DNA of 64,000 bases, from contig JAPZUD010000001.1 of the NCBI GenBank assembly GCA_027533425.1, positions 496,001 to 560,000 on the forward strand, written 5' to 3'. How positions within the stretch are numbered: position 1 is the stretch's first letter; every line of letters starts with the position of its first letter. The translations under genes were made by a program, and so were the position numbers. This document shows positions 1 through 64,000 of this stretch, piece after piece. This stretch comes from Beijerinckiaceae bacterium. GTDB taxonomy: Bacteria; Pseudomonadota; Alphaproteobacteria; Rhizobiales; Beijerinckiaceae. The notes below the pieces were generated by a model. That model was given only the letters and a program-made list of their open reading frames with translations. It was not told the DNA's origin and did no database searches.

Positions 1-2005
1 GCCTGATCGAGCCCGAGGCCGGCGGCGCAATGCCAACCAGAGTCTTGAGCAGGGTGGATTTGCCCGCCCCGTTGCGGCCGAGCAGGGCAACGATCTCGTT
101 CCGGTGCACCTCGAGGGCCACATCGCGCAGGATATGACTCTTGCCGTAGAAGGTGTTCACGCCCTCCAGCGCGAGCAGGGTCTCGTCCCGCGCGGCACTG
201 GCCCGCGGCTTGGCGGCGAGGGCATGGCTGCCCGATCCAATGTAAACTTCCTGCACGCGCGGCGAACTGCGCGCCGTCTCGACAGACCCGTCGACCAGCA
301 CCGAACCCTCGTTCATGACCGTGACATGATCCGCGATCTGGAAGACGCGGTCGATATCATGCTCGACGAGCAGCACCGGGAGGTCAGCGGAGATGGCCTT
401 GATCAGAAGCCCGACACGCTCGCGTTCCGCCGCGGCGAGGCCCGCCAGCGGCTCGTCAAGCAGGAGGATGCGTGGTTTGGTTGCCAGGGCGAGCGACATA
501 TCGAGCAGCCTTTGGCCACCATAGCTGAGCGAGCCGGCTTCCGCCTGCTCGACGCCGGCAAGCCCCATCGTCCGCAGGATACCAAGACATTCGGTATTGA
601 CGCTCTGGAGAGTCTTGGCAGGCCGCCACGGATCAAACGCCTGAGGCGAGCGGGCCTGACAGGCCAGCCGGACATTCTCCTCCACCGAAAGGCCGGGGAA
701 AAGATTGGTGATCTGGAAGGAACGGCCGATTCCCGCTTGCGTCAGCTTTTCGGGCGTCAGGCCGGAAACCACGCGGCCGGCCAGCCGGACCTCACCCTGA
801 TGCAGCGGGAACAGGCCCGAAATCAGATTGAAGGCGGTCGTCTTGCCGGCCCCGTTCGGGCCGATCAGCGCATGCAGGCTCCGGTCCCGCACGTCGAAGC
901 TGACGCCCTGCACCGCCTTGATCCCTCCGAAATGCCGCACCATGTCCTTGGCCTGCAGCACCGGTCCATCGCCGAGCAGGGAATCCGGTTTGAGGAAATT
1001 CGGCAGCGTGACCGCCCCGGCCTGCCGCGCGGCCATCGCCGCATCCTGCACCACAACCTTGCGGAAGGGGCGCAGCAGCCGCTCGGCCATGCCGACAAGG
1101 CCCGTGGGTGAAAACAGGATGAAGGCGACGAACAGCAACCCGAACCAGAGCAGCCAGTTCTCGGTCAGGCTGGAGAGATAGTCGCGGAAAATCACGAAGA
1201 ACAACGCGCCCAAAGCCGGGCCGAGGAAAGAGCGCATGCCCCCGATCACCACCATGGCGAGGAGTTCGCCCGAAAAGGCCACCGAGATCGGTTCGGCCGA
1301 GGTCATGCGGTTGTTGAAGAGCAGCAGCGTCCCCGCGAGACCGGTCAGGCTGGCCGAGACGACGAAGGCCAGCAGCTTGTAGCGGTCTACGGCATAGCCG
1401 ATGAAGCGCGCGCGCTGCTCGTTCTCGCGGATGGCGACCAGCGTTGTCCCGACAGGCGAGCGATGGAAGCGCCAGAGAATATAGACGACGATCATCCCGA
1501 TCGTTGCGACCAGCGTGTAGAAGTTCTGCGCCTGCTCGAAATCGATCCCGCCGAACAGCGGGCGCTTGATGCCGCCCAGCCCGTCTTCACCGCCGGTCAC
1601 GGCGGTCCAGCGGAACGCGATCGAATAGAGCATCGCGGCGAGGGCGAGGGTCAGCAGCGAGAAATAGACGCCGCGCCGCCGGAGGATGAGCGCACCGAAG
1701 ACGGTGGCGACCACGGCAACCAGCCCCACGGCCCCGAGGATCGGCAAGAGGAAATGCCCCGGCAGCAGCTCCCGTTGCAGAAGCCCGGCCGCATAGGCGG
1801 CGAGCCCGAACCAGGCGCCATGGCCGAACGAGACGAGCCCCGTCGTTCCGACAAGGATGTTCAGCGCCATGCAAGCCATGGCAAAGACGACAACTTCGGT
1901 AGCGGATGTGGTCCCGAGGCCGATCGCCCGCATGAAGAAGGGCAGGATCAGCAGCAGAATGGCGGCGATGACGAGCGGGAGCCGCTCACGCAGGAAGGCG
2001 GGCAT
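1..2005 (-). CDS. Fused Liv-type ABC transporter: permease (LivM) + ATPase (LivG) + ATPase (LivF), 3' end off the window
   Basis: One uninterrupted frame from ATG at 2005 to the left edge, about 668 codons, no stop. Residues 1 to about 320 are a LivM-like permease with many hydrophobic segments. About 350-585 is a LivG ATPase: Walker A GPNGAGKT near 379, signature LSYGGQ, Walker B LLLDEP, and an EHD H-loop. From about 605 a second ATPase of LivF type begins, with Walker A GRNGAGKST near 640, and runs off the edge. These parts are usually separate genes in branched-chain amino acid importers; permease-ATPase fusions are known, and the three-part form is less common. Start lies 8 bases after the livH stop, so it is the distal gene of an operon with livH and the binding protein. 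Substrate cannot be read from sequence; amino acid or amide/carboxylate are possible. Confidence 0.9.
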   Translation of the reverse strand, partial: MPAFLRERLPLVIAAILLLILPFFMRAIGLGTTSATEVVVFAMACMALNILVGTTGLVSFGHGAWFGLAAYAAGLLQRELLPGHFLLPILGAVGLVAVVATVFGALILRRRGVYFSLLTLALAAMLYSIAFRWTAVTGGEDGLGGIKRPLFGGIDFEQAQNFYTLVATIGMIVVYILWRFHRSPVGTTLVAIRENEQRARFIGYAVDRYKLLAFVVSASLTGLAGTLLLFNNRMTSAEPISVAFSGELLAMVVIGGMRSFLGPALGALFFVIFRDYLSSLTENWLLWFGLLFVAFILFSPTGLVGMAERLLRPFRKVVVQDAAMAARQAGAVTLPNFLKPDSLLGDGPVLQAKDMVRHFGGIKAVQGVSFDVRDRSLHALIGPNGAGKTTAFNLISGLFPLHQGEVRLAGRVVSGLTPEKLTQAGIGRSFQITNLFPGLSVEENVRLACQARSPQAFDPWRPAKTLQSVNTECLGILRTMGLAGVEQAEAGSLSYGGQRLLDMSLALATKPRILLLDEPLAGLAAAERERVGLLIKAISADLPVLLVEHDIDRVFQIADHVTVMNEGSVLVDGSVETARSSPRVQEVYIGSGSHALAAKPRASAARDETLLALEGVNTFYGKSHILRDVALEVHRNEIVALLGRNGAGKSTLLKTLVGIAPPASGSIR

Positions 2006-2013
2006 CGGCGGCC

Positions 2014-2889
2014 TCACTCGAAACGCTGGATGCGCTCGCCGAACAGGCCGCGCGGTCGGAAGAGAAGCACCAGCAGCATCATCAGGTAGATGACGGCGGT
2101 GGCGAATTGCGGATAGCCCAACCCAATTGTCGCGCCCTTGACGACACCGACCAGCAGGGCCGCTGCCACGACGCCCCAGAACGAGCCAAGCCCCCCGATC
2201 ACAACCACCACGAAGGCCGGAGTGATGATTTCCTGCCCCATCGCGGGGTGGATCGAGTAGATCGGCGCCAGCAGCACACCGGCCAGACCGGCCAGGCCGA
2301 TGCCGATCGCGGCAACCGCCATCATGTAGGGCGGCAGCGCTATACCCAGCGCGCCGACCATGTCCGGGTTCTGCACGCCCGCCCGGACAACCCGCCCGAA
2401 CGCGGTGCGGTTGAGCAGGAACCAGAGGGCCAGCACGCAGCTCGCAGCGATCAGGATCAAGGTGCCGCGATAGCGCGAATAGATGAAATCCCCGAGGAAG
2501 ATCTGACCGCGGAGCCAGCTCGGGATCGAATAGGAGAGGGGCGGCGCGCCAAAGATCATCCGGAGAACCTGCTCCGCCACCATGGCAAGGCCGAAGGTCA
2601 GCAGAAGGGAGAGGATGGGGTCAGATCGATAGAATCGCTGGAACAGCAGGCGTTCGACCAGAACGCCGAGAATGGCGACCAGCCCCGGCACCACGAACAT
2701 CGCGCCGCCGAAACCGATATGCGGGCCAAGCAACACGGTAAGATAGGCGCCGATCGCATAGAACGCGCCATGGGCGAGATTGACGATGCCGCCGAGCGAG
2801 AAGATCAGCGACAGGCCGAGCGCGATCAGCAGGTAATAGACGCCGTCAAGCAGGCCATTGGCGATCTGCTGGAGAAAGAGCGTGGACAA
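2014..2889 (-). CDS. livH: Branched-chain amino acid-type ABC transporter permease LivH
   Basis: A 291-residue polytopic inner-membrane permease of the LivH family: hydrophobic N-terminus, the NLAHG motif near residue 37, and the C-terminal FRPRGLFG signature. It would pair with the LivM domain of the next gene to form the pore. The start is TTG at 2889, preceded 7 bases away by GGGGAG; no better ATG exists in frame. Order is binding protein, livH, LivM-G-F fusion. The 133-base gap to the binding-protein gene holds a long inverted repeat (2919-2999), which may reduce permease expression relative to binding protein. Confidence 0.9.
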   Translation of the reverse strand: MSTLFLQQIANGLLDGVYYLLIALGLSLIFSLGGIVNLAHGAFYAIGAYLTVLLGPHIGFGGAMFVVPGLVAILGVLVERLLFQRFYRSDPILSLLLTFGLAMVAEQVLRMIFGAPPLSYSIPSWLRGQIFLGDFIYSRYRGTLILIAASCVLALWFLLNRTAFGRVVRAGVQNPDMVGALGIALPPYMMAVAAIGIGLAGLAGVLLAPIYSIHPAMGQEIITPAFVVVVIGGLGSFWGVVAAALLVGVVKGATIGLGYPQFATAVIYLMMLLVLLFRPRGLFGERIQRFE

Positions 2890-2918
2890 AGGCGGGCTCC
2901 CCGGAGGCGAGGCAGGAT

Positions 2919-2999
2919 GTCATCCCCGGCCGGACCGCTTCCCGCCGGGGGAGAGCATTCCGGAGGAGGAACCGGCGGAACCCGACCGCCGGGGATGAC
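2919..2999. repeat. Inverted repeat between binding-protein gene and livH
   Basis: GTCATCCCCGGC at 2919-2930 is repeated in perfect inverse as GCCGGGGATGAC at 2988-2999, with 57 GC-rich bases between that contain further short complementary stretches. It lies between the stop of the binding-protein gene and livH. It resembles palindromic intergenic (REP-like) elements. There is no T-run, so it is more likely an mRNA 3'-end stabiliser or processing site than an intrinsic terminator. Whether it recurs in the genome cannot be seen here. Confidence 0.6.
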
Positions 3000-3022
3000 C
3001 TTGAGCGAGTGGCGGTCCGGCC

Positions 3023-4270
3023 TCAGGCCATCTTGCACTCGTTTTCTTCTGCCGTCGTGGCGATGATCTCGAGGCTTTCGTTGGCTGCCGGCACGGCCGG
3101 CGACGAGGTGAAGATGTCCCACTGGTTTTTGGCCGAGGCGCCGACCGCCTGAACCGTGTACATCTCGTGCATCATCTGGTGGTCAGACTTCCGGAAGTAA
3201 CCTTCGCGGGTCTTCATCACGTCGAATTTCGCGCCCTTTTCCCAGTGCTCGATGATCTTCATCGAATCCGTCGATTTGATCTCGTTCATGGTCTGGGCGA
3301 AAATCTTGACCGCGAGGTAATCACCCCAGGCCTGGTTTTCCGGCGGCTTCTTGTACTTGGCGGTGAAGGCCTGAACAAACTTCTTGCTGTTCGGCGTGTC
3401 GATCAGGTGATGCCAGACGACCGGCCACGTGCCCCCGAAATTGTCCTTGCCTGCCGCCCAGGCGAGGGCGGTATCGAAGCCGAACCCGGCGACCGGGAAG
3501 GTCAGGCCGAATTCCGAGTATTGCTTCAGGAAGTTGGTGATCTGATTGCCGGCCAGGTTGGAAATCACAAGATCCGGCTTCGCATTGCGGATCTCGATCA
3601 GCAGGGCCGAGAAGTCGGTCAGGTCGGTCGGGACCAGCTTGTCGGCAGCGAACTGGCCGCCATTGGCTTCCATGAAGCGTTTGGCCACCTTGAGGAGGTC
3701 ATGGCCGAACGCATAGTCGGCGGTGAGCGAGAACCACTTCTTGCCCTTCACCAGCCCCTGCTGCATCAGCGACCGCCCACAGGTTTTTACATACATCGAG
3801 TTCTGGCTCTCGACGTGGAACATGAACTTGTTGCAATTCGCACCGCGCAGGGCATCGGAATTGCCCCCGGTATTGACGTAGAGGGTCTTCGTACGGGCTG
3901 CGACCTGCGCGATGGTCAGGCAGGAGGCCGAGGAAATCTCGCCGATGATACAGGCAACCTTGTCGCGCTCGATCATGCGCTCGGCCTTGGTCGAGGCCGT
4001 CTGCGGATTGACGGAATCCTCCTTGAGGATTTCGAGCTTGCGCCCCATCACGCCGCCCGCCGCGTTGATCTCCTCGACCGCGAGGTCCGCCGCCATGACA
4101 GCGAACTCGCCCAGCGGTCCGAGGAACCCTGTGCGCGGGGTCAGGTGGCCGAAACGCAGGACATCGGACTGCGCCCTCGAGATGGCCGGCATGCCGATCG
4201 TGCCTGCAAGGGCAGTGGCGCCAGCCGCCTTGATCAGGCTGCGACGGGACGGACGGATGAATTCGCTCAT
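3023..4270 (-). CDS. ABC transporter substrate-binding protein, LivK-like, Tat-exported
   Basis: A 415-residue periplasmic binding protein of the Peripla_BP_6 (LivK/amide) family. ATG at 4270 is chosen because GGGAG lies just upstream and the protein then begins with a twin-arginine signal: SRRSLIK at residues 8-14, a hydrophobic stretch, and a likely cleavage after SRA near residue 33. The mature part opens with the typical FGHLTPRTGFLGPLG region. First gene of the operon feeding livH and the fused permease-ATPase. It is divergent from a GntR/FCD regulator with a palindrome between them, which suggests substrate-responsive control. The ligand is not identifiable. Confidence 0.9.
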   Translation of the reverse strand: MSEFIRPSRRSLIKAAGATALAGTIGMPAISRAQSDVLRFGHLTPRTGFLGPLGEFAVMAADLAVEEINAAGGVMGRKLEILKEDSVNPQTASTKAERMIERDKVACIIGEISSASCLTIAQVAARTKTLYVNTGGNSDALRGANCNKFMFHVESQNSMYVKTCGRSLMQQGLVKGKKWFSLTADYAFGHDLLKVAKRFMEANGGQFAADKLVPTDLTDFSALLIEIRNAKPDLVISNLAGNQITNFLKQYSEFGLTFPVAGFGFDTALAWAAGKDNFGGTWPVVWHHLIDTPNSKKFVQAFTAKYKKPPENQAWGDYLAVKIFAQTMNEIKSTDSMKIIEHWEKGAKFDVMKTREGYFRKSDHQMMHEMYTVQAVGASAKNQWDIFTSSPAVPAANESLEIIATTAEENECKMA

Positions 4271-4340
4271 GAGATGTCTCCCTTTGACGTTTCTCTTCCC
4301 CGCGGTCGGCCCATTTTTTTGTCGAAGGCCTTGCCGCAAT

Positions 4341-4352
4341 CTGTGATCACAG
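4341..4352. promoter_or_regulatory. Palindromic operator candidate for the divergent GntR regulator
   Basis: CTGTGATCACAG is a perfect 12-bp palindrome in the 130-bp gap between the divergent binding-protein gene (start 4270) and the GntR regulator (start 4401). GntR/FCD regulators usually bind short palindromes next to their own gene, so it is the natural operator candidate. A near copy (CTGAGATCACAGTT against CTGTGATCACAGTT, read on opposite strands) occurs at 51887-51900 upstream of tctC. Confidence 0.55.
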
Positions 4353-4400
4353 TTAGCTTCCTCTAATCGACTGGCTTTGTCCAGAGACTGGCGCACAAAA

Positions 4401-5102
4401 ATGTTGGAACGCATTCCCGCCTATACCGACGCGATGCTGGACGAGACGGGGACCCTGTCCGACCGAGTCTACCGGCATCTCGCCGACCGGCTGATCGCCG
4501 GGCGTTTCGCGCCGGGGGACAAGCTTTCCCTGCGCGCCGTGTCGGAAGCGCTCGGCCTCTCCATCATGCCGGTCCGGGAAGCCGTCTCACGCCTTGCAGC
4601 GGAGGGGGCTCTTGAGGTCGCCCCCAAAAAGGCGGTCACGGTGCCACTGATGCGGGCGGCGCAATTCCGCGACATCACGCAGGTGCGGATCGAAGTCGAG
4701 GGTTTCGCCGCCGCGCTCGCCTGCAAGGCAGCCACATCGGACAGCCTCGCCGGGATCGAGGCCCGTGAGCGCGAGTTCCGCGAACTGAGCGAACAGGCGC
4801 AAGCCGATCTTGCGCAGGCCGTGGCAGCCAACCAGGCCTTCCATTTTGCGGTCTATCGGGCAGCCGGCTCGGCCGAATTGCTGGCGATTATCGAACGTCT
4901 CTGGCTGCGCGTCGGGCCGATCATCAATCTTGACCTGCGCGAGAATCCGGAGCGCCTCCGACTCGGTGGCGCGGTTCAGGCCCATCGGGCCTGTCTCGCC
5001 GCGATCCGCGAGAACCGGCCGGACGCCGCGCGCGAAGCCATCGCTTCCGACATCGGCGGCGCATCCGCCTTCATTCTGTCACGCCAGCGGCTGCTGGACT
5101 GA
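4401..5102 (+). CDS. GntR-family transcriptional regulator, FCD subfamily
   Basis: A 233-residue regulator. N-terminal winged helix-turn-helix at about residues 20-85 (DRVYRHLADRLIAG, then SLRAVSEALGLS and MPVREAVSRLAAEGAL, typical of GntR). A C-terminal all-helical FCD ligand domain follows at about 95-225; FCD domains bind a metal and small carboxylates. ATG at 4401 is preferred to TTG at 4377, which adds eight residues lacking family character. It is divergent from the Liv-type operon and 27 bases before the SDR gene, so it probably senses the imported compound or a catabolite and controls both directions. Confidence 0.9.
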   Translation: MLERIPAYTDAMLDETGTLSDRVYRHLADRLIAGRFAPGDKLSLRAVSEALGLSIMPVREAVSRLAAEGALEVAPKKAVTVPLMRAAQFRDITQVRIEVEGFAAALACKAATSDSLAGIEAREREFRELSEQAQADLAQAVAANQAFHFAVYRAAGSAELLAIIERLWLRVGPIINLDLRENPERLRLGGAVQAHRACLAAIRENRPDAAREAIASDIGGASAFILSRQRLLD

Positions 5103-5129
5103 AAACCTGTCGGGAACTGGGGAAACGTC

Positions 5130-5906
5130 ATGGATATGCAGATCGAGGGGCTCCGGGTGCTGGTCACGGCCGGGGCGGGTGGCATCGGGCTGGAAGTCGC
5201 GCGTGCCTTCGTCCGGGAAGGCGCGCGCGTCTTTGTCTGTGATGTCGATCAGCAGGCCCTTGCCGCGCTTGCCAAGAGCGACCCGATGATCGGCGCCACC
5301 CTCTGCGACGTGGCGGACCGGGCCCAGGTTGCGGTGTTGTTCGAGAAGACCGTTGCCTTTCTGGGCGGGCTCGATGTGCTGGTCAACAATGCCGGCATTG
5401 CCGGCCCGACCGCGCGCATCGAGGATGTCACGCCCGAGGATTGGGACCGCTGCATCAATGTCTGCCTGACCTCACAGTACAATTGCGCCCGGCTGGCGAT
5501 TCCGCTGCTCCGCCAGAGTCGGAATGCCTCGATCATCAACCTGTCCTCCGCCGCCGGAAAGAACGGCTTTGCCATGCGCTCACCCTATGCCGCGGCGAAA
5601 TGGGGCGTGATCGGCTTTACCAAATCGCTGGCCATCGAACTCGGCGACGAGGGCATCCGTGTCAATGCCATCCTGCCCGGCCTCGTGGCGGGTGACCGGA
5701 TCCGCCGCGTGCTGGAGGCGAAGGCGCAGCAATATGGCCGCAGCTTCAAGGAGGTGGAGGCCCAGGCTTTCGCCTATACCTCGATCAAGGAATACATCCT
5801 CCCGCAGCAACTGGCCGACCAGATGGTCTTCCTGGCTTCGCCACGCGGCCGGACGATCTCCGGCCAGGCCATCTCCATCGATGGCGACACCAAGATGCTG
5901 ATGTGA
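5130..5906 (+). CDS. Short-chain dehydrogenase/reductase (SDR)
   Basis: A 258-residue classical SDR. The cofactor motif is TAGAGGIG at 13-20, a variant of TGxxxGIG. NNAG is at 86-89, catalytic serine near 139-140, and YxxxK at Tyr153-Lys157. The Asp at the end of the second beta strand (VCDVD) favours NAD. It has a long helical insertion (about residues 170-215, LEAKAQQYGRSFKEVEA) found in some sugar/polyol SDRs. A Shine-Dalgarno-like GGGG precedes ATG at 5130. It follows the GntR gene and is probably co-transcribed; the likely role is oxidation of a hydroxyl on the compound imported by the Liv-type system. Substrate not assignable. Confidence 0.88.
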   Translation: MDMQIEGLRVLVTAGAGGIGLEVARAFVREGARVFVCDVDQQALAALAKSDPMIGATLCDVADRAQVAVLFEKTVAFLGGLDVLVNNAGIAGPTARIEDVTPEDWDRCINVCLTSQYNCARLAIPLLRQSRNASIINLSSAAGKNGFAMRSPYAAAKWGVIGFTKSLAIELGDEGIRVNAILPGLVAGDRIRRVLEAKAQQYGRSFKEVEAQAFAYTSIKEYILPQQLADQMVFLASPRGRTISGQAISIDGDTKMLM

Positions 5907-5909
5907 CGC

Positions 5910-7397
5910 TCAGGCGGACAGTGTCCGCCGGATCGCATCCTTCCAGCCCGCGTAACGGGTATCGGCATCGGCAGCCGCCATGGCCGGTGCGAAGCGGATA
6001 TCCCGCGCCCAGAGCCGGGCGAAATCCGCCGGTTCCGGCGCAAGGCCGGCACTCAGTCCGGCAAGATAGGCTGCGCCGAGCGCCGTGGTTTCCATGATGG
6101 TCGGCCGGTCAACTGGTGCCTGCAGGATATCGGCAAGGAATTGCATCGCGAAGGAGGAGGCGGTCATCCCGCCATCCACCCGCAGCACGGTTTCGAAGGG
6201 GCTGCCCCAGTCGCGCCGCATCGCCTCGATCAGGTCCCGCGTCTGGTAGCCGACACTTTCCAGCGCGGCGCGGCAGAGCTCCTTCCGCGTCGTTCCGCGG
6301 GTCAGCCCGTACAAGGCGCCGCGCGCATCGGCATCCCAATAAGGCGCGCCGAGCCCCACAAAGGCCGGCACGAGAAAGACATTCTGCGCCGGGTCGGCTT
6401 CGGCTGCCAGCGCACCGGCCTCCGCCGAGGCAGCGATGATCCCGAGCCCGTCCCGCAGCCATTGCACGGCGGCGCCAGCCACGAAGATCGCGCCCTCAAG
6501 GGCATAGGTCCGCTGGCCACGGATCTGGTAGGCGAGGGTGGTCAGCAACCGGTTGGTCGAGAAAACGGGCGTGTCGCCGGTATTCATCACCGCGAAACAC
6601 CCGGTCCCGTAGGTCGACTTCATCATGCCCGGCTGGAAGCAGGCCTGCCCGATCGTCGCGGCCTGCTGGTCGCCGGCCACACCGCAGATGGCGACTGCAC
6701 CACCGAGCCATTCCGGCACGGTCGTGCCGAAATCATCGGCGCTGTTGCGGATATCCGGCAGCAGCGCCATTGGAACATCGAGGCGCCGGCACAATTCGGC
6801 ATCCCAGCTGCCGGCCTGGATGTCGTAGAGCAGGGTGCGCGAGGCATTCGTGGCATCGGTCGCATGGACCTTGCCGCCCGTCAGCCGCCAGATCAGGAAG
6901 GTATCGACTGTGCCGAAAGCCAGCTCGCCCCGTTCCGCCCGGGCCCGCGCGCCGGGAACCTGGTCGAGGATCCACGCGATCTTCGTCCCCGAGAAATAGG
7001 GATCGAGCAGCAGGCCCGTCTTGCGGCTGAAAAAGCCTTCATGGCCCTCGTCCCGCAGCCGGGCACATGTTTCAGAGGTCCGTCTGTCCTGCCACACAAT
7101 AGCCCGGTGGATCGGCGCGCCCGTCTTCCGGTCCCAGATCAGCGTCGTCTCGCGCTGGTTGGTGATCCCGATGGCGGCGATATCGGCAGCGGCAAGGCCA
7201 GCCTTGGCAAGGGCCCCGCGCAGGGTGGCGAGGCTTGTGGCCCAGATATCCTCGGCCTCGTGCTCCACCCAGCCGGAGGCGGGGTAATGCTGCGGGAATT
7301 CCTTCTGGTCCATCGCGACCAGCCGGAAATCGCGCGTGAAGACCAGCGCCCGGCTCGAGGTGGTCCCCTGGTCCATCGCGATGAAATGGGTGCTCAT
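5910..7397 (-). CDS. glpK: Glycerol kinase
   Basis: A 495-residue FGGY-family kinase. It starts with the diagnostic [10 protein letters not shown] (from residue 8) and carries the glycerol-kinase regions [15 protein letters not shown] and STYGTGCF; length matches the family (about 500). It phosphorylates glycerol to sn-glycerol 3-phosphate with ATP in the cytoplasm. Its ATG overlaps the stop of glpD by four bases (ATGA, 7394-7397), so both are translated from one message in the order glpD, glpK. It is convergent with the SDR gene, three bases apart. No glpF or glpR homologue is in the window. Confidence 0.97.
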
Positions 7398-8911
7398 TCA
7401 AGGCTCTCCGCATCCAGCAAGGCCGGCAGCGCGGCCGCCACAGCCCGGGCCAGCGCCTCGCCGCCATGAAGGCCGAGCTTGGTGCGCCGCCAGAGGACAT
7501 CATCCGGGGTCCGCGCCCATTCCTCGCGGACAAGATAGCGCAATTCAGCCAGCCGGAACCCATTGCCGAGATCCGCGCCGAGATCATCGAGGCTCGCAGC
7601 CGACCCCAGCACCCGCCGGGCGCGCGTGCCATAAAGCCTCACAAGCCGTTCCATCTCCGAATCCGGCAGGAACGGATATTCCGCCAGCAGCACCCGCTTG
7701 AGGGCGCGGCGATCCCGGTCCGGGAAATCCCCGCCGGGCAGGATCGCGCCCTCTGTCCAGGCGCTGCCCATCCGCGGGAAGGCGCCGGAAATCCGGTCCA
7801 TCGCCTCTTCCGCCAGCCGGCGATAGGTGGTGATTTTCCCGCCATAGATCGACAGGAGCGCGGCCTGTCCGGCGGGTTGGTCGAGATCGAGCACATAATC
7901 CCGCGTGGCAGCCTTGGCCTCGGGCGCGCCGTCGTCATAGAGCGGGCGGACACCGGAAAACGACCAGACCACGTCATCCCGGGCCAATTGGCGGCTGAAT
8001 TGCGCATTGGCCAAGGCCAGCAGGTAATCGATCTCTTCCGCCGTCGCGCTGACGGCGGCAGGGTTGCCGGTGTAGTCGCGATCCGTCGTGCCGATCAGCG
8101 TGAACTCGCCCTCATAGGGGATCGCAAAGACGATGCGACCGTCGCTGTTCTGGAAAATGTAGCAGCGATCATGCTCGTAGAGCTTGCGCACCACGATATG
8201 CGAACCCTGGACAAGGCGGGTTTTCGCCCGGCCGTTCAAGCCCAATGTACCGTGCAGGACATCCGCCACCCAGGGACCGGCGGCATTGACCAGCACTTTC
8301 GCGCGCACGCGCCGCTCGCCGCGGAAATCCTCGCTGCGGACGGTGACCAGCCAGCCCTCGCTGTCCCGCACCGCCGAAACCGCGCGGGTCCGCGTCTCGA
8401 TCATCGCGCCGCGTTCCGCCGCATCGAGCGCATTGGCCACGACAAGGCGGGAATCATCGACGCGGCAATCGGAATATTCGAACCCCTTCCGGAACAGGCC
8501 CGGCTTGAGCGGCTGCCCGGCGACATGGGTGGCCAGATCGATGACCCGCGTCGAGGGCAGCAGCTTGCGCCCGCCGAGATGATCATAGAGGAACAGGCCC
8601 AGCCGCAGCAGCCAGGCCGGGCGCAGCCCGCGATGATGCGGCAGCACGAAGCGCAGCGGCCCGATCAGGTGCGGGGCCATGGTCCAGAGTGTCTCGCGCT
8701 CGATCAGCGCCTCCCGCACAAGCCGGAACGCGTAATATTCGAGATAGCGCAAACCGCCATGGATCAGCTTGGTCGACCAGGACGAGGTATGGCTGGCGAG
8801 ATCATCCTGCTCGCAGAGATAGACGGCCAAGCCACGCCCGGCCGCATCGCGGGCGAGACCGGTGCCATTGATGCCGCCACCGATAATGGCCAGATCGACG
8901 ACTCGTTCCAT
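7394..8911 (-). CDS. glpD: Aerobic glycerol-3-phosphate dehydrogenase
   Basis: A 505-residue FAD enzyme, close to the E. coli GlpD length. The N-terminal dinucleotide-binding motif IGGGINGTG is at about residues 10-18. [14 protein letters not shown] and IGTTDRDY are typical of GlpD, and a C-terminal helical cap domain follows. It oxidises glycerol 3-phosphate to dihydroxyacetone phosphate at the inner membrane, passing electrons to quinone. ATG at 8911 was chosen because the FAD fold starts within 10 residues; the frame stays open for 16 further codons that look non-coding. It forms an operon with glpK. Confidence 0.97.
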
Positions 8912-9023
8912 GGCAATTAGGTGCCTGCTCGCGCGGCGAAACGCAATCTCTCTCGGCACGAAACCATGGCTTCACGGGGGAGGGTGAAATCGCTAGCCTC
9001 CTCCAAAGGCGAGGGATTCTTCA

Positions 9024-9929
9024 ATGGCTGGCCGTCAGGCGATCATCGTGGACTGGGGAACGACGAATTTCCGTGCCTATCGCTTCGATGCGGCCGGAGA
9101 GGCGCTGGCCGAGCACCGGGCTGCAGCCGGCATCCTCAGCGTCACCGACGGCGCCTTCGAGGCCGTGCTGGATCGCGAGATCGGCGCCTGGATCACGGCG
9201 GATTGCGAGTTGCTCTTCTCCGGTATGATCACCAGCCGCAATGGCTGGGTCGAGACGCCCTATGCCGAAACACCGGCCAGCCTCGCCGCGCTCGCCGCCG
9301 CGTCGCTCCGCCGGCAGCACAGCTCGGGAGCGCCGATGCGGTTCCTGCCCGGCGTCGCCATGCGGCAGCCGGCACCGGATGTCATGCGCGGCGAGGAGAT
9401 CCAGGTTTTCGGCGCCTGCGCGCCGGACGAGGAGGCGATTGTGGTGCTGCCGGGCACGCATTCGAAATGGGTCCGGCATCGCGAAGGGCGGATCGAGGCC
9501 TTCCATACCTTCATGACCGGCGAGGTTTTCGCTGCGCTGAAAGGCCATACGATCCTCGGCCGGCTGCTCCCGGACGGCGCCAGCGGCACGCCGGAAGCCT
9601 TTGCGGCCGGAGTGACGCATATGCGCACCCATGCCGGGGCAGGGTTGCTCCATGCCGCCTTCTCGGCCCGCAGCAAGGTGCTGTTCAACGAGCTGGCCCC
9701 GGCGGATATCAGTGAGTATCTCTCGGGCCTTGTCATAGGTGCCGAAATGGCCGGCGGACTGGCCCTCGGCTCGGCGCCCGGCAGGATCCGGCTGGTGGGA
9801 GAGCCGGCCCTGACAGCCCGCTATGCCGAGGCAGCGCGCCTGTTCGGCCTCGCTTCAGAGATCGCTCCCGCTGATTCAACCATCCGGGGTTTCCGCCGGC
9901 TTGCTGTCCTGAAGGAGACCCGCGCATGA
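9024..9929 (+). CDS. dgoK: 2-dehydro-3-deoxygalactonokinase
   Basis: A 301-residue DgoK-family sugar acid kinase with the N-terminal phosphate-binding motif VDWGTTNFRAY, the conserved PGTHSKWV stretch and the FMTGEVFAAL region. It phosphorylates 2-dehydro-3-deoxy-D-galactonate (KDGal) with ATP in the De Ley-Doudoroff galactonate pathway. GAGGGA precedes ATG 9024. The stop overlaps the aldolase start (ATGA, 9926-9929), so the two steps are translationally coupled. Galactonate dehydratase and a transporter are not in the window. Confidence 0.95.
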   Translation: MAGRQAIIVDWGTTNFRAYRFDAAGEALAEHRAAAGILSVTDGAFEAVLDREIGAWITADCELLFSGMITSRNGWVETPYAETPASLAALAAASLRRQHSSGAPMRFLPGVAMRQPAPDVMRGEEIQVFGACAPDEEAIVVLPGTHSKWVRHREGRIEAFHTFMTGEVFAALKGHTILGRLLPDGASGTPEAFAAGVTHMRTHAGAGLLHAAFSARSKVLFNELAPADISEYLSGLVIGAEMAGGLALGSAPGRIRLVGEPALTARYAEAARLFGLASEIAPADSTIRGFRRLAVLKETRA

Positions 9930-10567
9930 CGGCCGAAGCGCTCGAAACCCTGTTCCGCGAGACCCTGGCGGCGGCACCATTGATCGCCATCCTGCGCGGG
10001 ATCCGCCCGGACGAGGTCGAGGCCATCGGCGCCGCCCTCGTGGAAAGCGGCATCCGTCTGATCGAGGTGCCGCTGAATTCGCCCGATCCGTTCAATTCGG
10101 TCGCGCGGCTGGTCAAGCGCTTCGGCGATGTGGCGCTGATCGGCGCCGGAACGGTCATCCAGCCCGATGATGTGCTGGAACTGGCCGATATCGGCGCGAG
10201 CATGGTCATCTCGCCCCATACCGACCGCGCCGTGATCGAGGCAACGCGTCGGGCCGGCCTCGTCTCCCTGCCGGGTATCGCGACCCCTTCCGAGGCGTTC
10301 GGAGCCATCGCAGCCGGTGCCCATGCGCTCAAGCTGTTCCCGATGGAGATGATCGGCGTCGCGGGGATGAAGGCCATGAAGGCCGTGCTGCCGCCGGACA
10401 TGCCGCTCATCGCTGTCGGCGGTGTTGGCCCCGCGACGATTGCCGGTTTCCGGGATGCAGGCTGCGCGGGATTCGGCCTCGGTTCCTCGCTCTACAAGCC
10501 CGGCACGACGCCCGCCGCCATCCGGGCAGCTGCCGAGGCCTGCCTTGCGGCGCTTGACGGGGGCTGA
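9926..10567 (+). CDS. dgoA: 2-dehydro-3-deoxy-6-phosphogalactonate aldolase
   Basis: A 213-residue class I KDPG/KDPGal aldolase. AILRGIRPDE is at 21-30, the general-base Glu in IEVPLNSP near 47, PGIATPSEA at 116-124, and the Schiff-base Lys136 in HALKLFPME. It cleaves KDPGal to pyruvate and glyceraldehyde 3-phosphate. The LNSP motif and pairing with dgoK favour the galactonate enzyme (DgoA) over Entner-Doudoroff KDPG aldolase (Eda). Last gene before riboswitch 1. Confidence 0.94.
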   Translation: MTAEALETLFRETLAAAPLIAILRGIRPDEVEAIGAALVESGIRLIEVPLNSPDPFNSVARLVKRFGDVALIGAGTVIQPDDVLELADIGASMVISPHTDRAVIEATRRAGLVSLPGIATPSEAFGAIAAGAHALKLFPMEMIGVAGMKAMKAVLPPDMPLIAVGGVGPATIAGFRDAGCAGFGLGSSLYKPGTTPAAIRAAAEACLAALDGG

Positions 10568-10589
10568 TCGGGCCGCCGGCTCTTGCCCG

Positions 10590-10800
10590 GTGGGGGCGGA
10601 TATGCGACACCCCGTCCACGAGCAGTGCCTCCCGGAAGGGAGGTGAAACGGGAATGCGGTGGGGGCCTTGCCCGAAGCCGCGGCTGCCCCCGCAACTGTA
10701 GGCGGAGAGCCGACCCCATCGCCACTGTCCGCCCGCGCGGATGGGAAGGCGGGAGCCGGCCGTGACCCGCAAGCCAGGAGACCGGCTGCTCGGATAGGCT
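10590..10800 (+). ncRNA. Cobalamin riboswitch 1, upstream of the cob operon
   Basis: Contains the conserved cobalamin-aptamer segments in order: GTGAAACGGGAATGCGGTG around 10643-10661, GCTGCCCCCGCAACTGTA at 10683-10700, GCCACTG near 10731, and the B12 box AGCCAGGAGACCGGC at 10772-10786. The edges are estimates. It fills most of the 330-base gap between dgoA and the DUF1636 gene. The 111 bases between the B12 box and the start codon hold GC-rich complementary runs (for example GGGGC/GCCCC near 10850) that could be the expression platform. It should reduce expression of DUF1636-cobU-cobO-cobQ when adenosylcobalamin is plentiful. Confidence 0.95.
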
Positions 10801-10897
10801 GCTGATGGGCGCAATCCGGCGGGGTGCACGGGCGGCGCAACCCTTGCGGGGCGAAGGCCCCGGCTGTCAGAGCTGGCCCGAGACAAGGCTGGCCGCC

Positions 10898-11332
10898 ATG
10901 AATGCTCCTGTCATTTCCCCGGAAATGATCGCCGAACCCGTCGCCTTTCCGCTGGCGCCGGTCGTCATCACCATTTGCACGACCTGCCGCCAGGCTGAAG
11001 CCGGACCGGAAATCCGCCCCGGCGCGCGGCTGGCCGATGCGCTGGAAGGCATGCCGGAATCCGGCATCGTGATCCGCCGCACGCAATGCCTCAGCGTCTG
11101 CACACGGGCCTGCACCGCAGCCCTGTCCGGCCCCGGCCGCTACACGTTCCTGTTTGGTGATCTCGACCCGGAACGCGATGGTCCGGCCCTCGTCGAGATG
11201 GCGAAGGCCATGGCCGGCCAGCCTTTCGGCTTCGTGCCCTGGAAGGCACGGCCGGAAGCCCTCCGGTCCCGCATCATCGCCCGCGTCCCACCCCTCGAAT
11301 GGTCGCCGCCCGACGGTTCGGCCCCTGCATGA
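10898..11332 (+). CDS. DUF1636 family Cys-rich protein, first gene of the cobalamin operon
   Basis: A 144-residue protein with five cysteines in a metal- or cluster-type pattern: Cys27-x2-Cys30 and Cys64-x3-Cys68-x3-Cys72. The fold is probably thioredoxin-like ferredoxin, as proposed for DUF1636. The C-terminal RSRIIARVPPLEW is conserved in the family. Biochemical function is unknown. It is the first gene after riboswitch 1, and its stop overlaps the cobU start (ATGA, 11329-11332). This strongly ties it to cobalamin synthesis, perhaps redox or cobalt/iron handling. ATG at 10898 is chosen because frames further upstream run through the riboswitch region. Confidence 0.88.
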   Translation: MNAPVISPEMIAEPVAFPLAPVVITICTTCRQAEAGPEIRPGARLADALEGMPESGIVIRRTQCLSVCTRACTAALSGPGRYTFLFGDLDPERDGPALVEMAKAMAGQPFGFVPWKARPEALRSRIIARVPPLEWSPPDGSAPA

Positions 11333-11856
11333 CCGCGCGTGTCACCCTCGTTCTCGGCGGTGCCCGGTCCGGCAAGTCGCGCCATGCCGAAGCGCTGGCG
11401 CGGCAGACGGGCCTGTCGCGGCGTTATCTTGCAACGGCCCAGCCCTTCGATGACGAGATGCGGGACCGCATCCGCCAGCATCGGACCGACCGTGCGGGGG
11501 ATGGCTGGCAGACGATCGAGGAGCCGCTTGACCTGCCCGGCGCCATCACCCGCGCGTCGGCGGCGGATGCCGTCGTGCTGGTGGATTGCCTGACGCTCTG
11601 GCTTTCGAACCTGATGCTGGCGGACCGTGCCATCGGTCCGGCCACCGAGGCGCTGCTGGCCGCGCTCGCGGCAGCGCCAGGCCCGGTCATCCTCGTCTCC
11701 AACGAAGTCGGCCTCGGCCTCGTGCCGGAAACCCCGCTGGGCCGCGCCTTCCGCGATGCGCAGGGCCGGCTCAACCAGCACGTGGCCGCTCTGGCCGATC
11801 ATGTTGTCTTCATGGCGGCCGGGCTGCCGCTGACGCTCAAGGAACCTGCGCGATGA
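11329..11856 (+). CDS. cobU: Adenosylcobinamide kinase / adenosylcobinamide-phosphate guanylyltransferase
   Basis: A 175-residue CobU/CobP enzyme. The P-loop GGARSGKS is at 10-17, His51 in RIRQHRTDR fits the histidine that becomes guanylylated, and VLVDCLTLWLSNL and SNEVGLGLVPE are family signatures. It phosphorylates adenosylcobinamide and then attaches GMP to give AdoCbi-GDP for lower-ligand attachment. Overlapping starts and stops join it to DUF1636 upstream and cobO downstream. The partners CobS and CobT are not in the window. Confidence 0.96.
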   Translation: MTARVTLVLGGARSGKSRHAEALARQTGLSRRYLATAQPFDDEMRDRIRQHRTDRAGDGWQTIEEPLDLPGAITRASAADAVVLVDCLTLWLSNLMLADRAIGPATEALLAALAAAPGPVILVSNEVGLGLVPETPLGRAFRDAQGRLNQHVAALADHVVFMAAGLPLTLKEPAR

Positions 11857-12467
11857 CCGAATCCGATGTCGAGGCCCGCCACAACGAAAAGATGCGCCGC
11901 CTTAAAGAGGCGCGCGAGAAGATGATGGCCAGTAAAACGCTCGAAAAGGGCCTGCTGATCGTCCATACCGGCGCCGGCAAGGGCAAGACCTCGGCCGCGC
12001 TTGGCATGGTGTTCCGGCATATCGCCCATGGCATGCGGACGGCCGTCATCCAGTTCACCAAATCGCCGGACTGGGTGACGGGGGAAGCCATCCTGCTCCG
12101 GCAATTCCCCGATCTCTGCACGCTCGATATTTCCGGCGACGGATTCACCTGGGATACCCAGAACCGCGCGCAGGATATCGCCACCGCCCGGGCTGGCTGG
12201 GAGCGCGCCAAGGCCTGCATTCTCGATCCGGCCTACAAGCTGGTCATGCTGGACGAACTCAACATCGTGCTGCGCTACGATTACCTGCCCATCGACGAGA
12301 TCGTCGAATTCCTGCGGAACCATCGACCCGCCGACACCCATGTCGTGATCACCGGCCGCAACGCGAAGCCCGAACTGATCGAACTGGCGGATCTCGTCAC
12401 CGAGATGGTGCAGGTCAAGCATCCGTTCCGCGAGGGCGTGAAGGCCCAGGCCGGGATCGAGTTCTGA
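11853..12467 (+). CDS. cobO: Cob(I)yrinic acid a,c-diamide adenosyltransferase
   Basis: A 204-residue CobO/CobA/BtuR-family corrinoid adenosyltransferase. A basic amphipathic N-terminus precedes the P-loop [13 protein letters not shown] from about residue 38; [13 protein letters not shown] and VVITGRNA follow. It transfers the 5'-deoxyadenosyl group of ATP to the cobalt(I) corrinoid. ATG 11853 overlaps the cobU stop by four bases. The same frame is open further upstream inside cobU, but that part has no family similarity. Confidence 0.96.
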
Positions 12468-12468
12468 G

Positions 12469-13947
12469 ATGGCGAAACGGGCCGCCGCGATCATGCTGCA
12501 GGGCACCGGCTCGAATGTCGGCAAGTCGACGCTTGTCGCCGGGCTCTGCCGCCTTTTCGCCAATCGTGGGCTCGTTGTGCGGCCCTTCAAGCCGCAGAAC
12601 ATGTCCAACAATGCTGCCATTGCACGGGAAGGCGGCGAGATCGGCCGCGCCCAGGCCGTGCAGGCCCGGGCGGCACGCTGCCTGCCAAGCGTCCATATGA
12701 ACCCGATCCTCCTGAAGCCGGAAACCGATACCGGCAGCCAGGTGATCGTGCAGGGCCAGCGCCGGGGCAGCCTGCGGAGCCTCGGTTTCGGGGCCCGCCG
12801 CGACGAATTGTTTCCGGCCGTGATGGACAGCTTCGGCCGCCTTGAGGACGAGGCGGATCTGGTCATCATCGAGGGCGCCGGCAGTCCGGCCGAGATCAAC
12901 CTCCGCGCCGGTGACATCGCCAATATGGGCTTTGCCGCCGCAGCGGACGTGCCGGTCCTGCTCGTCGGCGATATCGATCGCGGCGGGGTAATTGCCAGCC
13001 TTGTCGGCACCCATGCCATCCTCCCGGAAGAGGACCGCCGCCTGATCAAGGCGTTTGCCATCAACAAGTTCCGCGGCGATGCCCGGCTCTTCGAGGCGGG
13101 CAGGCAGGCCATCGAATCCTTCACCGGCTGGCCCGGTCTCGGCATCGTGCCCTGGTTCCCGGACGCCCATCGCCTCCCGGCGGAGGATGCGCTCGACCTT
13201 GAAGAACGCCGTGGTACGACCGAGCGCCCCTTGCGCATCGCCGTGCCCATCCTCGCGCGGATCGCCAATTTCGACGATCTCGACCCGCTTTCCGCCGAGC
13301 CGGCCGTGGAACTCACCTTCGTCCCGCCCGGCCGACCGCTGCCCGCGGAGGCCGATCTCGTCATCCTGCCCGGCTCCAAGGCCACGCTCGCCGATCTCGC
13401 CTTCCTGCGCGAACAGGGCTGGGACATCGACCTGGCCGCCCATCACCGCCGGGGCGGGCGCATTCTCGGCCTGTGTGGTGGCTACCAGATGCTCGGGACC
13501 TCGATCGCCGATCCGGAGGGGATCGAGGGGCGGGCCGGCACCGTGCCCGGCCTCGGCTTCCTGGCAGTCGAAACCCGACTGACGCCGGACAAGATCACGC
13601 AGCTGGTCGAGGCCGAACACGCGCTGTCCGGACAGCCGATCCGGGGCTACGAGATCCATCTCGGTCGTACCGAAGGCCCGGACGCTGCACGGCCTTTCGC
13701 CCGGATCGAGGGCAGGCCGGACGGGGCCATCTCTGCCGATGGACGGGTTGAGGGCACCTATCTCCACGGCTTGTTCTCGGGGGATGCGTTCCGTGCCGCC
13801 TACCTGCAAGGGCTCGGCGCAGGCAGCGCCCTGGCCTATGAGGCAGAAGTCGAGTCGGTGCTCGACCGGCTGGCCCGGCATTGCGCGGCCCATCTCGATG
13901 TCGAGGCCATCCTGCGCATCGCCCGGTCACGCCAGGGCGAGTGCTAG
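12469..13947 (+). CDS. cobQ: Cobyric acid synthase
   Basis: A 492-residue amidotransferase. The N-terminal dethiobiotin-synthetase-like ATP domain has [11 protein letters not shown] at 11-21. The C-terminal class I glutamine amidotransferase domain has the nucleophile Cys336 in GLCGGYQML and a catalytic His near 433 in YLHGLF. It amidates four side chains of adenosylcobyrinic acid a,c-diamide to give adenosylcobyric acid. The start lies one base after the cobO stop. The last 21 bases overlap the convergent cbiB gene. Confidence 0.97.
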
Positions 13948-14901
13948 CCCCGCGACGATCAGCATGAGCAGCAGGCAGGCCGCCACCATCACCGTCAGGG
14001 CCTGCCGGATATCGGCCGGGCCGGCATCCCGGCGCCCGCCCGGATTGAGATAGGGATCCTCGACCCGCTCCTCGCCATAGATCCGCGGCCCGGCCAGAGC
14101 GAGGCCCAGCCCGCCGGCCATGGCGGCTTCCGGCCAGCCGGCATTGGGCGATTTGTGCAGCCGCGCATCGCGAAGCATGACGCGGAGGGCCGGACCGGGC
14201 TGGCGACCGACAGCGGCGCAGGCAGCCGCGATCAGCAGGCCGGAAAGCCGGGCTGGCCCAAGATTGAGCAGGTCATCCAGCCGCGCACTGGCCCAGCCAT
14301 AGGCACGGTAGCGTGGCGAGCGATGACCGATCATCGAATCCGCCGTGTTCACGGCCTTGTAGACGGCAAGCCCCGGCAGGCCGAAAAGCAGGAACCAGAA
14401 AACCGGCGCCACCACCCCGTCGGAGAAATTCTCCGCCGTTGTTTCGATCGCAGCCCGGGCCACCCCGGCCTCGTCGAGCGTATCCGGATTGCGCCCGACC
14501 ACCATGGACACGGCCCGCCGGCCGCCCTTGATTCCCTCGCTTTCGAGCGCATCGGCGACCCGCGCAACATGATCGTGGAGCGAACGTTGGGCGATCAGGA
14601 CCGAGCCGGCAAGGCCCGTCCAGAACCAGCCGAAGGGCAGGGCCATCAGCCCCTTTTCCAGCAGGAACCCGCCGGCAAGGGCACAAACCACGAGCGCGGC
14701 CAGTGCGAGAAGGCCCAGCACGCGACGCCACGCTTCCGGCCGTTCCGGGCGGTTGAGCCGGACCTCAAGCGCCCGGATCAACCCGCCAAACCATGCGACA
14801 GGATGCGGAAAGCGCCGCCAGACAATGTCAGGGTCGCCGATCAGCGCATCCACGACAAGCGCGACCAGAACAACCGCGAGGGTTTCCGGGAACAGCGTCA
14901 T
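13927..14901 (-). CDS. cbiB: Adenosylcobinamide-phosphate synthase (CbiB/CobD)
   Basis: A 324-residue membrane enzyme with several hydrophobic segments and the family stretches LIGDP near residue 19, [24 protein letters not shown] and [18 protein letters not shown]. It joins adenosylcobyric acid to the aminopropanol arm made with CobC. Its ATG overlaps the btuF stop (ATGA, 14898-14901). It is convergent with cobQ, with a 21-bp overlap of coding ends. In alphaproteobacterial nomenclature this protein is often called CobD. Confidence 0.95.
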
Positions 14902-15749
14902 TTCCGGCCGATCCGCACCAGTTCGCGGGCGAGATGATCGATCGCCTCGACCAGCATCGGCCCGCCACAGACGGTCAGCTTCTCCGGCATCGTCAGTTTG
15001 CGCTCGGCCACGAAACGACCGGCAAGGGCCGGGTGCAGCAGCTTGGCCGTGCCCTGATCCTCCGGGGTGAGATCATCCCGCGCGACGAGGATCGCGTCCG
15101 GGTTGAGAAGGACAAGGCTCTCGAGCGAGGCAAAACCACCCTGACGGAACCCGAGTTCGCCGGCCACATTGATCAGGCCGGCCTGCGCGAGAAGGTCGGT
15201 GACGAGCGATTGCGACCCGCTGACCCAGCCACGCCGCGCCACGGGCAGGACCCGCAGCTCAAGCGGCGAAACCGCGTTCCGCAGGCGGGCAATCGCGGCA
15301 TCGATTTCCGCGACGCGCCGCTCTGCCCCTTCCGGATTGCCCACGAGGGCGCCCATCCGGAGAATCTGCGCCCGCGTTTCGGCGATGCTGCGCACGGCAT
15401 CGAATTCCTCGAGACGGAAACCCCTTTGTCGGATGAATTCGCGGGTGGAACGACGCGTGAACCGGCCGCCAACGACAAGATCAGGGGCGAGGATCAGCAC
15501 CTCCTCGGCCGTGCCGGACAAGCGCGGATGAGGCTCCGCCTTCGCAGCTGCCCAGGAGCGCAACGGGTCGGCAGCGAACGGGCTGAGGCCGGCAATCTGC
15601 TCCGGCCGCGCAAGGTCCAGCAGGAGTTGGTCCGTACACATGTTGATCGAGACGATCCGGGTCGGTGCGGGCTGCGCAATGGCTCCAGCTGACAGGAAAA
15701 ATGCGAGAGCGGCCAGACGGCACTGGCGATGCACGCGCTTCCATGGCAT
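14898..15749 (-). CDS. btuF: Periplasmic cobalamin-binding protein, BtuF-like
   Basis: A 283-residue FecB/BtuF-type helical-backbone binding protein. The signal peptide is RLAALAFFLSAGAIAQ; the mature N-terminus TRIVSINMCTDQLLLDL is characteristic of BtuF-like proteins. It would deliver corrinoid to BtuCD, whose genes lie just beyond cobC on the same strand. ATG 15749 is used; ATG 15767 is in frame but would overlap the divergent cobC start. No clear Shine-Dalgarno sequence is visible. It is translationally coupled to cbiB. Confidence 0.88.
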   Translation of the reverse strand: MPWKRVHRQCRLAALAFFLSAGAIAQPAPTRIVSINMCTDQLLLDLARPEQIAGLSPFAADPLRSWAAAKAEPHPRLSGTAEEVLILAPDLVVGGRFTRRSTREFIRQRGFRLEEFDAVRSIAETRAQILRMGALVGNPEGAERRVAEIDAAIARLRNAVSPLELRVLPVARRGWVSGSQSLVTDLLAQAGLINVAGELGFRQGGFASLESLVLLNPDAILVARDDLTPEDQGTAKLLHPALAGRFVAERKLTMPEKLTVCGGPMLVEAIDHLARELVRIGRK

Positions 15750-15758
15750 GGCCGCACG

Positions 15759-16754
15759 ATGCAGCATGGCGGTGATCTTGGCGAAGCGATGGCCCTGTTC
15801 GGCGGGAAGCGGGAAGACTGGCTCGACCTGTCCACCGGCATCTCGCCTTTTCCCTATCCGCTGCGGACCCTCGGCGCCCATCTCTGGACCGCCTTGCCCG
15901 GCCGGCATGAACTTGACGCTTTGCTCGCTGCAGCCCGGATTGCCTATCGCGTACCGGACAGCCATGACATCGTCGCCGCGCCGGGGACGCAATCCCTGAT
16001 CCAATGGATCCCGCGCCTCGCCCCGCGCGGCGGAACCGTCGGCGTCACCGAACCGACCTATGCCGAACATGCCCGCGCGTGGCAGCAGGCCGGCCATGAA
16101 ACGGAAGTTTTCCGCCCGGGGCGCCCCCTGGCCGAGACCATCCGCCATGCGGTTCTGGTCCATCCCAACAACCCCGACGGGCGACCGGTGGCGCCGGCCG
16201 ACGCGATGCTTCTCGCCTCGACCCTCGCCGAAAGGCAGGGCTGGCTCGTTGTCGACGAGGCCTTCATCGACACGATGCCGGATGCCTCCTTGACGTCGAT
16301 CCTTCAGGACCTGCCGGCCATCACCTTGCGATCCTTTGGGAAATTCTATGGTCTGGCCGGCTTGCGCCTCGGCTTCGCCATCGGGCCGAGAGCGCTTGTT
16401 GCCCCCTTGCGCGAAGCGATTGGCCCGTGGCCCGTCAGCGGCGCGGCGATCCAGGTCGCTACCGCAGCCCTGTCCGACCTCGCCTGGGCGGAAGCCATGC
16501 GAAGCCGCCTTGCCGAGGAGGCCGAGGCGCTGGACAGGGTCCTGCTGCGCTATGGATTCGTCGTGGTTGGCGGAACCTCGCTCTTCCGGCTGGCTCGCAT
16601 TCCCCGCGCCGATTCCCATGCGGCTCTGGCCGGTCAACGGATCTGGACACGATGCTTCGACTGGGACCCGCGGCTGATCCGCTTCGGCCTTCCGGCCGGG
16701 CCAGGCCCGCGGGAACGCCTCGCGCGGATCCTGTCCGAGCTTCGTCACGGCTGA
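15759..16754 (+). CDS. cobC: CobC: threonine-phosphate decarboxylase-like PLP aminotransferase
   Basis: A 331-residue PLP-dependent fold-type I enzyme of the CobC/CobD group. It opens with the HGGDLGEA motif, then STGISPFPYP, NNPDG at 137-141, the PLP-binding VVDEAF (Asp166) and the Schiff-base Lys195 in SFGKFYGLAGLRLGF. It supplies the aminopropanol moiety, probably by threonine phosphate decarboxylation. ATG 15759 leaves only two residues before HGG; ATG 15729 gives a more usual leader but overlaps btuF head to head. The 3' end overlaps convergent btuD by 10 bp. It is isolated on the + strand between two - strand btu blocks. Confidence 0.9.
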   Translation: MQHGGDLGEAMALFGGKREDWLDLSTGISPFPYPLRTLGAHLWTALPGRHELDALLAAARIAYRVPDSHDIVAAPGTQSLIQWIPRLAPRGGTVGVTEPTYAEHARAWQQAGHETEVFRPGRPLAETIRHAVLVHPNNPDGRPVAPADAMLLASTLAERQGWLVVDEAFIDTMPDASLTSILQDLPAITLRSFGKFYGLAGLRLGFAIGPRALVAPLREAIGPWPVSGAAIQVATAALSDLAWAEAMRSRLAEEAEALDRVLLRYGFVVVGGTSLFRLARIPRADSHAALAGQRIWTRCFDWDPRLIRFGLPAGPGPRERLARILSELRHG

Positions 16755-17533
16755 GCCTCCACCTGCCACGGGACCAGGGCCGGCTCGCCGCCATGATCGA
16801 GTCGCAGCGCCCGGATGCCATAGGTTTCGGCCAGTTGCCCGTCTGAAAGGACATCGGCGGGGGCGCCGGATGCAACGACGGTCCCGCCATTCATCAGCAC
16901 GATCCGGTCGGCCATCCGTGCCGCGAGCGTCAGGTCATGCGTGACGGCCACAACCAGGCGCCCCTGCCGGGCCTGCTGGCGCAAGATCTCCATCACCACC
17001 AGCTGATGCCTGGGGTCGAGTGAGGCCGTCGGCTCGTCGGCAAGCAGGATCGGGGCCTCGACCGCCAGCACACGGGCCAGCATGATGCGGGCGCGCTCGC
17101 CGCCGGAAAGCGTGGTCGCGGATTGCCCGGCCAGCGCCTCGGTGCCGGTCGCGCGCATTGCCTCGCGAATGATCCGTCCATCCTCCGACGACAGGCGTCG
17201 TGGATCGACCACGCCATGCGGGAAGCGGCCGAGCGCGACGATATCCTCCGCTGGCAGCGGCCAATGGACCTGATGGCCCTGCGGCAGGTAACCGATCAGC
17301 CTTGCGCGTGCCCGCCGGTCGAGCGAAACGCGATCGTTGCCATTGAGAGCGAGCCGGCCCTCATGCGGAAGCAGGCCGGCCATCGCCTTGAGCAAGGTTG
17401 TCTTTCCCGCCCCGTTGGGGCCGATCAGCGCCACGAGGGTGCCGCCCGCAAGCTCGAGCGAAACTCCGCCGACAATGCGGCGTCCTGCAATCCGGACAGT
17501 CACGTCCTCGAGGGCGATCCGCGGCGGGCTCAT
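16745..17533 (-). CDS. btuD: Cobalamin ABC transporter ATP-binding protein (FecE/BtuD family)
   Basis: A 262-residue ABC ATPase: Walker A GPNGAGKT at 38-45, Q-loop LPQGHQ, signature LSGGERARIMLARVL, Walker B ILLADEPTASLD and the H-loop THD. The FecCD/BtuCD context and riboswitch control identify the substrate as cobalamin or a precursor. ATG 17533 overlaps the btuC stop by four bases (17530-17533). The last gene of the riboswitch-led btuB-btuC-btuD operon. Confidence 0.92.
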   Translation of the reverse strand: MSPPRIALEDVTVRIAGRRIVGGVSLELAGGTLVALIGPNGAGKTTLLKAMAGLLPHEGRLALNGNDRVSLDRRARARLIGYLPQGHQVHWPLPAEDIVALGRFPHGVVDPRRLSSEDGRIIREAMRATGTEALAGQSATTLSGGERARIMLARVLAVEAPILLADEPTASLDPRHQLVVMEILRQQARQGRLVVAVTHDLTLAARMADRIVLMNGGTVVASGAPADVLSDGQLAETYGIRALRLDHGGEPALVPWQVEAQP

Positions 17534-18579
17534 GCAAGCCCTCCCGAGAGTGAACGCCTTTCCCGGACGATGAGATACAGGAAGAACGGCACGCCGATGA
17601 TCGAAGTCAGCACGCCGACCTTGATGTCCGAGGTGGCTGGAATCAGGCGCACCGCGATATCCGCTGCGAGAAGCAGGGCGGACCCACACAGCGCCGCTGG
17701 AAGGAGCAGCCGGGCGGGATCATGCCGGACGAAGGGGCGCATCAGATGCGGGGCGATCAGCCCGATGAAGGCAATTGTGCCTGAAACGGCAACCGCCGCC
17801 CCCACGCCCATGGCTACGCCGAGAATGGTCGTGAGCCGAAGCCGCTCGACTGGCACGCCGAGGCTGGCGGCGGCATCCTCGCCGAGGGCCAGCGCGCGAT
17901 AGCTACCACGCTGCAGCCAGAGCAGCAGCAGCGCGAGCGAGATGAAGGGCAGGGCCAGCATGACATGGCGCATGGAGCGATCTTCGAGCGAACCCAGCAA
18001 CCAGAACGCGATTTCCAGCGCCGCGAACGGGTTGGGCGCGAGGTTCATCGCCAGCACGGTTCCGGCACCGGCCAGCGAGGAGACCGCCAGCCCGGAAAGG
18101 ATCAGCAGGAGCAGGCCGGCATTCCGCCCGGCAATGGCCAGCAGCAGGAAAACGGAGGCGAAGGCTCCGGCAATCGCCGCCAGCGGCAGGCCCCAGCCGA
18201 GTGTGTCATTGATCCCGAGCGAAATTGTCGCCACGGCAGCCAATGCGGCGGATTGAGGGGCGCCGAAAAGGGAAGGAGCCGCAAGCGGGTTACGCAACAG
18301 GCCCTGCAAGGCCGCACCGCCCATGGCCAGTACGGCGCCGATGGCCAGGGCGAGGATCGCGCGCGGCAGCCGGATTTCCCAGATGATGATCCGGTGTGCC
18401 GCTTCGCCGCGCCCGGCCAGCGCGGCGATCACATCGCCCGGCGGAAGGGCGACGGGCCCGACCCCGAGCGAGATCACGAACAGCCCGCCGACAAGCAGGG
18501 CAAGGACCGGCAAAAGCCAGCCCCGCCAAGGCGTCCGGTCGGGCAGGGAGGCGCTTCCCGCCTCCGTTTCAGCTACCAC
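17530..18579 (-). CDS. btuC: Cobalamin ABC transporter permease (FecCD/BtuC family)
   Basis: A 349-residue polytopic permease of the FecCD family with about ten hydrophobic segments and the signatures RLPRAILALAIGAVLAMGG, LLRNPLAAPSLFG and FIGLIAPHLMRP. The start appears to be GTG at 18579, overlapping the btuB stop by seven bases, so translation is probably coupled to btuB. It forms the channel with btuD; the binding protein btuF lies 1.8 kb further along the same strand. Confidence 0.93.
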   Translation of the reverse strand: MVAETEAGSASLPDRTPWRGWLLPVLALLVGGLFVISLGVGPVALPPGDVIAALAGRGEAAHRIIIWEIRLPRAILALAIGAVLAMGGAALQGLLRNPLAAPSLFGAPQSAALAAVATISLGINDTLGWGLPLAAIAGAFASVFLLLAIAGRNAGLLLLILSGLAVSSLAGAGTVLAMNLAPNPFAALEIAFWLLGSLEDRSMRHVMLALPFISLALLLLWLQRGSYRALALGEDAAASLGVPVERLRLTTILGVAMGVGAAVAVSGTIAFIGLIAPHLMRPFVRHDPARLLLPAALCGSALLLAADIAVRLIPATSDIKVGVLTSIIGVPFFLYLIVRERRSLSGGLA

Positions 18580-20549
18580 GTCGTCTTCATCCCTGCATAG
18601 AAGGCCCGACCGGTCGTGCCATAGTTCCAGACCTCATGATAGCGGGCATTATTGAGGTTTTCGCCGCGGATATAGAGCTCGACCTGCTCCGTCGGCTTGT
18701 AGCTGGCCAGCATGTCGAACCGTGCATAGGAGGCAAGGCGCTGCGTTTCGTTGGCCCCGCTGAAGCGCTTCGAAACCAGCGTCACCGAAGGTTCGAAGCT
18801 CCAGTTGGCAAAAGGCGTGATGGCAAGACCGATCTTGCCGATGCTCTCCGGCCGCCGGGCGAGGGTCCGGTTGGTCGTCAGGTCCTTCGCGCGGAGATAG
18901 GTATAGGCGCCGCGCAGCTGGAGCAGGCCGGTCCAGATCTGGGCCGTGCCCTCCAACTCAAGGCCTGTGCTCTCGGCCCGCGCGACATTCACGTAGCAGC
19001 CGAAGGCCTGAAGCGCGTTGGCAAGGCAGGTCGGGCTGGTCTGGAAATTGATCAGGTCGCGGCTTCGGATCCAGAAGCCGGTCGCGGATATCCTGACGCG
19101 GCCATCAAGAAACTCCTGGTCGATGCCAACATCTCCACCGAGATTGTGCTCGGCCCGAAGCGCCACCGAACCCTGATAGCCGCCGAAACGCTGGTAAAGC
19201 GTTGGCGCCTTTCCGCCGGTGCCGAGGCTGGCGCGCAGCTTGGTGCCCGTCTCGGTGATGCGGTAGGCCCCCGTGGCGCGCCAGGTGAAGAATGTGTCGA
19301 CATCCGTCACATGGTCGACGCGCCCGCCGAGCGATACGTCGAGCCGCTCCGTCAGCGGGACCTGCCAGAGGCCGAAAGCGGAGAGGGTGGTCTGGTTCCC
19401 GCCGAGCGACTTGGTGCGCGCGCCCGGCGGAATGATGGTCTGGTTGAAGGTCACGGCAATCTCGCGTTCGGCCTTCGTGCCGAAGATCACGGAACCGTAA
19501 CGCTCCAGCCGGTAGGTGCCCTGATACTCGGCGGCGAGGCGGTCCCCGGTGAAATCGGTATGCCGCCACGTCGCGACATTGGGATTGCTGGCCGCCGTGA
19601 TCGAGGTATCGCGGAACATCCGGTCCGTCCGGCTGGCCGTCAGCGTCAGCCCATGCGTCAGCCTGTTGTCGAGCGTATCGAGCTCCGCCTTGGCAAAGGC
19701 CGAGAAGAACCGCCGGTTGCTGGCCGAGGGTGTGTCGGGAAACGTGCCGAACGCGGCATCATATTCCGCGCGATGGAAGGTGATCATCCCGCCGGCCTCG
19801 AAGCGGAAGCCCTCGCGGGCATCGAAGCCGACCCGGCCGAACCCGCCCAACGTCTCCGTTCCGTCTTTCTCATAGGGCGCGCCGGCTCTGAGCCGCGCGA
19901 CGCGGTGCCCGTAGCGCGAGAACCCATCCGTCCGGAAGCCGGACCCGGCGAAGGAATAGGACCACGCGCCCTGCTGGCCATAGGCGCCGGCATTGCCCGC
20001 CAGTGTGCCGTAGCTGCCCCCCTCGACCTGCCCGAAAGCCTTGAAGGGTCCACGCCCCCGGCGGGTGATGATATTGACGACGCCGCCCATGGCATCCGAG
20101 CCATACAGCGCGCTTTGCGGGCCACGGAGAACCTCGATCCGCTCGACGAGGCCGCCGGGGATCCCCCCGAAATCCGTCTCGCCATTGGCCGAGGAAGCAT
20201 CGTTGATGCGGACACCATCCACCAGCACAAGGACCTGGCCGGGATTCGTGCCCCGGATCCGCACCGATGTGGAGGCCCCGGGTCCTCCCGTTTCGGTGAT
20301 GTCGAGGCCGGGCACGAAACGCAGGGCATCGACGAGCGAACCGGAATGCGTCTTCTGGATGTCCTCCGCCCGGATCACGGTGATGGCACTGCCCGTCCGC
20401 TGGATCGAGGTGGGTGAGCGATTCGCGGTGACCAGGATATCGAGCCCACGAGGCTCTGAGGTTCTGGATTGAGAAAAGGCTGGAAAGCTCTGATAAACAG
20501 CAAGAATGCCACTCATCCCGAGGATGAGTGCGCTCGAAGCGCGAGTCAT
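18573..20549 (-). CDS. btuB: TonB-dependent outer-membrane cobalamin receptor BtuB
   Basis: A 658-residue outer-membrane receptor: signal peptide to about residue 27, a plug domain beginning near LDILVTANR with VRIRGTNPGQVLVLVDGVRIND and VERIEVLRGPQSALYGSDAMGGVVNI, then a 22-strand beta-barrel ending in an aromatic C-terminal Trp as expected for Bam-dependent insertion. ATG 20549 has a strong GGAGGAA Shine-Dalgarno. A cobalamin riboswitch lies directly upstream, which fixes the substrate better than sequence alone. Uptake needs TonB-ExbBD, not in the window. Confidence 0.95.
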   Translation of the reverse strand: MTRASSALILGMSGILAVYQSFPAFSQSRTSEPRGLDILVTANRSPTSIQRTGSAITVIRAEDIQKTHSGSLVDALRFVPGLDITETGGPGASTSVRIRGTNPGQVLVLVDGVRINDASSANGETDFGGIPGGLVERIEVLRGPQSALYGSDAMGGVVNIITRRGRGPFKAFGQVEGGSYGTLAGNAGAYGQQGAWSYSFAGSGFRTDGFSRYGHRVARLRAGAPYEKDGTETLGGFGRVGFDAREGFRFEAGGMITFHRAEYDAAFGTFPDTPSASNRRFFSAFAKAELDTLDNRLTHGLTLTASRTDRMFRDTSITAASNPNVATWRHTDFTGDRLAAEYQGTYRLERYGSVIFGTKAEREIAVTFNQTIIPPGARTKSLGGNQTTLSAFGLWQVPLTERLDVSLGGRVDHVTDVDTFFTWRATGAYRITETGTKLRASLGTGGKAPTLYQRFGGYQGSVALRAEHNLGGDVGIDQEFLDGRVRISATGFWIRSRDLINFQTSPTCLANALQAFGCYVNVARAESTGLELEGTAQIWTGLLQLRGAYTYLRAKDLTTNRTLARRPESIGKIGLAITPFANWSFEPSVTLVSKRFSGANETQRLASYARFDMLASYKPTEQVELYIRGENLNNARYHEVWNYGTTGRAFYAGMKTTW

Positions 20550-20593
20550 GGTTCCTCCATTCGGCCCGCCGCCGAATTGTTGGGGTTGCACGG

Positions 20594-20790
20594 ACTCTCG
20601 GCCGGTCTCCTGGCTCGCGGATCGCTGCTTTCATCCACCTTCCCGGTGCTCGGACCAGTGGTGTTCTGGAAGAAAGCTCACCGCTTACAGTTGCGGGGGC
20701 AGCTGCGGCATAGGGCTTGAAGCCCGCACCGCATTCCCGTTTCACCCTCCTCGCGGAAGGCACCGAAAGCTGGATCACCCAAACACAGCC
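20594..20790 (-). ncRNA. Cobalamin riboswitch 2, upstream of btuB
   Basis: Read on the - strand the aptamer segments appear in order: GGTGAAACGGGAATGCGG (complement of about 20727-20744), GCTGCCCCCGCAACTG (20688-20703) and the B12 box AGCCAGGAGACCGGC (20601-20615). The edges are estimates. Only about 50 bases separate the B12 box from the btuB ATG, and they contain the GGAGGAA ribosome-binding site. This leaves little room for a terminator, so control is probably by hiding the ribosome-binding site. Confidence 0.95.
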
Positions 20791-20842
20791 GGCAAGGCGT
20801 GGCAAGTCGTCGCAAGTTGCAAATGGGTGAAAACCGCAACCC

Positions 20843-21619
20843 TCAGGGGGCGGGAGACTCGGCCAGCGGCTCGATGATCATTTCCATCCGTGGCCCCGCA
20901 AAGACGCTGACAACGAACTGGATCGGCCTGTGGTCGGGCAGGGCGTCCACCCCGATGGATTGCAGCACCGGGCTGCCTGCAGCCAGTGCCAGCAGGGCGG
21001 ATTCCTCGTTCGACGCAATGCGGGCCGACAGCCGCGTCGAAAGACGGAGATAGTCCGGGATTCCCGCCGAGGCAAAAGCCGCCGACATCGAGGCGCCGTT
21101 CTGCGCAAGCCGTTCCGGGAAATCCGGAAAGCGGGCCATGTCGAGGTAATGGAGACCTGTGGATACCGGTACCTGATCCGCAAGGCTCAGCGTGCGGACC
21201 ACATGGACCTCGCTGCCCGGCGCGATCTCGAGCGCTTCGGCCACAATCGGGTTGGCGCTCTCCCGGATGGCCGAAATGATCCGGCCCGTGACGGCAATGC
21301 CGGCTGCGCCGAAATTCGTCCGGAGGCTGACACGGCGGCCGATCCGGTAGGGGAAACGCTGGGCAAGCACCTCCGTGCCACGTCCCCGCTCGACGGAGAC
21401 AAGCCCTTTCTCCGCCAGATGCTTGAAGGCCTGACGCACCGTATGGCGATGGACACCGAACCGTTCGGCAAGGACAGCCGACGGCGGCAGCAGGGCCCCG
21501 ACAGCATGCTGCCCGGCGCGGATCTCTTCCTCCAGCGCCTCGGCAATGCGCTTCCAGGCGAGGCCTGCGGCAGGAGCGGCAAGGGCAGCGGCAACGGTTT
21601 CCATTTCGGTCGTCATCAT
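20843..21619 (-). CDS. phnF: PhnF-like GntR/HutC transcriptional regulator of phosphonate genes
   Basis: About 258 residues: N-terminal GntR winged helix (RIAEALEEEIRAG, then LAERFGVHRHTVRQAFKHLAEKGLV) and a C-terminal UTRA ligand domain, the PhnF arrangement. It is divergent from phnG, with two TCTAGA-centred palindromes between them, so it is probably the operon repressor and regulates itself. The start is uncertain: ATG at 21619 or 21616, or 21604. A further ATG at 21646 is inside an operator and less likely. Confidence 0.87.
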   Translation of the reverse strand: MMTTEMETVAAALAAPAAGLAWKRIAEALEEEIRAGQHAVGALLPPSAVLAERFGVHRHTVRQAFKHLAEKGLVSVERGRGTEVLAQRFPYRIGRRVSLRTNFGAAGIAVTGRIISAIRESANPIVAEALEIAPGSEVHVVRTLSLADQVPVSTGLHYLDMARFPDFPERLAQNGASMSAAFASAGIPDYLRLSTRLSARIASNEESALLALAAGSPVLQSIGVDALPDHRPIQFVVSVFAGPRMEMIIEPLAESPAP

Positions 21620-21630
21620 CCTGTCATTCG

Positions 21631-21678
21631 ATAAGTCTAGACATTCCATTGATCGGACATTAAAGTCTAGACTTATCA
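21631..21678. promoter_or_regulatory. Paired PhnF operator candidates
   Basis: Two related palindromes lie in the phnF-phnG gap. Site 1 (21631-21644) is ATAAGTCTAGACAT. Site 2 (21661-21678) holds the perfect palindrome AAGTCTAGACTT (21663-21674). The dyad centres are 30 bp apart, about three helical turns, so two dimers could bind the same DNA face and block both divergent promoters. The GTCTAGAC core resembles the TATAGAC-type sites described for PhnF/HutC regulators. Confidence 0.7.
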
Positions 21679-21699
21679 CGGTCAACGGATTCGACAAAG

Positions 21700-22152
21700 A
21701 TGCAATCGAAAGAACCTTTGGCGCGCCGGCAGGGGCATTTCGCCATTCTGGCCCGCGCTGCTCTGGACGAGGTCGAGGCCGTCCTGGCGGACGCGCCGGC
21801 CATCCCTCCCTTCACGGTGCTCAAACAGCCGGAAACCGGCACAATCATGGTCGAAGGGCGGGCCGGGGGCGGCGGGCGGCGCTTCAATCTCGGCGAGGCG
21901 ACAATGACCCGATGCGCCATCCGGCTGGAGGACGGCACGCTCGGCTTTTCCTATGCGCTGGGCCGCGATACGGCCAAGGCGCGGAAGGCAGCCGTGCTCG
22001 ACGCCCTGCTGCAGAACGAGCCGCCCGAAGGCCCGATGCACCGGGCGATGCGTCGGCTGGCCGAGCGCCAGAAGCAGACCCGCGAGGAAGCTTCCCGCAA
22101 GGCGGCGGCCACCAGGGTCGAGTTCTTCACGATGGTGCGGGGAGAAGGCTGA
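21700..22152 (+). CDS. phnG: C-P lyase core subunit PhnG
   Basis: A 150-residue PhnG with the family stretches QGHFAILARA, GRRFNLGEATMTRCAIRL and ARKAAVLDALLQ. With PhnH, PhnI and PhnJ it forms the C-P lyase core complex; with PhnI and PhnL it is needed to attach ribose triphosphate to the phosphonate. First structural gene of the operon, 26 bases after site 2 of the PhnF operators. Its TGA shares one base with the phnH ATG (TGATG). Confidence 0.95.
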   Translation: MQSKEPLARRQGHFAILARAALDEVEAVLADAPAIPPFTVLKQPETGTIMVEGRAGGGGRRFNLGEATMTRCAIRLEDGTLGFSYALGRDTAKARKAAVLDALLQNEPPEGPMHRAMRRLAERQKQTREEASRKAAATRVEFFTMVRGEG

Positions 22153-22799
22153 TGCCCGAGCAGAATGCACTTTTGCCGAAGGCCGGACCAGCGGATGCGC
22201 CGTTCAATCCCGGAATCGGCTTTTCCGATCCCGTCTTACAGTCGCAGGCGGCCTTCCGCGGCATCCTTGCGGCCTTGTCCGAGCCAGGCACGATCCACGA
22301 TCTCGGCCCCTTCGCTCCCTGTCCGGCCGGTCTCGAGCCCGCAACGGCGATCCTGCTGCTGACGCTCGCTGATTATGAAACCCCGGTCTGGATGCCGGAA
22401 GCGCTTGAAGGCGGGGAGGCGGGCATCTGGCTCCGCTTCCATTGTGGCGCGCCGTATGCCGCTCCCGTGAATGCCGGCTTCGCAATCTGTTCGGCCAGCG
22501 ATGGCTTTCCGGGCCTGACGGCCTTCAACCCGGGCAACGAGCTCTATCCTGACCGGTCGACGACCCTGATCCTCCAGATCGACAGCCTCACCGGAGGCGA
22601 AGCACTGGATCTTGAAGGCCCCGGCATTCCCGGAACCCGGCGCATCGCGCCACGCGGCCTCCCGGCAGACTTCGTCGCCGGTTGGGCCCGCAATGCCCGC
22701 CTCTATCCGCTTGGCGTGGATATCGTTCTGGTCGCCGGCAGCCGGATCCTCGGCCTCCCGCGCACAACCCGCATTCTCGCGCACGATCCGCGCGCCTGA
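22152..22799 (+). CDS. phnH: C-P lyase core subunit PhnH
   Basis: A 215-residue PhnH, opening with a short leader then NPGIGFSDPVLQSQAAFRGIL and including the LRFHCGAP region. It is the pseudo-PLP-transferase-fold subunit of the C-P lyase core; catalysis is attributed to the complex, not to PhnH alone. ATG 22152 follows the phnG stop by overlap and the gene precedes phnI by 10 bases, the canonical phnGHIJKLM order. Confidence 0.95.
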   Translation: MPEQNALLPKAGPADAPFNPGIGFSDPVLQSQAAFRGILAALSEPGTIHDLGPFAPCPAGLEPATAILLLTLADYETPVWMPEALEGGEAGIWLRFHCGAPYAAPVNAGFAICSASDGFPGLTAFNPGNELYPDRSTTLILQIDSLTGGEALDLEGPGIPGTRRIAPRGLPADFVAGWARNARLYPLGVDIVLVAGSRILGLPRTTRILAHDPRA

Positions 22800-22809
22800 G
22801 GAGCTGATC

Positions 22810-23922
22810 ATGTATGTGGCCGTCAAGGGCGGGGAAGCCGCCATTCTTGCAACACACGATCTACTTGCCGAAGCAAGGCGGGGAGACCCGGCCATTGCCG
22901 AGATCGGCGTGGCGCAGATCCGCGAACAGCTCGGCCTCGCGGTTGCGCGTGTCATGAACGAGGGGTCGCTCCATGACCCGGATCTCGCGGCCCTCGCGCT
23001 GAAACAGGCGCAGGGCGATGCAATCGAGGCGGCCTTCCTCATCCGCGCCTTCCGCACCACCTTGCCGCGCTTCGGCTCCTCCGTTCCGGTGGATACGTCG
23101 CGCATGGCCATCCGGCGCCGGATTTCGGCGGCCTACAAGGACCTGCCGGGCGGGCAGGTCCTGGGCCCGACCTACGACTACACCCATCGCCTTTTCGATT
23201 TCGCGCTGATGGAGGGCGGCAGCCTGCCGCAAGCGCCGAAAGCGCCGGCAGCGCTGGCCGGAACCATGCCGCGTGTGCCGGATATTCTCGGCGCGGAAGG
23301 GCTGATGGAACCGGAAACGCCGCCGGAGGGTGATCCGGCTCCGTTCGATCTCACACGACAGCCGGTTTCCTTCCCCGCGGATCGCGATGTCCGGTTGCAG
23401 GCCATGGCGCGGGGCGATGAGGGTTTCCTGCTCGGTCTCGGCTATTCGGTCCAGCGCGGCTTCGGTGGCAATCACCCCTTCGCGGGCGAGATCCGGATGG
23501 GGGAAGTCAGCGTCGAATTCGTGCCGGAGGAACTCGGCTTCCCGATCGATCTCGGCGAGATCACGCTCACCGAATGCCAGATGGTCAACCAGTTCTCCGG
23601 CTCGAAGGACGTGCCGCCGCAATTCACGCGCGGCTATGGCCTCGCCTTCGGCCATTCCGAGCGAAAGGCCATGTCCATGGCGCTGGTCGACCGGGCGCTG
23701 AAGGCTCGCGAGTTCGGCGAGGCATCGGATTACCCGGCGCAGCAGGACGAGTTCGTCCTCTACCATTCGGACAATGTCGAGGCGGCCGGCTTCGTCGAGC
23801 ATCTGAAACTGCCGCATTACGTCGATTTCCAGGGTGAGCTGGAGCTGATCCGCCGCATTCGCGCGGAACGCGAGGCGCGCCTCGCGCCGGAAACCACCCC
23901 GATCCAGGAGGCAGCGGAATGA
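22810..23922 (+). CDS. phnI: C-P lyase core subunit PhnI
   Basis: A 370-residue PhnI. It begins MYVAVKGGEAAI, the usual PhnI N-terminus, and keeps the conserved GYSVQRGFGGNHPF, ITLTECQMVNQF and GYGLAFGHSERKAMSMALVD segments. It contains the nucleosidase activity which, with PhnG, PhnH and PhnL, makes alkylphosphonate-5-triphosphoribose. ATG 22810 is chosen because the frame further upstream lies in phnH. Stop overlaps phnJ by four bases. Confidence 0.96.
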   Translation: MYVAVKGGEAAILATHDLLAEARRGDPAIAEIGVAQIREQLGLAVARVMNEGSLHDPDLAALALKQAQGDAIEAAFLIRAFRTTLPRFGSSVPVDTSRMAIRRRISAAYKDLPGGQVLGPTYDYTHRLFDFALMEGGSLPQAPKAPAALAGTMPRVPDILGAEGLMEPETPPEGDPAPFDLTRQPVSFPADRDVRLQAMARGDEGFLLGLGYSVQRGFGGNHPFAGEIRMGEVSVEFVPEELGFPIDLGEITLTECQMVNQFSGSKDVPPQFTRGYGLAFGHSERKAMSMALVDRALKAREFGEASDYPAQQDEFVLYHSDNVEAAGFVEHLKLPHYVDFQGELELIRRIRAEREARLAPETTPIQEAAE

Positions 23923-24848
23923 GCTTCGCCGCACAAGGGGGCACCCCCTACAATTACGCCTATCTTGATGAGCAGACGAAGCGGATGATCCGGCGCGCCC
24001 TGCTCAAGGCCGTGGCAATCCCGGGCTATCAGGTGCCGTTCGGCAGCCGCGAGATGCCACTGGCGCGCGGCTGGGGAACCGGCGGCATCCAGATCACCGC
24101 AGCCGTGATCGGCCCATCGGATACGCTGAAGGTGATCGACCAGGGCGCCGATGACACGACCAACGCCGTCTCGATCCGGCGCTTCTTCGAACGGACGGCG
24201 AAGATCCGGACGACGGAAGCCACGCATGAGGCAACGATCATCCAGACCCGCCACCGCATTCCGGAAGCGCCGATGCAGGCCGGCCAGATCCTCGTCTACC
24301 AGGTGCCGATGCCCGAACCCCTGCGCAAGCTGGAACCGCGCGAACTCGAAACACGGAAAATGCACGGTTTCGCCGAATACGGGCTGATGCAGGTCCGCCT
24401 CTACGAGAACATCGCCCGCTTCGGCGAGGTCACGACGACCTATGATTACCCGGTCCGCGTCAATGGCCGGCATATCATGGCACCGTCGCCGATTCCGAAA
24501 TTCGACAATCCGAAGATGGATATGTCGCCCTGTCTGCAATTGTTCGGCGCAGGCCGCGAGAAGCGGATCTATGCCATCCCGCCGCATACCCGGGTCGTCA
24601 GCCTCGATTTCGAGGATCATCCGTTCCGCATCCAGAGCTGGAAACAGCCCTGCGGCCTTTGTGGCGCTCGGGACAGCTATCTCGACGAGGTCGTGATCGA
24701 TGATGCCGGCGGGCGGATGTTTGTCTGTTCAGACAGCCATTATTGCGAAACACGTCGCGCCGAAGGCCATGCCGGCCCGATGCTCGGGCATCAGGCCGCC
24801 AGCGTGCTGGCCAACGCCCCGACCCCTGCCAAGGAGCCCCGGCCATGA
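23919..24848 (+). CDS. phnJ: C-P lyase catalytic subunit PhnJ (radical SAM)
   Basis: A 309-residue PhnJ. It has the unusual PhnJ cluster motif Cys245-x2-Cys248-x21-Cys270 plus Cys276, and the glycine proposed to carry the radical, here Gly36 in AVAIPGYQVPFG. It breaks the C-P bond of 5-phosphoribosyl phosphonates, releasing the alkane and 5-phosphoribosyl 1,2-cyclic phosphate. All catalytic residues I know of are present, so the system looks functional. ATGA overlaps link it to phnI and phnK. Confidence 0.97.
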   Translation: MSFAAQGGTPYNYAYLDEQTKRMIRRALLKAVAIPGYQVPFGSREMPLARGWGTGGIQITAAVIGPSDTLKVIDQGADDTTNAVSIRRFFERTAKIRTTEATHEATIIQTRHRIPEAPMQAGQILVYQVPMPEPLRKLEPRELETRKMHGFAEYGLMQVRLYENIARFGEVTTTYDYPVRVNGRHIMAPSPIPKFDNPKMDMSPCLQLFGAGREKRIYAIPPHTRVVSLDFEDHPFRIQSWKQPCGLCGARDSYLDEVVIDDAGGRMFVCSDSHYCETRRAEGHAGPMLGHQAASVLANAPTPAKEPRP

Positions 24849-25657
24849 ATGCGCTGGTTTCCCCCAACGCCCTGCAGGGCACGCTGCGGCCGATCCTCAG
24901 CGCCCGCTCGGTCTCGCGCTTCTATGGCGAGCGGATCGGTTGCGCCGAGGTCTCCTTCGATCTCTGGCCCGGCGAAGTGCTGGGTATTGTCGGCGAATCC
25001 GGGTCGGGCAAATCGACCCTTTTGCGCTGCCTTTCCGGCATTGACCGGCCGGATGCCGGCGAGGTGCTGTTCGAGGCGACACCCGGCGCGGATTTTCTCG
25101 ACATTTTCGACCTGCCGGAACAGGAGCGCCGCCACCTGATGCGGACCGCCTGGGGCATCGTGCACCAGAACCCGCGCGACGGATTGCGGATGGATGTCTC
25201 GGCCGGCGGCAATGTCGGCGAGCGCCTGATGGATCGCGGCGACCGCCACTACGGCCGCATCCGCGAGGCGGCAACCGAATGGCTGACCCGCGTGGAAATC
25301 GAGGCCGCGCGCATCGATGACCGGCCGCGCCAGTTCTCCGGTGGTATGCAGCAGCGCCTGCAGATTGCCCGCGTCCTTGTGTCCAACCCGCGCCTTGTCT
25401 TCATGGACGAGCCGACCGGCGGGCTTGACGTCTCGGTCCAGGCACGCCTGCTCGACCTGCTGCGCGTGCTGGTGCGCGATCTCGGCCTCGCGGCGATCAT
25501 CGTCACGCATGATCTGGCCGTCGCCCGGCTGCTGACGGACCGCCTGATGGTGATGAAGGATGGCCGCGTTGTTGAAGCGGGCCTGACCGATCAGGTCCTC
25601 GACGATCCGCAGCATGCCTATACCCAGCTGCTGACCTCAGCCGTCCTGGCGGTGTGA
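24845..25657 (+). CDS. phnK: C-P lyase ATP-binding protein PhnK
   Basis: A 270-residue ABC ATPase: Walker A GESGSGKST, the PhnK-typical GIVHQNPRDGLRM, signature FSGGMQQRLQIARVL, Walker B LVFMDEPTGGLD. PhnK docks on the C-P lyase core rather than a membrane permease and is needed for turnover. ATG 24845 overlaps the phnJ stop (24845-24848); an upstream ATG in the same frame lies inside phnJ. Confidence 0.95.
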   Translation: MNALVSPNALQGTLRPILSARSVSRFYGERIGCAEVSFDLWPGEVLGIVGESGSGKSTLLRCLSGIDRPDAGEVLFEATPGADFLDIFDLPEQERRHLMRTAWGIVHQNPRDGLRMDVSAGGNVGERLMDRGDRHYGRIREAATEWLTRVEIEAARIDDRPRQFSGGMQQRLQIARVLVSNPRLVFMDEPTGGLDVSVQARLLDLLRVLVRDLGLAAIIVTHDLAVARLLTDRLMVMKDGRVVEAGLTDQVLDDPQHAYTQLLTSAVLAV

Positions 25658-25661
25658 TGTC

Positions 25662-26420
25662 ATGGCGCTGTCACCCAAACCTGCGAACGACACCGGAATG
25701 CCGATGAGCGACCAGCCCGAAATGATCCGCGTCGAGGCGGTTTCGAAGACCTTCACCCTGCATAATCAGGGTAGCGTGCGCTTGCCCGTGTTCCGGGATG
25801 TGAATTTCTCGGTCCGGGCCGGCGAGGTGCTGGTGCTGGCCGGAGCCTCCGGCGCCGGCAAGTCGAGCCTGCTGCGGATCCTCTATGGAAACTATCTGCC
25901 CAGCGGTGGTCGGATCGAGATCCGCCATGACGGGGCGATGGTGGATATCGCCTCTGCCCTGCCGCGCACGATTCTCGAGGTCCGGCGGCGAACCCTCGGA
26001 TTCGTCTCGCAATTCCTCCGGGTGATCCCCCGGGTCTCGGCGCTGGATATTGTGCGCGATCCACTGCTGGCCCGTGGTGTTGATGCGGCCGAAGCCACCG
26101 AGCGGGCCGGGGCCATGCTGGCCCGGCTCAACCTGCCGGAACGGCTCTGGGCGCTGGCCCCGGCCACATTTTCCGGTGGCGAGCAGCAGCGCGTGAACAT
26201 CGCCCGGTCGTTTGTGGATCCCTCGCCGGTGATGCTGATCGACGAGCCGACCGCCTCGCTTGATGCGCGCAACCGCGATGTCGTGGTTGATCTCATCGCC
26301 GAGGCCCGTTCGCGCGGCTCGGCGATTGTCGGTATCTTCCATGACGAATCCGTCCGCGAGCGCGTGGCCACGCGCTGGCTCGACATCACCCATTTCCGTG
26401 CCGCCGCCGATGCGGCCTGA
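25662..26420 (+). CDS. phnL: C-P lyase ATP-binding protein PhnL
   Basis: 252 residues, ABC ATPase fold: Walker A GASGAGKSS, signature FSGGEQQRVNIAR and Walker B MLIDEPTASLD, with the PhnL-type FVSQFLRVIPRVSALDIV. It takes part in ribosylation of phosphonates together with PhnG, PhnH and PhnI. The start may be 25662, or ATG 25698 or 25704, as the first 12-14 residues look unconserved. Four bases after phnK. Confidence 0.95.
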   Translation: MALSPKPANDTGMPMSDQPEMIRVEAVSKTFTLHNQGSVRLPVFRDVNFSVRAGEVLVLAGASGAGKSSLLRILYGNYLPSGGRIEIRHDGAMVDIASALPRTILEVRRRTLGFVSQFLRVIPRVSALDIVRDPLLARGVDAAEATERAGAMLARLNLPERLWALAPATFSGGEQQRVNIARSFVDPSPVMLIDEPTASLDARNRDVVVDLIAEARSRGSAIVGIFHDESVRERVATRWLDITHFRAAADAA

Positions 26421-26444
26421 CCCGACGATCAAGGAGCCTCGCCC

Positions 26445-27584
26445 GTGAGCGAAACCATCCTGACCAATGCCCGCCTGATTCTCGAGAACGAGGTCGTCAC
26501 CGGCACGATCGTGTTCGATGCCGAGGGCATCAAGGCCGTCGACCAGGGCCGCAGTGCCGTTCCCGGCGCCGAGGATATCGGCGGCGACTATGTCGCGCCC
26601 GGCCTTGTCGAGATGCATACCGACAACATGGAAAAGCATTTCATGCCGCGGCCGAAGGTGTTCTGGCCGAACGGCCTCGCCGCGGCTTTGGTCCATGACG
26701 CCCAGATGGCCGCAGCCGGGGTGACGACCGTCTATGACGCGGTCTGCGCCGGCACGCCCTTCTCGTCGAAGGATTACCGGAAGGACATTTTCCGCGACGT
26801 GATGGACGCGCTGGAAAAGGGCAAGGAGCTTGGCGTCTTCCGGATCGACCACCACATCCATATGCGCTGCGAGCTGACGAGCCCCGACCTTCTGGCCGAT
26901 ATCGAGCCCTATGCCGACAACCCGCTGGTCCGCCTCGTCTCGCTGATGGATCATACGCCCGGCCAGCGCCAGTGGCGGAACATCGAGCATCTGCGGACGT
27001 ATTCGCTCGGCAGCGGCAAGAGCGCCGAGGAATTCGAGACCGATCTCGTCGAGCGCGCCCGCGAAGCGGCGAATGTGCCGTCGAACTGGAGCGCCGTGGT
27101 CGACATGTTCCAGCAGCGCAACATCCCGATCGCCACCCATGACGACACGACCCTCGACCATGTCGAGGCGGGTGTGGCCTCGGGCGCGGTGATCTCGGAA
27201 TTCCCGACCACCGTCGAGGCCGCCGCAGCCGCGAAGGCGAGGGGGCTCGCCACCGTGGCCGGCGCGCCGAATGTCGTGCGCGGCGGCTCGCATTCCGGCG
27301 GCGTCTCGGTCTCGGAACTGGCCGAGAAGGGCATCCTTGACGGGCTCTCCTCGGATTATGTGCCCTCGAGCCTCCTTCAGGCCGTGCTGAAGCTCAATAC
27401 CGCCAGCGGCATCGCCCTGCCGGAGGCGATGGGCATGGTGACGTGGAAGGTCTCCGATATTCTTGGCCTCAAGGATCGCGGCCACCTCCATGCCGGCCTG
27501 CGCGGCGATCTCATCCGCTTCGCCGTGGTGGCCGATACGCCGGTTATCAAGGCGGTCTGGTCACGCGGACAGCGGGCCTTCTGA
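26445..27584 (+). CDS. phnM: Alkylphosphonate-triphosphoribose diphosphatase PhnM
   Basis: A 379-residue amidohydrolase-superfamily enzyme. Metal-binding HTD is at 58-60 (VEMHTDNMEKH); DHHIHMR, the ATHDDTT stretch and GAPNVVRGGSHSG are typical of PhnM. It removes pyrophosphate from alkylphosphonate ribose triphosphate to give the phosphoribosyl phosphonate used by PhnJ. The start is GTG 26445, preceded by AAGGAG. Confidence 0.95.
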   Translation: MSETILTNARLILENEVVTGTIVFDAEGIKAVDQGRSAVPGAEDIGGDYVAPGLVEMHTDNMEKHFMPRPKVFWPNGLAAALVHDAQMAAAGVTTVYDAVCAGTPFSSKDYRKDIFRDVMDALEKGKELGVFRIDHHIHMRCELTSPDLLADIEPYADNPLVRLVSLMDHTPGQRQWRNIEHLRTYSLGSGKSAEEFETDLVERAREAANVPSNWSAVVDMFQQRNIPIATHDDTTLDHVEAGVASGAVISEFPTTVEAAAAAKARGLATVAGAPNVVRGGSHSGGVSVSELAEKGILDGLSSDYVPSSLLQAVLKLNTASGIALPEAMGMVTWKVSDILGLKDRGHLHAGLRGDLIRFAVVADTPVIKAVWSRGQRAF

Positions 27585-27591
27585 TCCAGCC

Positions 27592-28293
27592 ATGTCGACC
27601 GAAGCCCCGCGTTACGCTGTCTATTTCGCACCGGAAGCCGGCTCGGCCCTGAGCCGGTTCGGCACCGGGATCATCGGCTACGATGCCTGGACGGGCAGGG
27701 ATGTGCCGTTTGATCCGCCCGTCTTGGGAGAGGTCAACTCGGTTCTCAATGCCGATTGGCATCCCCGTCGCTACGGCTTCCATGCCACACTGAAGGCGCC
27801 GATTGTCCTGCGGGATCCGTCGGGCGAGGGCGCCCTGCTGGACTTTGCCGCGCGGTATGCCGCCGGGGCGCGGGCCGTCCGGCTTGACGGACTGGCGCTC
27901 GAATGGCTCGGCACCAATTTCGCGCTCCGGCCGGAAGGCGATGTCACGGCGCTCGACGCTTTGGCCTTCGAGATTGTCCGCGCCTTTGATCCCTTCCGCG
28001 CGCCACTGACCGAGGCAGAGCGGGCCCGCCGCCTCGCCGGCAAGCTGACGCCACGCCAGATCGAGAATCTCGACCGCTGGGGTTACCACTATGTGGACGA
28101 GGATTTCTGGTTCCACATGACGCTGACCGGCCCGATCGCGCCGGAAAGGCAGTCCGACATCGCCGGGGCCCTCGAGGACGCCTACAGGATTGTGCCGGTG
28201 CGGCCAGTGCTCATCGACAATGTCACGATCTTCCGGCAGGACAGCCGCTCGATGCCGTTCCGCATCCTGCAGCGCTTCCCCTTTGCCGGCTGA
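27592..28293 (+). CDS. DUF1045 phosphonate-operon protein, 2H-phosphoesterase-like
   Basis: A 233-residue DUF1045 protein, a family commonly found in phn operons. It has two HxT motifs: His64-Ala-Thr66 in YGFHATLKAP and His175-Met-Thr177 in FWFHMTLTGP. This is the hallmark of 2H phosphoesterases, which often open cyclic phosphates. It starts seven bases after phnM. phnP, whose product opens 5-phosphoribosyl 1,2-cyclic phosphate, is absent from the window, so DUF1045 may do that step here (inference). Convergent with phnN, 23 bases away. Confidence 0.88.
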   Translation: MSTEAPRYAVYFAPEAGSALSRFGTGIIGYDAWTGRDVPFDPPVLGEVNSVLNADWHPRRYGFHATLKAPIVLRDPSGEGALLDFAARYAAGARAVRLDGLALEWLGTNFALRPEGDVTALDALAFEIVRAFDPFRAPLTEAERARRLAGKLTPRQIENLDRWGYHYVDEDFWFHMTLTGPIAPERQSDIAGALEDAYRIVPVRPVLIDNVTIFRQDSRSMPFRILQRFPFAG

Positions 28294-28316
28294 GCGCGAT
28301 GCCTGTGGGCCTCTGG

Positions 28317-28889
28317 TCAATCCGCCTGGGCCCGGATCAGGGCAATGAAGGCCTCGGCAACTTCGGCCAGCGGTCGATCATTCGCCAGACGCAGATGGAA
28401 CGCCCGCTTCATGACCAGCGGCGCCTCGCGTGCCAGCCGAGCCTCGATCTCCGCCGCACTCTCGCGTCCGCGTGCCGCCAGCCTTTGTGCCAGAACAGCC
28501 GGCGGCGCGGTGATCTCGATCACCGCCAGCCGCGGGAAGACACATTCCGCCACCGGGATCTCGCGTCGCGACAGGTTGACGATCATCACGCGCCCCGCAG
28601 CGACCTCGTCAAGCACGCCCGCAGGTATCCCGTAATCCAGCCCGTGGGCGTGCCAGTGCAGCGCAAACAGGCCTCTCGCGCGGGCTTCGACAAATTCCGC
28701 TTCCGTCATGGGCTGATGCGCCTCGCCGCCAGCCTCGCGCGGGCGGGTGATGACGCGCGTCACAAACCCGAAACGCGGCTCGCCGGCCAGGGCCGCGCGG
28801 GCAGCATCCATCAACGTGTCCTTGCCCACGCCGGAAGGCCCCACCACGGCAATGACGCATCCAGACGGCAAGGAAGAGGAGGCTGACAT
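28317..28889 (-). CDS. phnN: Ribose 1,5-bisphosphate phosphokinase PhnN
   Basis: 190 residues, guanylate-kinase-like P-loop enzyme with [11 protein letters not shown] (16-25), [16 protein letters not shown] and [15 protein letters not shown]. It phosphorylates ribose 1,5-bisphosphate to PRPP, the last step of the C-P lyase route. ATG 28889 overlaps head to head with the ATG of the divergent hexapeptide transferase (28888). No clear ribosome-binding site is visible; TTG 28871, just before the P-loop, is an alternative. Confidence 0.93.
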
Positions 28890-29517
28890 GGCAGGCAAGA
28901 AACTCGGGCTGGAGCCGCTGATTGATCCCACCGCAAATGTCCGGCAGGCAATCCTTGGGCGTTACACGGAAATCGGCGCCCGGACCAGCTTCGTCGAATC
29001 CAGCATGGGCGATTACTCCTACGTCGTGAACGACTCGAATGTCATTTATACGACGATCGGGAAATTCTGCTCGATCGCGGCCCATACCCGGATCAACCCG
29101 GGCAATCACCCCATGCATCGCGCCACGCAGGCGCATTTCACGTATCGCGCCTCGGCATATTTCGACGATGCCGAGGACGAGGCGGCCTTCTTCGACTGGC
29201 GGCGCAGCCATGCCGTGACGATCGGGCATGATGTCTGGATCGGCCATGGCGCGATCATCCTCGCCGGGCGGACCATCGGTACCGGCGCCGTGGTTGCAGG
29301 CGGCGCGGTCGTCACCAAGGATGTCCCCGACTATACGATCGTGGCCGGAAATCCCGCACGGATCATCCGCCGCCGCTTTCCGGAGGCGATTGCCGAGCGC
29401 CTGCAGCGTCTGGCCTGGTGGGATTGGGACCATGCTGCCCTGCGCGCGGCTCTGGACGATTTCCGGGCCCTGCCGGTAGAGGCCTTTCTCGATCGCTACG
29501 AGCGGAAAGCGGCCTGA
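28888..29517 (+). CDS. Phosphonate-associated hexapeptide-repeat transferase
   Basis: 209 residues forming a left-handed beta-helix: hexapeptide repeats before and after a loop, with [34 protein letters not shown] and [13 protein letters not shown] typical of xenobiotic/serine acetyltransferase-like proteins. A subfamily of these is recurrent in phosphonate operons; the acceptor is unknown, perhaps an aminophosphonate. GAGGAGG sits eight bases before ATG 28888. It is divergent from phnN with overlapping start codons. Confidence 0.87.
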
Positions 29518-29734
29518 TCACAGCCCCGTGCCGGGGATGTGTGGCGACATTGACCAGCCGGGCGGGCAGGGTTCCCGCTCTGGACGGTTGATTGTTCATC
29601 CGCCGTTGCATTAGCCTCAGCAATAGTCACGCGTGGATGCTGGGGGGCATCGTGAAAAAGGGCATCAAGGGGGGCATGTCGATGCAGCGCCATGCGCGAC
29701 ATCGGGCCGGGCCGGCAAGCGGGAGTTGCTCCTG

Positions 29735-31531
29735 ATGCCCGGTACGCAATCCGAGACGAGGCCGCCCGAGCGGTTCCTCACCCTGTGCCGGGGCTTCTGG
29801 AAAGGCCGCACCGCGCCTCTCGCCTGGGGCTTGAGCCTTGGCCTTCTCGCCCTCGTGCTCATGACCCTCGGCGCCCAGGTGGCGATGAACTCCTGGCACC
29901 GCACCTTCTTCGACGCGCTCGAAAACAAGAACTGGCCGGCGCTGGTCGGCGCCATGTGGATGCTGCCGCTCTTCGTTCTCTGGTACACGGCCGTGATGAC
30001 GGGGCAGGTCCTCTCGCGCATGTCGCTCCAACTGCGGTGGCGCGAATGGCTGACGGAATTCCTGCTGGCACGCTGGATCGACCGCCAGCGCTATTACCGC
30101 CTGCAATTCACTTTGGTCGACCAGGGCGCGCCGGAATACCGCATCGCCGAGGATGTCCGCCTCGCCATCGACCAGTTGGTCGATTTCGTCCTCGGCTTCC
30201 TCGGCGCGGTCTTCTCGGCCATCACCTTCGCAGCGATCCTTTGGCAGGTCGCCGGCTCCTACACGTTCAGGATCGGCGAGACCGCCATCACCATCCCGGC
30301 CTATATGGCGGTTGCGGCCGTCCTCTATGCCGCCATCGTGACAATATTGATCACCTGGGTCGGTCGCCCGCTGATTGACCGTGTCGCCTTCAAGAACGAG
30401 CGCGAGGCCCGGTTCCGGGCGGATATGACGCGCCTGCGCGAGAATGCCGAGAGTGTCGCCCTCATGCGCGGCGATCCGGGCGAGCGCGCGACGATCCGCA
30501 CCCGGTTCGACGACGTCCGTTCGGCCTGGTTCTCCATCATCCGCCAACAGGGCATTGTCGGTCTGGTGCTGAACACCAACGGCGCGCTGTTTCCGCTGCT
30601 GCCGGTGTTGCTCATCGCACCGAAATACCTTTCCGGCGCGCTGACGCTCGGCGCGGTGATGCAGGTCGTCGCGGCCTTCACGGCCGTGCAGGCGGCGCTG
30701 ATCTGGTTCGTCGATCATTTCGTGAAAATCGCCGAATGGTATGCTTCCGTCCGCCGGGTCGACGAACTGCTCGGCGCGCTGGGCGATCTCGACATGGCCC
30801 CGCCGCCGCAGGCGGGCCCCGGCATCCGGATCGACACCCATCCCGGCCAGGCGATCCTGCTGGAAAATCTCGAGGTGCTGCACCGGACCGGCGTGACGGT
30901 GATCGCGGAATCCAGCGTCCGGATCGAGCAGGGCGAGAAGGTTCTGTTCAGCGGCGCCAGCGGCACCGGAAAATCGACCCTGATCCGGGCTTTGGCAGGG
31001 CTCTGGCCCTGGGGCGCCGGGCGGATCCGGTTGCCGGAAGGCGCCCGCATCGCGTTCGTGCCGCAGAAAGCCTATATCCCGATCGGCACGTTGCGGCAGG
31101 TGCTGGCCTACCCGATGCCGTCGCACAATTTCACCAGCACGGAGCTGGCCGAAGCCCTCCGCCGATGCGGCCTTGGGGATATTGCTGGCCGTCTCGACGA
31201 GATCGAGCATTGGGACAGCGTGCTCTCCGGCGGCGAGAGGCAGCGGCTGGCCTTTGCCCGCGTGCTGCTCGCCCAGCCCGATATCCTGATCCTGGACGAG
31301 GCCACCTCGGCGCTTGACGAGGCCGGACAGGAGGAGATGCTCCGCCTGATCAGCGAGGCCTTTGCCCGGGCCACGGTGATCAGCGTCGGCCATCGCACCG
31401 GCCTCGCCGCCTATCACGAGCGGCGGATCACGCTGATCGGCCGCGAGACAGGCGCCATCCTCTCTTCACGGGCCATCAAGCGGCCGCGCAAATGGAGCGA
31501 CGGCCAGATGGACCTCACCAAGACCGGATAG
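29735..31531 (+). CDS. SbmA/BacA-like ABC transporter with fused ATPase (YddA type)
   Basis: 598 residues: an N-terminal membrane domain of the SbmA/BacA type (about 10-330, several hydrophobic segments, FLTLCRGFWKG, NSWHRTFFDALE), then an ATPase domain with Walker A GASGTGKST near 407, signature LSGGERQRLAFARVL and Walker B ILILDEATSALDE. Such proteins import or export peptides, very-long-chain acyl groups or antibiotics. In rhizobia BacA-related proteins matter for symbiosis, but BacA itself lacks the ATPase domain. GGGAG precedes ATG 29735. The 217 bases before it hold no gene I can support. Confidence 0.88.
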   Translation: MPGTQSETRPPERFLTLCRGFWKGRTAPLAWGLSLGLLALVLMTLGAQVAMNSWHRTFFDALENKNWPALVGAMWMLPLFVLWYTAVMTGQVLSRMSLQLRWREWLTEFLLARWIDRQRYYRLQFTLVDQGAPEYRIAEDVRLAIDQLVDFVLGFLGAVFSAITFAAILWQVAGSYTFRIGETAITIPAYMAVAAVLYAAIVTILITWVGRPLIDRVAFKNEREARFRADMTRLRENAESVALMRGDPGERATIRTRFDDVRSAWFSIIRQQGIVGLVLNTNGALFPLLPVLLIAPKYLSGALTLGAVMQVVAAFTAVQAALIWFVDHFVKIAEWYASVRRVDELLGALGDLDMAPPPQAGPGIRIDTHPGQAILLENLEVLHRTGVTVIAESSVRIEQGEKVLFSGASGTGKSTLIRALAGLWPWGAGRIRLPEGARIAFVPQKAYIPIGTLRQVLAYPMPSHNFTSTELAEALRRCGLGDIAGRLDEIEHWDSVLSGGERQRLAFARVLLAQPDILILDEATSALDEAGQEEMLRLISEAFARATVISVGHRTGLAAYHERRITLIGRETGAILSSRAIKRPRKWSDGQMDLTKTG

Positions 31532-31535
31532 GGCA

Positions 31536-32873
31536 TCAAGCCAGCCGGCCCTCGATACGCGCCCGGACCTGGCCCTGCGTGGCGGCATCGATCGGGAAGT
31601 TCCACATCAGCCCGATCGCCACCAGCTTCAGCAGGACCGGCAGACCGGCATAGAGGAAGGCCAGCATGCCGAGCCCCGTGCTTCCATTGCCCTGCGCGTC
31701 GAACCCGGCCCAGCCGAGCAACGGAAAGGCAAGCCCGACCGCGAGCGCCAGCGCCAGCTTCGTCGCCAGCCCCCAGAAGGCGAGATAGAGCCCGGAACGC
31801 TGCGCCCCGGATTCCGCGGTATCGAGATCGATTACATCGGCCTGCTGCGCGCCCGGCAGGATCATGTCGGCTCCAAGGGCGAGCCCGGTGATCACGCAGA
31901 CCACGGCGAAGGCTGTCACCGCGCCGGCATCCAGGAAGACGGCGGGCAGGAATCCGGCGCAGGCGAGGATCATCGCATAGCACCAGCTCCTGTGCTTTCC
32001 GATCCGCTTCGACAGCCATAGCCAGAACGGTACGCCGATCACCCCGCAAAGGAAGTAGAGCACCAGCAGCGGGCCCTGTGCCGCCTCGGAGCCCAGCACC
32101 CGGCCGACATAGAACAGGAACAAAGTCGCCGGCAGGCCATTGGCGAGGCCGTTGAAGAAGAACGCCACGAGCAGCCGCTGGAATGGCCGGTTGGCCTTGA
32201 GAAAGGGCAGGCCCTCGCGGAAGGACAGGGCCCGGGCCGAGCGGTCAACCGGCTCGGGAACAACAGCAAGGCAGGCCAGAGCCGCAAGCGGCAGGAGGAT
32301 GACGAGCACGAGCGCGAAGGCATCCAGCACCGGCCGTAGCGAGCCGGGCTTCTGCAGGGCGCCGGCCAAGGCAATCGCGGCGAAGGTGCCGAGCACGACC
32401 AGCGTTTCCCGGAACGCCATGACCCGTGTCCGGCCGGCATAGCTGGAGGAGAGTTCGGCACCCCACGCATTGTAGGGCACGAGCATCGCTGTCCAGGCGA
32501 GGGAAAGCGCCGTGCCCCAGAGGAAAAGGTAGCCAGCTCCCGCATTGGACGGCGGTGCGAACACGAGATAGCCCGCCGCAGCCGTAGGCAGGACAGCCAG
32601 CGCGACCCAGATCCGGCGGCGACCGAAGCGCGAGCGCGTGCCATCGGCGAGATGCCCGGCCAGCGGATCGGAAAAGGCATCGATGACCCGCACGAGCAGC
32701 AGTGCCAGCCCGACCGCCTGCAAGGGCGCGCCGAGCTCCTCGGCATAGAATTTCGGCACGATCACGTAGAGGGGCAGCGTGAGGATCGCGAGCGGAAAGG
32801 CCGGCAGGGCATAGGCCAGCAACCGGAAGGCAGAGGGTTCGCTGGCGGACGGGGAGGGCGCGGGCATCGGCAT
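31536..32873 (-). CDS. MFS transporter, GPH (MelB-like) sugar:cation symporter family
   Basis: 445 residues, about 12 hydrophobic segments. Conserved GPH features: LLLVRVIDAFSDPLAGHLADGTRSRFGRRRIW near residues 58-90 and LSLAWTAMLVPYNAWGAELS. It would move a glycoside or similar organic solute with H+ or Na+ across the inner membrane. No neighbouring sugar hydrolase suggests a substrate. It lies downstream of leuD on the same strand (45-base gap), so it could be the distal gene of that cluster, but it may be independent. Confidence 0.88.
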   Translation of the reverse strand: MPMPAPSPSASEPSAFRLLAYALPAFPLAILTLPLYVIVPKFYAEELGAPLQAVGLALLLVRVIDAFSDPLAGHLADGTRSRFGRRRIWVALAVLPTAAAGYLVFAPPSNAGAGYLFLWGTALSLAWTAMLVPYNAWGAELSSSYAGRTRVMAFRETLVVLGTFAAIALAGALQKPGSLRPVLDAFALVLVILLPLAALACLAVVPEPVDRSARALSFREGLPFLKANRPFQRLLVAFFFNGLANGLPATLFLFYVGRVLGSEAAQGPLLVLYFLCGVIGVPFWLWLSKRIGKHRSWCYAMILACAGFLPAVFLDAGAVTAFAVVCVITGLALGADMILPGAQQADVIDLDTAESGAQRSGLYLAFWGLATKLALALAVGLAFPLLGWAGFDAQGNGSTGLGMLAFLYAGLPVLLKLVAIGLMWNFPIDAATQGQVRARIEGRLA

Positions 32874-32918
32874 TTCCTATGGAACCTGCCCGGCTTACGC
32901 GCCGCGCGCACAAACCGA

Positions 32919-33527
32919 TCAGCCCGGCATGACCCACGGTGCCTCGGCGAGCCGGCGGGTCCGGAACGCCACGATCTCCTCGGCGTGCCGTCGCGTCAGG
33001 TCGAGATCATCCCAGCCGTTGAGGAGTTGCAGCCGGCGGACGGCGTCGATGGAAAATCCGAAGGATCGCCCACCGGCCTCGATCCGCTGGGTTTCGAGAT
33101 CGACGACAAGGCGGGGCAATTCGGCCGTTTCCAACCCGCCAAGGATCGCCTCGGCATCATCCGGGCTGACCTGCGCCGGAAGGAGCCCGTTCTTGACCGC
33201 ATTCGACGCGAAGATATCGCCGAAGGAGGGCGCGATCACACAGCGTATGCCGTAATCCCAGAGCGCATAGACCGCCGCCTCGCGCGAGGAGCCGGTCCCG
33301 AAGTTCCGCCGCGCCACAATCGCCGAAGCGCCGGCATGGCGCGCGGCATCGAGCGGAAAGCCGAGGCTCTGGCCTTCCGGTCCGAAACGGAGGTCATGCA
33401 GCAGGAAACGGCCATAGCCCTCGCTGCGCGGCCGGCTCATGAAGCGGGCGGGGATCAGCTGGTCGGTATCGACATTGGCGAGGCCAAGCGGGCAGGCGAG
33501 GGCGTCGAGGCGGGTGAAACGCTCCAT
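32919..33527 (-). CDS. leuD: LeuD-like small subunit of an aconitase-family hydro-lyase (isopropylmalate isomerase-like)
   Basis: 202 residues, the usual LeuD length, opening with a GLANVDTDQLIP stretch and containing DYGIRCVIAPSFGDIF and KNGLLP. The active-site segment reads FGTGSSREAA (76-85) where LeuD normally has FGCGSSREHA: the catalytic Ser-Arg pair is kept but Cys becomes Thr and His becomes Ala. It lies three bases after leuC. In this catabolic cluster the pair more likely hydrates or dehydrates a small branched or unsaturated dicarboxylate than makes leucine; true isopropylmalate isomerase cannot be ruled out. Confidence 0.85.
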   Translation of the reverse strand: MERFTRLDALACPLGLANVDTDQLIPARFMSRPRSEGYGRFLLHDLRFGPEGQSLGFPLDAARHAGASAIVARRNFGTGSSREAAVYALWDYGIRCVIAPSFGDIFASNAVKNGLLPAQVSPDDAEAILGGLETAELPRLVVDLETQRIEAGGRSFGFSIDAVRRLQLLNGWDDLDLTRRHAEEIVAFRTRRLAEAPWVMPG

Positions 33528-33530
33528 GGC

Positions 33531-34931
33531 TCAGCCTCGCGCCAGCTTGCGCAGGTCGGTCAGCCGGCCGGTCACGGCGGCTGCAGCGACCATGGCCGGC
33601 GACATCAGATGCGTCCGGGCATCCTTGCCCTGCCGGCCGCGGAAGTTCCGGTTGGTCGTCGAGGCGCAGCGCTCGCCGGCTGCAACGAGATCCCCATTCA
33701 TCCCGACGCACATGGAACAGCCGGAATCCGCCCATTCGAGCCCGGCCTCGCGGAAGATCCGGTCGAGCCCCTCGCGCTCGGCCTGCGCCTTCACGCGCGA
33801 GGATCCGGGTGAAACCAGCCCTGGCACGGCTGCCTTCCGGCCTTTGAGGATCGCCGCTGCAGCGCGGAGATCCTCGATCCGGGCATTGGTGCAGGACCCG
33901 ATGAAGACCCGGTCCACAGCCACCTGCTCGAGCGGCATGCCGGCGCGGAGCCCCATATAGTCCAGCGCCTGCTGGAGATAGCCGGCGCGGGCAGGGTCAG
34001 CCTCGGCGGCAGGGTCGGGCACATGGGCATCGATGGGCAATGCATCCTCGGGGCTGACGCCCCAGGTCACGAGCGGCGCGATGGATCCGGCATCGAGCGC
34101 GATCTCCCGGTCGAATACCGCCCCGGGATCGCTGGCCAGACCCTGCCAGGCCGTGCAGGCCTGTTCGAAGGCGGCACCCTGAGGCGCCATGGGCCGGCCA
34201 CGCAGATAGGCAAAGGTCACGGCATCGGGCGCGACCATGGCGCAACGCGCACCGGCCTCGATCGACATGTTGCAGAGGGTCAGCCGCCCCTCCATCGACA
34301 GGGCAGAAATCGCGTCACCGGCATATTCCAGCGCATGGCCCCGCGCGCCATCGGCCCCGATCGTGCGGATGACTTGCAGGGCAAGATCCTTGGCGCTGAG
34401 GCCAGGCGGCAGCGTGCCGTTGATCCGGATCCGCATGCGTTTCGGCTTCCGCTGCCAGAGCGTCTGCGTCATCAGCACATGCGCGACTTCCGAGGCACCG
34501 ATCCCGAAGGCATAGGCCCCGAGGGCGCCATGGGTGGAGGTGTGGCTGTCGCCGCAGACAACAAGCAGGCCCGGCAGGGTCAGCCCCTGTTCCGGCCCGA
34601 CGACATGGACAATCCCCTGATCGGGATCCTCGAGGCCGAAGAGCCGGAATCCATGCCGCGCGGCATTGCCGGAAAGCCTCTCGACCATGCCGGCAATTTC
34701 CGGATCGGCAATGGCCGGCCGGTTCCGCGTCGGCACATAATGATCGGCGATGCCGAAGGTCAGGCGGGGCTCTGCCACCGGAAGATTGCGCGTGTCCACC
34801 TGCCGAAAGGCATGATGCGAGCCCTCATGCACGAAATGCCGGTCGACCCAGAGCAGGCTCTCGCCATCCTCGCGCGTGACGATGACATGGCTGTCCCACA
34901 CCTTGTCGAAAAGCGTCCGGGCCTGTTCCAT
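33531..34931 (-). CDS. leuC: LeuC-like large subunit, Fe-S hydro-lyase of the aconitase family
   Basis: 466 residues, the length of E. coli LeuC. The three cluster ligands are Cys347 (FIGSCTNARIEDL), Cys405 and Cys408 (DSGCSMC), and the early LWVDRHFVHEGSHHAF region follows the LeuC pattern. Bound [4Fe-4S] catalyses dehydration/hydration of a hydroxy-diacid. Known relatives include isopropylmalate isomerase, citraconate and maleate hydratases and dimethylmalate dehydratase. ATG 34931 is taken; the gene begins 10 bases after the isochorismatase-fold gene ends. Confidence 0.88.
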   Translation of the reverse strand: MEQARTLFDKVWDSHVIVTREDGESLLWVDRHFVHEGSHHAFRQVDTRNLPVAEPRLTFGIADHYVPTRNRPAIADPEIAGMVERLSGNAARHGFRLFGLEDPDQGIVHVVGPEQGLTLPGLLVVCGDSHTSTHGALGAYAFGIGASEVAHVLMTQTLWQRKPKRMRIRINGTLPPGLSAKDLALQVIRTIGADGARGHALEYAGDAISALSMEGRLTLCNMSIEAGARCAMVAPDAVTFAYLRGRPMAPQGAAFEQACTAWQGLASDPGAVFDREIALDAGSIAPLVTWGVSPEDALPIDAHVPDPAAEADPARAGYLQQALDYMGLRAGMPLEQVAVDRVFIGSCTNARIEDLRAAAAILKGRKAAVPGLVSPGSSRVKAQAEREGLDRIFREAGLEWADSGCSMCVGMNGDLVAAGERCASTTNRNFRGRQGKDARTHLMSPAMVAAAAVTGRLTDLRKLARG

Positions 34932-34941
34932 CGGCGTCGCC

Positions 34942-35547
34942 TTATCCGATTTCCGCCAGCATCTCGGCAATGGTGGCGATGCGGGCCACGGGGCGCAAGG
35001 CATCGATGGCCGTCCGGTGGGTTTCCGGCGAGAAGGCCGCGCAGCCATCCTCCAGCACGATGGCGTCGATATCCCTCACATGCGCCTCGCGCACGGTCGA
35101 GGCCACGCCGCCATTGGTGACGATGCCGGCAACCACGAGCTGGCTGATGCCGGTCTTGCGCAGAACCCATTCGAGGCGGCTCATATAGAACGCCGAATAG
35201 GCGACCTTCTCCACCGCGATATCCACCGGTTGCAGGCCATCCACCGTGCGCTGGCCCCAGCTGCCCGGGGCAAAATCGCCCCTGGCGAGGAAGGGGCGGA
35301 GCTGCTTGAGATGCGGCGCAATGATCGGCTCACCGCCCCGGCCCGGCACCAGCGTGAACTGCGTTGCCAGAACCGGCCCGCCCTTGCGGCGGAAGGCGTC
35401 AGCCAGCGGAGCCAGCCGGGCGGGCAGGGCGGCAATCTCCGCCGCGCCCTGGCCCGCGCGGCCATAGGCGCCCTTGGGGTCGAGGAAGTCGTTCTGCAGG
35501 TCCACCAGCAGCAGGCCCGCCCGGGCCATGTCGAACGGTGCGGCCAT
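34942..35547 (-). CDS. Isochorismatase-fold hydrolase lacking the catalytic cysteine
   Basis: 201 residues with the isochorismatase/cysteine-hydrolase fold. Asp16 in LLLVDLQND and Lys114 in VEKVAYSAF fit two members of the catalytic triad. The third position reads TNGG: Gly147 replaces the Cys expected in TNxC; the codons (aat ggc ggc) read clearly. Amidases of this fold (nicotinamidase, N-carbamoylsarcosine and maleamate amidases) need that Cys, whereas isochorismatases such as PhzD carry Gly there and hydrolyse a vinyl ether. So this is probably not an amidase. Start overlaps the hyuA stop by one base. Confidence 0.85.
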   Translation of the reverse strand: MAAPFDMARAGLLLVDLQNDFLDPKGAYGRAGQGAAEIAALPARLAPLADAFRRKGGPVLATQFTLVPGRGGEPIIAPHLKQLRPFLARGDFAPGSWGQRTVDGLQPVDIAVEKVAYSAFYMSRLEWVLRKTGISQLVVAGIVTNGGVASTVREAHVRDIDAIVLEDGCAAFSPETHRTAIDALRPVARIATIAEMLAEIG

Positions 35548-37610
35548 CAGCTGTCCCTTTCCACGATGAGATTGCCGAAAGCATCGACCCGCGCCGCAAG
35601 GCCGGGATCGACGACGATGGTCGAATCCGGCTGTTCCAGAATGGCCGGACCGGCGATCTGCGCGCCGACCGGCAGGTCGAGCCGGGCATAGATCGCCGTC
35701 TCATGCCAGCCCCCGGCAAACCAGACCGGCCGCGTGCCCGTTCTGGCCCCCTCCAGCGTGGTCGTCCCGGAAGGCGCCAGCGCCGCGAGGTCGAATTCGG
35801 GCCGGCGGCCGATGGCCGCCGTGCGCAGATTGACAATCTTCACCGGGATGCCCGGCAGGAGCCGCGAGAAGGCCCGCGAATAGGCGGCCTCGAAAGCGGC
35901 GCGGACATCGGCCTCGGTGAGTTCGACCCGCCCGTCCTTCAGCGTCGCGGCCAGCGGGACGGCGACCGTATGCGTCTGCCCGAGATAATGCATGTCGAGC
36001 TCATAGGCGATATCGATCCGCGTCACCGACAGCGAGGCCCCGGCCACGACAGCACGGGCCGCCTCGCCGGTCTCGACCATCCGGCGGGTCAGGGCGCCGG
36101 TATCCAGCCCGTCCAGCATGAGATTGACCGTCGCCACTTCGTCATGCCGGATATCCGCGATGATGCAACCCAGCGCCGAGGTGATGCCGGGATAGCGCGG
36201 CACCAGAGCCGAACGCAGCCCGACCTCGTGGATGAGCGCCCCGACATGCAGGGCGCCGCCGCCGCCGAAGGGTACGGCGGTGAATTTTGTCGGATCATGG
36301 CCGCGCTCGATGGAGACGAGGCGGATCGCCCCGGCCATTTTCGCATTCGCGACCCGGACAATCGCCTCTGCCGCCGCCTCGACGGACAGGCCCAGCCGGT
36401 CACCGATGGACGCGCCGATCGCCGCCCGCGCGGCCTCGACATCGAGCCGCTTCAGCTTGCCGCCAATCGGCTTGTCGGCATTGATCCGCCCCAGCACGAT
36501 ATTCGCATCGGTGAGTGTCGGCCGGGTATTGCCCTGGGCATAGGCGACGGGGCCCGGCCGCGAGCCGGCGCTTTCCGGCCCGACAGCCAGCAAGCCGCCC
36601 TTGTCGACATGGGCGATCGAGCCGCCACCGGCACCGATGGTCGTGATTTCGATCATGGGCGTCCGGACGACGAGGCCGAAATCGATCGTCGTCTGCGCCG
36701 CGAGCGCCGCTGCGCCGCCAGCGACGAGCGAGACATCGAAGGACGTGCCACCGAGATCCGCCGTCACGATATCCGGGAATCCGGCCGCGCGGGCAATCGC
36801 CGCCGCCGCGATCACCCCGGCCGCCGGGCCGGAAAGCGCGGTGCGGACCGGGAATTTCCGCGCCACCGCAGTCGACATCACCCCGCCATTGGACTGGACG
36901 ATATGGAAGGAGCCGCCGAACCCGTCCGCTGCCAGCGCCTGTTCCAGCTTGCCGAGATAGGACGCCACAACCGGCTGGAGATAGGCATTGAGCGCCAGCG
37001 TGGAGGTGCGCTCGAATTCGCGGATCTCCGGCAGCAACTGGTGCGAGGCCGCGACATGGTCATTCGGCCAGACCGCCTTGACCGCCGCATAGGCGGCCTT
37101 CTCGTTGGCCGGATTGGCATAGGCATTGATGAAGACGATCGCCACGGCCTCGGCCCCGGCCGCCAGCAGCGCCCGGGCAGCCTGCTGGCATTCCTCGGCG
37201 GACACAGCCTGCCGCACCGTGCCATCGGCCAGCACGCGCTCGGCCACGTCGAGCCGCATGTCGCGGGTGGCCACCGGCTCGAAATCGCCCCAGAGGCCCC
37301 AGGTTTTCGGGCGGTCGCGCCGTCGCATCTCCAGTACGTCCCGGAAGCCACGCGTGGTGATCAGGCCGATCCGCGCGCCCTTGCGCTCGAGCAGCGCATT
37401 GGTGCCGACGGTGGTGCCATGCACGATGGCGCCGAGCCGGTCGATTGCATCGAGCTGGCGCAATCCCTCGATGAAGCCGACCGCCTCGTCACCGCGGTTC
37501 GACGGAACCTTCGCTACACGGAAGCTCCGGCTGGCCTCGTCGAAATAGGCGAGATCGGTGAAGGTCCCGCCAACATCCACGCCGACGATCGAACTGCGCA
37601 CCCTGCTCAT
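35547..37610 (-). CDS. hyuA: Hydantoinase/oxoprolinase subunit A (HyuA-like)
   Basis: 687 residues of the HyuA family, with an N-terminal ASKHA-type phosphate motif VDVGGTFTDL and the conserved GTTVGTNALLERKGA, TADLGGTSFDVSL and GAGGGSIAHVD segments. With HyuB it forms ATP-dependent enzymes that either open cyclic amides (5-oxoprolinase, N-methylhydantoinase, caprolactamase) or carboxylate ketones (acetone/acetophenone carboxylases). Which reaction applies is not clear. ATG 37610 overlaps the hyuB stop by four bases. Confidence 0.9.
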   Translation of the reverse strand: MSRVRSSIVGVDVGGTFTDLAYFDEASRSFRVAKVPSNRGDEAVGFIEGLRQLDAIDRLGAIVHGTTVGTNALLERKGARIGLITTRGFRDVLEMRRRDRPKTWGLWGDFEPVATRDMRLDVAERVLADGTVRQAVSAEECQQAARALLAAGAEAVAIVFINAYANPANEKAAYAAVKAVWPNDHVAASHQLLPEIREFERTSTLALNAYLQPVVASYLGKLEQALAADGFGGSFHIVQSNGGVMSTAVARKFPVRTALSGPAAGVIAAAAIARAAGFPDIVTADLGGTSFDVSLVAGGAAALAAQTTIDFGLVVRTPMIEITTIGAGGGSIAHVDKGGLLAVGPESAGSRPGPVAYAQGNTRPTLTDANIVLGRINADKPIGGKLKRLDVEAARAAIGASIGDRLGLSVEAAAEAIVRVANAKMAGAIRLVSIERGHDPTKFTAVPFGGGGALHVGALIHEVGLRSALVPRYPGITSALGCIIADIRHDEVATVNLMLDGLDTGALTRRMVETGEAARAVVAGASLSVTRIDIAYELDMHYLGQTHTVAVPLAATLKDGRVELTEADVRAAFEAAYSRAFSRLLPGIPVKIVNLRTAAIGRRPEFDLAALAPSGTTTLEGARTGTRPVWFAGGWHETAIYARLDLPVGAQIAGPAILEQPDSTIVVDPGLAARVDAFGNLIVERDS

Positions 37611-39346
37611 CGTGCCGCCCCGCTTCTCAGCGCGGTCGTTGCCGCCCCGTCAACCCCGCCGCCGGCATCGAGGACGACGCCATACACATCCCGCGCCGTC
37701 CGCGCGGTGAGGAAATCCAGCCGGACATCCCGGGCCACGGCATCCGGATCGCGCGCCATCGGGGGCCCCCAACCGCCTCCGCCGGGGGATTGCAGCCGGA
37801 TTTCCTGCCCGGGCGCGATCCGGACGCCGGTGATCTTCGAGGCCATGGGCGGCGACTGCGGGCCGGTCTCACTGTCCCAGTGGAACAGGTTGAGCGCACC
37901 GGGCTGGCCACCGGCCACGCCGAACGGCGCATAGCGTCCGCGTTCGCCGAGCAACGCCACCTCTGCGCCGCTTTCCGCCAGGACTTCCAGCGCATAGACC
38001 GCGCCCATCCCGCCGCGATGCTGCCCCGCGCCGGCGCTGTCCGGACGCAGGCCCCATTCGGTGAACATCACGGGATAGGAGGCTTCGAGAATCTCCGCCG
38101 GCGGCATGGTAGCGGTCGAGATCGGGTTGTTGGAATGGTTGAGGCCATCCGTTTCCGGATTGCCGCCCAGCCCGCCACCGAAAAACGAGAACATCACCCA
38201 GCGATCGCCATTGGCCCGGTGGCCGGCGACGGACAGGGCGTTGATCGTGCCGAACGGTGCCGCCGTGGCGCGGGCAGGGTCGGCCTGGGCGAGGGCGCCG
38301 AAAACGACGCCGATCATCCGCAGGATCGTCTCGGTATAGCCGGCCACCGGGCGCGGCGCGGACACGCCGAGAAAGCTCTTGTCCGAAATCTCGAAGGTGA
38401 TCGGCCTCAGGCAGCCGGCATTGGCTGGTACTTCCGTGAAGACATGCTTGAGCGCGACATAGCAGGCCGCGACCGCCGTTGACCGCGCGATATTGACAGG
38501 CCCACGACAGGCCGGCGACGAGCGCGAGAAATCCAGCACCATCGTCTCGCCGGCAATCGTCAGGTCGAGCGCGATGGTCAGCCGCTCATCGGTGATGCCG
38601 TCATTGTCGAGATAATCCTCGAACGTGTAGATGCCGTCGGGCAGGGCGGCGATATTGTCGCGCATCAGCCGCTCGGCGCGCTGCGAGGCCGCCTCCAGCG
38701 CGGCCTCGACGACAGCATCGCCATATTCGTCGATCAGCGCCTGGAACCGCCTCTCGCCGAGATCGAGTGCATTGAGCTGGCCGTTGAGATCGCCCCAGTT
38801 CGATCGCGGCACGCGGCTGTTCGCCTGCAGGATATCGACGATATCCTGCTGCAGCACGCCCTTGCGGAACAGCTTCACCGGCGGGATCAGCACGCCCTCC
38901 TGAAAGCTCTCCACCGCCTTGGGGTTGTAGCCCCCCGGCACATTGCCGCCGATATCGAGCCAATGCCCGACCGAGGCGAGCCAGGCGAAGATCCGCCCCT
39001 GCCGCATCAACGGCTTGACCAGCCGGAAATCGTTGAGATGCGTGCCGCCGGCATACGGATCGTTGAAGAGGAAGATATCGCCTTCCTCAAGCCCGCCATC
39101 CCGCGCGACCTTGTCGATCACCGCCTTCACGGCGAAGGCCATGGCGCCGACAAAGATCGGCAGGCCGTTCTGTCCCTGAACCAGCGTGTCGCCCGTCTCG
39201 CGATGATAGAGCCCGTGGCAGGCATCGCGGGCTTCCGCGATGATCGGGTTGAAGGCCGAGCGATAGAGCGTGGCATCCATCTCGTCGGCAATCTGCTCCA
39301 GCCGTCCGGTCAGGACGGCGAAGGTCACGGGGTCGAGCGTGGTCAT
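37607..39346 (-). CDS. hyuB: Hydantoinase/oxoprolinase subunit B (HyuB-like)
   Basis: 579 residues, HyuB family: DPVTFAVLTGRLEQIADEMDATLYRSAFNPI-type N-terminus (first part cited here only to show family), FNDPYAGGTHLND, SVGHWLDIGG and GGGGWGPP near the end. Partner of hyuA with overlapping ends on both sides (ATGA with hyuA and with the lyase gene, 39343-39346). Size is that of the smaller oxoprolinase/hydantoinase subunit. No third small subunit like acetone carboxylase gamma is seen nearby, which slightly favours ring opening over carboxylation. Confidence 0.9.
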   Translation of the reverse strand: MTTLDPVTFAVLTGRLEQIADEMDATLYRSAFNPIIAEARDACHGLYHRETGDTLVQGQNGLPIFVGAMAFAVKAVIDKVARDGGLEEGDIFLFNDPYAGGTHLNDFRLVKPLMRQGRIFAWLASVGHWLDIGGNVPGGYNPKAVESFQEGVLIPPVKLFRKGVLQQDIVDILQANSRVPRSNWGDLNGQLNALDLGERRFQALIDEYGDAVVEAALEAASQRAERLMRDNIAALPDGIYTFEDYLDNDGITDERLTIALDLTIAGETMVLDFSRSSPACRGPVNIARSTAVAACYVALKHVFTEVPANAGCLRPITFEISDKSFLGVSAPRPVAGYTETILRMIGVVFGALAQADPARATAAPFGTINALSVAGHRANGDRWVMFSFFGGGLGGNPETDGLNHSNNPISTATMPPAEILEASYPVMFTEWGLRPDSAGAGQHRGGMGAVYALEVLAESGAEVALLGERGRYAPFGVAGGQPGALNLFHWDSETGPQSPPMASKITGVRIAPGQEIRLQSPGGGGWGPPMARDPDAVARDVRLDFLTARTARDVYGVVLDAGGGVDGAATTALRSGAAR

Positions 39347-40230
39347 GGCTGTCCTTCGTAGCTCTTGCCCAGGGCCAGCATTTCGGGCGTGCCGATCACG
39401 GCGTTGAGCTCGTCGAAATCGAACATCGCGTTGCGGAATCCGGCCGTCGTGCCGTTCTGCAGGAGGTTCCCGTAGAAGGCCTGCGCGGCATGGGCGATGG
39501 CCCGGACAATCCCGCCGGGGAAGATCACCAGCGCGAAGCCGAGGGCCTCGAGCTCCCGCGCGGCCGTAAGCGGCGTGCGCCCGCCCTCGACCATGTTGGC
39601 CATCAGCGGCAACGTGCCCTTGAGCGCCTCGGTGATGCGGGCCAGTTCCTCGACGCTGCCCGGCGCCTCGACGAACAGCGCATCCGCACCGCTTTCGGCA
39701 TAGAGCGCTGCCCGGTCGATCGCGGCGGAAAACCCTTCGACGGCAATCGCATCGGTCCGGGCGATGATCAGCGTTTCGGCGGAATGGCGTGCATCGGCTG
39801 CCGCCCGCAGCTTGCCGGCCATGTCGGTCGGGGAAATCAGCGTCTTGTCAGCCAGGTGGCCGCAGCGCTTGGGATAGGCCTGATCCTCGATCTGCAGCGC
39901 ATTGGCGCCCGCCCGCTCGAACAGCCGCATCGTGCGCTGCATGTTCAGCGCATTGCCATAGCCGTTATCGGCATCGACGATCAGCGGCGTCGGCACCCGG
40001 TCGCGGATCAGGGCAATCGTCTCGACCACCTCGTTCATCGAGACGAGGCCGATATCCGGCCGCCCGAGCCGCGTATAGGCAATGGCTGCCCCCGAAAGAT
40101 AGAGCGCCTCGGCCCCGGCATCGGTGGCAATCGAGGCACTAAGGGCATCATAGATGCCCGGCGCGAGCAGGATGGGCCGGCGGTTCAGCCGCACCTTCAG
40201 CCCGGGAATGTCATGTCCGTTCTGGCTCAT
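39343..40230 (-). CDS. Isocitrate lyase/PEP mutase-superfamily C-C lyase
   Basis: 295 residues, TIM-barrel fold. Metal-site Asp86/Asp88 in VDADNGYG, Glu115-Asp116 in QIEDQ, and the loop Lys121-Arg-Cys-Gly-His125. KxCGH is the signature of the lyases (isocitrate, methylisocitrate, 2,3-dimethylmalate and related), so C-C cleavage is more likely than phosphonate mutase chemistry despite the phn genes in the window. Products would be pyruvate or glyoxylate plus an acid. Overlaps hyuB and the MmgE/PrpD gene by four bases each. Confidence 0.88.
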   Translation of the reverse strand: MSQNGHDIPGLKVRLNRRPILLAPGIYDALSASIATDAGAEALYLSGAAIAYTRLGRPDIGLVSMNEVVETIALIRDRVPTPLIVDADNGYGNALNMQRTMRLFERAGANALQIEDQAYPKRCGHLADKTLISPTDMAGKLRAAADARHSAETLIIARTDAIAVEGFSAAIDRAALYAESGADALFVEAPGSVEELARITEALKGTLPLMANMVEGGRTPLTAARELEALGFALVIFPGGIVRAIAHAAQAFYGNLLQNGTTAGFRNAMFDFDELNAVIGTPEMLALGKSYEGQP

Positions 40231-41612
40231 GAGACGGCCTCGCCAAGCGTGAGGAAAGCGCGGGTGGAGGGAAGGGTTTCCAGCGCCAGCGCCTGTGTGA
40301 CCACAGCCTCCGCACGCCGGACGCCGAGAAGCGGATCGGCGATCTCGCGGAATTTCGCGATCACATCCGCAGCTGTGTAGGGATCTTCCGTATCGCCCCG
40401 GTTGGTCCGGACCTCATGGACGAGGCTCTCGCCGGTCTCCAGCGTCACCGTCACGCGGGCGGGTCGCAGGCCGGGCAGCATCGCGGTGAGGGCGGGATCC
40501 TCGTGCACCGCGACCCGCCGGGCGAGGGCACGGGTCGTCTCGTCCAGCCGGGCCGGTTCCCGGAAGGCATCCAATGTCGCCGCACCGTTGACGATCGTCG
40601 TCGCCAGCGCGAAAGGCAGCGAGAATTTCGCCGCAAGCATGTTGTCCGGCGCCGGATGGTCGAGCTGCGCCGCCCAGACATAGGTATCGACCCGGATCGC
40701 ACGGATGGCCTCCGGCCGGAGCGGCTTCCCGTGCTGCCGCGTGATCTCCATGAGCGCGTCAACGGCGCCATGCGTATAGCGGCAGGCGGCATGGCGCTTG
40801 AAATAGTTCCGGGCGATTTCCCAGCGGGTGCCAAGCGCCTCGGTCATCACCGCCGGCTCCCAGTTTTCGGCGGCAATCCCGCCATAGACCGAGCCGACAC
40901 CATCCGCCTCGCCGGTAAAGCCCGCTTCGGCCAGCTCCCACGCCATCAGCCCGAGCATGTTGGAAAAGCCGGCATAGCTGTTCCGGATGGTCGCGCCTTC
41001 GAGCATGGTCCGGCGGCTGGTCGTCAGGCCAAGCGAGGAGGCGACATTGATCGTCGAGAGCATCCGGCCGGGGCCCGCGCGGTTCAGCGCCGCCACGCCG
41101 AGCGCCGCGCCGACAACGCCCCAGGTGCCATGTGGATGCATCGTCACCCGAAGCTTCGAGGCCATGCCGATCCGCGCGCCGATCTCGTAGCCGAGGATCA
41201 GCGCCCGGAGGAAGGCCGCGCCGGAGACGTCGCGCAGCCGGGCCGAAGCCATCAGCGCTGGCAGGACATGGATGCCCGGATGACCGCGGGCATATTGGTT
41301 GCCCTCGTCGATCTCCAGCATCGTGCCGGCCGTGCCGTCGAGGAACGCCTCCAGCGCCGGCGAACCGGATTTCCGCGCGCGGAAGCTCTTGCCAAGCCGG
41401 CGGGCGGCTTGCTGCACTTCCGGCTCCGAACGACCGGCCAGGATCGCGCCAAGGCAATCCAGCGCAACCAGCCGCGCACGGCTGACGGCCTCCGCCGGCA
41501 TGTCCTCCAACCTCGTCCGCGAGGCGAAACGGCTCCATTGCCGCAACCAGGCCGGGTGCTTGCCGGTGACGAGGCGAGAGGCGGGAACCACGCCATGGGA
41601 CAGCGTCTTCAT
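40227..41612 (-). CDS. MmgE/PrpD family protein (2-methylcitrate dehydratase-like)
   Basis: 461 residues, MmgE/PrpD fold. The family pattern DEGNQYARGHPGIHVLPAL (part of the active site) is present near residue 100, and the HPHGTWG stretch follows. Members include 2-methylcitrate dehydratase, cis-aconitate decarboxylase and iminodisuccinate epimerase, so substrates are branched di- or tricarboxylates. ATG 41612 has GGGGA seven bases upstream; GTG 41618 is a poorer start. Directly follows livF. Confidence 0.87.
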   Translation of the reverse strand: MKTLSHGVVPASRLVTGKHPAWLRQWSRFASRTRLEDMPAEAVSRARLVALDCLGAILAGRSEPEVQQAARRLGKSFRARKSGSPALEAFLDGTAGTMLEIDEGNQYARGHPGIHVLPALMASARLRDVSGAAFLRALILGYEIGARIGMASKLRVTMHPHGTWGVVGAALGVAALNRAGPGRMLSTINVASSLGLTTSRRTMLEGATIRNSYAGFSNMLGLMAWELAEAGFTGEADGVGSVYGGIAAENWEPAVMTEALGTRWEIARNYFKRHAACRYTHGAVDALMEITRQHGKPLRPEAIRAIRVDTYVWAAQLDHPAPDNMLAAKFSLPFALATTIVNGAATLDAFREPARLDETTRALARRVAVHEDPALTAMLPGLRPARVTVTLETGESLVHEVRTNRGDTEDPYTAADVIAKFREIADPLLGVRRAEAVVTQALALETLPSTRAFLTLGEAVS

Positions 41613-41614
41613 CG

Positions 41615-42316
41615 TCACATCCCCAGATAGGTCTTTTCGAGTTCAGGATCGCGCGCCAGAACGCTGGCCTCGCCCGACAGCGCCACCGTGCCATTGGCCA
41701 GCACATAGGCGCGTGCCGCCAGTTCAAGCGATTGCACGACATTCTGCTCGACCAGCATCACCGCCAGCCCCTGCGCCGCGATGCTGGCAATCAGCGCGAA
41801 CAGTTCCTCGACCAGCAGCGGCGACAGGCCAAGCGAGGGTTCGTCAAGGATCAGCAGCTTCGGCTCGGCCATCAGGCCACGCCCGATCGCCAGCATCTGC
41901 TGCTCGCCGCCGGATAGCGTGCCGGCGAACTGCCGCTCGCGCTCGCGGAGCCGCGGGAAGGTGGTGAAAGCCTGTTCGAGATTGCGGCTGCGGTTGGCCC
42001 GGGCTCGGCGATAGGCACCGAGTTCGAGATTTTCCCGGACCGTCATGTTGGGGAAGATCTTCCGCCCCTCCGGGACATGGATCAGCCCGCGCGCGACAAT
42101 CCCGGCCGCATCCAGCCGCTCGATCGCCTCGCCCTCGAACCGGATGCTCCCGCGTTCGGCCCGGATCAGCCCGGAAAGCGCCCGGTTCAGCGTGGTCTTG
42201 CCGACGCCGTTCGCGCCGAGCACCGCGACGATCTCACCCGCACCGACATTCAGCGAAACGCCCCGCAGCACGGGCATCGCGCCATATCCGGCCACCAGAT
42301 CCTGCACCTCAAGCAT
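41615..42316 (-). CDS. livF: Branched-chain amino acid-type ABC transporter ATP-binding protein LivF
   Basis: 233 residues. Walker A LGANGVGKTT, signature LSGGEQQMLAIGRGLM, Walker B LLILDEPSLGLSP, H-loop VEQN (LivF typically has Gln after Glu). ATG 42316 overlaps the livG end by eight bases. Fifth of the five importer genes that head the 13-gene cluster. Confidence 0.94.
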   Translation of the reverse strand: MLEVQDLVAGYGAMPVLRGVSLNVGAGEIVAVLGANGVGKTTLNRALSGLIRAERGSIRFEGEAIERLDAAGIVARGLIHVPEGRKIFPNMTVRENLELGAYRRARANRSRNLEQAFTTFPRLRERERQFAGTLSGGEQQMLAIGRGLMAEPKLLILDEPSLGLSPLLVEELFALIASIAAQGLAVMLVEQNVVQSLELAARAYVLANGTVALSGEASVLARDPELEKTYLGM

Positions 42317-43073
42317 GGGACGCTCCCTGCTGGGCCTGCATCCGCTTGGCGGCACCATGGCCGAGATAGGCCTCGATCACCTTCGGATCGGCCGCAACCT
42401 CGGCCGGCCGGCCCTTGGCGATCATCCGACCCTGGGCCAGAACGGCCACGATATCGCAAAGCTGCATCACCGCCTGCATCACATGCTCGACGATCAGGAT
42501 CGTCACGCCGGAATCGCGGATCGCCCGCACTACGGGGATCATGTCGCGGATTTCCGACGGGTTGAGCCCGGCGAGCACTTCGTCAAGGAGCAGCAGGCTC
42601 GGCTCCGTCGCCAGCGCCCGCGCCATTTCGAGTCGTTTCCGCCCGGCCACGGTGAGATCACCGGCGGGTTGATCGAGCATCGGACCGAGGCCAAGGCGGT
42701 TCGCGATATCCTCCGCCCGGGCCATGGCGGCCTCGCGGCCGGGATGGCGGAGATAGGCGCCCACGGCGATATTCTCGCGCACCGACAAACCGGCAAAGGG
42801 CTGCACGATCTGGAAGGTCCGCGCAATGCCGATCTCGGCACGCCGATGCGTGGGCAGGGTGGTGATGTCCCGGCCCTGAAAGATCACCGAACCGGCCGTC
42901 GGTTCGGCAAACCCGGCAATGACGGTGAAGAAGGTCGTCTTGCCGGCACCGTTCGGCCCGATGAGCCCGGTGATCGAGCCGGCTTCCACGTCAAGCGAGG
43001 CATCGTCCACCGCCACCAGCCCGCCGAAACGCTTGGTGATGCCGGTACAGCGGAGCAGGGGAGCGGTGCTCAT
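42309..43073 (-). CDS. livG: Branched-chain amino acid-type ABC transporter ATP-binding protein LivG
   Basis: 254 residues. Walker A GPNGAGKTT, the LivG-typical GIARTFQIVQPFAGLSV, a degenerate signature LTVAGRKRLEMARAL, Walker B LLLLDEVLAGLNP and H-loop VEHVMQAV. The signature lacks the LSGGQ core, as often in LivG. ATG 43073 overlaps the livM stop by four bases. Confidence 0.94.
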   Translation of the reverse strand: MSTAPLLRCTGITKRFGGLVAVDDASLDVEAGSITGLIGPNGAGKTTFFTVIAGFAEPTAGSVIFQGRDITTLPTHRRAEIGIARTFQIVQPFAGLSVRENIAVGAYLRHPGREAAMARAEDIANRLGLGPMLDQPAGDLTVAGRKRLEMARALATEPSLLLLDEVLAGLNPSEIRDMIPVVRAIRDSGVTILIVEHVMQAVMQLCDIVAVLAQGRMIAKGRPAEVAADPKVIEAYLGHGAAKRMQAQQGASHA

Positions 43074-44062
43074 GCCCGGCCTCCCCGGAAAGCAGGCATG
43101 ATCCGGCGCAGCACACCGAGCACGCCGCGCGGCGCAAAGGCGACGCAGAAGATCAGCAGCACGCCGAACACCACGAGGTCGATCCCCGGCACCGCGCCGC
43201 CGAGCAGCCAGGTGAAGAAGGTCTTGGTGACCTCGCCAAGCCCGAGCAGCAGCACGGCGCCGGCCAGCGGCCCGAAAACGGTGCCGATCCCGCCGATGAT
43301 CGGCGCCAGCAAGGCTTCCACCGAAATCCACGGCCCGAAGGCGAGATTGGCATCGATATAAAGGAATTTCTGCGCATAGAGGCAGCCGGCTGCTGCCGTG
43401 ATGCCCCCCGACAGCGTGATCGCCTTGAGCTTGACCGCGAGTGCATCCACACCGAGCGCCCGCGCCGCATCCTCGTTCTCGCGCACGGCGACGAGATAGG
43501 CGCCGAACCGGCTGCGGGCAATCCAGTGCGTCAGCAGCAGCACGAAGGCGACAAAGGACAAGGCGAGCCAGTAAAAGCTGCGCTTGTCGGCGAACTGGAA
43601 ATTCGCGCCCTCGATCCGCAGCGGGATCAGCACGCCGGCGGCGCCCCCCGTGAAGGTGGAGGCATTGGCGAGGATGCGGAAAACTTCCGCAAAGGCGAGC
43701 GTGACCAGCGCGAAATAGGAACCGCGCAGCCGCGCCCGGAAGCTGAGATAGCCGAGGATCGTGCCCGTCAGCGCACCCAGCGCGATTGACAGCGGCAGGG
43801 CCAGCCAGGGGTTGAGCCCGAACCGGACCTGCGCCAGGGCGATCCCGTAAGCGCCCATGCCGAAGAACGCCGCATGCCCGAAGGAGAATTGTCCGCCATA
43901 GCCGGCCAGAAGGTTCCAGCCCTGCGCCGCGAGCGTGACGATCAGCACGAAGCCGAGGAAATTCAGGGTTGTATTCGCCGAGAACCCGAAGGGCAGCACG
44001 GCCAAAGCTGCCACCACAATCAGGATCGGCCCATAGCCGCTGGTGAAGAGCCCGCCTTTCAT
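43070..44062 (-). CDS. livM: Branched-chain amino acid-type ABC transporter permease LivM
   Basis: 330-residue polytopic permease, with LLAGYGGQFSFGHAAFFGMGAYG and RGSYFALVTLAFAEVFRI (LivM hallmarks). Its ATG overlaps the livH stop by four bases. Unlike the importer at the left edge, here permease and ATPase domains are separate genes. Confidence 0.94.
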   Translation of the reverse strand: MKGGLFTSGYGPILIVVAALAVLPFGFSANTTLNFLGFVLIVTLAAQGWNLLAGYGGQFSFGHAAFFGMGAYGIALAQVRFGLNPWLALPLSIALGALTGTILGYLSFRARLRGSYFALVTLAFAEVFRILANASTFTGGAAGVLIPLRIEGANFQFADKRSFYWLALSFVAFVLLLTHWIARSRFGAYLVAVRENEDAARALGVDALAVKLKAITLSGGITAAAGCLYAQKFLYIDANLAFGPWISVEALLAPIIGGIGTVFGPLAGAVLLLGLGEVTKTFFTWLLGGAVPGIDLVVFGVLLIFCVAFAPRGVLGVLRRIMPAFRGGRA

Positions 44063-44934
44063 GCCTTGGCTCCGAACAGGCCGGTCGGCCGGAACAACAG
44101 CACGACGAGGAAGATCAGGAAAATGCCGATCTGGCCAAGGCTTTCGCCGAAATAGAGGCCGGACAGGCTCTCGACCACGCCGATGATCAGCCCGCCCGCC
44201 AGCGCGCCGCCGATCGAGCCCATGCCACCGAGCACAACGATGGTGAAGGCCACAAGCACGAAGGCATTGCCGACGCGCGGATTGACGAGGAAGGTCGGCA
44301 TGAGCAGGCAGGCGGCAATGGCGAGGCAGGCCGTGCCGATGCCGAAGGTCACGGCATAGATATGCGCGACATCGATTCCGCAGAGCGCCGCGCCGGTCTT
44401 CTCCTTCGCCACGGCCCGGATGGCCTTGCCGGTATCGCTCCGCGCCAGCAGCAGCCAGAGCAGGGCAGCCACGACCAGGGTGGCGACGAAGGCGATGACC
44501 TTCGGCGTGGACAGGAAGAGCGGCCCGATCTCCATGACCGAAAAGCCGTAGGGCACGTCGATCGACCGTGTATCGGAGCGGAAAATGGCGAGCAGGGCAT
44601 TCTCGATGATGATGGAAACGCCCAGCGTCACCAGCAGGATATTGCCGTCATCGCCATGGCTTGCCGGGGTGATGACGGCGCGCTGGAGCGCGTAGCCAAG
44701 CACAAAGAACAGCGGCGTCAGGATAAAGACAGCAATATAGGGGTCGAGCCCGAAGGCCTGATGCGCGACAAACACCGCGAACATGGCCAGCGTCAGTGTC
44801 GCGCCATGCGCGAAATTGATGATGTGCAGCACGCCATAGATCAGCGTCAGGCCGAGCGCGATCAGCGCATAGACTGCGCCGGTCAGCAGGCCATTGGCGA
44901 GAGCCGAGAGGAAGATGTCGAACTTCAGCATCAT
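44059..44934 (-). CDS. livH: Branched-chain amino acid-type ABC transporter permease LivH
   Basis: About 291 residues, polytopic; ALIALGLTLIYGVLHIINFAHG and the C-terminal LFRPTGLFG are LivH signatures. ATG 44934 or the adjacent ATG 44931 can start it; the Shine-Dalgarno is weak. The gap to livK holds a strong stem-loop (44945-44993). Confidence 0.93.
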   Translation of the reverse strand: MMLKFDIFLSALANGLLTGAVYALIALGLTLIYGVLHIINFAHGATLTLAMFAVFVAHQAFGLDPYIAVFILTPLFFVLGYALQRAVITPASHGDDGNILLVTLGVSIIIENALLAIFRSDTRSIDVPYGFSVMEIGPLFLSTPKVIAFVATLVVAALLWLLLARSDTGKAIRAVAKEKTGAALCGIDVAHIYAVTFGIGTACLAIAACLLMPTFLVNPRVGNAFVLVAFTIVVLGGMGSIGGALAGGLIIGVVESLSGLYFGESLGQIGIFLIFLVVLLFRPTGLFGAKA

Positions 44935-44944
44935 CGAACCGTGC

Positions 44945-44993
44945 AAAAGGATTGCGGGGGCGCGAACGCCCACGCTTGAAGCGGATCCCGCAA
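44945..44993 (-). terminator. Stem-loop between livK and livH (attenuator-like)
   Basis: On the - strand, TTGCGGG (44993-44987) can pair with CCCGCAA (44958-44952), enclosing a GGGCG-TTCG-CGCCC hairpin with a stable UUCG loop (44971-44958); the outer and inner stems share one base. TCCTTTT follows. A partial terminator or RNA-stabilising element would let livK be expressed above the membrane genes. Confidence 0.5.
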
Positions 44994-45016
44994 GGGGGAG
45001 GGCCGTCCCGCGACGG

Positions 45017-46234
45017 TCAGGTCACCGGGAAGATCGGCTTCGCGTTCGCGACCTCGGTCGGGAAGATGATCTTGATATCGCCGTTCTGGACCTGCGTATT
45101 GACCGCCTGCGCCCCGGTATTCTGACCTTCGACGAACTTGGTCGGACCATAGGGCATGATGTGGTCGGAGAAGGTCGAGCTGTTCAGCGCCTCGATGATC
45201 TTCACCCGGTCGGCCGAACCGGCCCGCTCGATCGCATCCGCCAGCACCAGCACCGACGAATAGTTGAGCGGCGTGTTGTAGAGCCAGACCTTGCCGGCGC
45301 GCTCCACCTCCGCCTTCACATTGGCCGTGCGCGGCTTGCGCATATCGGCCCAGTGGTTGCAGTCCATCACGTTCTCGGCCGCCGTCGGGAATTCCTTCAC
45401 GAAGCGGAAATTCGAGGCCGCGCCGTTGAGCACGGCATAGATGCCCTTCGGCTTGATGCGCTGCTGCTGCATGGTGCGGGCGAGGAGGACGAATTCCGAG
45501 TAATAGCTCGACGGAATGACGAGATCCGGGTTCAGCGCGCGGATGCGCAGGGCCACATTCGCCATATCGCGCGACGGCGTCGGATGCGCGACGGTTTCCA
45601 GCACCTCGAAGCCGCGCTTCGGCAGTTCCGCCTGAAGCAGCTTCGCCATGCCCGAGCCGAACAGCCCGTCTTCATGGACGATCACGACCGTCTTGGCCGG
45701 CTTGCCGGCGGCATCATTGAGCTTCACGAGATTGTCGAGCGCCGCACTGGTCACAGAGCCGAAGCCCGGGCCGAAGCGGAAGGTGTTCTTCAGGCCGCGC
45801 TTGACGATCTGGTCCGACACGCCGACATCGACGAGATAGGGAATATCATAACGCGAGGCCGCCTGGCTGGCCGCAAGGCAGATCGGCGAGGCAAAGCCGC
45901 CGACAATCGCCGCGACACCCTCGGCCTGCATGCGCTCGACTTCCTGCGTGCCACCCTCAGGGTTGGACCGGGCATCGCCGAACACCATTTCGAGCTTCGC
46001 GCCACCCATCGACTTGATGCCGCCGGCCGCGTTGAGCTCCTTCAGCGCGATCTCGGCGCCGAGGCGGCCATACTCGCCATCCTGCGCGAGCGCGCCGGTC
46101 ACCGGCTGCAGGATGCCGATCTTGATGGCCGGCGCCTGTGCCCGCAGCACGGCAGGCATGCTGATTGTGGCAATCGAACCGAGCGCAGCGGTCTTCAGAA
46201 GCGACCGGCGGTCAAAGCCGGAAAGTTTCGTCAT
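45017..46234 (-). CDS. livK: ABC transporter substrate-binding protein, LivK-like, Tat-exported
   Basis: 405-residue Peripla_BP_6 protein. The twin-arginine signal DRRSLLKTAA is at residues 8-17 with cleavage likely after LRA near 32. The mature start IKIGILQPVTGALAQDGEYGRLG is the LivK/amide-binding pattern. GAGGAGAA precedes the ATG. It defines the compound entering the 13-gene cluster; ligand unknown but likely an amide, imide or carboxylate given the downstream enzymes. Confidence 0.92.
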   Translation of the reverse strand: MTKLSGFDRRSLLKTAALGSIATISMPAVLRAQAPAIKIGILQPVTGALAQDGEYGRLGAEIALKELNAAGGIKSMGGAKLEMVFGDARSNPEGGTQEVERMQAEGVAAIVGGFASPICLAASQAASRYDIPYLVDVGVSDQIVKRGLKNTFRFGPGFGSVTSAALDNLVKLNDAAGKPAKTVVIVHEDGLFGSGMAKLLQAELPKRGFEVLETVAHPTPSRDMANVALRIRALNPDLVIPSSYYSEFVLLARTMQQQRIKPKGIYAVLNGAASNFRFVKEFPTAAENVMDCNHWADMRKPRTANVKAEVERAGKVWLYNTPLNYSSVLVLADAIERAGSADRVKIIEALNSSTFSDHIMPYGPTKFVEGQNTGAQAVNTQVQNGDIKIIFPTEVANAKPIFPVT

Positions 46235-46355
46235 GGCACGTTCTCCTCTTGGCGGTCCGGCAGGGCCGGTTCGGGTTGTCGCGCGGTCGATCAGACCGGT
46301 TTCGATCCGGACAGGCCCGAGGGCCTGCCCCGAAGGTGCATGCCCGGCACGCGCG

Positions 46356-47192
46356 CTAGAGCGGCGTGATGGACGGCCGGCGCGGGTTGCCCCGGCCGGG
46401 AAGCGGCTTTGTGTCGGTTCCGGGCCGGGTCAGGCTCGAGACGGGAGACCACCGGCGCTCGGCGCCGATGCCTGTCCGGGTCATTTCCATCTGGAAACTG
46501 TGCAGGTCCGGGCGATACAGGGCGGAGAGATATTCGACGCCTCGACCGTGATCGTCATAGACCACACGGGTCATGCTCAGCAGCGGCGAGCCGATCTCGA
46601 CCTGGAGAAGTTCGGCAATTTCCGGCCCGGCCAAGGTGGCGGTCACGGTCTGGCTGGCACGGTCCGCAACAACACCGGAGCGCTCGAGCAAGGTGAGCAG
46701 CGGCGTGCTGGCCAGATCGGCTTCCGAATAGGTCACGCCGATCCGCTCCGGCACATAGGTCGTCAGATGCGAGAATGGCGTGTCATCGATGTAGCGGACG
46801 CGGATGGAATGCTGCACGCGCTCGCCTTCGGCAAGCTTGAGCGCCGCCGAAACGGCCGGTGTCGATGGCTGGTAGCTGAAGGACAGAAGCTTGGCCCGGG
46901 TGGCCCGCCCCATCGCCACGAGATGGGCCAGCATGTTCGAGAGGTCGCCCACCACGCCCTTGCGCGGGCGGGCATCGAGCACGAAGGTCCCCGCGCCCGG
47001 CTGGCGGCGGATCAGCCCGTCCTGCTCGAGCCCTTCGAGGGCCCGGCGGATGGTGACGCGGGACAGGCGATGCTGGGCCGCAAGTTGCGGCTCCGAAGGC
47101 AGGCGATGCCCGGGAGACAGAACCCCCTTCAGGATCTGCTCCTTCAGAAGCAGATACAGGCGTTGCGTCTTGGACGGCTCGATAGCAACCAC
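46356..47192 (-). CDS. GntR/HutC-family transcriptional regulator of the 33-46 kb cluster
   Basis: 278 residues: GntR winged helix (KTQRLYLLLKEQILKG, LAAQHRLSRVTIRRALEGLEQDGLI) and UTRA domain (from about residue 95). Start GTG 47192, with AGGGAG about 11 bases upstream. It is 121 bases before livK on the same strand and divergent from the FAD dehydrogenase, so it probably senses the substrate of the cluster. HutC relatives respond to urocanate-like acids; the ligand here is unknown. The proline-rich C-terminal tail (PVSSLTRPG onward) is unusual. Confidence 0.88.
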   Translation of the reverse strand: MVAIEPSKTQRLYLLLKEQILKGVLSPGHRLPSEPQLAAQHRLSRVTIRRALEGLEQDGLIRRQPGAGTFVLDARPRKGVVGDLSNMLAHLVAMGRATRAKLLSFSYQPSTPAVSAALKLAEGERVQHSIRVRYIDDTPFSHLTTYVPERIGVTYSEADLASTPLLTLLERSGVVADRASQTVTATLAGPEIAELLQVEIGSPLLSMTRVVYDDHGRGVEYLSALYRPDLHSFQMEMTRTGIGAERRWSPVSSLTRPGTDTKPLPGRGNPRRPSITPL

Positions 47193-47220
47193 GACCCGAC
47201 GGCTCCCTGCTGGCTTGTCT

Positions 47221-47262
47221 GTTTTTCCAGCTTGTATTTGTATTAGATATAGAACATTTTGC
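47221..47262. promoter_or_regulatory. AT-rich divergent promoter/operator region
   Basis: A 126-base gap separates the HutC regulator (start 47192) from the FAD dehydrogenase (start 47319). Its middle, including CTTGTATTTGTATTAGATAT from 47231, is AT-rich in otherwise GC-rich surroundings and carries TTGTAT twice, six bases apart. It probably holds both promoters and the regulator's site; no perfect palindrome is seen. Confidence 0.4.
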
Positions 47263-47318
47263 TGTCGTCAAGAGCAGACAGCTGAATGACTCGAACCGGA
47301 ACGCGGGAGAAGGATGCC

Positions 47319-48719
47319 ATGGCCGAGATCCGGATGATGGAGCGGACCCCTTTCGATGTCGAGACCGGAATCCTGGTGATCGGCGCCGGGGCCGGCGGCC
47401 TCGTGACAGCGCTCCGGGCACGCGCCGCCGGAGCGGATGTGCTGGTGCTGGAACGCGACCCGCTGCCGCGCGGCTCGACCGCCCTGTCTGCCGGGCTGAT
47501 CCCCGCAGCCGGAACCCGGTTCCAGGCAGCGTTCGGAATTCAGGACAGCACGGCCCTTTTTGCCGCGGACATCCGGCGCAAGGCGAAAGAGAAGGGCGAT
47601 TCCCGGCGCGTTGACACCGCCGTAGCAGCCATCGGCCCGGCCCTTGAATGGCTGGCGGATGAACATGGCTTGCCCTTCTCGGTGATCGACAATTTCACTT
47701 ATCCCGGCCATTCGGCCTACCGGATGCACGGCCTGCCCTCGCGCTCCGGGGCGGAACTGATGGACCGTCTGCGCGAGGCGGCGGAAAAGGCGGGGGTGGA
47801 TATCGTCACCGAGGCCCGTGCAGAAACGCTGCTGGTGGAGCGAGGCAGCAATCACATTCTTGGCGTTGAGATCGTGCGGCCGGATGGCACGCGGGATCAG
47901 GTCGGATGTCATGCGCTGGTTCTCGCCTGCAATGGCTATGGCGGCAACCGCGCGCTGGTTGCGGAACACATTCCCGGGTTGAAGGACGCGCTGTATTTCG
48001 GCCATCCCGGCAATCAGGGCGAGGCCGTGCTCTGGGGAAGACAACTCGGCGCCCGGCTGGTGGATCTCGCAGGCCATCAGGGCCACGGCTCTGTGGCGGA
48101 GCCGCATGGCATCCTGCTGACCTGGGCCACCATGACCGAGGGTGGCTTTCAGGTGAATATCCGCGGCGAACGCTTCTCGGACGAATCCCGCGGCTATTCC
48201 GAACAGGCGGCGGCGGTTCTCGCCCAGCCGGAGCGGCTGGCTTATTCCATCTTCGATACGCGCATCGCCGGCATTGCCCGCCAATTCGAGGATTTCCGCA
48301 ACATCGAAGCCGCCGGCGCGCTGATCGAGGCGCCCGACCTCGCGGCCCTGGCCCGCCGCCTCGGCCTGTCGGAAGCCGCACTGGCCGCAACCGCCGCGGC
48401 CATCGATGCCGCCCGCCATTCAGGGCAACCCGATGCACAGGGGCGGATCTGGAAGGATGTCATACCGCTGGCAGCACCGTTCTGCGCGGTCAAGATCACC
48501 GGGGCCTTGTTTCATACGCAGGGCGGCCTCGGCATCGATGCCGAGGCCCGGGTTCTGGCCGAAGACGGCACGCCCTTCCCGAACCTATTCGCGGTCGGCG
48601 GGGCAGCGGCAGGCGTCTCGGGGCCGGAAGCTTCCGGTTATCTCTCCGGTAACGGCCTGCTGACGGCCGTCGCCTTCGGTTATCTCGCGGGCGACGCCGC
48701 GTCGAGGCTCGCCTTGTAG
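47319..48719 (+). CDS. FAD-dependent dehydrogenase, fumarate reductase/TcuA-like flavoprotein
   Basis: 466 residues. N-terminal FAD motif VIGAGAGGLVTALRARAAGADVLVLE near residue 20 (first half GAGAGG), GSTALSAG, and C-terminal GALFHTQGGLGID and GGAAAGVSGPEASGYLSGNGLL. The family includes fumarate reductase flavoprotein, 3-ketosteroid dehydrogenase and tricarballylate dehydrogenase TcuA (about the same length). GGGAGAAGG precedes ATG 47319. It is divergent from the HutC regulator and convergent with tctA (40-bp overlap). A tricarboxylate or the compound of the 33-46 kb cluster are plausible substrates. Confidence 0.85.
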   Translation: MAEIRMMERTPFDVETGILVIGAGAGGLVTALRARAAGADVLVLERDPLPRGSTALSAGLIPAAGTRFQAAFGIQDSTALFAADIRRKAKEKGDSRRVDTAVAAIGPALEWLADEHGLPFSVIDNFTYPGHSAYRMHGLPSRSGAELMDRLREAAEKAGVDIVTEARAETLLVERGSNHILGVEIVRPDGTRDQVGCHALVLACNGYGGNRALVAEHIPGLKDALYFGHPGNQGEAVLWGRQLGARLVDLAGHQGHGSVAEPHGILLTWATMTEGGFQVNIRGERFSDESRGYSEQAAAVLAQPERLAYSIFDTRIAGIARQFEDFRNIEAAGALIEAPDLAALARRLGLSEAALAATAAAIDAARHSGQPDAQGRIWKDVIPLAAPFCAVKITGALFHTQGGLGIDAEARVLAEDGTPFPNLFAVGGAAAGVSGPEASGYLSGNGLLTAVAFGYLAGDAASRLAL

Positions 48720-50191
48720 CGCCGGAGCCACGCGATCAGCGGCCAGAACAGCGCGATGAAGGTCAGGAAAGCCAGACCCGCCGCGATCGGCCGGCTGAGG
48801 AAGGGCAGGATCGACCCGTCAGACTTGATCAGCGAGGTCACGAAATTCTGCTCGACCATGGTGCCCATGACGATGCCAAGCACCATGGCCGCCACCGGGA
48901 AGCCGTTCTCCTCCATGAGGTAACCGGCAATCCCGAAAAAAGCGACGATCAGCACGGCATAGAGGTTGTTGCCGGCGGCGCTGAACGCCCCCACCGCGCA
49001 GAAAACCATAATGACCGGCATGATCAGCGAACGTGGCGCCCTGAGGACATGCTTCGATATCCGGATCATGGCGATCCCGAGCGGGATCATCAGCAGGTTG
49101 GCCAGCAGAAAGATAATGTAGAGCGCATACATGCTCGACGCCTTTTCCGTAAAGAGCGTCGGGCCGGGATTGAGCCCCTTCATGTACAGCACGCCGATGG
49201 CGATGGCGGTGATCGTATCACCGGGAATGCCAAACAGCAGCGCCGGGATCCAGCCGCCAGCCAACGCGGCATTGTTGCTGGCGCCGGCCTCGACCAGCCC
49301 CTCGGGATGGCCGGTACCGAATTTCTCGCGCTCCTTCGAGAAGCGCTTTGAGAGGGAATAGGAAACCCAGGCCGCCATGTCGGCACCGGCACCGGGCAAT
49401 GCGCCGATCAACGTGCCGACGATATTGCCGCGGATCTGCTGCTTGGGATAGCGCTTGGTCAACTCGATCTGCCCCTTGAGGATGGAGCCGAGCTTGCGAT
49501 CCGGGATGGCCGGCGGGTCCTTCTGCGTCAGCGCGCGCATCACCTCGGCGAGCGCGAACACGCCCACAAGCGCGGCAATCGCATCGATACCGCCGAGCAG
49601 GTCCGTCGAACCGAAGGTGAAGCGCGGCGTGCCGGCAGGGTTTTCAATGCCAATGCAGGAAACGAGCAGGCCGAGCAGCATCGCAGCGATCGCCTTGACG
49701 GGTGACGAGCGCGCGACGAGCGTCGAGCACATCAGGCCAAGGATAGCGAGCCAGAAATACTCGAAGGTCGAGAAGGAGAGTGCCACTTCCGCGAGCGCAG
49801 GGGCAATCAGAAGCAGCGCGATTGTCCCGACGATGCCACCGAGAGCCGAAAACCACAGGCAGATGCCAAGCGCGGTTTCCGCCTGGCCCTTCAGCGTCAT
49901 CTTGTAGGCTTCGTCCGTATAGGCTGCCGAGGCCGGCGTACCGGGAATACGGACAAGGCAACCGGGAATGTCACCGGCAAAGATCGCCATGGCCGACGAG
50001 GTGATGATCGTGGCGATGGCGGCGATCGGCGAAAGATAGAACGTGACCGGCACCAGCAGGGCCGTAGCCATGGTGGCTGTCAGTCCGGGCAGGGCGCCGA
50101 CGATCATCCCGTAGATCGCCGAGGCAATCATCGCGATAATGACGTCCTGGGTGAAAACCAGCGGAAAGGCGGCGAGAAAGCTGCTGCTCAT
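48680..50191 (-). CDS. tctA: Tripartite tricarboxylate transporter large membrane subunit TctA
   Basis: 503 residues, about 12 hydrophobic segments. GALPGLTATMATALLVPVTF at the N-terminus and GALPGAGADMAAWVSY in the middle are the paired TctA repeat motifs. Nine bases after tctB. Its last 40 bases overlap the convergent FAD dehydrogenase gene. Transports a carboxylate captured by TctC. Confidence 0.95.
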   Translation of the reverse strand: MSSSFLAAFPLVFTQDVIIAMIASAIYGMIVGALPGLTATMATALLVPVTFYLSPIAAIATIITSSAMAIFAGDIPGCLVRIPGTPASAAYTDEAYKMTLKGQAETALGICLWFSALGGIVGTIALLLIAPALAEVALSFSTFEYFWLAILGLMCSTLVARSSPVKAIAAMLLGLLVSCIGIENPAGTPRFTFGSTDLLGGIDAIAALVGVFALAEVMRALTQKDPPAIPDRKLGSILKGQIELTKRYPKQQIRGNIVGTLIGALPGAGADMAAWVSYSLSKRFSKEREKFGTGHPEGLVEAGASNNAALAGGWIPALLFGIPGDTITAIAIGVLYMKGLNPGPTLFTEKASSMYALYIIFLLANLLMIPLGIAMIRISKHVLRAPRSLIMPVIMVFCAVGAFSAAGNNLYAVLIVAFFGIAGYLMEENGFPVAAMVLGIVMGTMVEQNFVTSLIKSDGSILPFLSRPIAAGLAFLTFIALFWPLIAWLRRYKASLDAASPAR

Positions 50192-50200
50192 GGGATGGCC

Positions 50201-50698
50201 TCACCAGGGCATGGGCAGGGGCCCCGGCGGCAAGGGAACGCGCAGGAGCTTCACGAAGACAAGATGGATGCCCAGCGCTCCGAGGACCGCCACCGGCAGG
50301 ATCAGGCGCCGCTTCGCGTTGAGGGCGAAGGCCAGGATGGCGATCATCACCGCTGCAACCGGCACGAAGCCGACACGCTCCGACAGGAAGTAATAGACCA
50401 CCATCAAGGCGGGCGGCAGGAAAGGGAACCAGCGGCGGCTACGCTGGAAGGCCTCGGCCTCCGGATCGGGCTGCCGGTGCTTGGCAAGTTCGGCCTCGGC
50501 CTGCTCCTCGAAGCTGCGCCCGATATGCAGCGCGATGAGGATCCCGACAATCATCAGGCCGGAGCCGACAACCATCGGAAAGGCACTCGGCCCGACCTGC
50601 TGCCCGGGCACCGGCGGAAGGCGCGAGCCGCCCCAGAACGCGGCCGCACCGAGCAGCGCAAGGAACACGCCGGAAATCCGGTCGGAGATCCGCATCAT
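50201..50698 (-). CDS. tctB: Tripartite tricarboxylate transporter small membrane subunit TctB
   Basis: 165 residues with about four hydrophobic segments, TctB/DUF1468 family: GVFLALLGAAAFWGGSRL then VGPSAFPMVVGSGLMIVGI. An ATG ATG start at 50698 follows a GAAAGGA box. Order tctC, tctB, tctA is the standard one. Confidence 0.92.
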   Translation of the reverse strand: MMRISDRISGVFLALLGAAAFWGGSRLPPVPGQQVGPSAFPMVVGSGLMIVGILIALHIGRSFEEQAEAELAKHRQPDPEAEAFQRSRRWFPFLPPALMVVYYFLSERVGFVPVAAVMIAILAFALNAKRRLILPVAVLGALGIHLVFVKLLRVPLPPGPLPMPW

Positions 50699-50709
50699 CC
50701 AGTCCTTTC

Positions 50710-50747
50710 AGAGGAAGAAAACTCCGGCAGGGTGGGCCGCCGGAGTT
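50710..50747 (-). terminator. Stem-loop with T-rich tail between tctC and tctB
   Basis: On the - strand AACTCCGGC (50747-50739) pairs perfectly with GCCGGAGTT (50728-50720) across a 10-base loop, followed by TTCTTCCTC. It resembles an intrinsic terminator with an imperfect T-run, suited to partial read-through into tctBA. Confidence 0.55.
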
Positions 50748-50788
50748 CATGTCGCCCTGCTGCCGCAGGGAGTGCCGGTCTGCCGGCG

Positions 50789-51784
50789 TCAGGCCTTCTT
50801 GGCGAGGCCGGCAGCCTTCATCGCGTCGGCCATCATCTTGTCGCCATTGGCCATGAAGCTCGCGAAACCCGCCGGATCGGCGAACTTCGTGCCGAAGCCG
50901 CGCGCGGCCATGAAGTCCTGGAATTCCTTGGACTCGTAGGCCGATTTCAGCGCTGCCACGAGGCGCGCCTGGATGTCGGCCGGCAGCCCCTTCGGCGCCG
51001 CAATACCGCGCCAGGCCCCGACCGAGTACTTGATCCCGAGGGCTTCGTTGAGCGTGGGCACATCCTTGAACTGCGGGTTGCGCTGATCCGCCATGATGGC
51101 GAGCGAGCGGGCCTTGCCGGCATCGATCATCGCGCGGGCTTCCGGCACCGAGCAGGTGACAATGTCGACACCACCGGCAGCAAGATCCTGCATGGCCGGC
51201 GCAGCGCCGTTCGAGGGCACCCAGGCCACATGGTCCGGCTTCAGACCCATGGCACCGAGCCAGCCGATCAGCGCGAGATGCCAGATGCCGCCCTGGCCTG
51301 TGCCTGAGGCCTTGAACTTGCCGGCCGGCGCCGCCTTGATCGCATCCGCCAGTTCCTTGACGGTCTTGTACGGCGAGTTGGCCGGAACCTGCACACCCGG
51401 CGGATCCTCGTTCATGAGGGCGAGGGGGGTATAGCTGGTCGGGTTGAGATCGGTCAGCCCCTGGTGGTGCATCATGGTGATTTCCACCGTGATCATCCCG
51501 ATCGTGTAGCCATCCGGCGCGGCCGTGGCGATGGCCGAATGGCCCACCACACCCGAACCGCCGGTACGGTTCACGACGCTGACCGGCTGCTTCAGGTCGC
51601 GTTCAAGGATCGACGCGACGATGCGCGCCGTCTGGTCGGTGCCGCCGCCGGCACCCCACGGGCAGACCATGGTGATCGGCCGGGCAGGCCAGGCCTGTGC
51701 CCGGGCCGGCGCGACGCCGAGGCCCGCAGCGGCGCCGATGGCAGCGCCACCGGCCAGAATCGAACGGCGTGAAATCGAGTCCAT
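50789..51784 (-). CDS. tctC: Tripartite tricarboxylate transporter binding protein TctC (Bug family)
   Basis: 331 residues, Bug/TctC periplasmic receptor. Twin-arginine-like signal SRRSILAGG (5-13), cleavage near ARA; then WPARPITMVCPWGAGGGTD, the Bug family entry motif, and the GGSGVVGH ligand loop. ATG 51784 has a strong AAGGAGGAAACG. Ligand probably a di- or tricarboxylate. An operator-like sequence lies upstream at 51887-51900. Confidence 0.93.
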   Translation of the reverse strand: MDSISRRSILAGGAAIGAAAGLGVAPARAQAWPARPITMVCPWGAGGGTDQTARIVASILERDLKQPVSVVNRTGGSGVVGHSAIATAAPDGYTIGMITVEITMMHHQGLTDLNPTSYTPLALMNEDPPGVQVPANSPYKTVKELADAIKAAPAGKFKASGTGQGGIWHLALIGWLGAMGLKPDHVAWVPSNGAAPAMQDLAAGGVDIVTCSVPEARAMIDAGKARSLAIMADQRNPQFKDVPTLNEALGIKYSVGAWRGIAAPKGLPADIQARLVAALKSAYESKEFQDFMAARGFGTKFADPAGFASFMANGDKMMADAMKAAGLAKKA

Positions 51785-51886
51785 CGTTTCCTCCTTGAAA
51801 AGGCTCCCGGGCCCCGGTTCCAGCCGGAATCCCATCGAGTTCCTGGTGTTTCGTTCCCGCGAGGCCGGATCTTTCGCCCGGCTCCC

Positions 51887-51900
51887 AACTGTGATCTCAG
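51887..51900. promoter_or_regulatory. Operator-like sequence upstream of tctC, near copy of 4341-4354
   Basis: Read on the - strand, CTGAGATCACAGTT lies about 105 bases upstream of tctC, between tctC and the uxaC end. It differs by one base from CTGTGATCACAGTT at 4341-4354, the operator candidate of the GntR/FCD regulator at 4401. A shared or related regulator may act at both. Confidence 0.4.
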
Positions 51901-51934
51901 CATACTGCATTCAGAAAAAAGGGTGTCAACCGGC

Positions 51935-53341
51935 TCACAGCCGATAGGCCTCCTTCGCCAGACGATAGGCCAGATCATGCGCCAACGCGAAGGCCTCGTC
52001 CTCGTCGAGACGGTGGGTCACCACCCGTTCGGCAAGGAAGGCACAGTCAACGCGACGCGCCACGTCATGCCGGGCCGGGATCGACGGGAAGGCGCGCGTA
52101 TCGTCGTTGAACCCGACGGTATTGTAGAAACCGGCCGTTTCCGTCGTCAGGTCGCGGAAGCGCCGCATCCCATCCGGTGCATCGAAGAACCACCAGGCTG
52201 GCCCGAGCTTCAGGCAGGGATAATGCCCGGCCAAAGGCGCGAGTTCCCGCGAGTAACTTGTCTCGTCCAGCGTGAAGAGGATCACCGAAAGGCGCGGATC
52301 ATTGCCATGCGCATCGAGCAACGGCTTGAGCGCGCGGACATAATCGGTGCGCTGGGGAATATCGGCGCCCATATCCCGCCCGAACTGCTCGAACAGGGCG
52401 GCGTTGTGGTTCCGGAACGAGCCCGGATGGATCTGCAGGACAAGCCCGTCTTCAAGGCTCATCCGCGCCATTTCCGTCAGCATCTGGGCGCGGAACAACT
52501 CGGCATCCGCCGCGCTGACGTCCGGCTTCAGCACGCGCTGGAACAGGGTGGAGGCTTCGCCCGGGGAAAGATTGGCGGTGGCCGCGCTGGCATGGCCGTG
52601 ATCCGAGCTGGTCGCGCCGAATTCCTTGAAATAGGTCCGCCGAGCACGGTGCGCCCGCAAATAACCTGCCCAGGTGCCGGTGTTTTCACCGGTGATCTCA
52701 CCGAGACGCTCGACATTGTCGCGGAAGCCGCGGAATTCCGGATCGACGACAGCATCGGGCCGGTAGGCCGGGACCACGCGCCCCTTCCAGCCGGATTCCC
52801 GGATCATCCGGTGCCAGCCGAGATCGTCAAGGGCGCCATCGGTGGTGGAGATCACCTCGATCTTCATCCGCTCGAACAGAGCCCTCGGCCGGAAGGCCTC
52901 GCTGCGCAAAGCGGCCTCGATGATATCGTAATGGTGGTCGGCATTGTCCGGCGTGAGGCGCTCGGTCAGGCCGAACAGGGTCTCGAACGCATGATCGATC
53001 CAGATCCGTGTCGGCGTGGCGCGGAAAAGGAAATAGTGCTTCGCGAACAGCCGCCAGATCTTGCGCGGGTCCTGCTCGACAGGGCTGCCATCGAGCCGGG
53101 GAATGCCGAGATCCTCGAGCCGCACGCCCTGCGAGTGGAGCATCCGGAAAATGTAATGGTCCGGAACCACGAAAAGCCGTGCCGGATCCGGAAAAGGAGC
53201 GTTCTCGGCATACCAGCGCGGATCGGTATGGCCATGCGGCGAGATGATCGGCAGATCCTTCACCGTGGCATAGAGGGCGCGCGCCACATCGCGCGTGGCC
53301 GGATCGGCGGGGAACAGGCGGTCAGGATGCAACATGCTCAT
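51935..53341 (-). CDS. uxaC: Glucuronate/galacturonate isomerase (uronate isomerase)
   Basis: 468 residues (E. coli UxaC 470). LPIISPHGHTDPRWYAEN holds the HxH metal motif of the amidohydrolase fold; TLDETSYSRELAPLAG and WWFFDAPDGMRRF are UxaC signatures. Interconverts D-glucuronate/fructuronate and galacturonate/tagaturonate. ATG 53341 is five bases after kduD. UxaB/UxuB, UxaA and UxuA are not in the window. Confidence 0.96.
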   Translation of the reverse strand: MSMLHPDRLFPADPATRDVARALYATVKDLPIISPHGHTDPRWYAENAPFPDPARLFVVPDHYIFRMLHSQGVRLEDLGIPRLDGSPVEQDPRKIWRLFAKHYFLFRATPTRIWIDHAFETLFGLTERLTPDNADHHYDIIEAALRSEAFRPRALFERMKIEVISTTDGALDDLGWHRMIRESGWKGRVVPAYRPDAVVDPEFRGFRDNVERLGEITGENTGTWAGYLRAHRARRTYFKEFGATSSDHGHASAATANLSPGEASTLFQRVLKPDVSAADAELFRAQMLTEMARMSLEDGLVLQIHPGSFRNHNAALFEQFGRDMGADIPQRTDYVRALKPLLDAHGNDPRLSVILFTLDETSYSRELAPLAGHYPCLKLGPAWWFFDAPDGMRRFRDLTTETAGFYNTVGFNDDTRAFPSIPARHDVARRVDCAFLAERVVTHRLDEDEAFALAHDLAYRLAKEAYRL

Positions 53342-53346
53342 GGGGA

Positions 53347-54108
53347 TTACCGGGCTAGCCACCCGCCATCGACAGGCAGGGTGATGCCATGGATGTAGCG
53401 GGCCGCGTCTGAGGCGAGGAACACGGCGGCCCCGCCGAGATCGGCCGGGTCGCCCCATTGCCCGGCGGGAATCCGGGCAAGGATGGCCGAATGCCTGTCC
53501 GCATCGTTGCGGAGGGCTTCGGTATTGTTGGTCACGAAATAGCCCGGCGCAATGGCATTGACGTTGATGCCGTGCGGCGCCCATTCGCAGGCGAGCAGTT
53601 TCGTCAGGCCGGCCAGCCCGCTTTTCGAGGCCGTGTAGGAGGCAACACGCACGCCGCCCTGGAAGGAGAGCAGCGACGCGATGTTGATGATCTTGCCCGC
53701 TTTCCGCGGCACCATGTGGCGGCCGGCCGCCTGCGCCAGGAAGAACGCCACCTTGAGATTGGTGTCGACCACCGCATCCCAGTCCTCTTCGGTGAATTCG
53801 AGGGCATCGGCGCGACGGATGATGCCGGCATTGTTGACGAGAATATCGAGCTGGCCGGCCCAGCCGAGAACCTCCTCGACAATCTGCGCGGCGGGCTCCG
53901 GCGTCGACAGGTCAGCCCGGATAGCGAGATGCGCAGCACCGATCGCGTCGAGCCGGGCCTCGGTCTCGTCCATCCCGGAGCGGCCAACAAGGGCAACCCG
54001 GGCGCCGGCAGCGCCGAGCGCGACGGCAATGGCCTGTCCGATGCCGGTATTGGCCCCGGTGACGATGGCCACTCGGCCATCAAGGCGGAAGCTGGGGAGA
54101 GCAGCCAT
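53347..54108 (-). CDS. kduD: 2-dehydro-3-deoxy-D-gluconate 5-dehydrogenase (KduD, SDR)
   Basis: 253 residues, SDR: TGANTGIG at 17-24, NNAG at 92-95, Ser145, Tyr158, Lys162. FRLDGRVAIVTGANTGIG and the terminal PVDGGWLAR match KduD. Reduces 2,5-diketo-3-deoxygluconate to KDG after KduI, NAD(P)-dependent. Nine bases after kduI. Confidence 0.92.
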   Translation of the reverse strand: MAALPSFRLDGRVAIVTGANTGIGQAIAVALGAAGARVALVGRSGMDETEARLDAIGAAHLAIRADLSTPEPAAQIVEEVLGWAGQLDILVNNAGIIRRADALEFTEEDWDAVVDTNLKVAFFLAQAAGRHMVPRKAGKIINIASLLSFQGGVRVASYTASKSGLAGLTKLLACEWAPHGINVNAIAPGYFVTNNTEALRNDADRHSAILARIPAGQWGDPADLGGAAVFLASDAARYIHGITLPVDGGWLAR

Positions 54109-54117
54109 GGTGACGCC

Positions 54118-54969
54118 TCAGAACAGCGTCGGCACGGGAACGGCATCCATGTCGGTGAAGGTCTGGTTGTCGCCGGCCATCGACCAGATGAAGGCATAGG
54201 CCGAAGTCCCCGAACCGCAATGGATCGACCAGGGCGGCGAGAGGATTGCCTCGTGGTTCCGCACCACGAGATGGCGGGTATGGTCCGGGCGACCCATGAA
54301 ATGGAACACCGCCTGGCCTTCCGGCAGGTCATGATAGAGATAGGCCTCCATCCGCCGGTCATGCGTATGCGGCGGCATCGTGTTCCAGACCGAGCCATTA
54401 TGCATCGCGGTCCGCCCCATCACCAGCTGGCAGGTGGGGAAGGCGCCGGGATGCATGTATTTCGTCAGCGTGCGCCGGTTGGCGCTGGCTTCGGCGCCGA
54501 GTTCGTCGCCCTGAAGCGCGCCAAGCTTCATCAGATGCGCAGGATGGGCATGATGCGCCGGTGCGGAATTGGCGTAGAACAGCGCCGGATCGTCACCATG
54601 TGCGCTTTCGATCAGCACATTATGCGTGCCCATCGGCAGGTAAAGCGCGTCATAGCGCCCGAGTTCGTAGGTCTTGCCGCCGGCACGCACGCGCCCGGCC
54701 CCGCCGAGATTGAACAGGCCGATCTCGCGCCGGGCGAGAAAATCCTCGGCCTTGACCAGCTGGGCGAGTTCCGGACCGAAGGCGAGGGGGCCCTTTGTCG
54801 GCATCAGCCCCATCAGGATCATGCGGTCATAATGGGTGTAGACGGCCTTGATCCGGCCTGGCTGGAACAGCCCGGTTACAAGGAAATGTTTCCGCAATTC
54901 CGCCGTCGACATGCCCTCCGCATGCTCCGGGTGAATGGCCTGGCGGATCTCGATATCGATGGCACTCAT
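54118..54969 (-). CDS. kduI: 5-dehydro-4-deoxy-D-glucuronate isomerase
   Basis: 283 residues, cupin fold. IRQAIHPEHAEGMSTAELRKHFLV is the KduI N-terminus; TMPPHTHDRRMEAYLYHDLPEGQAVFHFMG (metal-binding HxH-E) and SPPWSIHCGSGTSAYAFIW are hallmarks. Isomerises the unsaturated uronate product released by pectin or glycosaminoglycan lyases. No lyase is encoded in the window, so unsaturated uronates would have to come from elsewhere. Confidence 0.95.
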   Translation of the reverse strand: MSAIDIEIRQAIHPEHAEGMSTAELRKHFLVTGLFQPGRIKAVYTHYDRMILMGLMPTKGPLAFGPELAQLVKAEDFLARREIGLFNLGGAGRVRAGGKTYELGRYDALYLPMGTHNVLIESAHGDDPALFYANSAPAHHAHPAHLMKLGALQGDELGAEASANRRTLTKYMHPGAFPTCQLVMGRTAMHNGSVWNTMPPHTHDRRMEAYLYHDLPEGQAVFHFMGRPDHTRHLVVRNHEAILSPPWSIHCGSGTSAYAFIWSMAGDNQTFTDMDAVPVPTLF

Positions 54970-55023
54970 GACGGCTTCCTTGGTGTTTCCGTTCCCGGAT
55001 CGGCGGATTTCGTTCTCGCCGGC

Positions 55024-55716
55024 TTATTCGAAAAAATCGGCCCTCTCCGCGAGGACGCGCGGCAGGTCCCGCAGGATCTCCATCAAATGATGCCGCATCG
55101 CATGATCGGCCAATTCCGGGTCCCGCTGGTCAATTGCATCGACGATGGCACGGTGCTGTTCCACGAGGATGCGCATGGAGTCACGGTCCTGAAGCGTCAG
55201 ATGCCGCACCCTGTCCATATGGGCCTTCACATCCAGCACCATCTGCCAGATCATCTCGCAATCGGCGCCAGTGGCGAGAGCGGCATGGAATTGGGAATCC
55301 GCGGCGGTGATGGTCATATAGTCGCCCTCGCAGGCCGCGCGGGCCTGCGTCTCGAGGATCGCGTCGATGCTGCCCCGGATCACCGGGTCGAAACGCTCGC
55401 ACGCCCGCTGAACGATGGCGGATTCGAGAGCCTCGCGGGCGATCCGCACCTGCATCATGTGGCGGGTGGAAATCCGCGTCACGATGGTGCCGCGTTGCGG
55501 GAGGACCTGGACCAGGCCGATCCGGCTCAGCGAGATCAGCGCCTCGCGAACGGGCTGGCGGGACACATCATAGCGCGTGGCGATTTCGCCTTCGGACAAC
55601 CGCGTTCCGGGCGGAAACTCCATCGAGATGATGGCCTGCCGCAAACGATCGGCAACACCGCGTGTGGCGCTGGGCGCCTTGGAATGGCCGAGGGGAAGCG
55701 GGGTCGGGGCGTTCAT
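55024..55716 (-). CDS. GntR-family regulator, FCD subfamily, of uronate genes
   Basis: 230 residues. HTH: VADRLRQAIISMEFPPGTRLSEGEIATRYDVSRQPVREAL (about 20-60); FCD domain from about 95 with DSQFHAALATGADCEMI and EQHRAIVDAI metal/ligand segments. Heads the kduI-kduD-uxaC genes on the - strand and is divergent from the hydratase-TRAP operon, so it probably controls both in response to a uronate or KDG-like inducer. Confidence 0.9.
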   Translation of the reverse strand: MNAPTPLPLGHSKAPSATRGVADRLRQAIISMEFPPGTRLSEGEIATRYDVSRQPVREALISLSRIGLVQVLPQRGTIVTRISTRHMMQVRIAREALESAIVQRACERFDPVIRGSIDAILETQARAACEGDYMTITAADSQFHAALATGADCEMIWQMVLDVKAHMDRVRHLTLQDRDSMRILVEQHRAIVDAIDQRDPELADHAMRHHLMEILRDLPRVLAERADFFE

Positions 55717-55745
55717 GGTCTGACCTTTATATTCCCTCTTGATCT

Positions 55746-55763
55746 ACCATACAAGTCCATACT
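55746..55763. promoter_or_regulatory. Operator candidate with CCATAC direct repeats
   Basis: ACCATACAAGTCCATACT between the divergent GntR gene and the hydratase gene. CCATAC occurs at 55747-55752 and 55757-55762, exactly 10 bp apart. The ATACAAG part resembles half of the CTTGTATACAAG palindrome next to matR, another FCD regulator. Confidence 0.4.
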
Positions 55764-55826
55764 ATCGTAATGAATGTCAACAACCAGCGGCTCGCGAGAA
55801 TGCCGGAAAGAGAAGCGAAAGCAGGC

Positions 55827-56648
55827 ATGGAACCGGGCCGGAAAGACGTGGGCACGAACACGGAAGAGGCGATCGCCTCCGCGTTCCGGATCGCCCGGCT
55901 CTCTGCCCGACCCCTTGCTGCCTTTCCCGGCACGCTTCCGGCCACGCTGGCTGAGGCCTATCTGGTCCAGGATGCGGCGATCGCCGGATTTCCCGATCAG
56001 GTGGCCGGCTGGAAGATCGCCGGTCTTGCTCCGGAATGGCGCGACAGGCTGGGCGCCGCCCGGCTGGCCGGCCCGGTCATGAGCCGGCAGGTTCGGTTTG
56101 CCGCGAATGGCACCGAGATGCCGTTTCCGGTCTTTCCGGGAGGATTTGCGGCTGTCGAAGCAGAATTCATCCTCTGCCTCGACAAGGACATTCCGGATGA
56201 TCTGCCGGGCGGCGAGGACGCGCTTATGTCCTGCATCGGGGCGCTCCATGCAGGTGTCGAGACCGCCGGCTCGCCCTTTGCCGGGATCAATGATCTGGGT
56301 CCCTGTTCGGTGATTTCCGATCTGGGAAACAATTCAGGCATTATTGTCGGCCCGGCCCTTTCCGGCTGGAAGGACCGCGACTGGGCCCGGCTCACGGCGC
56401 GATGCAGCATCAATGGCGAGCTGGCGGGCGAGGGCAGTGCGGCCCGCGTCATGGATGGCCCGCTGGCCGCTTTCGGCTTTCTTGTCACACATTTGCGGGC
56501 ACGCGGCTACCGCCTCCGGGCGGGTGACTTCATCTCAACCGGCATGACCACGGGCATCCATCTCGTGGCGCCCGGGGATGTGGCGGAATTCGAATTCGCC
56601 GGCGGAATCCGTTTTTCCGCGCGGGCGGTATCGGCACGGCCTGTCTAG
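55827..56648 (+). CDS. 2-keto-4-pentenoate hydratase/FAH-family protein
   Basis: 273 residues from ATG 55827 (GCAGG upstream); ATG 55770 or 55800 would add up to 19 residues of low-complexity sequence. FAH/MhpD family: TLAEAYLVQDA, AGWKIAG, AVEAEFILCL (metal Glu pair) and the GDFISTGMTTGIHLVAPGD end. Hydrates or decarboxylates 2-keto acids; in this uronate operon it may act on a 2-keto-3-deoxy sugar acid. Divergent from the GntR gene and 54 bases before dctP. Confidence 0.83.
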   Translation: MEPGRKDVGTNTEEAIASAFRIARLSARPLAAFPGTLPATLAEAYLVQDAAIAGFPDQVAGWKIAGLAPEWRDRLGAARLAGPVMSRQVRFAANGTEMPFPVFPGGFAAVEAEFILCLDKDIPDDLPGGEDALMSCIGALHAGVETAGSPFAGINDLGPCSVISDLGNNSGIIVGPALSGWKDRDWARLTARCSINGELAGEGSAARVMDGPLAAFGFLVTHLRARGYRLRAGDFISTGMTTGIHLVAPGDVAEFEFAGGIRFSARAVSARPV

Positions 56649-56702
56649 GCCGGAACGGCAAGGGAAAGGCGGGAACAAACCCGCATTCAAGGAGGAAAGA
56701 CC

Positions 56703-57683
56703 ATGATTTCTCGTCGTATGTTCAAGGGTGTCGCGCTGGCGGCCCTCATGTCACTGGGCGCCGGCGCTGCTGCGCAGGCGCAGACGCTTCGTTCGACCGA
56801 CATCCATCCGGATGGCTACCCGACGGTCGAGGCTGTCAAGTTCATGGGCAAGCTGCTCGAACAGCGCACCAATGGCCGGATCAAGATCAACGTTTTCCAC
56901 TCGGCGCAGCTCGGGCAGGAGAAGGACACGATCGAGCAGACCCGCTTCGGTGTGCTCGACATGAACCGCATCAACATGGCGCCGTTCAACAACCTCATCC
57001 CGGCGACCAACGTTCCGTCATTGCCCTTCATCTTCCGCTCGGTCGACCACATGCGCAAGGTGATGGACGGCCCGATCGGCGAGAGCATCCTGAAGGAATT
57101 CGAGAAGCATGACCTGGTCGGTCTCGCCTTCTACGATTCCGGTGCGCGCTCGTTCTACAATTCCAAGCGCCCGATCACGAAGCCGGACGACATGAAGGGC
57201 CTGAAGATCCGTGTCCAGCAATCGGACATGTTCATCAGCCTGGTCTCGGCGCTCGGCGCCAATGCCACCCCGATGAATTTCGGTGAAGTCTATTCCGGCC
57301 TGCAGACCGGCCTGATCGACGGTGCCGAAAACAACTGGCCGTCCTACGAATCGACCAAGCATTTCGAAGTCTCGAAATTCTACTCGCTGACCGAGCATTC
57401 GCTCTCGCCGGAAGTGCTCGTCATGTCGAAGAAGAGCTTCGACAAGCTCTCCAAGGAAGACCAGGCGCTGGTCAAGGCAGCCGCGAAGGAATCCGTCGCC
57501 GAAATGCGCAAGCTCTGGGATGCGCGTGAAAAGGCCTCGGAAGCCAAGGTCAAGGCCGGCGGCGCGGTGGTCAATACGGTCGAGAAGCAGCCCTTCATCG
57601 ACGCCATGAAGCCTGTCTACGAGAAGTTCGTGAAGGATCAGGCGCTGAAGGATCTTGTCGCCGCGATCCAGGCCGTGAAGTAA
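56703..57683 (+). CDS. dctP: TRAP transporter substrate-binding protein (DctP family)
   Basis: 326 residues with an N-terminal signal (RRMFKGVALAALM, cleavage after AQA near 25) and mature start LRSTDIHPDGYPTVEA. LKIRVQQSDMF holds the conserved Arg that binds the carboxylate, followed by NATPMNFGEVYSGLQTGLIDGAEN. GGAGGAAAG precedes ATG 56703. Ligand likely a hexuronate given the neighbours, but malonate-type acids cannot be excluded. Confidence 0.94.
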   Translation: MISRRMFKGVALAALMSLGAGAAAQAQTLRSTDIHPDGYPTVEAVKFMGKLLEQRTNGRIKINVFHSAQLGQEKDTIEQTRFGVLDMNRINMAPFNNLIPATNVPSLPFIFRSVDHMRKVMDGPIGESILKEFEKHDLVGLAFYDSGARSFYNSKRPITKPDDMKGLKIRVQQSDMFISLVSALGANATPMNFGEVYSGLQTGLIDGAENNWPSYESTKHFEVSKFYSLTEHSLSPEVLVMSKKSFDKLSKEDQALVKAAAKESVAEMRKLWDAREKASEAKVKAGGAVVNTVEKQPFIDAMKPVYEKFVKDQALKDLVAAIQAVK

Positions 57684-57703
57684 GCGCCGACTGCGGCGGA
57701 CTT

Positions 57704-57739
57704 GGCGCAATCGCCTCGTGGCGGTTGCGCCTTTCTTTT
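57704..57739 (+). terminator. Intrinsic terminator between dctP and dctQ
   Basis: GGCGCAATCGCC (57704-57715) pairs with GGCGGTTGCGCC (57720-57731), 12 bp with one G-U pair, four-base loop TCGT, followed by TTTCTTTT. A textbook Rho-independent terminator inside the TRAP operon, 20 bases after the dctP stop and just before dctQ; read-through must occur for dctQM expression. Confidence 0.85.
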
Positions 57740-57753
57740 ATCGGGGAAGCGTC

Positions 57754-58287
57754 ATGGACAAGCTTGTCACGCTCTACAGCCGGTTCTGTGCCCGGATCAG
57801 CCTGCTGTCCCTGCTTCTGGCAGGCAGTGGCCTCGTCGCCATGACGCTGATCGTCGCCTGGACGGTATTCGGTCGATACGTCCTGAATGACACGCCGGCC
57901 TGGGGCGAGCCGATCTCGCTGTTCCTGATGCTCTGGTTCATCCTGCTCGGCGGCGCGGTGGGCGTGCGCGAGCAGGACCATATGGGCTTCGACCTGACGC
58001 TCCACTACACGTCCGGCGCGACCAAGAGCGCGCTGATCTATGCCATCGAATTGCTGGTGACGGTCTTCGGAATCGCCATGGTGATCTATGGCAGCCGTCT
58101 CGCGGCGGGGGTCTGGTCAGACCGGCTGCCCGTGGTCGGCATCTCCAAGGGCTGGGACTATGTCCCGATTGCCGGCGGCGGCTTCCTGATTGTCCTGTTC
58201 TCGATCGAGCGCATCCTGCTCCGGATGACCAAGACCGAGGCCGCGCCGATGCCGATCCGTTTCTCGCACGAACTCGGGGAAGCCTGA
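57754..58287 (+). CDS. dctQ: TRAP transporter small membrane subunit DctQ
   Basis: 177 residues, four hydrophobic segments. TVFGRYVLNDTPAWGEPISLFLM is the DctQ signature; GVREQDHMGFDL and GWDYVPIAGGGFLIV follow. ATG 57754 has GGGGAAG; ATG 57718 would start inside the terminator and is rejected. Two bases before dctM. Confidence 0.93.
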   Translation: MDKLVTLYSRFCARISLLSLLLAGSGLVAMTLIVAWTVFGRYVLNDTPAWGEPISLFLMLWFILLGGAVGVREQDHMGFDLTLHYTSGATKSALIYAIELLVTVFGIAMVIYGSRLAAGVWSDRLPVVGISKGWDYVPIAGGGFLIVLFSIERILLRMTKTEAAPMPIRFSHELGEA

Positions 58288-58289
58288 TC

Positions 58290-59570
58290 ATGGAAATCGC
58301 CATTCTCTTCGGCTCCTTCGCGGCTCTCCTGCTGATCGGCGTGCCCGTGGCCTTCTGCCTCGGCCTCTCCTCACTGGCCACTGTCCTTTACATGGGCATC
58401 CCGCCCATCGTGGTCTTCCAGCAGATGTCGACCGGCATGAACGCCTTTGCCATGCTGGCCATCCCGTTCTTCATCTTTTCCGGCGACCTGATGATCCGCG
58501 GCGGCATTGCCGACCGGCTGATCCAGTTCGCCTCCGGCCTTGTCGGCCATCTGCGTGGCGGGCTCGGGCAGGTCAATGTCGTGACCTGCACCCTGTTCGG
58601 CGGGATTTCCGGCTCGGCCGTCGCGGATGCCTCGGCGGTTGGCGGCATCATGATCCCGCAGATGGTCAAGCGCGGTTATGCACCGGATTATGCCGTCAAT
58701 GTCACGGCCAATGCGGCGATCATCGCGCTGCTGATCCCGCCCTCGCATAACATGATCATCTATTCGCTGGCGGCCGGCGGCACGATCTCGATCGCAGACC
58801 TGTTCACCGCGGGAATCATCCCTGGCCTTCTGTTGTGCGGCGTCCTGATGATCGCGGCATGGGCGGTGGCGGTGAAGCGCGGCTACCCGGCCGATCCGTT
58901 CCCGGGCTGGTGGATTGTCCTGCGGTACCTCGTGGCGGCCTTCCCGGGCATCCTGTTGATCTTCATCATCTTCGGCGGCGTACGCTCCGGCGTGTTCACG
59001 GCCACCGAAAGCTCGTGCGTGGCCGTCATCTACGCCCTGTTGGTGACATTGCTGGTCTATCGGTCGCTGAATTTCCGGGGCTTTCTCGCCGCCACGCTCG
59101 GCGCGGTCCGGACGACCGCGATGGTGCTGCTGGTCATCGGGACCTCGGCCTCCTTCGGCTGGCTGATGGCCTTCCTGCAGGTGCCCAAGGCCACGATCAC
59201 GCTGATGCAGTCGATTTCGGACAATCCGATCGTCATCCTGCTGATCATCAACGTGATCCTGCTGGTGCTCGGCACCTTCATGGACATGGCGCCGATGATC
59301 ATCATCTGCACGCCGATCTTCCTGCCGGTGGTCAAGGCGATCGGGATGGATCCGGTGCATTTCGGCGTGGTGCTGATCCTCAATGCCGGGATCGGGCTCA
59401 ACACGCCACCTGTCGGCACGGTGCAATTCGTGGCCTGCGCAATCGGCAAGGTCTCGATCTCGGAATCCATGCGAACGATCTGGCCCTTCTACGGCGCCAG
59501 TTTCGCGGTCCTGTTGCTCGTGACCTATATCCCGCAGATCTCGCTCTGGCTGCCGAGCGTGTTCCGCTAA
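58290..59570 (+). CDS. dctM: TRAP transporter large membrane subunit DctM
   Basis: 426 residues, about 12 hydrophobic segments. GISGSAVADASAVGGIMIPQMVKRGY and LIPPSHNMIIYSLAAGG are DctM signatures; MDMAPMIIICTPIFLPV and LNTPPVGT near the end. Moves substrate with Na+. The end overlaps the convergent amidohydrolase gene by four bases. Confidence 0.95.
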   Translation: MEIAILFGSFAALLLIGVPVAFCLGLSSLATVLYMGIPPIVVFQQMSTGMNAFAMLAIPFFIFSGDLMIRGGIADRLIQFASGLVGHLRGGLGQVNVVTCTLFGGISGSAVADASAVGGIMIPQMVKRGYAPDYAVNVTANAAIIALLIPPSHNMIIYSLAAGGTISIADLFTAGIIPGLLLCGVLMIAAWAVAVKRGYPADPFPGWWIVLRYLVAAFPGILLIFIIFGGVRSGVFTATESSCVAVIYALLVTLLVYRSLNFRGFLAATLGAVRTTAMVLLVIGTSASFGWLMAFLQVPKATITLMQSISDNPIVILLIINVILLVLGTFMDMAPMIIICTPIFLPVVKAIGMDPVHFGVVLILNAGIGLNTPPVGTVQFVACAIGKVSISESMRTIWPFYGASFAVLLLVTYIPQISLWLPSVFR

Positions 59571-60430
59571 CGAGCAGCCGGGCGCTTCTGCATCCGCGCC
59601 TCGAACAGGGCGCGGGCATTTCCGTGGGCGATCTTCGCGGCAATGGCCGGCGGCAATTGCCGCAGCCAGCCGCGATATTGCGCCATGATCTCGCCATAGC
59701 TGGCCCAGCGCTCGTTGATCCAGGTATCGGAGCCGATCAGGAACCGGTCGGGATAGCGCGTGAAGAGATCACGCCATTCCGGCGTCAGCTGGCCATCCGC
59801 GCCGGTAATACCTGAGCGGTAGGACAGCTCGCCCCAGAGATCGGGATGCTTCTTCAGCAAGCCCTCGACGCGCTCGGGCGCGAGACCGAACCCGGTATGC
59901 GCCCAGATCACCTTGGCCTTCGGGTTGTGCCGGTAGAGATGCTCCACGGCCTCCTCATCCGCATGGGCGTGGAGATAGAGATCGTGTTCGACGGCGAAAT
60001 TCACCGTCTTGCGCACAACGTCCGTTGCCGCAGCACGGCCGCTGAGATGGAACTCGCCGATCCCGATATAGTAGCCGCGCCGGAACTCCGCCTCGATCAG
60101 CTCGAAAATCACCGGATTGGAGAACCAGCTCTGCACATCCGGCCGGACCCGGTAGGGCCGGATGAAGGGCACGACCCAGAGATCGTCGCGCGGGCTCCCG
60201 ACCAGCGCATGGGTGCCGTCATTCGGCCGGCTCGTCGCCAGGATGCCCGTCACACCATGCTGACGGAACAGGGCATGGACCTGCTCCAGCGTGAAGTAGG
60301 GTGTCGGTTCCCAGTTATAGTGCAGATGCGCGTCAAAGATCGGGATCGGCCGCTCGCCCTGCGCATGCCCGGACAGGGCAAGGCCTGCGATCAATGCCAC
60401 GACAGGGCTGAAAATGCGCATCGGGAACAT
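59567..60430 (-). CDS. Secreted amidohydrolase-superfamily protein
   Basis: 287 residues with a signal peptide (IFSPVVALIAGLALSGHAQG) and a TIM-barrel amidohydrolase_2-like pattern: DAHLHYN, GIGEFHLSG, HAHADEEAVEHL, WAHTGFG, LIGSDTW. Predicted periplasmic metal-dependent hydrolase of unknown substrate. Start ATG 60430 or 60421. Convergent with dctM, downstream of matB by 60 bases on the same strand. Confidence 0.82.
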   Translation of the reverse strand: MFPMRIFSPVVALIAGLALSGHAQGERPIPIFDAHLHYNWEPTPYFTLEQVHALFRQHGVTGILATSRPNDGTHALVGSPRDDLWVVPFIRPYRVRPDVQSWFSNPVIFELIEAEFRRGYYIGIGEFHLSGRAAATDVVRKTVNFAVEHDLYLHAHADEEAVEHLYRHNPKAKVIWAHTGFGLAPERVEGLLKKHPDLWGELSYRSGITGADGQLTPEWRDLFTRYPDRFLIGSDTWINERWASYGEIMAQYRGWLRQLPPAIAAKIAHGNARALFEARMQKRPAAR

Positions 60431-60490
60431 CGTGATCCGGCTCCATGTCACGTCAGCAATTGAAAAGACTGCTTGTCGCCGGACCAAGGA

Positions 60491-62005
60491 TCAACGGCTG
60501 TAAATGTCCTTGTAGGTTTCGCGCAGGATGTTCTTCTGCACCTTGCCCATCGTGTTGCGCGGCAATTCATCCACGATGATGACGCGTTTGGGCAGTTTGA
60601 ACTTGGCGAGCCGGCTTTCCAGCGCTTTCAGGATCGCCTGCGCATCCAGCGTGGCGCCCTTGCTCGGCACGACGACCGCCGTAACGCCCTCGCCGAAATC
60701 CTTGTGCGGCACCCCGATCACTGCGCTCTCGTTGACACCGGGCATGCCATCGATCTCGCCCTCGATCTCCTTCGGGTAGACATTGTATCCGCCAGTGATG
60801 ATGAGGTCCTTGCCGCGCCCGACAATATGGACATAGCCGCGCGGATCGACCTTGCCGAGATCGCCGGTGATGAAGAACCCGTCCCCGCGGAACTCGGCCT
60901 TGGTCTTTTCCGGGTTCTGCCAATAGCCCTTGAAGACATTGGGCCCGCGCACCTCGATCATCCCGATCTCATCCGCACCCAGCAAGGCACCAGTCTCGGG
61001 ATTGGTGATGCGGATCTCGGTTCCCTCCAGCGGGAAGCCGACCGTGCCGGCCCGACGGTCTCCCTCATAGGGGTTGGAGGTATTCATGTTCGTCTCGGTC
61101 ATTCCGTAGCGCTCGAGAATGGCCTGGCCGGTCCGCGCCTCGAAATCGCGATGCGTCTCGGCCAGAAGCGGCGCAGAGCCGGAAATGAAGAGCCGCATAT
61201 GGGCCGTCGCCTCGCGGGTCAGCCGTGCATCGTCGAGCAGCCGGACATAGAAGGTCGGCACGCCCATCATGGTCGTCGCCTTCGGCAGCTGCCGGAACAC
61301 CTCGTCCGCATCGAATTTCGACAGGAAGATCATCGAGGCGCCGGAGAAGAGCACGACATTCGTCGCCACGAACAGCCCATGCGTGTGGAAGATCGGCAGG
61401 GCATGGAGCAGCACATCCTTCGATGTGAACCGCCAGGTCTCGACCAGAACCCGCGCATTCGAGGCGAGATTCTCGTGGCTGAGCATTGCCCCCTTGGAGC
61501 GGCCGGTCGTGCCCGACGTGTAGAGGATCGCGCCGAGATCATCCGGCCCGCGCGCGACATCCGCGAAATCCGGCGAGGCAGAGGCCGCCTTTTCCGCCAG
61601 CGTGCCATCGCCCTTCGTGCCCAGCGTCTCGAGCGCCGCACCCGACGCCTTCGCCACGGCCTCGAGCGCCTCCGCCTGCTGCGGCGCGCAGACAAAGACG
61701 CGCGGCGTGGCATCGCCGAGGAAGTACGCGATCTCCGCCGGGGTATAGGCATTGTTCAGCGGCAGGAAGATCGCGCCGGCGCGGATCGCGGCGAGATAGA
61801 CCATCAGCGCCTCGATGCTCTTGTCGACCTGCACGGCCACGCGATCGCCCGGCCGGACCCCGAGCGCGACCAGCGCATGGGCATAGCGCGCCGAGAGATC
61901 CAGCACATCGGCGTACCGCACGACCCGCCCATCCGTGAGCGTGGCGAAAGGCGTGCCGGCTTCCGGCATGCGGGCGCGGATCTGCGAGAAGAGATGGTTC
62001 GTCAT
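60491..62005 (-). CDS. matB: Malonyl-CoA synthetase
   Basis: 504 residues, ANL superfamily. ILYTSGTTGRSKGAML (AMP-binding), GVPTFYVRLL, RYGMTETNMNTSNP and GYNVYPKEIEGEID match MatB. Converts malonate, ATP and CoA to malonyl-CoA. With matA it turns malonate to acetyl-CoA. 41 bases after the matA stop. Confidence 0.95.
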   Translation of the reverse strand: MTNHLFSQIRARMPEAGTPFATLTDGRVVRYADVLDLSARYAHALVALGVRPGDRVAVQVDKSIEALMVYLAAIRAGAIFLPLNNAYTPAEIAYFLGDATPRVFVCAPQQAEALEAVAKASGAALETLGTKGDGTLAEKAASASPDFADVARGPDDLGAILYTSGTTGRSKGAMLSHENLASNARVLVETWRFTSKDVLLHALPIFHTHGLFVATNVVLFSGASMIFLSKFDADEVFRQLPKATTMMGVPTFYVRLLDDARLTREATAHMRLFISGSAPLLAETHRDFEARTGQAILERYGMTETNMNTSNPYEGDRRAGTVGFPLEGTEIRITNPETGALLGADEIGMIEVRGPNVFKGYWQNPEKTKAEFRGDGFFITGDLGKVDPRGYVHIVGRGKDLIITGGYNVYPKEIEGEIDGMPGVNESAVIGVPHKDFGEGVTAVVVPSKGATLDAQAILKALESRLAKFKLPKRVIIVDELPRNTMGKVQKNILRETYKDIYSR

Positions 62006-62046
62006 GGGCGTTGCTCGTTGTCTTGTGAGGTCGCGGGCGCAACCGA

Positions 62047-63420
62047 TTATCGTTTGGCGCTGCGTGCGACTGCCACATCGCGCGAGGCTTGTATACTTCT
62101 GGCCGCCTTCAGGACGGCCGGCGAAGCCACCACCTCCTGATGGGTAGCGAAACGCTCGTGGTTCTCCTCGATAGCCCCGAGATCATAGAGATAGTTGACC
62201 ATTGCGCCGTAGCTCTCCCGCCAGCCCTTGGCCGAACGGTCGGCCAGCAGGTTCAGCCGGTCGAGCCGGGCGCCATTGCCGAGATGGAACCGGGCAACGG
62301 GGTCGACGATGCGGCCGCGTCCGGTCCGGGCCTCGACAAAATACCGGGCCAGGATGCCTTCGAAACCAGGCGGCAGGGATGCAGGATCGGCTGTCTCCGG
62401 CTGCAGGTCACAAAGGCACGCCATGGCCTGCTTTTCGTCTTCGCTGAGCAGCGCGTTCCCGCCGGTCCGCGCCTCGTCGAGCCAGCGCCGGAAACCGGGA
62501 ACGGGGGAGAGCGTGACGAACGTATCGAGTTGCGGCAATTCGCGTTTCAGCTCGTCAACCACCTGCTTGATCAGGAAATTGCCGAACGAGATCCCGGCCA
62601 GACCCTTCTGGCAATTGGAGATCGAATAGAACACCGCGGCCTGCGCCTCGCCCGGTGGCAGGGGTGACCGGCCTTCCGCAAGGATCGGGTCGATCGCGGC
62701 GGGCTTGTCGCGGGTCAGCGCCACTTCGACGAAGATCAGCGGCTCGTCAATGAGGGCCGGATGGAAGAAGGCGAAGCAGCGGCGATCGGCGGGCTCGATC
62801 CGCCGGCGCAGGTCGTCCCAGCTCTCGATGGCGTGAACCGCCTCGTACCGGATGATCTTCTCGAGAATGTGGGCCGGGCTCGACCAGTCGATACGGCGCA
62901 GCACCAGGAACCCCCGATTGAACCACGAAGAGAAGAGATGCACGAAATCGCGGTCCAGCGCGGCAAGCTCGGGAACCGCTCCCATCGCATCAAGCAGGTC
63001 CTCGCGCATCCGGACGAGGGCATGTGTATTGCCTGGTGCGAGGTTCAGTCGGCGCAAGACCTCCTGCCGCGGCGGTTCGACCACCTGCAGCAGGGCATGA
63101 TGCGTCTCGGGGTTTGGGTCGGCATCATAGGCTGAAAAGGCCTTGCGGATCGCAGCGGGATCATCCGCGAATGTCGTCGCCAGTGCCTTCAGCAATGCGA
63201 TCCGTTCGGCAGGCGGCAGAGCCTGGTACCGGCCCATGATCTCGCGGGCGAGGCCGACGCCGGACGCTTCGCCCCGCGTCGAGAGCAGGGCACGGACGAG
63301 TGTCGGCAAGGCACTGGCATCAACCCGGGAGGAGCCGGCGCCGAGGCCAAGCCGGTCGGCCAGATGACGCCCCTGTTCGGCAACGGAGGAGAGCAGGTCC
63401 TGCAGGAAACCGATATTCAT
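62047..63420 (-). CDS. matA: Malonyl-CoA decarboxylase
   Basis: 457 residues, MCD family. FSSWFNRGFLVLRRIDWSSPAHILEKIIRYEAVHAI and FYSISNCQKGLAGISFGNFLIKQV are hallmarks with the catalytic Ser/His region. Releases acetyl-CoA and CO2 from malonyl-CoA. ATG 63420 faces matR 63 bases away with an operator between. The frame stays open upstream, through the operator, but that part looks non-coding. Confidence 0.95.
   Translation of the reverse strand: MNIGFLQDLLSSVAEQGRHLADRLGLGAGSSRVDASALPTLVRALLSTRGEASGVGLAREIMGRYQALPPAERIALLKALATTFADDPAAIRKAFSAYDADPNPETHHALLQVVEPPRQEVLRRLNLAPGNTHALVRMREDLLDAMGAVPELAALDRDFVHLFSSWFNRGFLVLRRIDWSSPAHILEKIIRYEAVHAIESWDDLRRRIEPADRRCFAFFHPALIDEPLIFVEVALTRDKPAAIDPILAEGRSPLPPGEAQAAVFYSISNCQKGLAGISFGNFLIKQVVDELKRELPQLDTFVTLSPVPGFRRWLDEARTGGNALLSEDEKQAMACLCDLQPETADPASLPPGFEGILARYFVEARTGRGRIVDPVARFHLGNGARLDRLNLLADRSAKGWRESYGAMVNYLYDLGAIEENHERFATHQEVVASPAVLKAARSIQASRDVAVARSAKR
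62088..62098. promoter_or_regulatory. Second MatR-like site inside the 3' end of matA
   Basis: CTTGTATACTT shares the first nine bases of the CTTGTATACAAG palindrome next to matR. It lies in the matA coding end, about 88 bases upstream of matB, a position that could control an internal matB promoter. May be chance. Confidence 0.35.
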
Positions 63421-63470
63421 ATCAGGCCCATCTCTGGCTGATCGCGCCGCTTGCATGCGTTGAACGTTTC

Positions 63471-63482
63471 CTTGTATACAAG
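63471..63482. promoter_or_regulatory. MatR operator
   Basis: CTTGTATACAAG, perfect 12-bp palindrome between matA and matR, ending one base before the matR ATG (63484). It is close to the TCTTGTA/TACACGA site I recall as reported for rhizobial MatR. Binding here would block both divergent genes. Confidence 0.75.
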
Positions 63483-63483
63483 A

Positions 63484-64000
63484 ATGATGAGCGATGATGC
63501 AAGCGCCCTGAGCACAGCCCAGCGTCTCCGGCAGGAGATCGAGAACGATATCGCGGCCGGTCATCTCGTCCCGGGGGAGCGGCTCGACGAGGTCTCGCTC
63601 GCCACTCGGTTTCACGTTTCCCGCACGCCGATCCGCGAGGCGCTCCAGCAGCTGGCCATGGCCGGCATGGTCGAGATCCGCCCGCGGCGGGGCGCCGTTG
63701 TCGCCAGCCTGACGCCGGAACGGCTCTACGAGATGTTCGAAGTGATGGCAGAGCTCGAGTCCATGTGCTGCCGCCTTGCCGCGCGGCGACTCGGTCCATC
63801 GGATGCTTTTGCGCTGGAACGAGCCCATCGGGCCTGCGAGGCTGTCCGGCACGACCATGACGCCTATTACCGGGCGAACGAGGTGTTCCATCAGGCGATC
63901 TACGCCGCCTCCGGCAATACCTTCCTCGCCGAGCAGGCCCGCCTCCTGCAGCGGCGCCTGCAACCCTACCGGCGCCTGCAACTCCGCGTCCGCAACCGCG
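63484..64000 (+). CDS. matR: MatR-like GntR/FCD regulator of malonate genes, 3' end off the window
   Basis: At least 172 residues, cut by the right edge. HTH: RLRQEIENDIAAG, LDEVSLATRFHVSRTPIREALQQLAMAGMV (about 12-65); start of an FCD domain (FEVMAELESMCCRLAARRL; FHQAIYAASGNTFL). ATG 63484 or 63487. Divergent from matA, with the classic matR-matA-matB arrangement; matC (malonate carrier) is not in the window. Confidence 0.9.
   Translation, partial: MMSDDASALSTAQRLRQEIENDIAAGHLVPGERLDEVSLATRFHVSRTPIREALQQLAMAGMVEIRPRRGAVVASLTPERLYEMFEVMAELESMCCRLAARRLGPSDAFALERAHRACEAVRHDHDAYYRANEVFHQAIYAASGNTFLAEQARLLQRRLQPYRRLQLRVRNR

Follow-up and report, generated by a model that had tools for sequence, protein, structure and literature searches.

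A conserved alphaproteobacterial gene cassette with a cysteine-less isochorismatase-fold protein, possibly for the breakdown of a small cyclic imide or lactam

Our analysis of a 64,000-nucleotide stretch of Beijerinckiaceae DNA (the window) reveals a 13-gene cassette that recurs in many genera of Alphaproteobacteria, with hosts from soil, plants, and water, and that we tentatively read as a regulated catabolic route. Its substrate would be a small cyclic imide or lactam with a five-membered ring, the likeliest candidates being an alkyl-substituted maleimide and the saturated counterpart. We infer the substrate, the order of the steps, and each reaction from gene content, conservation, active-site residues, a DNA motif, and enzyme swaps between related clusters. 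The ring compound would be taken up by LivKHMGF and, at a guess, desaturated when needed by the flavoprotein P48. HyuAB would open the ring at the expense of ATP, yielding a maleamate-type half-amide from which the isochorismatase-fold protein (Ich), devoid of the customary Cys, would take off the amide nitrogen. LeuCD would then add water to the cis-unsaturated dicarboxylate, and cleavage of the substituted malate by the lyase would give a carboxylic acid and a 2-oxo acid. In its favor, this imide model uses each core enzyme once and leaves no missing step.

The open reading frames of the window and profile searches return the 13 genes at the coordinates given in a preliminary description of this DNA, all on the minus strand and separated by overlaps or short gaps (Table 1). 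That gene list was correct as far as it went, but it missed P48, the operator, the Cys-to-Gly replacement in Ich, and the MFS transporter. Adjacent genes mostly overlap by 1–4 nt, and LivG and LivF by 50 nt; larger spacings separate the regulator from LivK (121 nt), LivK from LivH (43 nt), Ich from LeuC (10 nt), and LeuC from LeuD (3 nt). A scan for promoters and terminators gave a number of sites not above that in shuffled sequences.

Table 1. Features of the cassette and its immediate surroundings (positions in the window).
Feature	Position	Strand	Evidence and remarks
Divergent FAD flavoprotein P48, fumarate-reductase/urocanate-reductase-like	47286–48719	+	Frequent cassette partner
Operator palindrome TGTTCTATATCTAATACA, probable regulator site	47239–47256		De novo motif
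GntR/HutC-type regulator, UTRA ligand domain	46356–47192	-	PF07702 7e-35, PF00392 1e-18
LivK-type substrate-binding protein	45017–46234	-	Profile matches
LivH-type permease	44059–44973	-	Profile match
LivM-type permease	43070–44062	-	Profile match
LivG-type ATPase	42309–43073	-	LivG model 1.4e-60, 205 bits (cut-off 362); start internal to a longer mechanical ORF
LivF-type ATPase	41615–42358	-	Profile matches; other possible start at 42316
MmgE/PrpD family protein, accessory	40227–41618	-	PF19305/PF03972
PrpB/PEP-mutase superfamily lyase	39343–40230	-	KRCGH and NMVEGG motifs; PrpB model 272 bits
HyuB/CapB-like subunit	37607–39346	-	PF02538 (Hydantoinase_B) 4e-169; Asp-His-Asp-His metal site
HyuA/CapA-like ATP-binding subunit	35547–37610	-	Hydantoinase_A family; PF01968, PF05378, PF19278
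Isochorismatase-fold protein (Ich)	34942–35547	-	PF00857 1.8e-39
LeuC-type aconitase-family large subunit	33531–34931	-	NF009116 733 bits (cut-off 531); start internal to a longer mechanical ORF
LeuD-type small subunit	32919–33527	-	Profile match
MFS_2 transporter	31536–32873	-	45 nt downstream of LeuD; close relatives only, by neighbourhood comparison

Among 80 named loci picked through Ich, HyuA is present in 75, HyuB and the lyase in 73 each, LivF in 69, and P48 in 50. The lack of P48 in the other 30, which speaks against the imide model, is an absence at the cut-off used, some loci being cut by contig ends. Ich itself occurs in 19 of 289 sampled Alphaproteobacteria genomes, that of the window counted. 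Starting from the lyase, 24 places with at least 56% identity were found in 61 genomes, the window's own among them, and HyuB adjoins the lyase in 17 of the 21 neighbourhoods read (the window, one unfetched place, and L022, on a 3.3-kb contig, being left out), which argues for gene linkage beyond chance; beside the 14 lower-identity lyase places read, HyuA, HyuB, and Ich gave no match. This survey contradicts the possibility, raised in the preliminary description, that the genes are usually unlinked, and the linkage over many genera supports both its proposal of one conserved import-to-central-metabolism cassette and the imide model. That first reading is supported in part. MmgE/PrpD, present in only 33 of the 80 loci, is rejected as a core step, the isochorismatase-fold protein cannot be presumed an ordinary cysteine amidase, and P48, left out at the time, is, judging from these comparisons, part of the conserved set. 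Among the flanking families found in at least four loci, no further conserved pathway gene was recognized; apart from the core, they resembled, by eye, unrelated neighbours, a racemase family, fragments of core genes, or shadow ORFs. The titles and abstract openings of the literature searched contain no description of this gene set, and the publications naming both hydantoinase and isochorismatase concern, by their titles, other subjects. A cassette this widespread and absent from that literature would indicate that bacteria break down some common natural compound by a route that has gone unrecognized.

The regulator matches the HutC model at 7.6e-35 (120 bits, cut-off 220). Between its gene and that of P48 lies the operator, of the form TGT-N12-ACA, a motif that emerged from a de novo search of the sequences upstream of 17 dereplicated regulator genes and of that in the window, which was added though nearly identical to L050; the control consisted of four base-permuted sets, for which the number of seeds was half that of the real run. 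The site in the window is the sole match without mismatch in the 3.75-Mb genome. With a matrix trained on 13 sites, the 99% background score is attained upstream of the regulator in 26 of 59 cases, and the remainder may mix true absences and misplaced starts. Four loci outside the training set had been used in discovery (L059, L076, L149, and L153), and the true outsiders are L150, L151, L152, L171, L173, L175, and L176. The HutC-like regulator probably binds this palindrome and probably senses a pathway intermediate. On the other side of the operator lies P48. Flavoproteins of the fumarate reductase type have a catalytic Arg and His/Arg residues for the substrate; in P48, R296, H267, and H410 line up with the reductases and do not vary among 62 homologues, and Tyr452 occupies a position where fumarate reductases carry Arg. 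As for uptake, the solved structure nearest to LivK is SAR11_0655, with co-purified L-pyroglutamate according to the structure title. L-pyroglutamate is a five-membered lactam, so this match favors the imide model, the identity of just 29% weighing against it.

The residues of the enzymes expected to open the ring and to process its carbon skeleton are strongly conserved. HyuA carries all three ATP motifs (DxGGTxTD, DxGGT, and GxxPGP), and its three Asp columns are present in all 95 homologues compared. The Asp-His-Asp-His site of HyuB is likewise intact in each of 95 homologues with at least 55% identity. ATP motifs and metal site together mark the ATP-dependent lactamase family HyuAB/OplAB/CapAB (PMC8453981), and the cassette pair has both, which favors the imide model. 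These features are common to caprolactamase, N-methylhydantoinase, and 5-oxoprolinase, yet the cassette reaches about half (alpha, HyuA, 504.6 bits) and a third (beta, HyuB, 320.9 bits) of the NCBIfam equivalog cut-off for caprolactamase CapAB (1000 each). We know of no pathway with any of these three enzymes that also includes LeuCD and a lyase. LeuC exceeds the cut-off of the LeuCD family and keeps the three cluster-ligating Cys in 55 of 55 homologues at 55% identity or more; a second LeuC, 54% identical, is encoded elsewhere, so that the cassette LeuC is not the only copy in the genome, and either of the two may serve leucine synthesis. The lyase has the KxCGH motif and the family profile of the PrpB/PEP-mutase superfamily, and all 98 homologues that are at least 55% identical to it carry both KRCGH and EGG. 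It shares superfamily and KRCGH with PrpB of the 2-methylcitrate cycle but differs in being of the EGG type, as in petal death protein, instead of EFG, and in staying, with 272.3 bits, under the NCBIfam equivalog cut-off for methylisocitrate lyase (354.4). The EGG type also favors the imide model.

Ich is the most unusual member of the cassette. Alignment to EntB and RutB and a structural model place Asp16, Lys114, and Gly147 in its active site, the last at the position of the catalytic Cys. Gly fills this column in 102 of 102 loci (94 distinct sequences by their central 80 residues), and the whole Asp-Lys-Gly set is likewise found in 102 of 102, 80 of which were selected by patterns that include the Asp and the Lys; some of these loci are one contig reached twice (e.g., L052 and L069). 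Asp-Lys-Cys is the catalytic triad of isochorismatase-like cysteine amidases (PMC3581539). With Gly replacing Cys throughout, an ordinary cysteine amidase is ruled out, even though public records call the family “cysteine hydrolase”; the fold assignment of the preliminary description holds, while the usual activity cannot be assumed, and without the Cys amide cleavage may not be possible at all, a point against the imide model. By sequence, Ich is clearly nearer to amidases than to EntB, PhzD, and VibB: its best matches (3kl2, uncharacterized and with Cys, triuret hydrolase, YecD, and RutB) all outscore EntB. By fold the margin is small, the neighbours including biuret, triuret, and ureidoacrylate hydrolases as well as the isochorismatases AngB, VibB, and EntB. 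Ich could be an amidase without its own nucleophile, Asp and Lys sufficing for proton transfer and the substrate supplying the attacking group. In maleamic acids the adjacent carboxylic acid reportedly attacks the amide intramolecularly, as described by Kirby and Lancaster. Such chemistry would make the cassette a dedicated alkylmaleimide route, e.g., for methylethylmaleimide or haematinic acid from chlorophyll, haem, and bilin breakdown; we consider this doubtful, but it would, if true, provide a candidate route for chlorophyll and haem ring fragments, and the Cys-to-Gly family would offer a compact test of substrate-assisted catalysis.

Alternatively, and rather improbably in our opinion, Ich might act as a true isochorismatase on the vinyl C-O or C-N bond of an enol ether or enamine instead of an amide, HyuAB opening a 5-ylidene or unsaturated lactam to the enamine. 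The Asp-Lys-Gly set is indeed that of E. coli EntB (the only isochorismatase compared for these residues), some clusters encode fusions of a tautomerase with SnoaL, P48 could introduce the unsaturation, and isochorismatases are among the fold neighbours. Nevertheless, the best sequence matches score above EntB, the advantage by fold being slight, and the protein that takes the place of Ich in sister clusters contains Cys. Ich also differs from EntB and PhzD in its catabolic context.

These sister clusters, seven in number (L034, L035, L171, L182, L183, L185, and L190), combine a lyase at 55–61% identity and an aconitase-type pair with two PuuE (allantoinase)-like proteins and a Cys-containing isochorismatase-fold protein instead of HyuAB and the Gly-type Ich; HyuA and the Gly-type Ich gave no match in any of the seven. 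L171 also has the regulator, LivKHMGF, and P48, and L034 retains, directly after the lyase, 84 residues of a HyuB-like frame, suggesting that HyuAB was replaced there. The swap points to the opening of a ring amide followed by amide hydrolysis and favors the imide model. Since PuuE acts on a hydantoin-type ring, an imide substrate is not forced by it, and against the imide model the PuuE/Ich-Cys unit mostly occurs without this lyase, found at 45% identity or more in 8 of 23 loci, some of them on short contigs (one set of 23 places: 20 fetched, one more within L171, two unread). A route in which HyuAB converts a cyclic ureide, such as a hydantoin, into an N-carbamoyl acid whose carbon skeleton LeuCD and the lyase would treat later appears unlikely to us. 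It would agree with the swap, with N-methylhydantoinase as the solved structure nearest to HyuA, and with the ureide-type hydrolases close to Ich by fold. Known members of this group remove the carbamoyl group via the Cys that Ich lacks, and no enzyme family able to turn an amino acid into an acid ready for LeuCD recurs near the core, as judged by eye. Other variants extend the range. The betaproteobacterial clusters L151 and L152 have a different aconitase-type pair inside the operon, so a hydratase of that class seems needed, in line with the imide model. A simple imide route leaves several unexplained: L076 and L096, with Ich and a flavin monooxygenase but no close HyuAB (the sole counterpart in L076 is a distant HyuAB-like pair, 37% and 29%, on the opposite strand); L150, with acyl-CoA dehydrogenase and CoA transferase but no lyase; and clusters in which a tautomerase accompanies racemase-family pairs.

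A six-membered imide of the citrazinate type seems less plausible still. HyuAB would yield cis-aconitamide and Ich cis-aconitate, LeuCD and the lyase acting as analogues of aconitase and isocitrate lyase, so that each of the same enzymes is again used once. A citrazinate pathway exists, on which the titles and abstract openings searched included no paper, and tricarballylate dehydrogenase, whose model P48 matches with 154 bits (cut-off 369), produces cis-aconitate. MmgE/PrpD also resembles cis-aconitate decarboxylases, its nearest solved structures being of the IDS-epimerase and IRG1/cis-aconitate decarboxylase types. Yet a dedicated pair would be redundant beside the TCA-cycle aconitase that the hosts are expected to own, P48 lacks one Arg of fumarate reductases, and no hydroxylase family recurs around the core, as judged by eye. 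The least credible proposal, that HyuAB is a ketone carboxylase in a pathway for a ketone, has in its favor the homology of HyuA and HyuB to acetone and acetophenone carboxylase subunits, but it is disfavored by scores far under the acetophenone carboxylase cut-offs, by the absence of any gene for a third carboxylase subunit from the 13-gene set (a point for the imide model), by the lactamase residues, and by the PuuE-like replacement. Ring opening by HyuAB, as first proposed, is thereby reinforced.

Two known pathways resemble the imide model in part. In aerobic nicotinate degradation (NicF, NicE), an isochorismatase-fold protein also stands near a maleate, but an isomerase to fumarate follows instead of hydratase and lyase, and NicF is a cysteine amidase whereas Ich has Gly. 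NicF (3ot4) ranks 36th among the fold neighbours of Ich and, as a maleamate amidase that matches Ich weakly by sequence and less well than EntB does (1.6e-5 vs 6.9e-10), it weighs against the imide model. The 2,3-dimethylmaleate branch of nicotinate fermentation (DmdAB and dimethylmalate lyase), a parallel drawn in the preliminary description, applies to the last two steps, hydration by a LeuCD-type enzyme and then cleavage by a lyase of the PrpB superfamily, but not to the earlier ones: entry there is via a mutase from 2-methyleneglutarate, in an anaerobe and with neither HyuAB nor an isochorismatase-fold step. The cassette lyase is homologous to the 2,3-dimethylmalate lyase of known structure (3fa3).

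The thirteen genes that the preliminary description placed on one strand with overlaps or short gaps were borne out by profile matches and ORF starts. Most junctions are overlaps of 1-4 nt, the exceptions including a 50-nt overlap between LivG and LivF and gaps at regulator-LivK (121 nt), LivK-LivH (43 nt), LeuC-LeuD (3 nt) and between LeuC and the isochorismatase-fold protein Ich (10 nt); an MFS_2 transporter gene lies 45 nt past LeuD. The gene of the divergent FAD flavoprotein P48 shares with the regulator an intergenic stretch of 93 bp. As the genome carries a second LeuC elsewhere (54% identity to that of the cassette), the cassette LeuCD is not its only one. The neighboring Tct and UxaC-type genes accompany the cassette in few relatives only and the SbmA/BacA-like transporter in some close ones; the plus-strand genes at 26445-29517 are reminiscent of the last genes in a C-P lyase (phosphonate) operon.

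Features of the cassette and its surroundings (positions in the window unless a locus of another genome, L, is named)
Feature	Position	Strand	Remark
GntR/UTRA regulator, LivK, LivH, LivM, LivG, LivF, MmgE/PrpD, PrpB-superfamily lyase (KRCGH), HyuB, HyuA, Ich, LeuC, LeuD	32919-47192	-	cassette, in gene order
Motif site	47239-47256		between regulator and P48
P48 flavoprotein	47286-48719	+	divergent from regulator
TctA, TctB, TctC, UxaC-type glucuronate isomerase	48680-53584	-	adjoining P48
Amidohydro_3-like protein (below cut-off), DUF1045 protein, hexapeptide-repeat protein	26445-29517	+	
SbmA/BacA-like ABC transporter	29633-31531		adjoining cassette
2Fe-2S small-subunit-like ORF, molybdenum hydroxylase kind (by eye)	L034:1013-1498		~8 kb from lyase
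Tistrella HyuA	L150:10917-12985		two-piece match, absent from the record's gene table
Regulator, LivKHMGF, lyase, two PrpD, two P48, OYE-type, tautomerase, racemase-family genes	L173:863-16435		

The cassette is conserved more widely than the preliminary description could know. An Ich alignment run against named genomes yielded at least 594 stretches, 536 of those listed being relatives at E 1e-3 or better. In the best 80 of these 536, counted at 45% identity or more over at most 10 kb on each side (often shortened by contig ends), the linkage recurs, with HyuA in 75, HyuB in 73, lyase in 73, LivF in 69, LivK in 64, P48 in 50, LeuC in 38, LeuD in 37, PrpD in 33 and the regulator in 31. LeuC often lies just beyond the 10-kb flank of Ich. 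Over 102 Ich loci, 57 have a LeuC of the window's family, 3 a different one and 42 none in the stretch examined; for the full-flank subset of the latter (28 genomes), LeuC (66-73% identity) was found at most 20 kb from Ich in 27, matching coordinates being taken as one contig. When the genome of the window and those of 60 relatives were searched for the lyase, 37 of the 61 had a homologue (E 1e-30 or better). Its surroundings were examined at 35 places: HyuB stands beside it at 17 of the 21 with at least 56% lyase identity (all except L034, L035, L057 and L061), and around the 14 of lower identity there was no HyuA, HyuB or Ich match. According to record titles, hosts include Beijerinckiaceae, Azospirillum, Methylobacterium, Microvirga, Bosea, Rhizobium, Bradyrhizobium, Roseomonas and Rhodoplanes, to which plasmid records add Sulfitobacter, Tistrella, Variovorax and Paraburkholderia. 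Ich (E 1e-50 or better) is carried by 19 of the 289 genomes sampled evenly across the class, a count that includes the window's own.

The cassette components belong to known families; we found neither their combination nor a uniform Cys-to-Gly family of isochorismatase-fold proteins described in the literature searched. All 102 Ich loci (94 distinct over the central 80 residues) have Gly at the catalytic-Cys column. Asp16 and Lys114 are also kept, although 80 of the loci were found by patterns containing the Asp and Lys, so that only the Gly is independent of that choice of patterns. Public records nevertheless name members "cysteine hydrolase" (H2, H5, H6, H12, H14-H19, H22, H23); four of these (H2, H12, H14 and H15) were read directly, and all have the Gly. 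The structure model has a mean pLDDT of 79.9, with values under 50 at residues 22-25 and averages of ~57-62 over 71-100. Its best fold matches are 3kl2, biuret and triuret hydrolases and YecD (E 7e-12 to 5e-11), closely followed by the isochorismatase AngB (2.8e-10), RutB (3.1e-10), NicF (7e-10) and EntB (9e-10). Sequence ranks these relatives more clearly than fold: 3kl2 8e-19, triuret hydrolase 2e-17, RutB 3e-15, EntB 7e-10, NicF 1.6e-5. Ich thus sits closer to amidases, yet without the Cys it cannot use their nucleophile. In alignments, E. coli RutB has Cys at that column whereas E. coli EntB has Gly, and an isochorismatase-like action of Ich on an enol ether or enamine is conceivable, if unlikely.

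Natural swaps are found at seven loci (L034, L035, L171, L182, L183, L185, L190), where a lyase of 55-61% identity and an aconitase-type pair occur with two PuuE-like proteins and an isochorismatase-fold protein retaining Cys, as do 23 of 23 proteins of this type; no HyuA or Ich-Gly match was detected in the seven. L171 also retains regulator, LivKHMGF and P48. Directly after the L034 lyase, an 84-residue HyuB-like frame piece (79% identity) looks like a HyuAB remnant at the same place. The swaps suggest that HyuAB does the job of a ring-amide hydrolase, the isochorismatase-fold step coming next. The PuuE/Ich-Cys unit also occurs without the cassette-type lyase, which (at 45% or more) is present in 8 of 23 loci. 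The unit recurs in L180, L181, L191 and others; its Cys-containing isochorismatase-fold member is carried by 22 of 385 genomes in the class, often with no such lyase. Among solved structures, the PuuE-like protein has its relatives in PuuE allantoinases and polysaccharide deacetylases. A hydantoin or cyclic ureide route for the cassette itself seems improbable, slightly more so than the isochorismatase-like reading.

The window HyuA has all three ATP motifs. Three Asp columns are kept in 95 of 95 HyuA homologues, and the metal tetrad (Asp-His-Asp-His) in 95 of 95 HyuB homologues. Motifs and tetrad match the caprolactamase description in PMC8453981; HyuA and HyuB score well under the caprolactamase and acetophenone-carboxylase cut-offs, and the cluster holds no third carboxylase subunit. 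The three Cys of LeuC persist in 55 of 55 homologues, and the KRCGH and EGG motifs of the lyase in 98 of 98 at 55% identity or more; among 15 more distant homologues, five have EFG and three EGG. In alignments PrpB has EFG, whereas petal death protein shares EGG with the cassette lyase. EGG enzymes generally act on alkylmalates. Taken together, the swaps, LeuCD and an alkylmalate-type lyase make a chain starting from a cyclic imide the simplest: the imide would be opened to a half-amide, this converted to a cis-unsaturated dicarboxylate, hydrated to a malate and cleaved to a 2-oxo acid and an acid. The earlier idea of an imported ring compound that is opened, rearranged and cleaved stands in outline, some of its details being incomplete or wrong. 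A six-membered ring imide of the citrazinate type is an improbable start. The five-membered cyclic imide would tentatively be an alkylmaleimide; alkylmaleimides form naturally when chlorophyll and haem are broken down, and haematinic acid in fossils is reportedly the subject of published papers. Among maleamic acids, whose neighboring carboxylic acid attacks the amide, the dialkyl members react fastest.

Variant clusters occur. L151 and L152 have a different aconitase-type pair within the operon. L076 and L096 combine Ich with a flavin monooxygenase, an arylmalonate-decarboxylase-like protein and an NMT1-type transporter without close HyuAB, a distant pair (37%, 29%) lying 5 kb off on the opposite strand in L076. 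Tistrella L150 has HyuAB, Ich, acyl-CoA dehydrogenase, CoA transferase and LeuCD, with no lyase match. Paired Asp/Glu-racemase proteins appear in six loci, a tautomerase-SnoaL fusion in seven and an OYE-type protein in L154, L056 and L173. In the tabulated L173 stretch HyuAB, Ich and LeuCD all went unmatched; the hydration may be carried out by PrpD in this variant.

From 17 dereplicated regulator upstream regions and the window, de novo discovery gave the motif TGTtCTATAtttAATACA (log-likelihood 187.5 versus 58.5-69.0 in four base-permuted sets). Within the 3.75-Mb genome no place but the window site matches it exactly, and four more match with two mismatches. Further loci were then scored with a symmetrised matrix built from 13 training sites, 3000 random stretches serving as background: empirical p was at most 0.004 for the true outsiders L151, L152, L173 and L176, ~0.02 for L171 and L150 and 0.06 for L175, and at most 0.008 for L059, L076, L149 and L153, which lay outside matrix training and inside motif discovery. 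The 99% background level is passed by 26 of 59 regulator upstream regions. Sites also occur in variants without close HyuAB (L057 and L122, both in training, L076, L173). Since the candidate site lies between the two genes, P48 is likely under the regulator's control.

The LivK model (mean pLDDT 87.5) best matches 8wch, "SAR11_0655 bound to a co-purified ligand, L-pyroglutamate" (E 3.4e-32, 29% identity), ahead of a leucine-bound protein (3.1e-25), and a sequence search agrees with the match to 8wch. The closest relatives of P48 are fumarate and urocanate reductases. R296, H267, H410 and Tyr452, columns which we take to be functional in fumarate-reductase-type enzymes, are invariant in 62 homologues, the reductases having Arg instead of Tyr452. 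P48 follows LivKHMGF directly, the rest of the cassette being absent, in L167, L168 and L170, and may therefore act first on the imported compound. A RidA-like protein, named by eye, stands alongside in L167.
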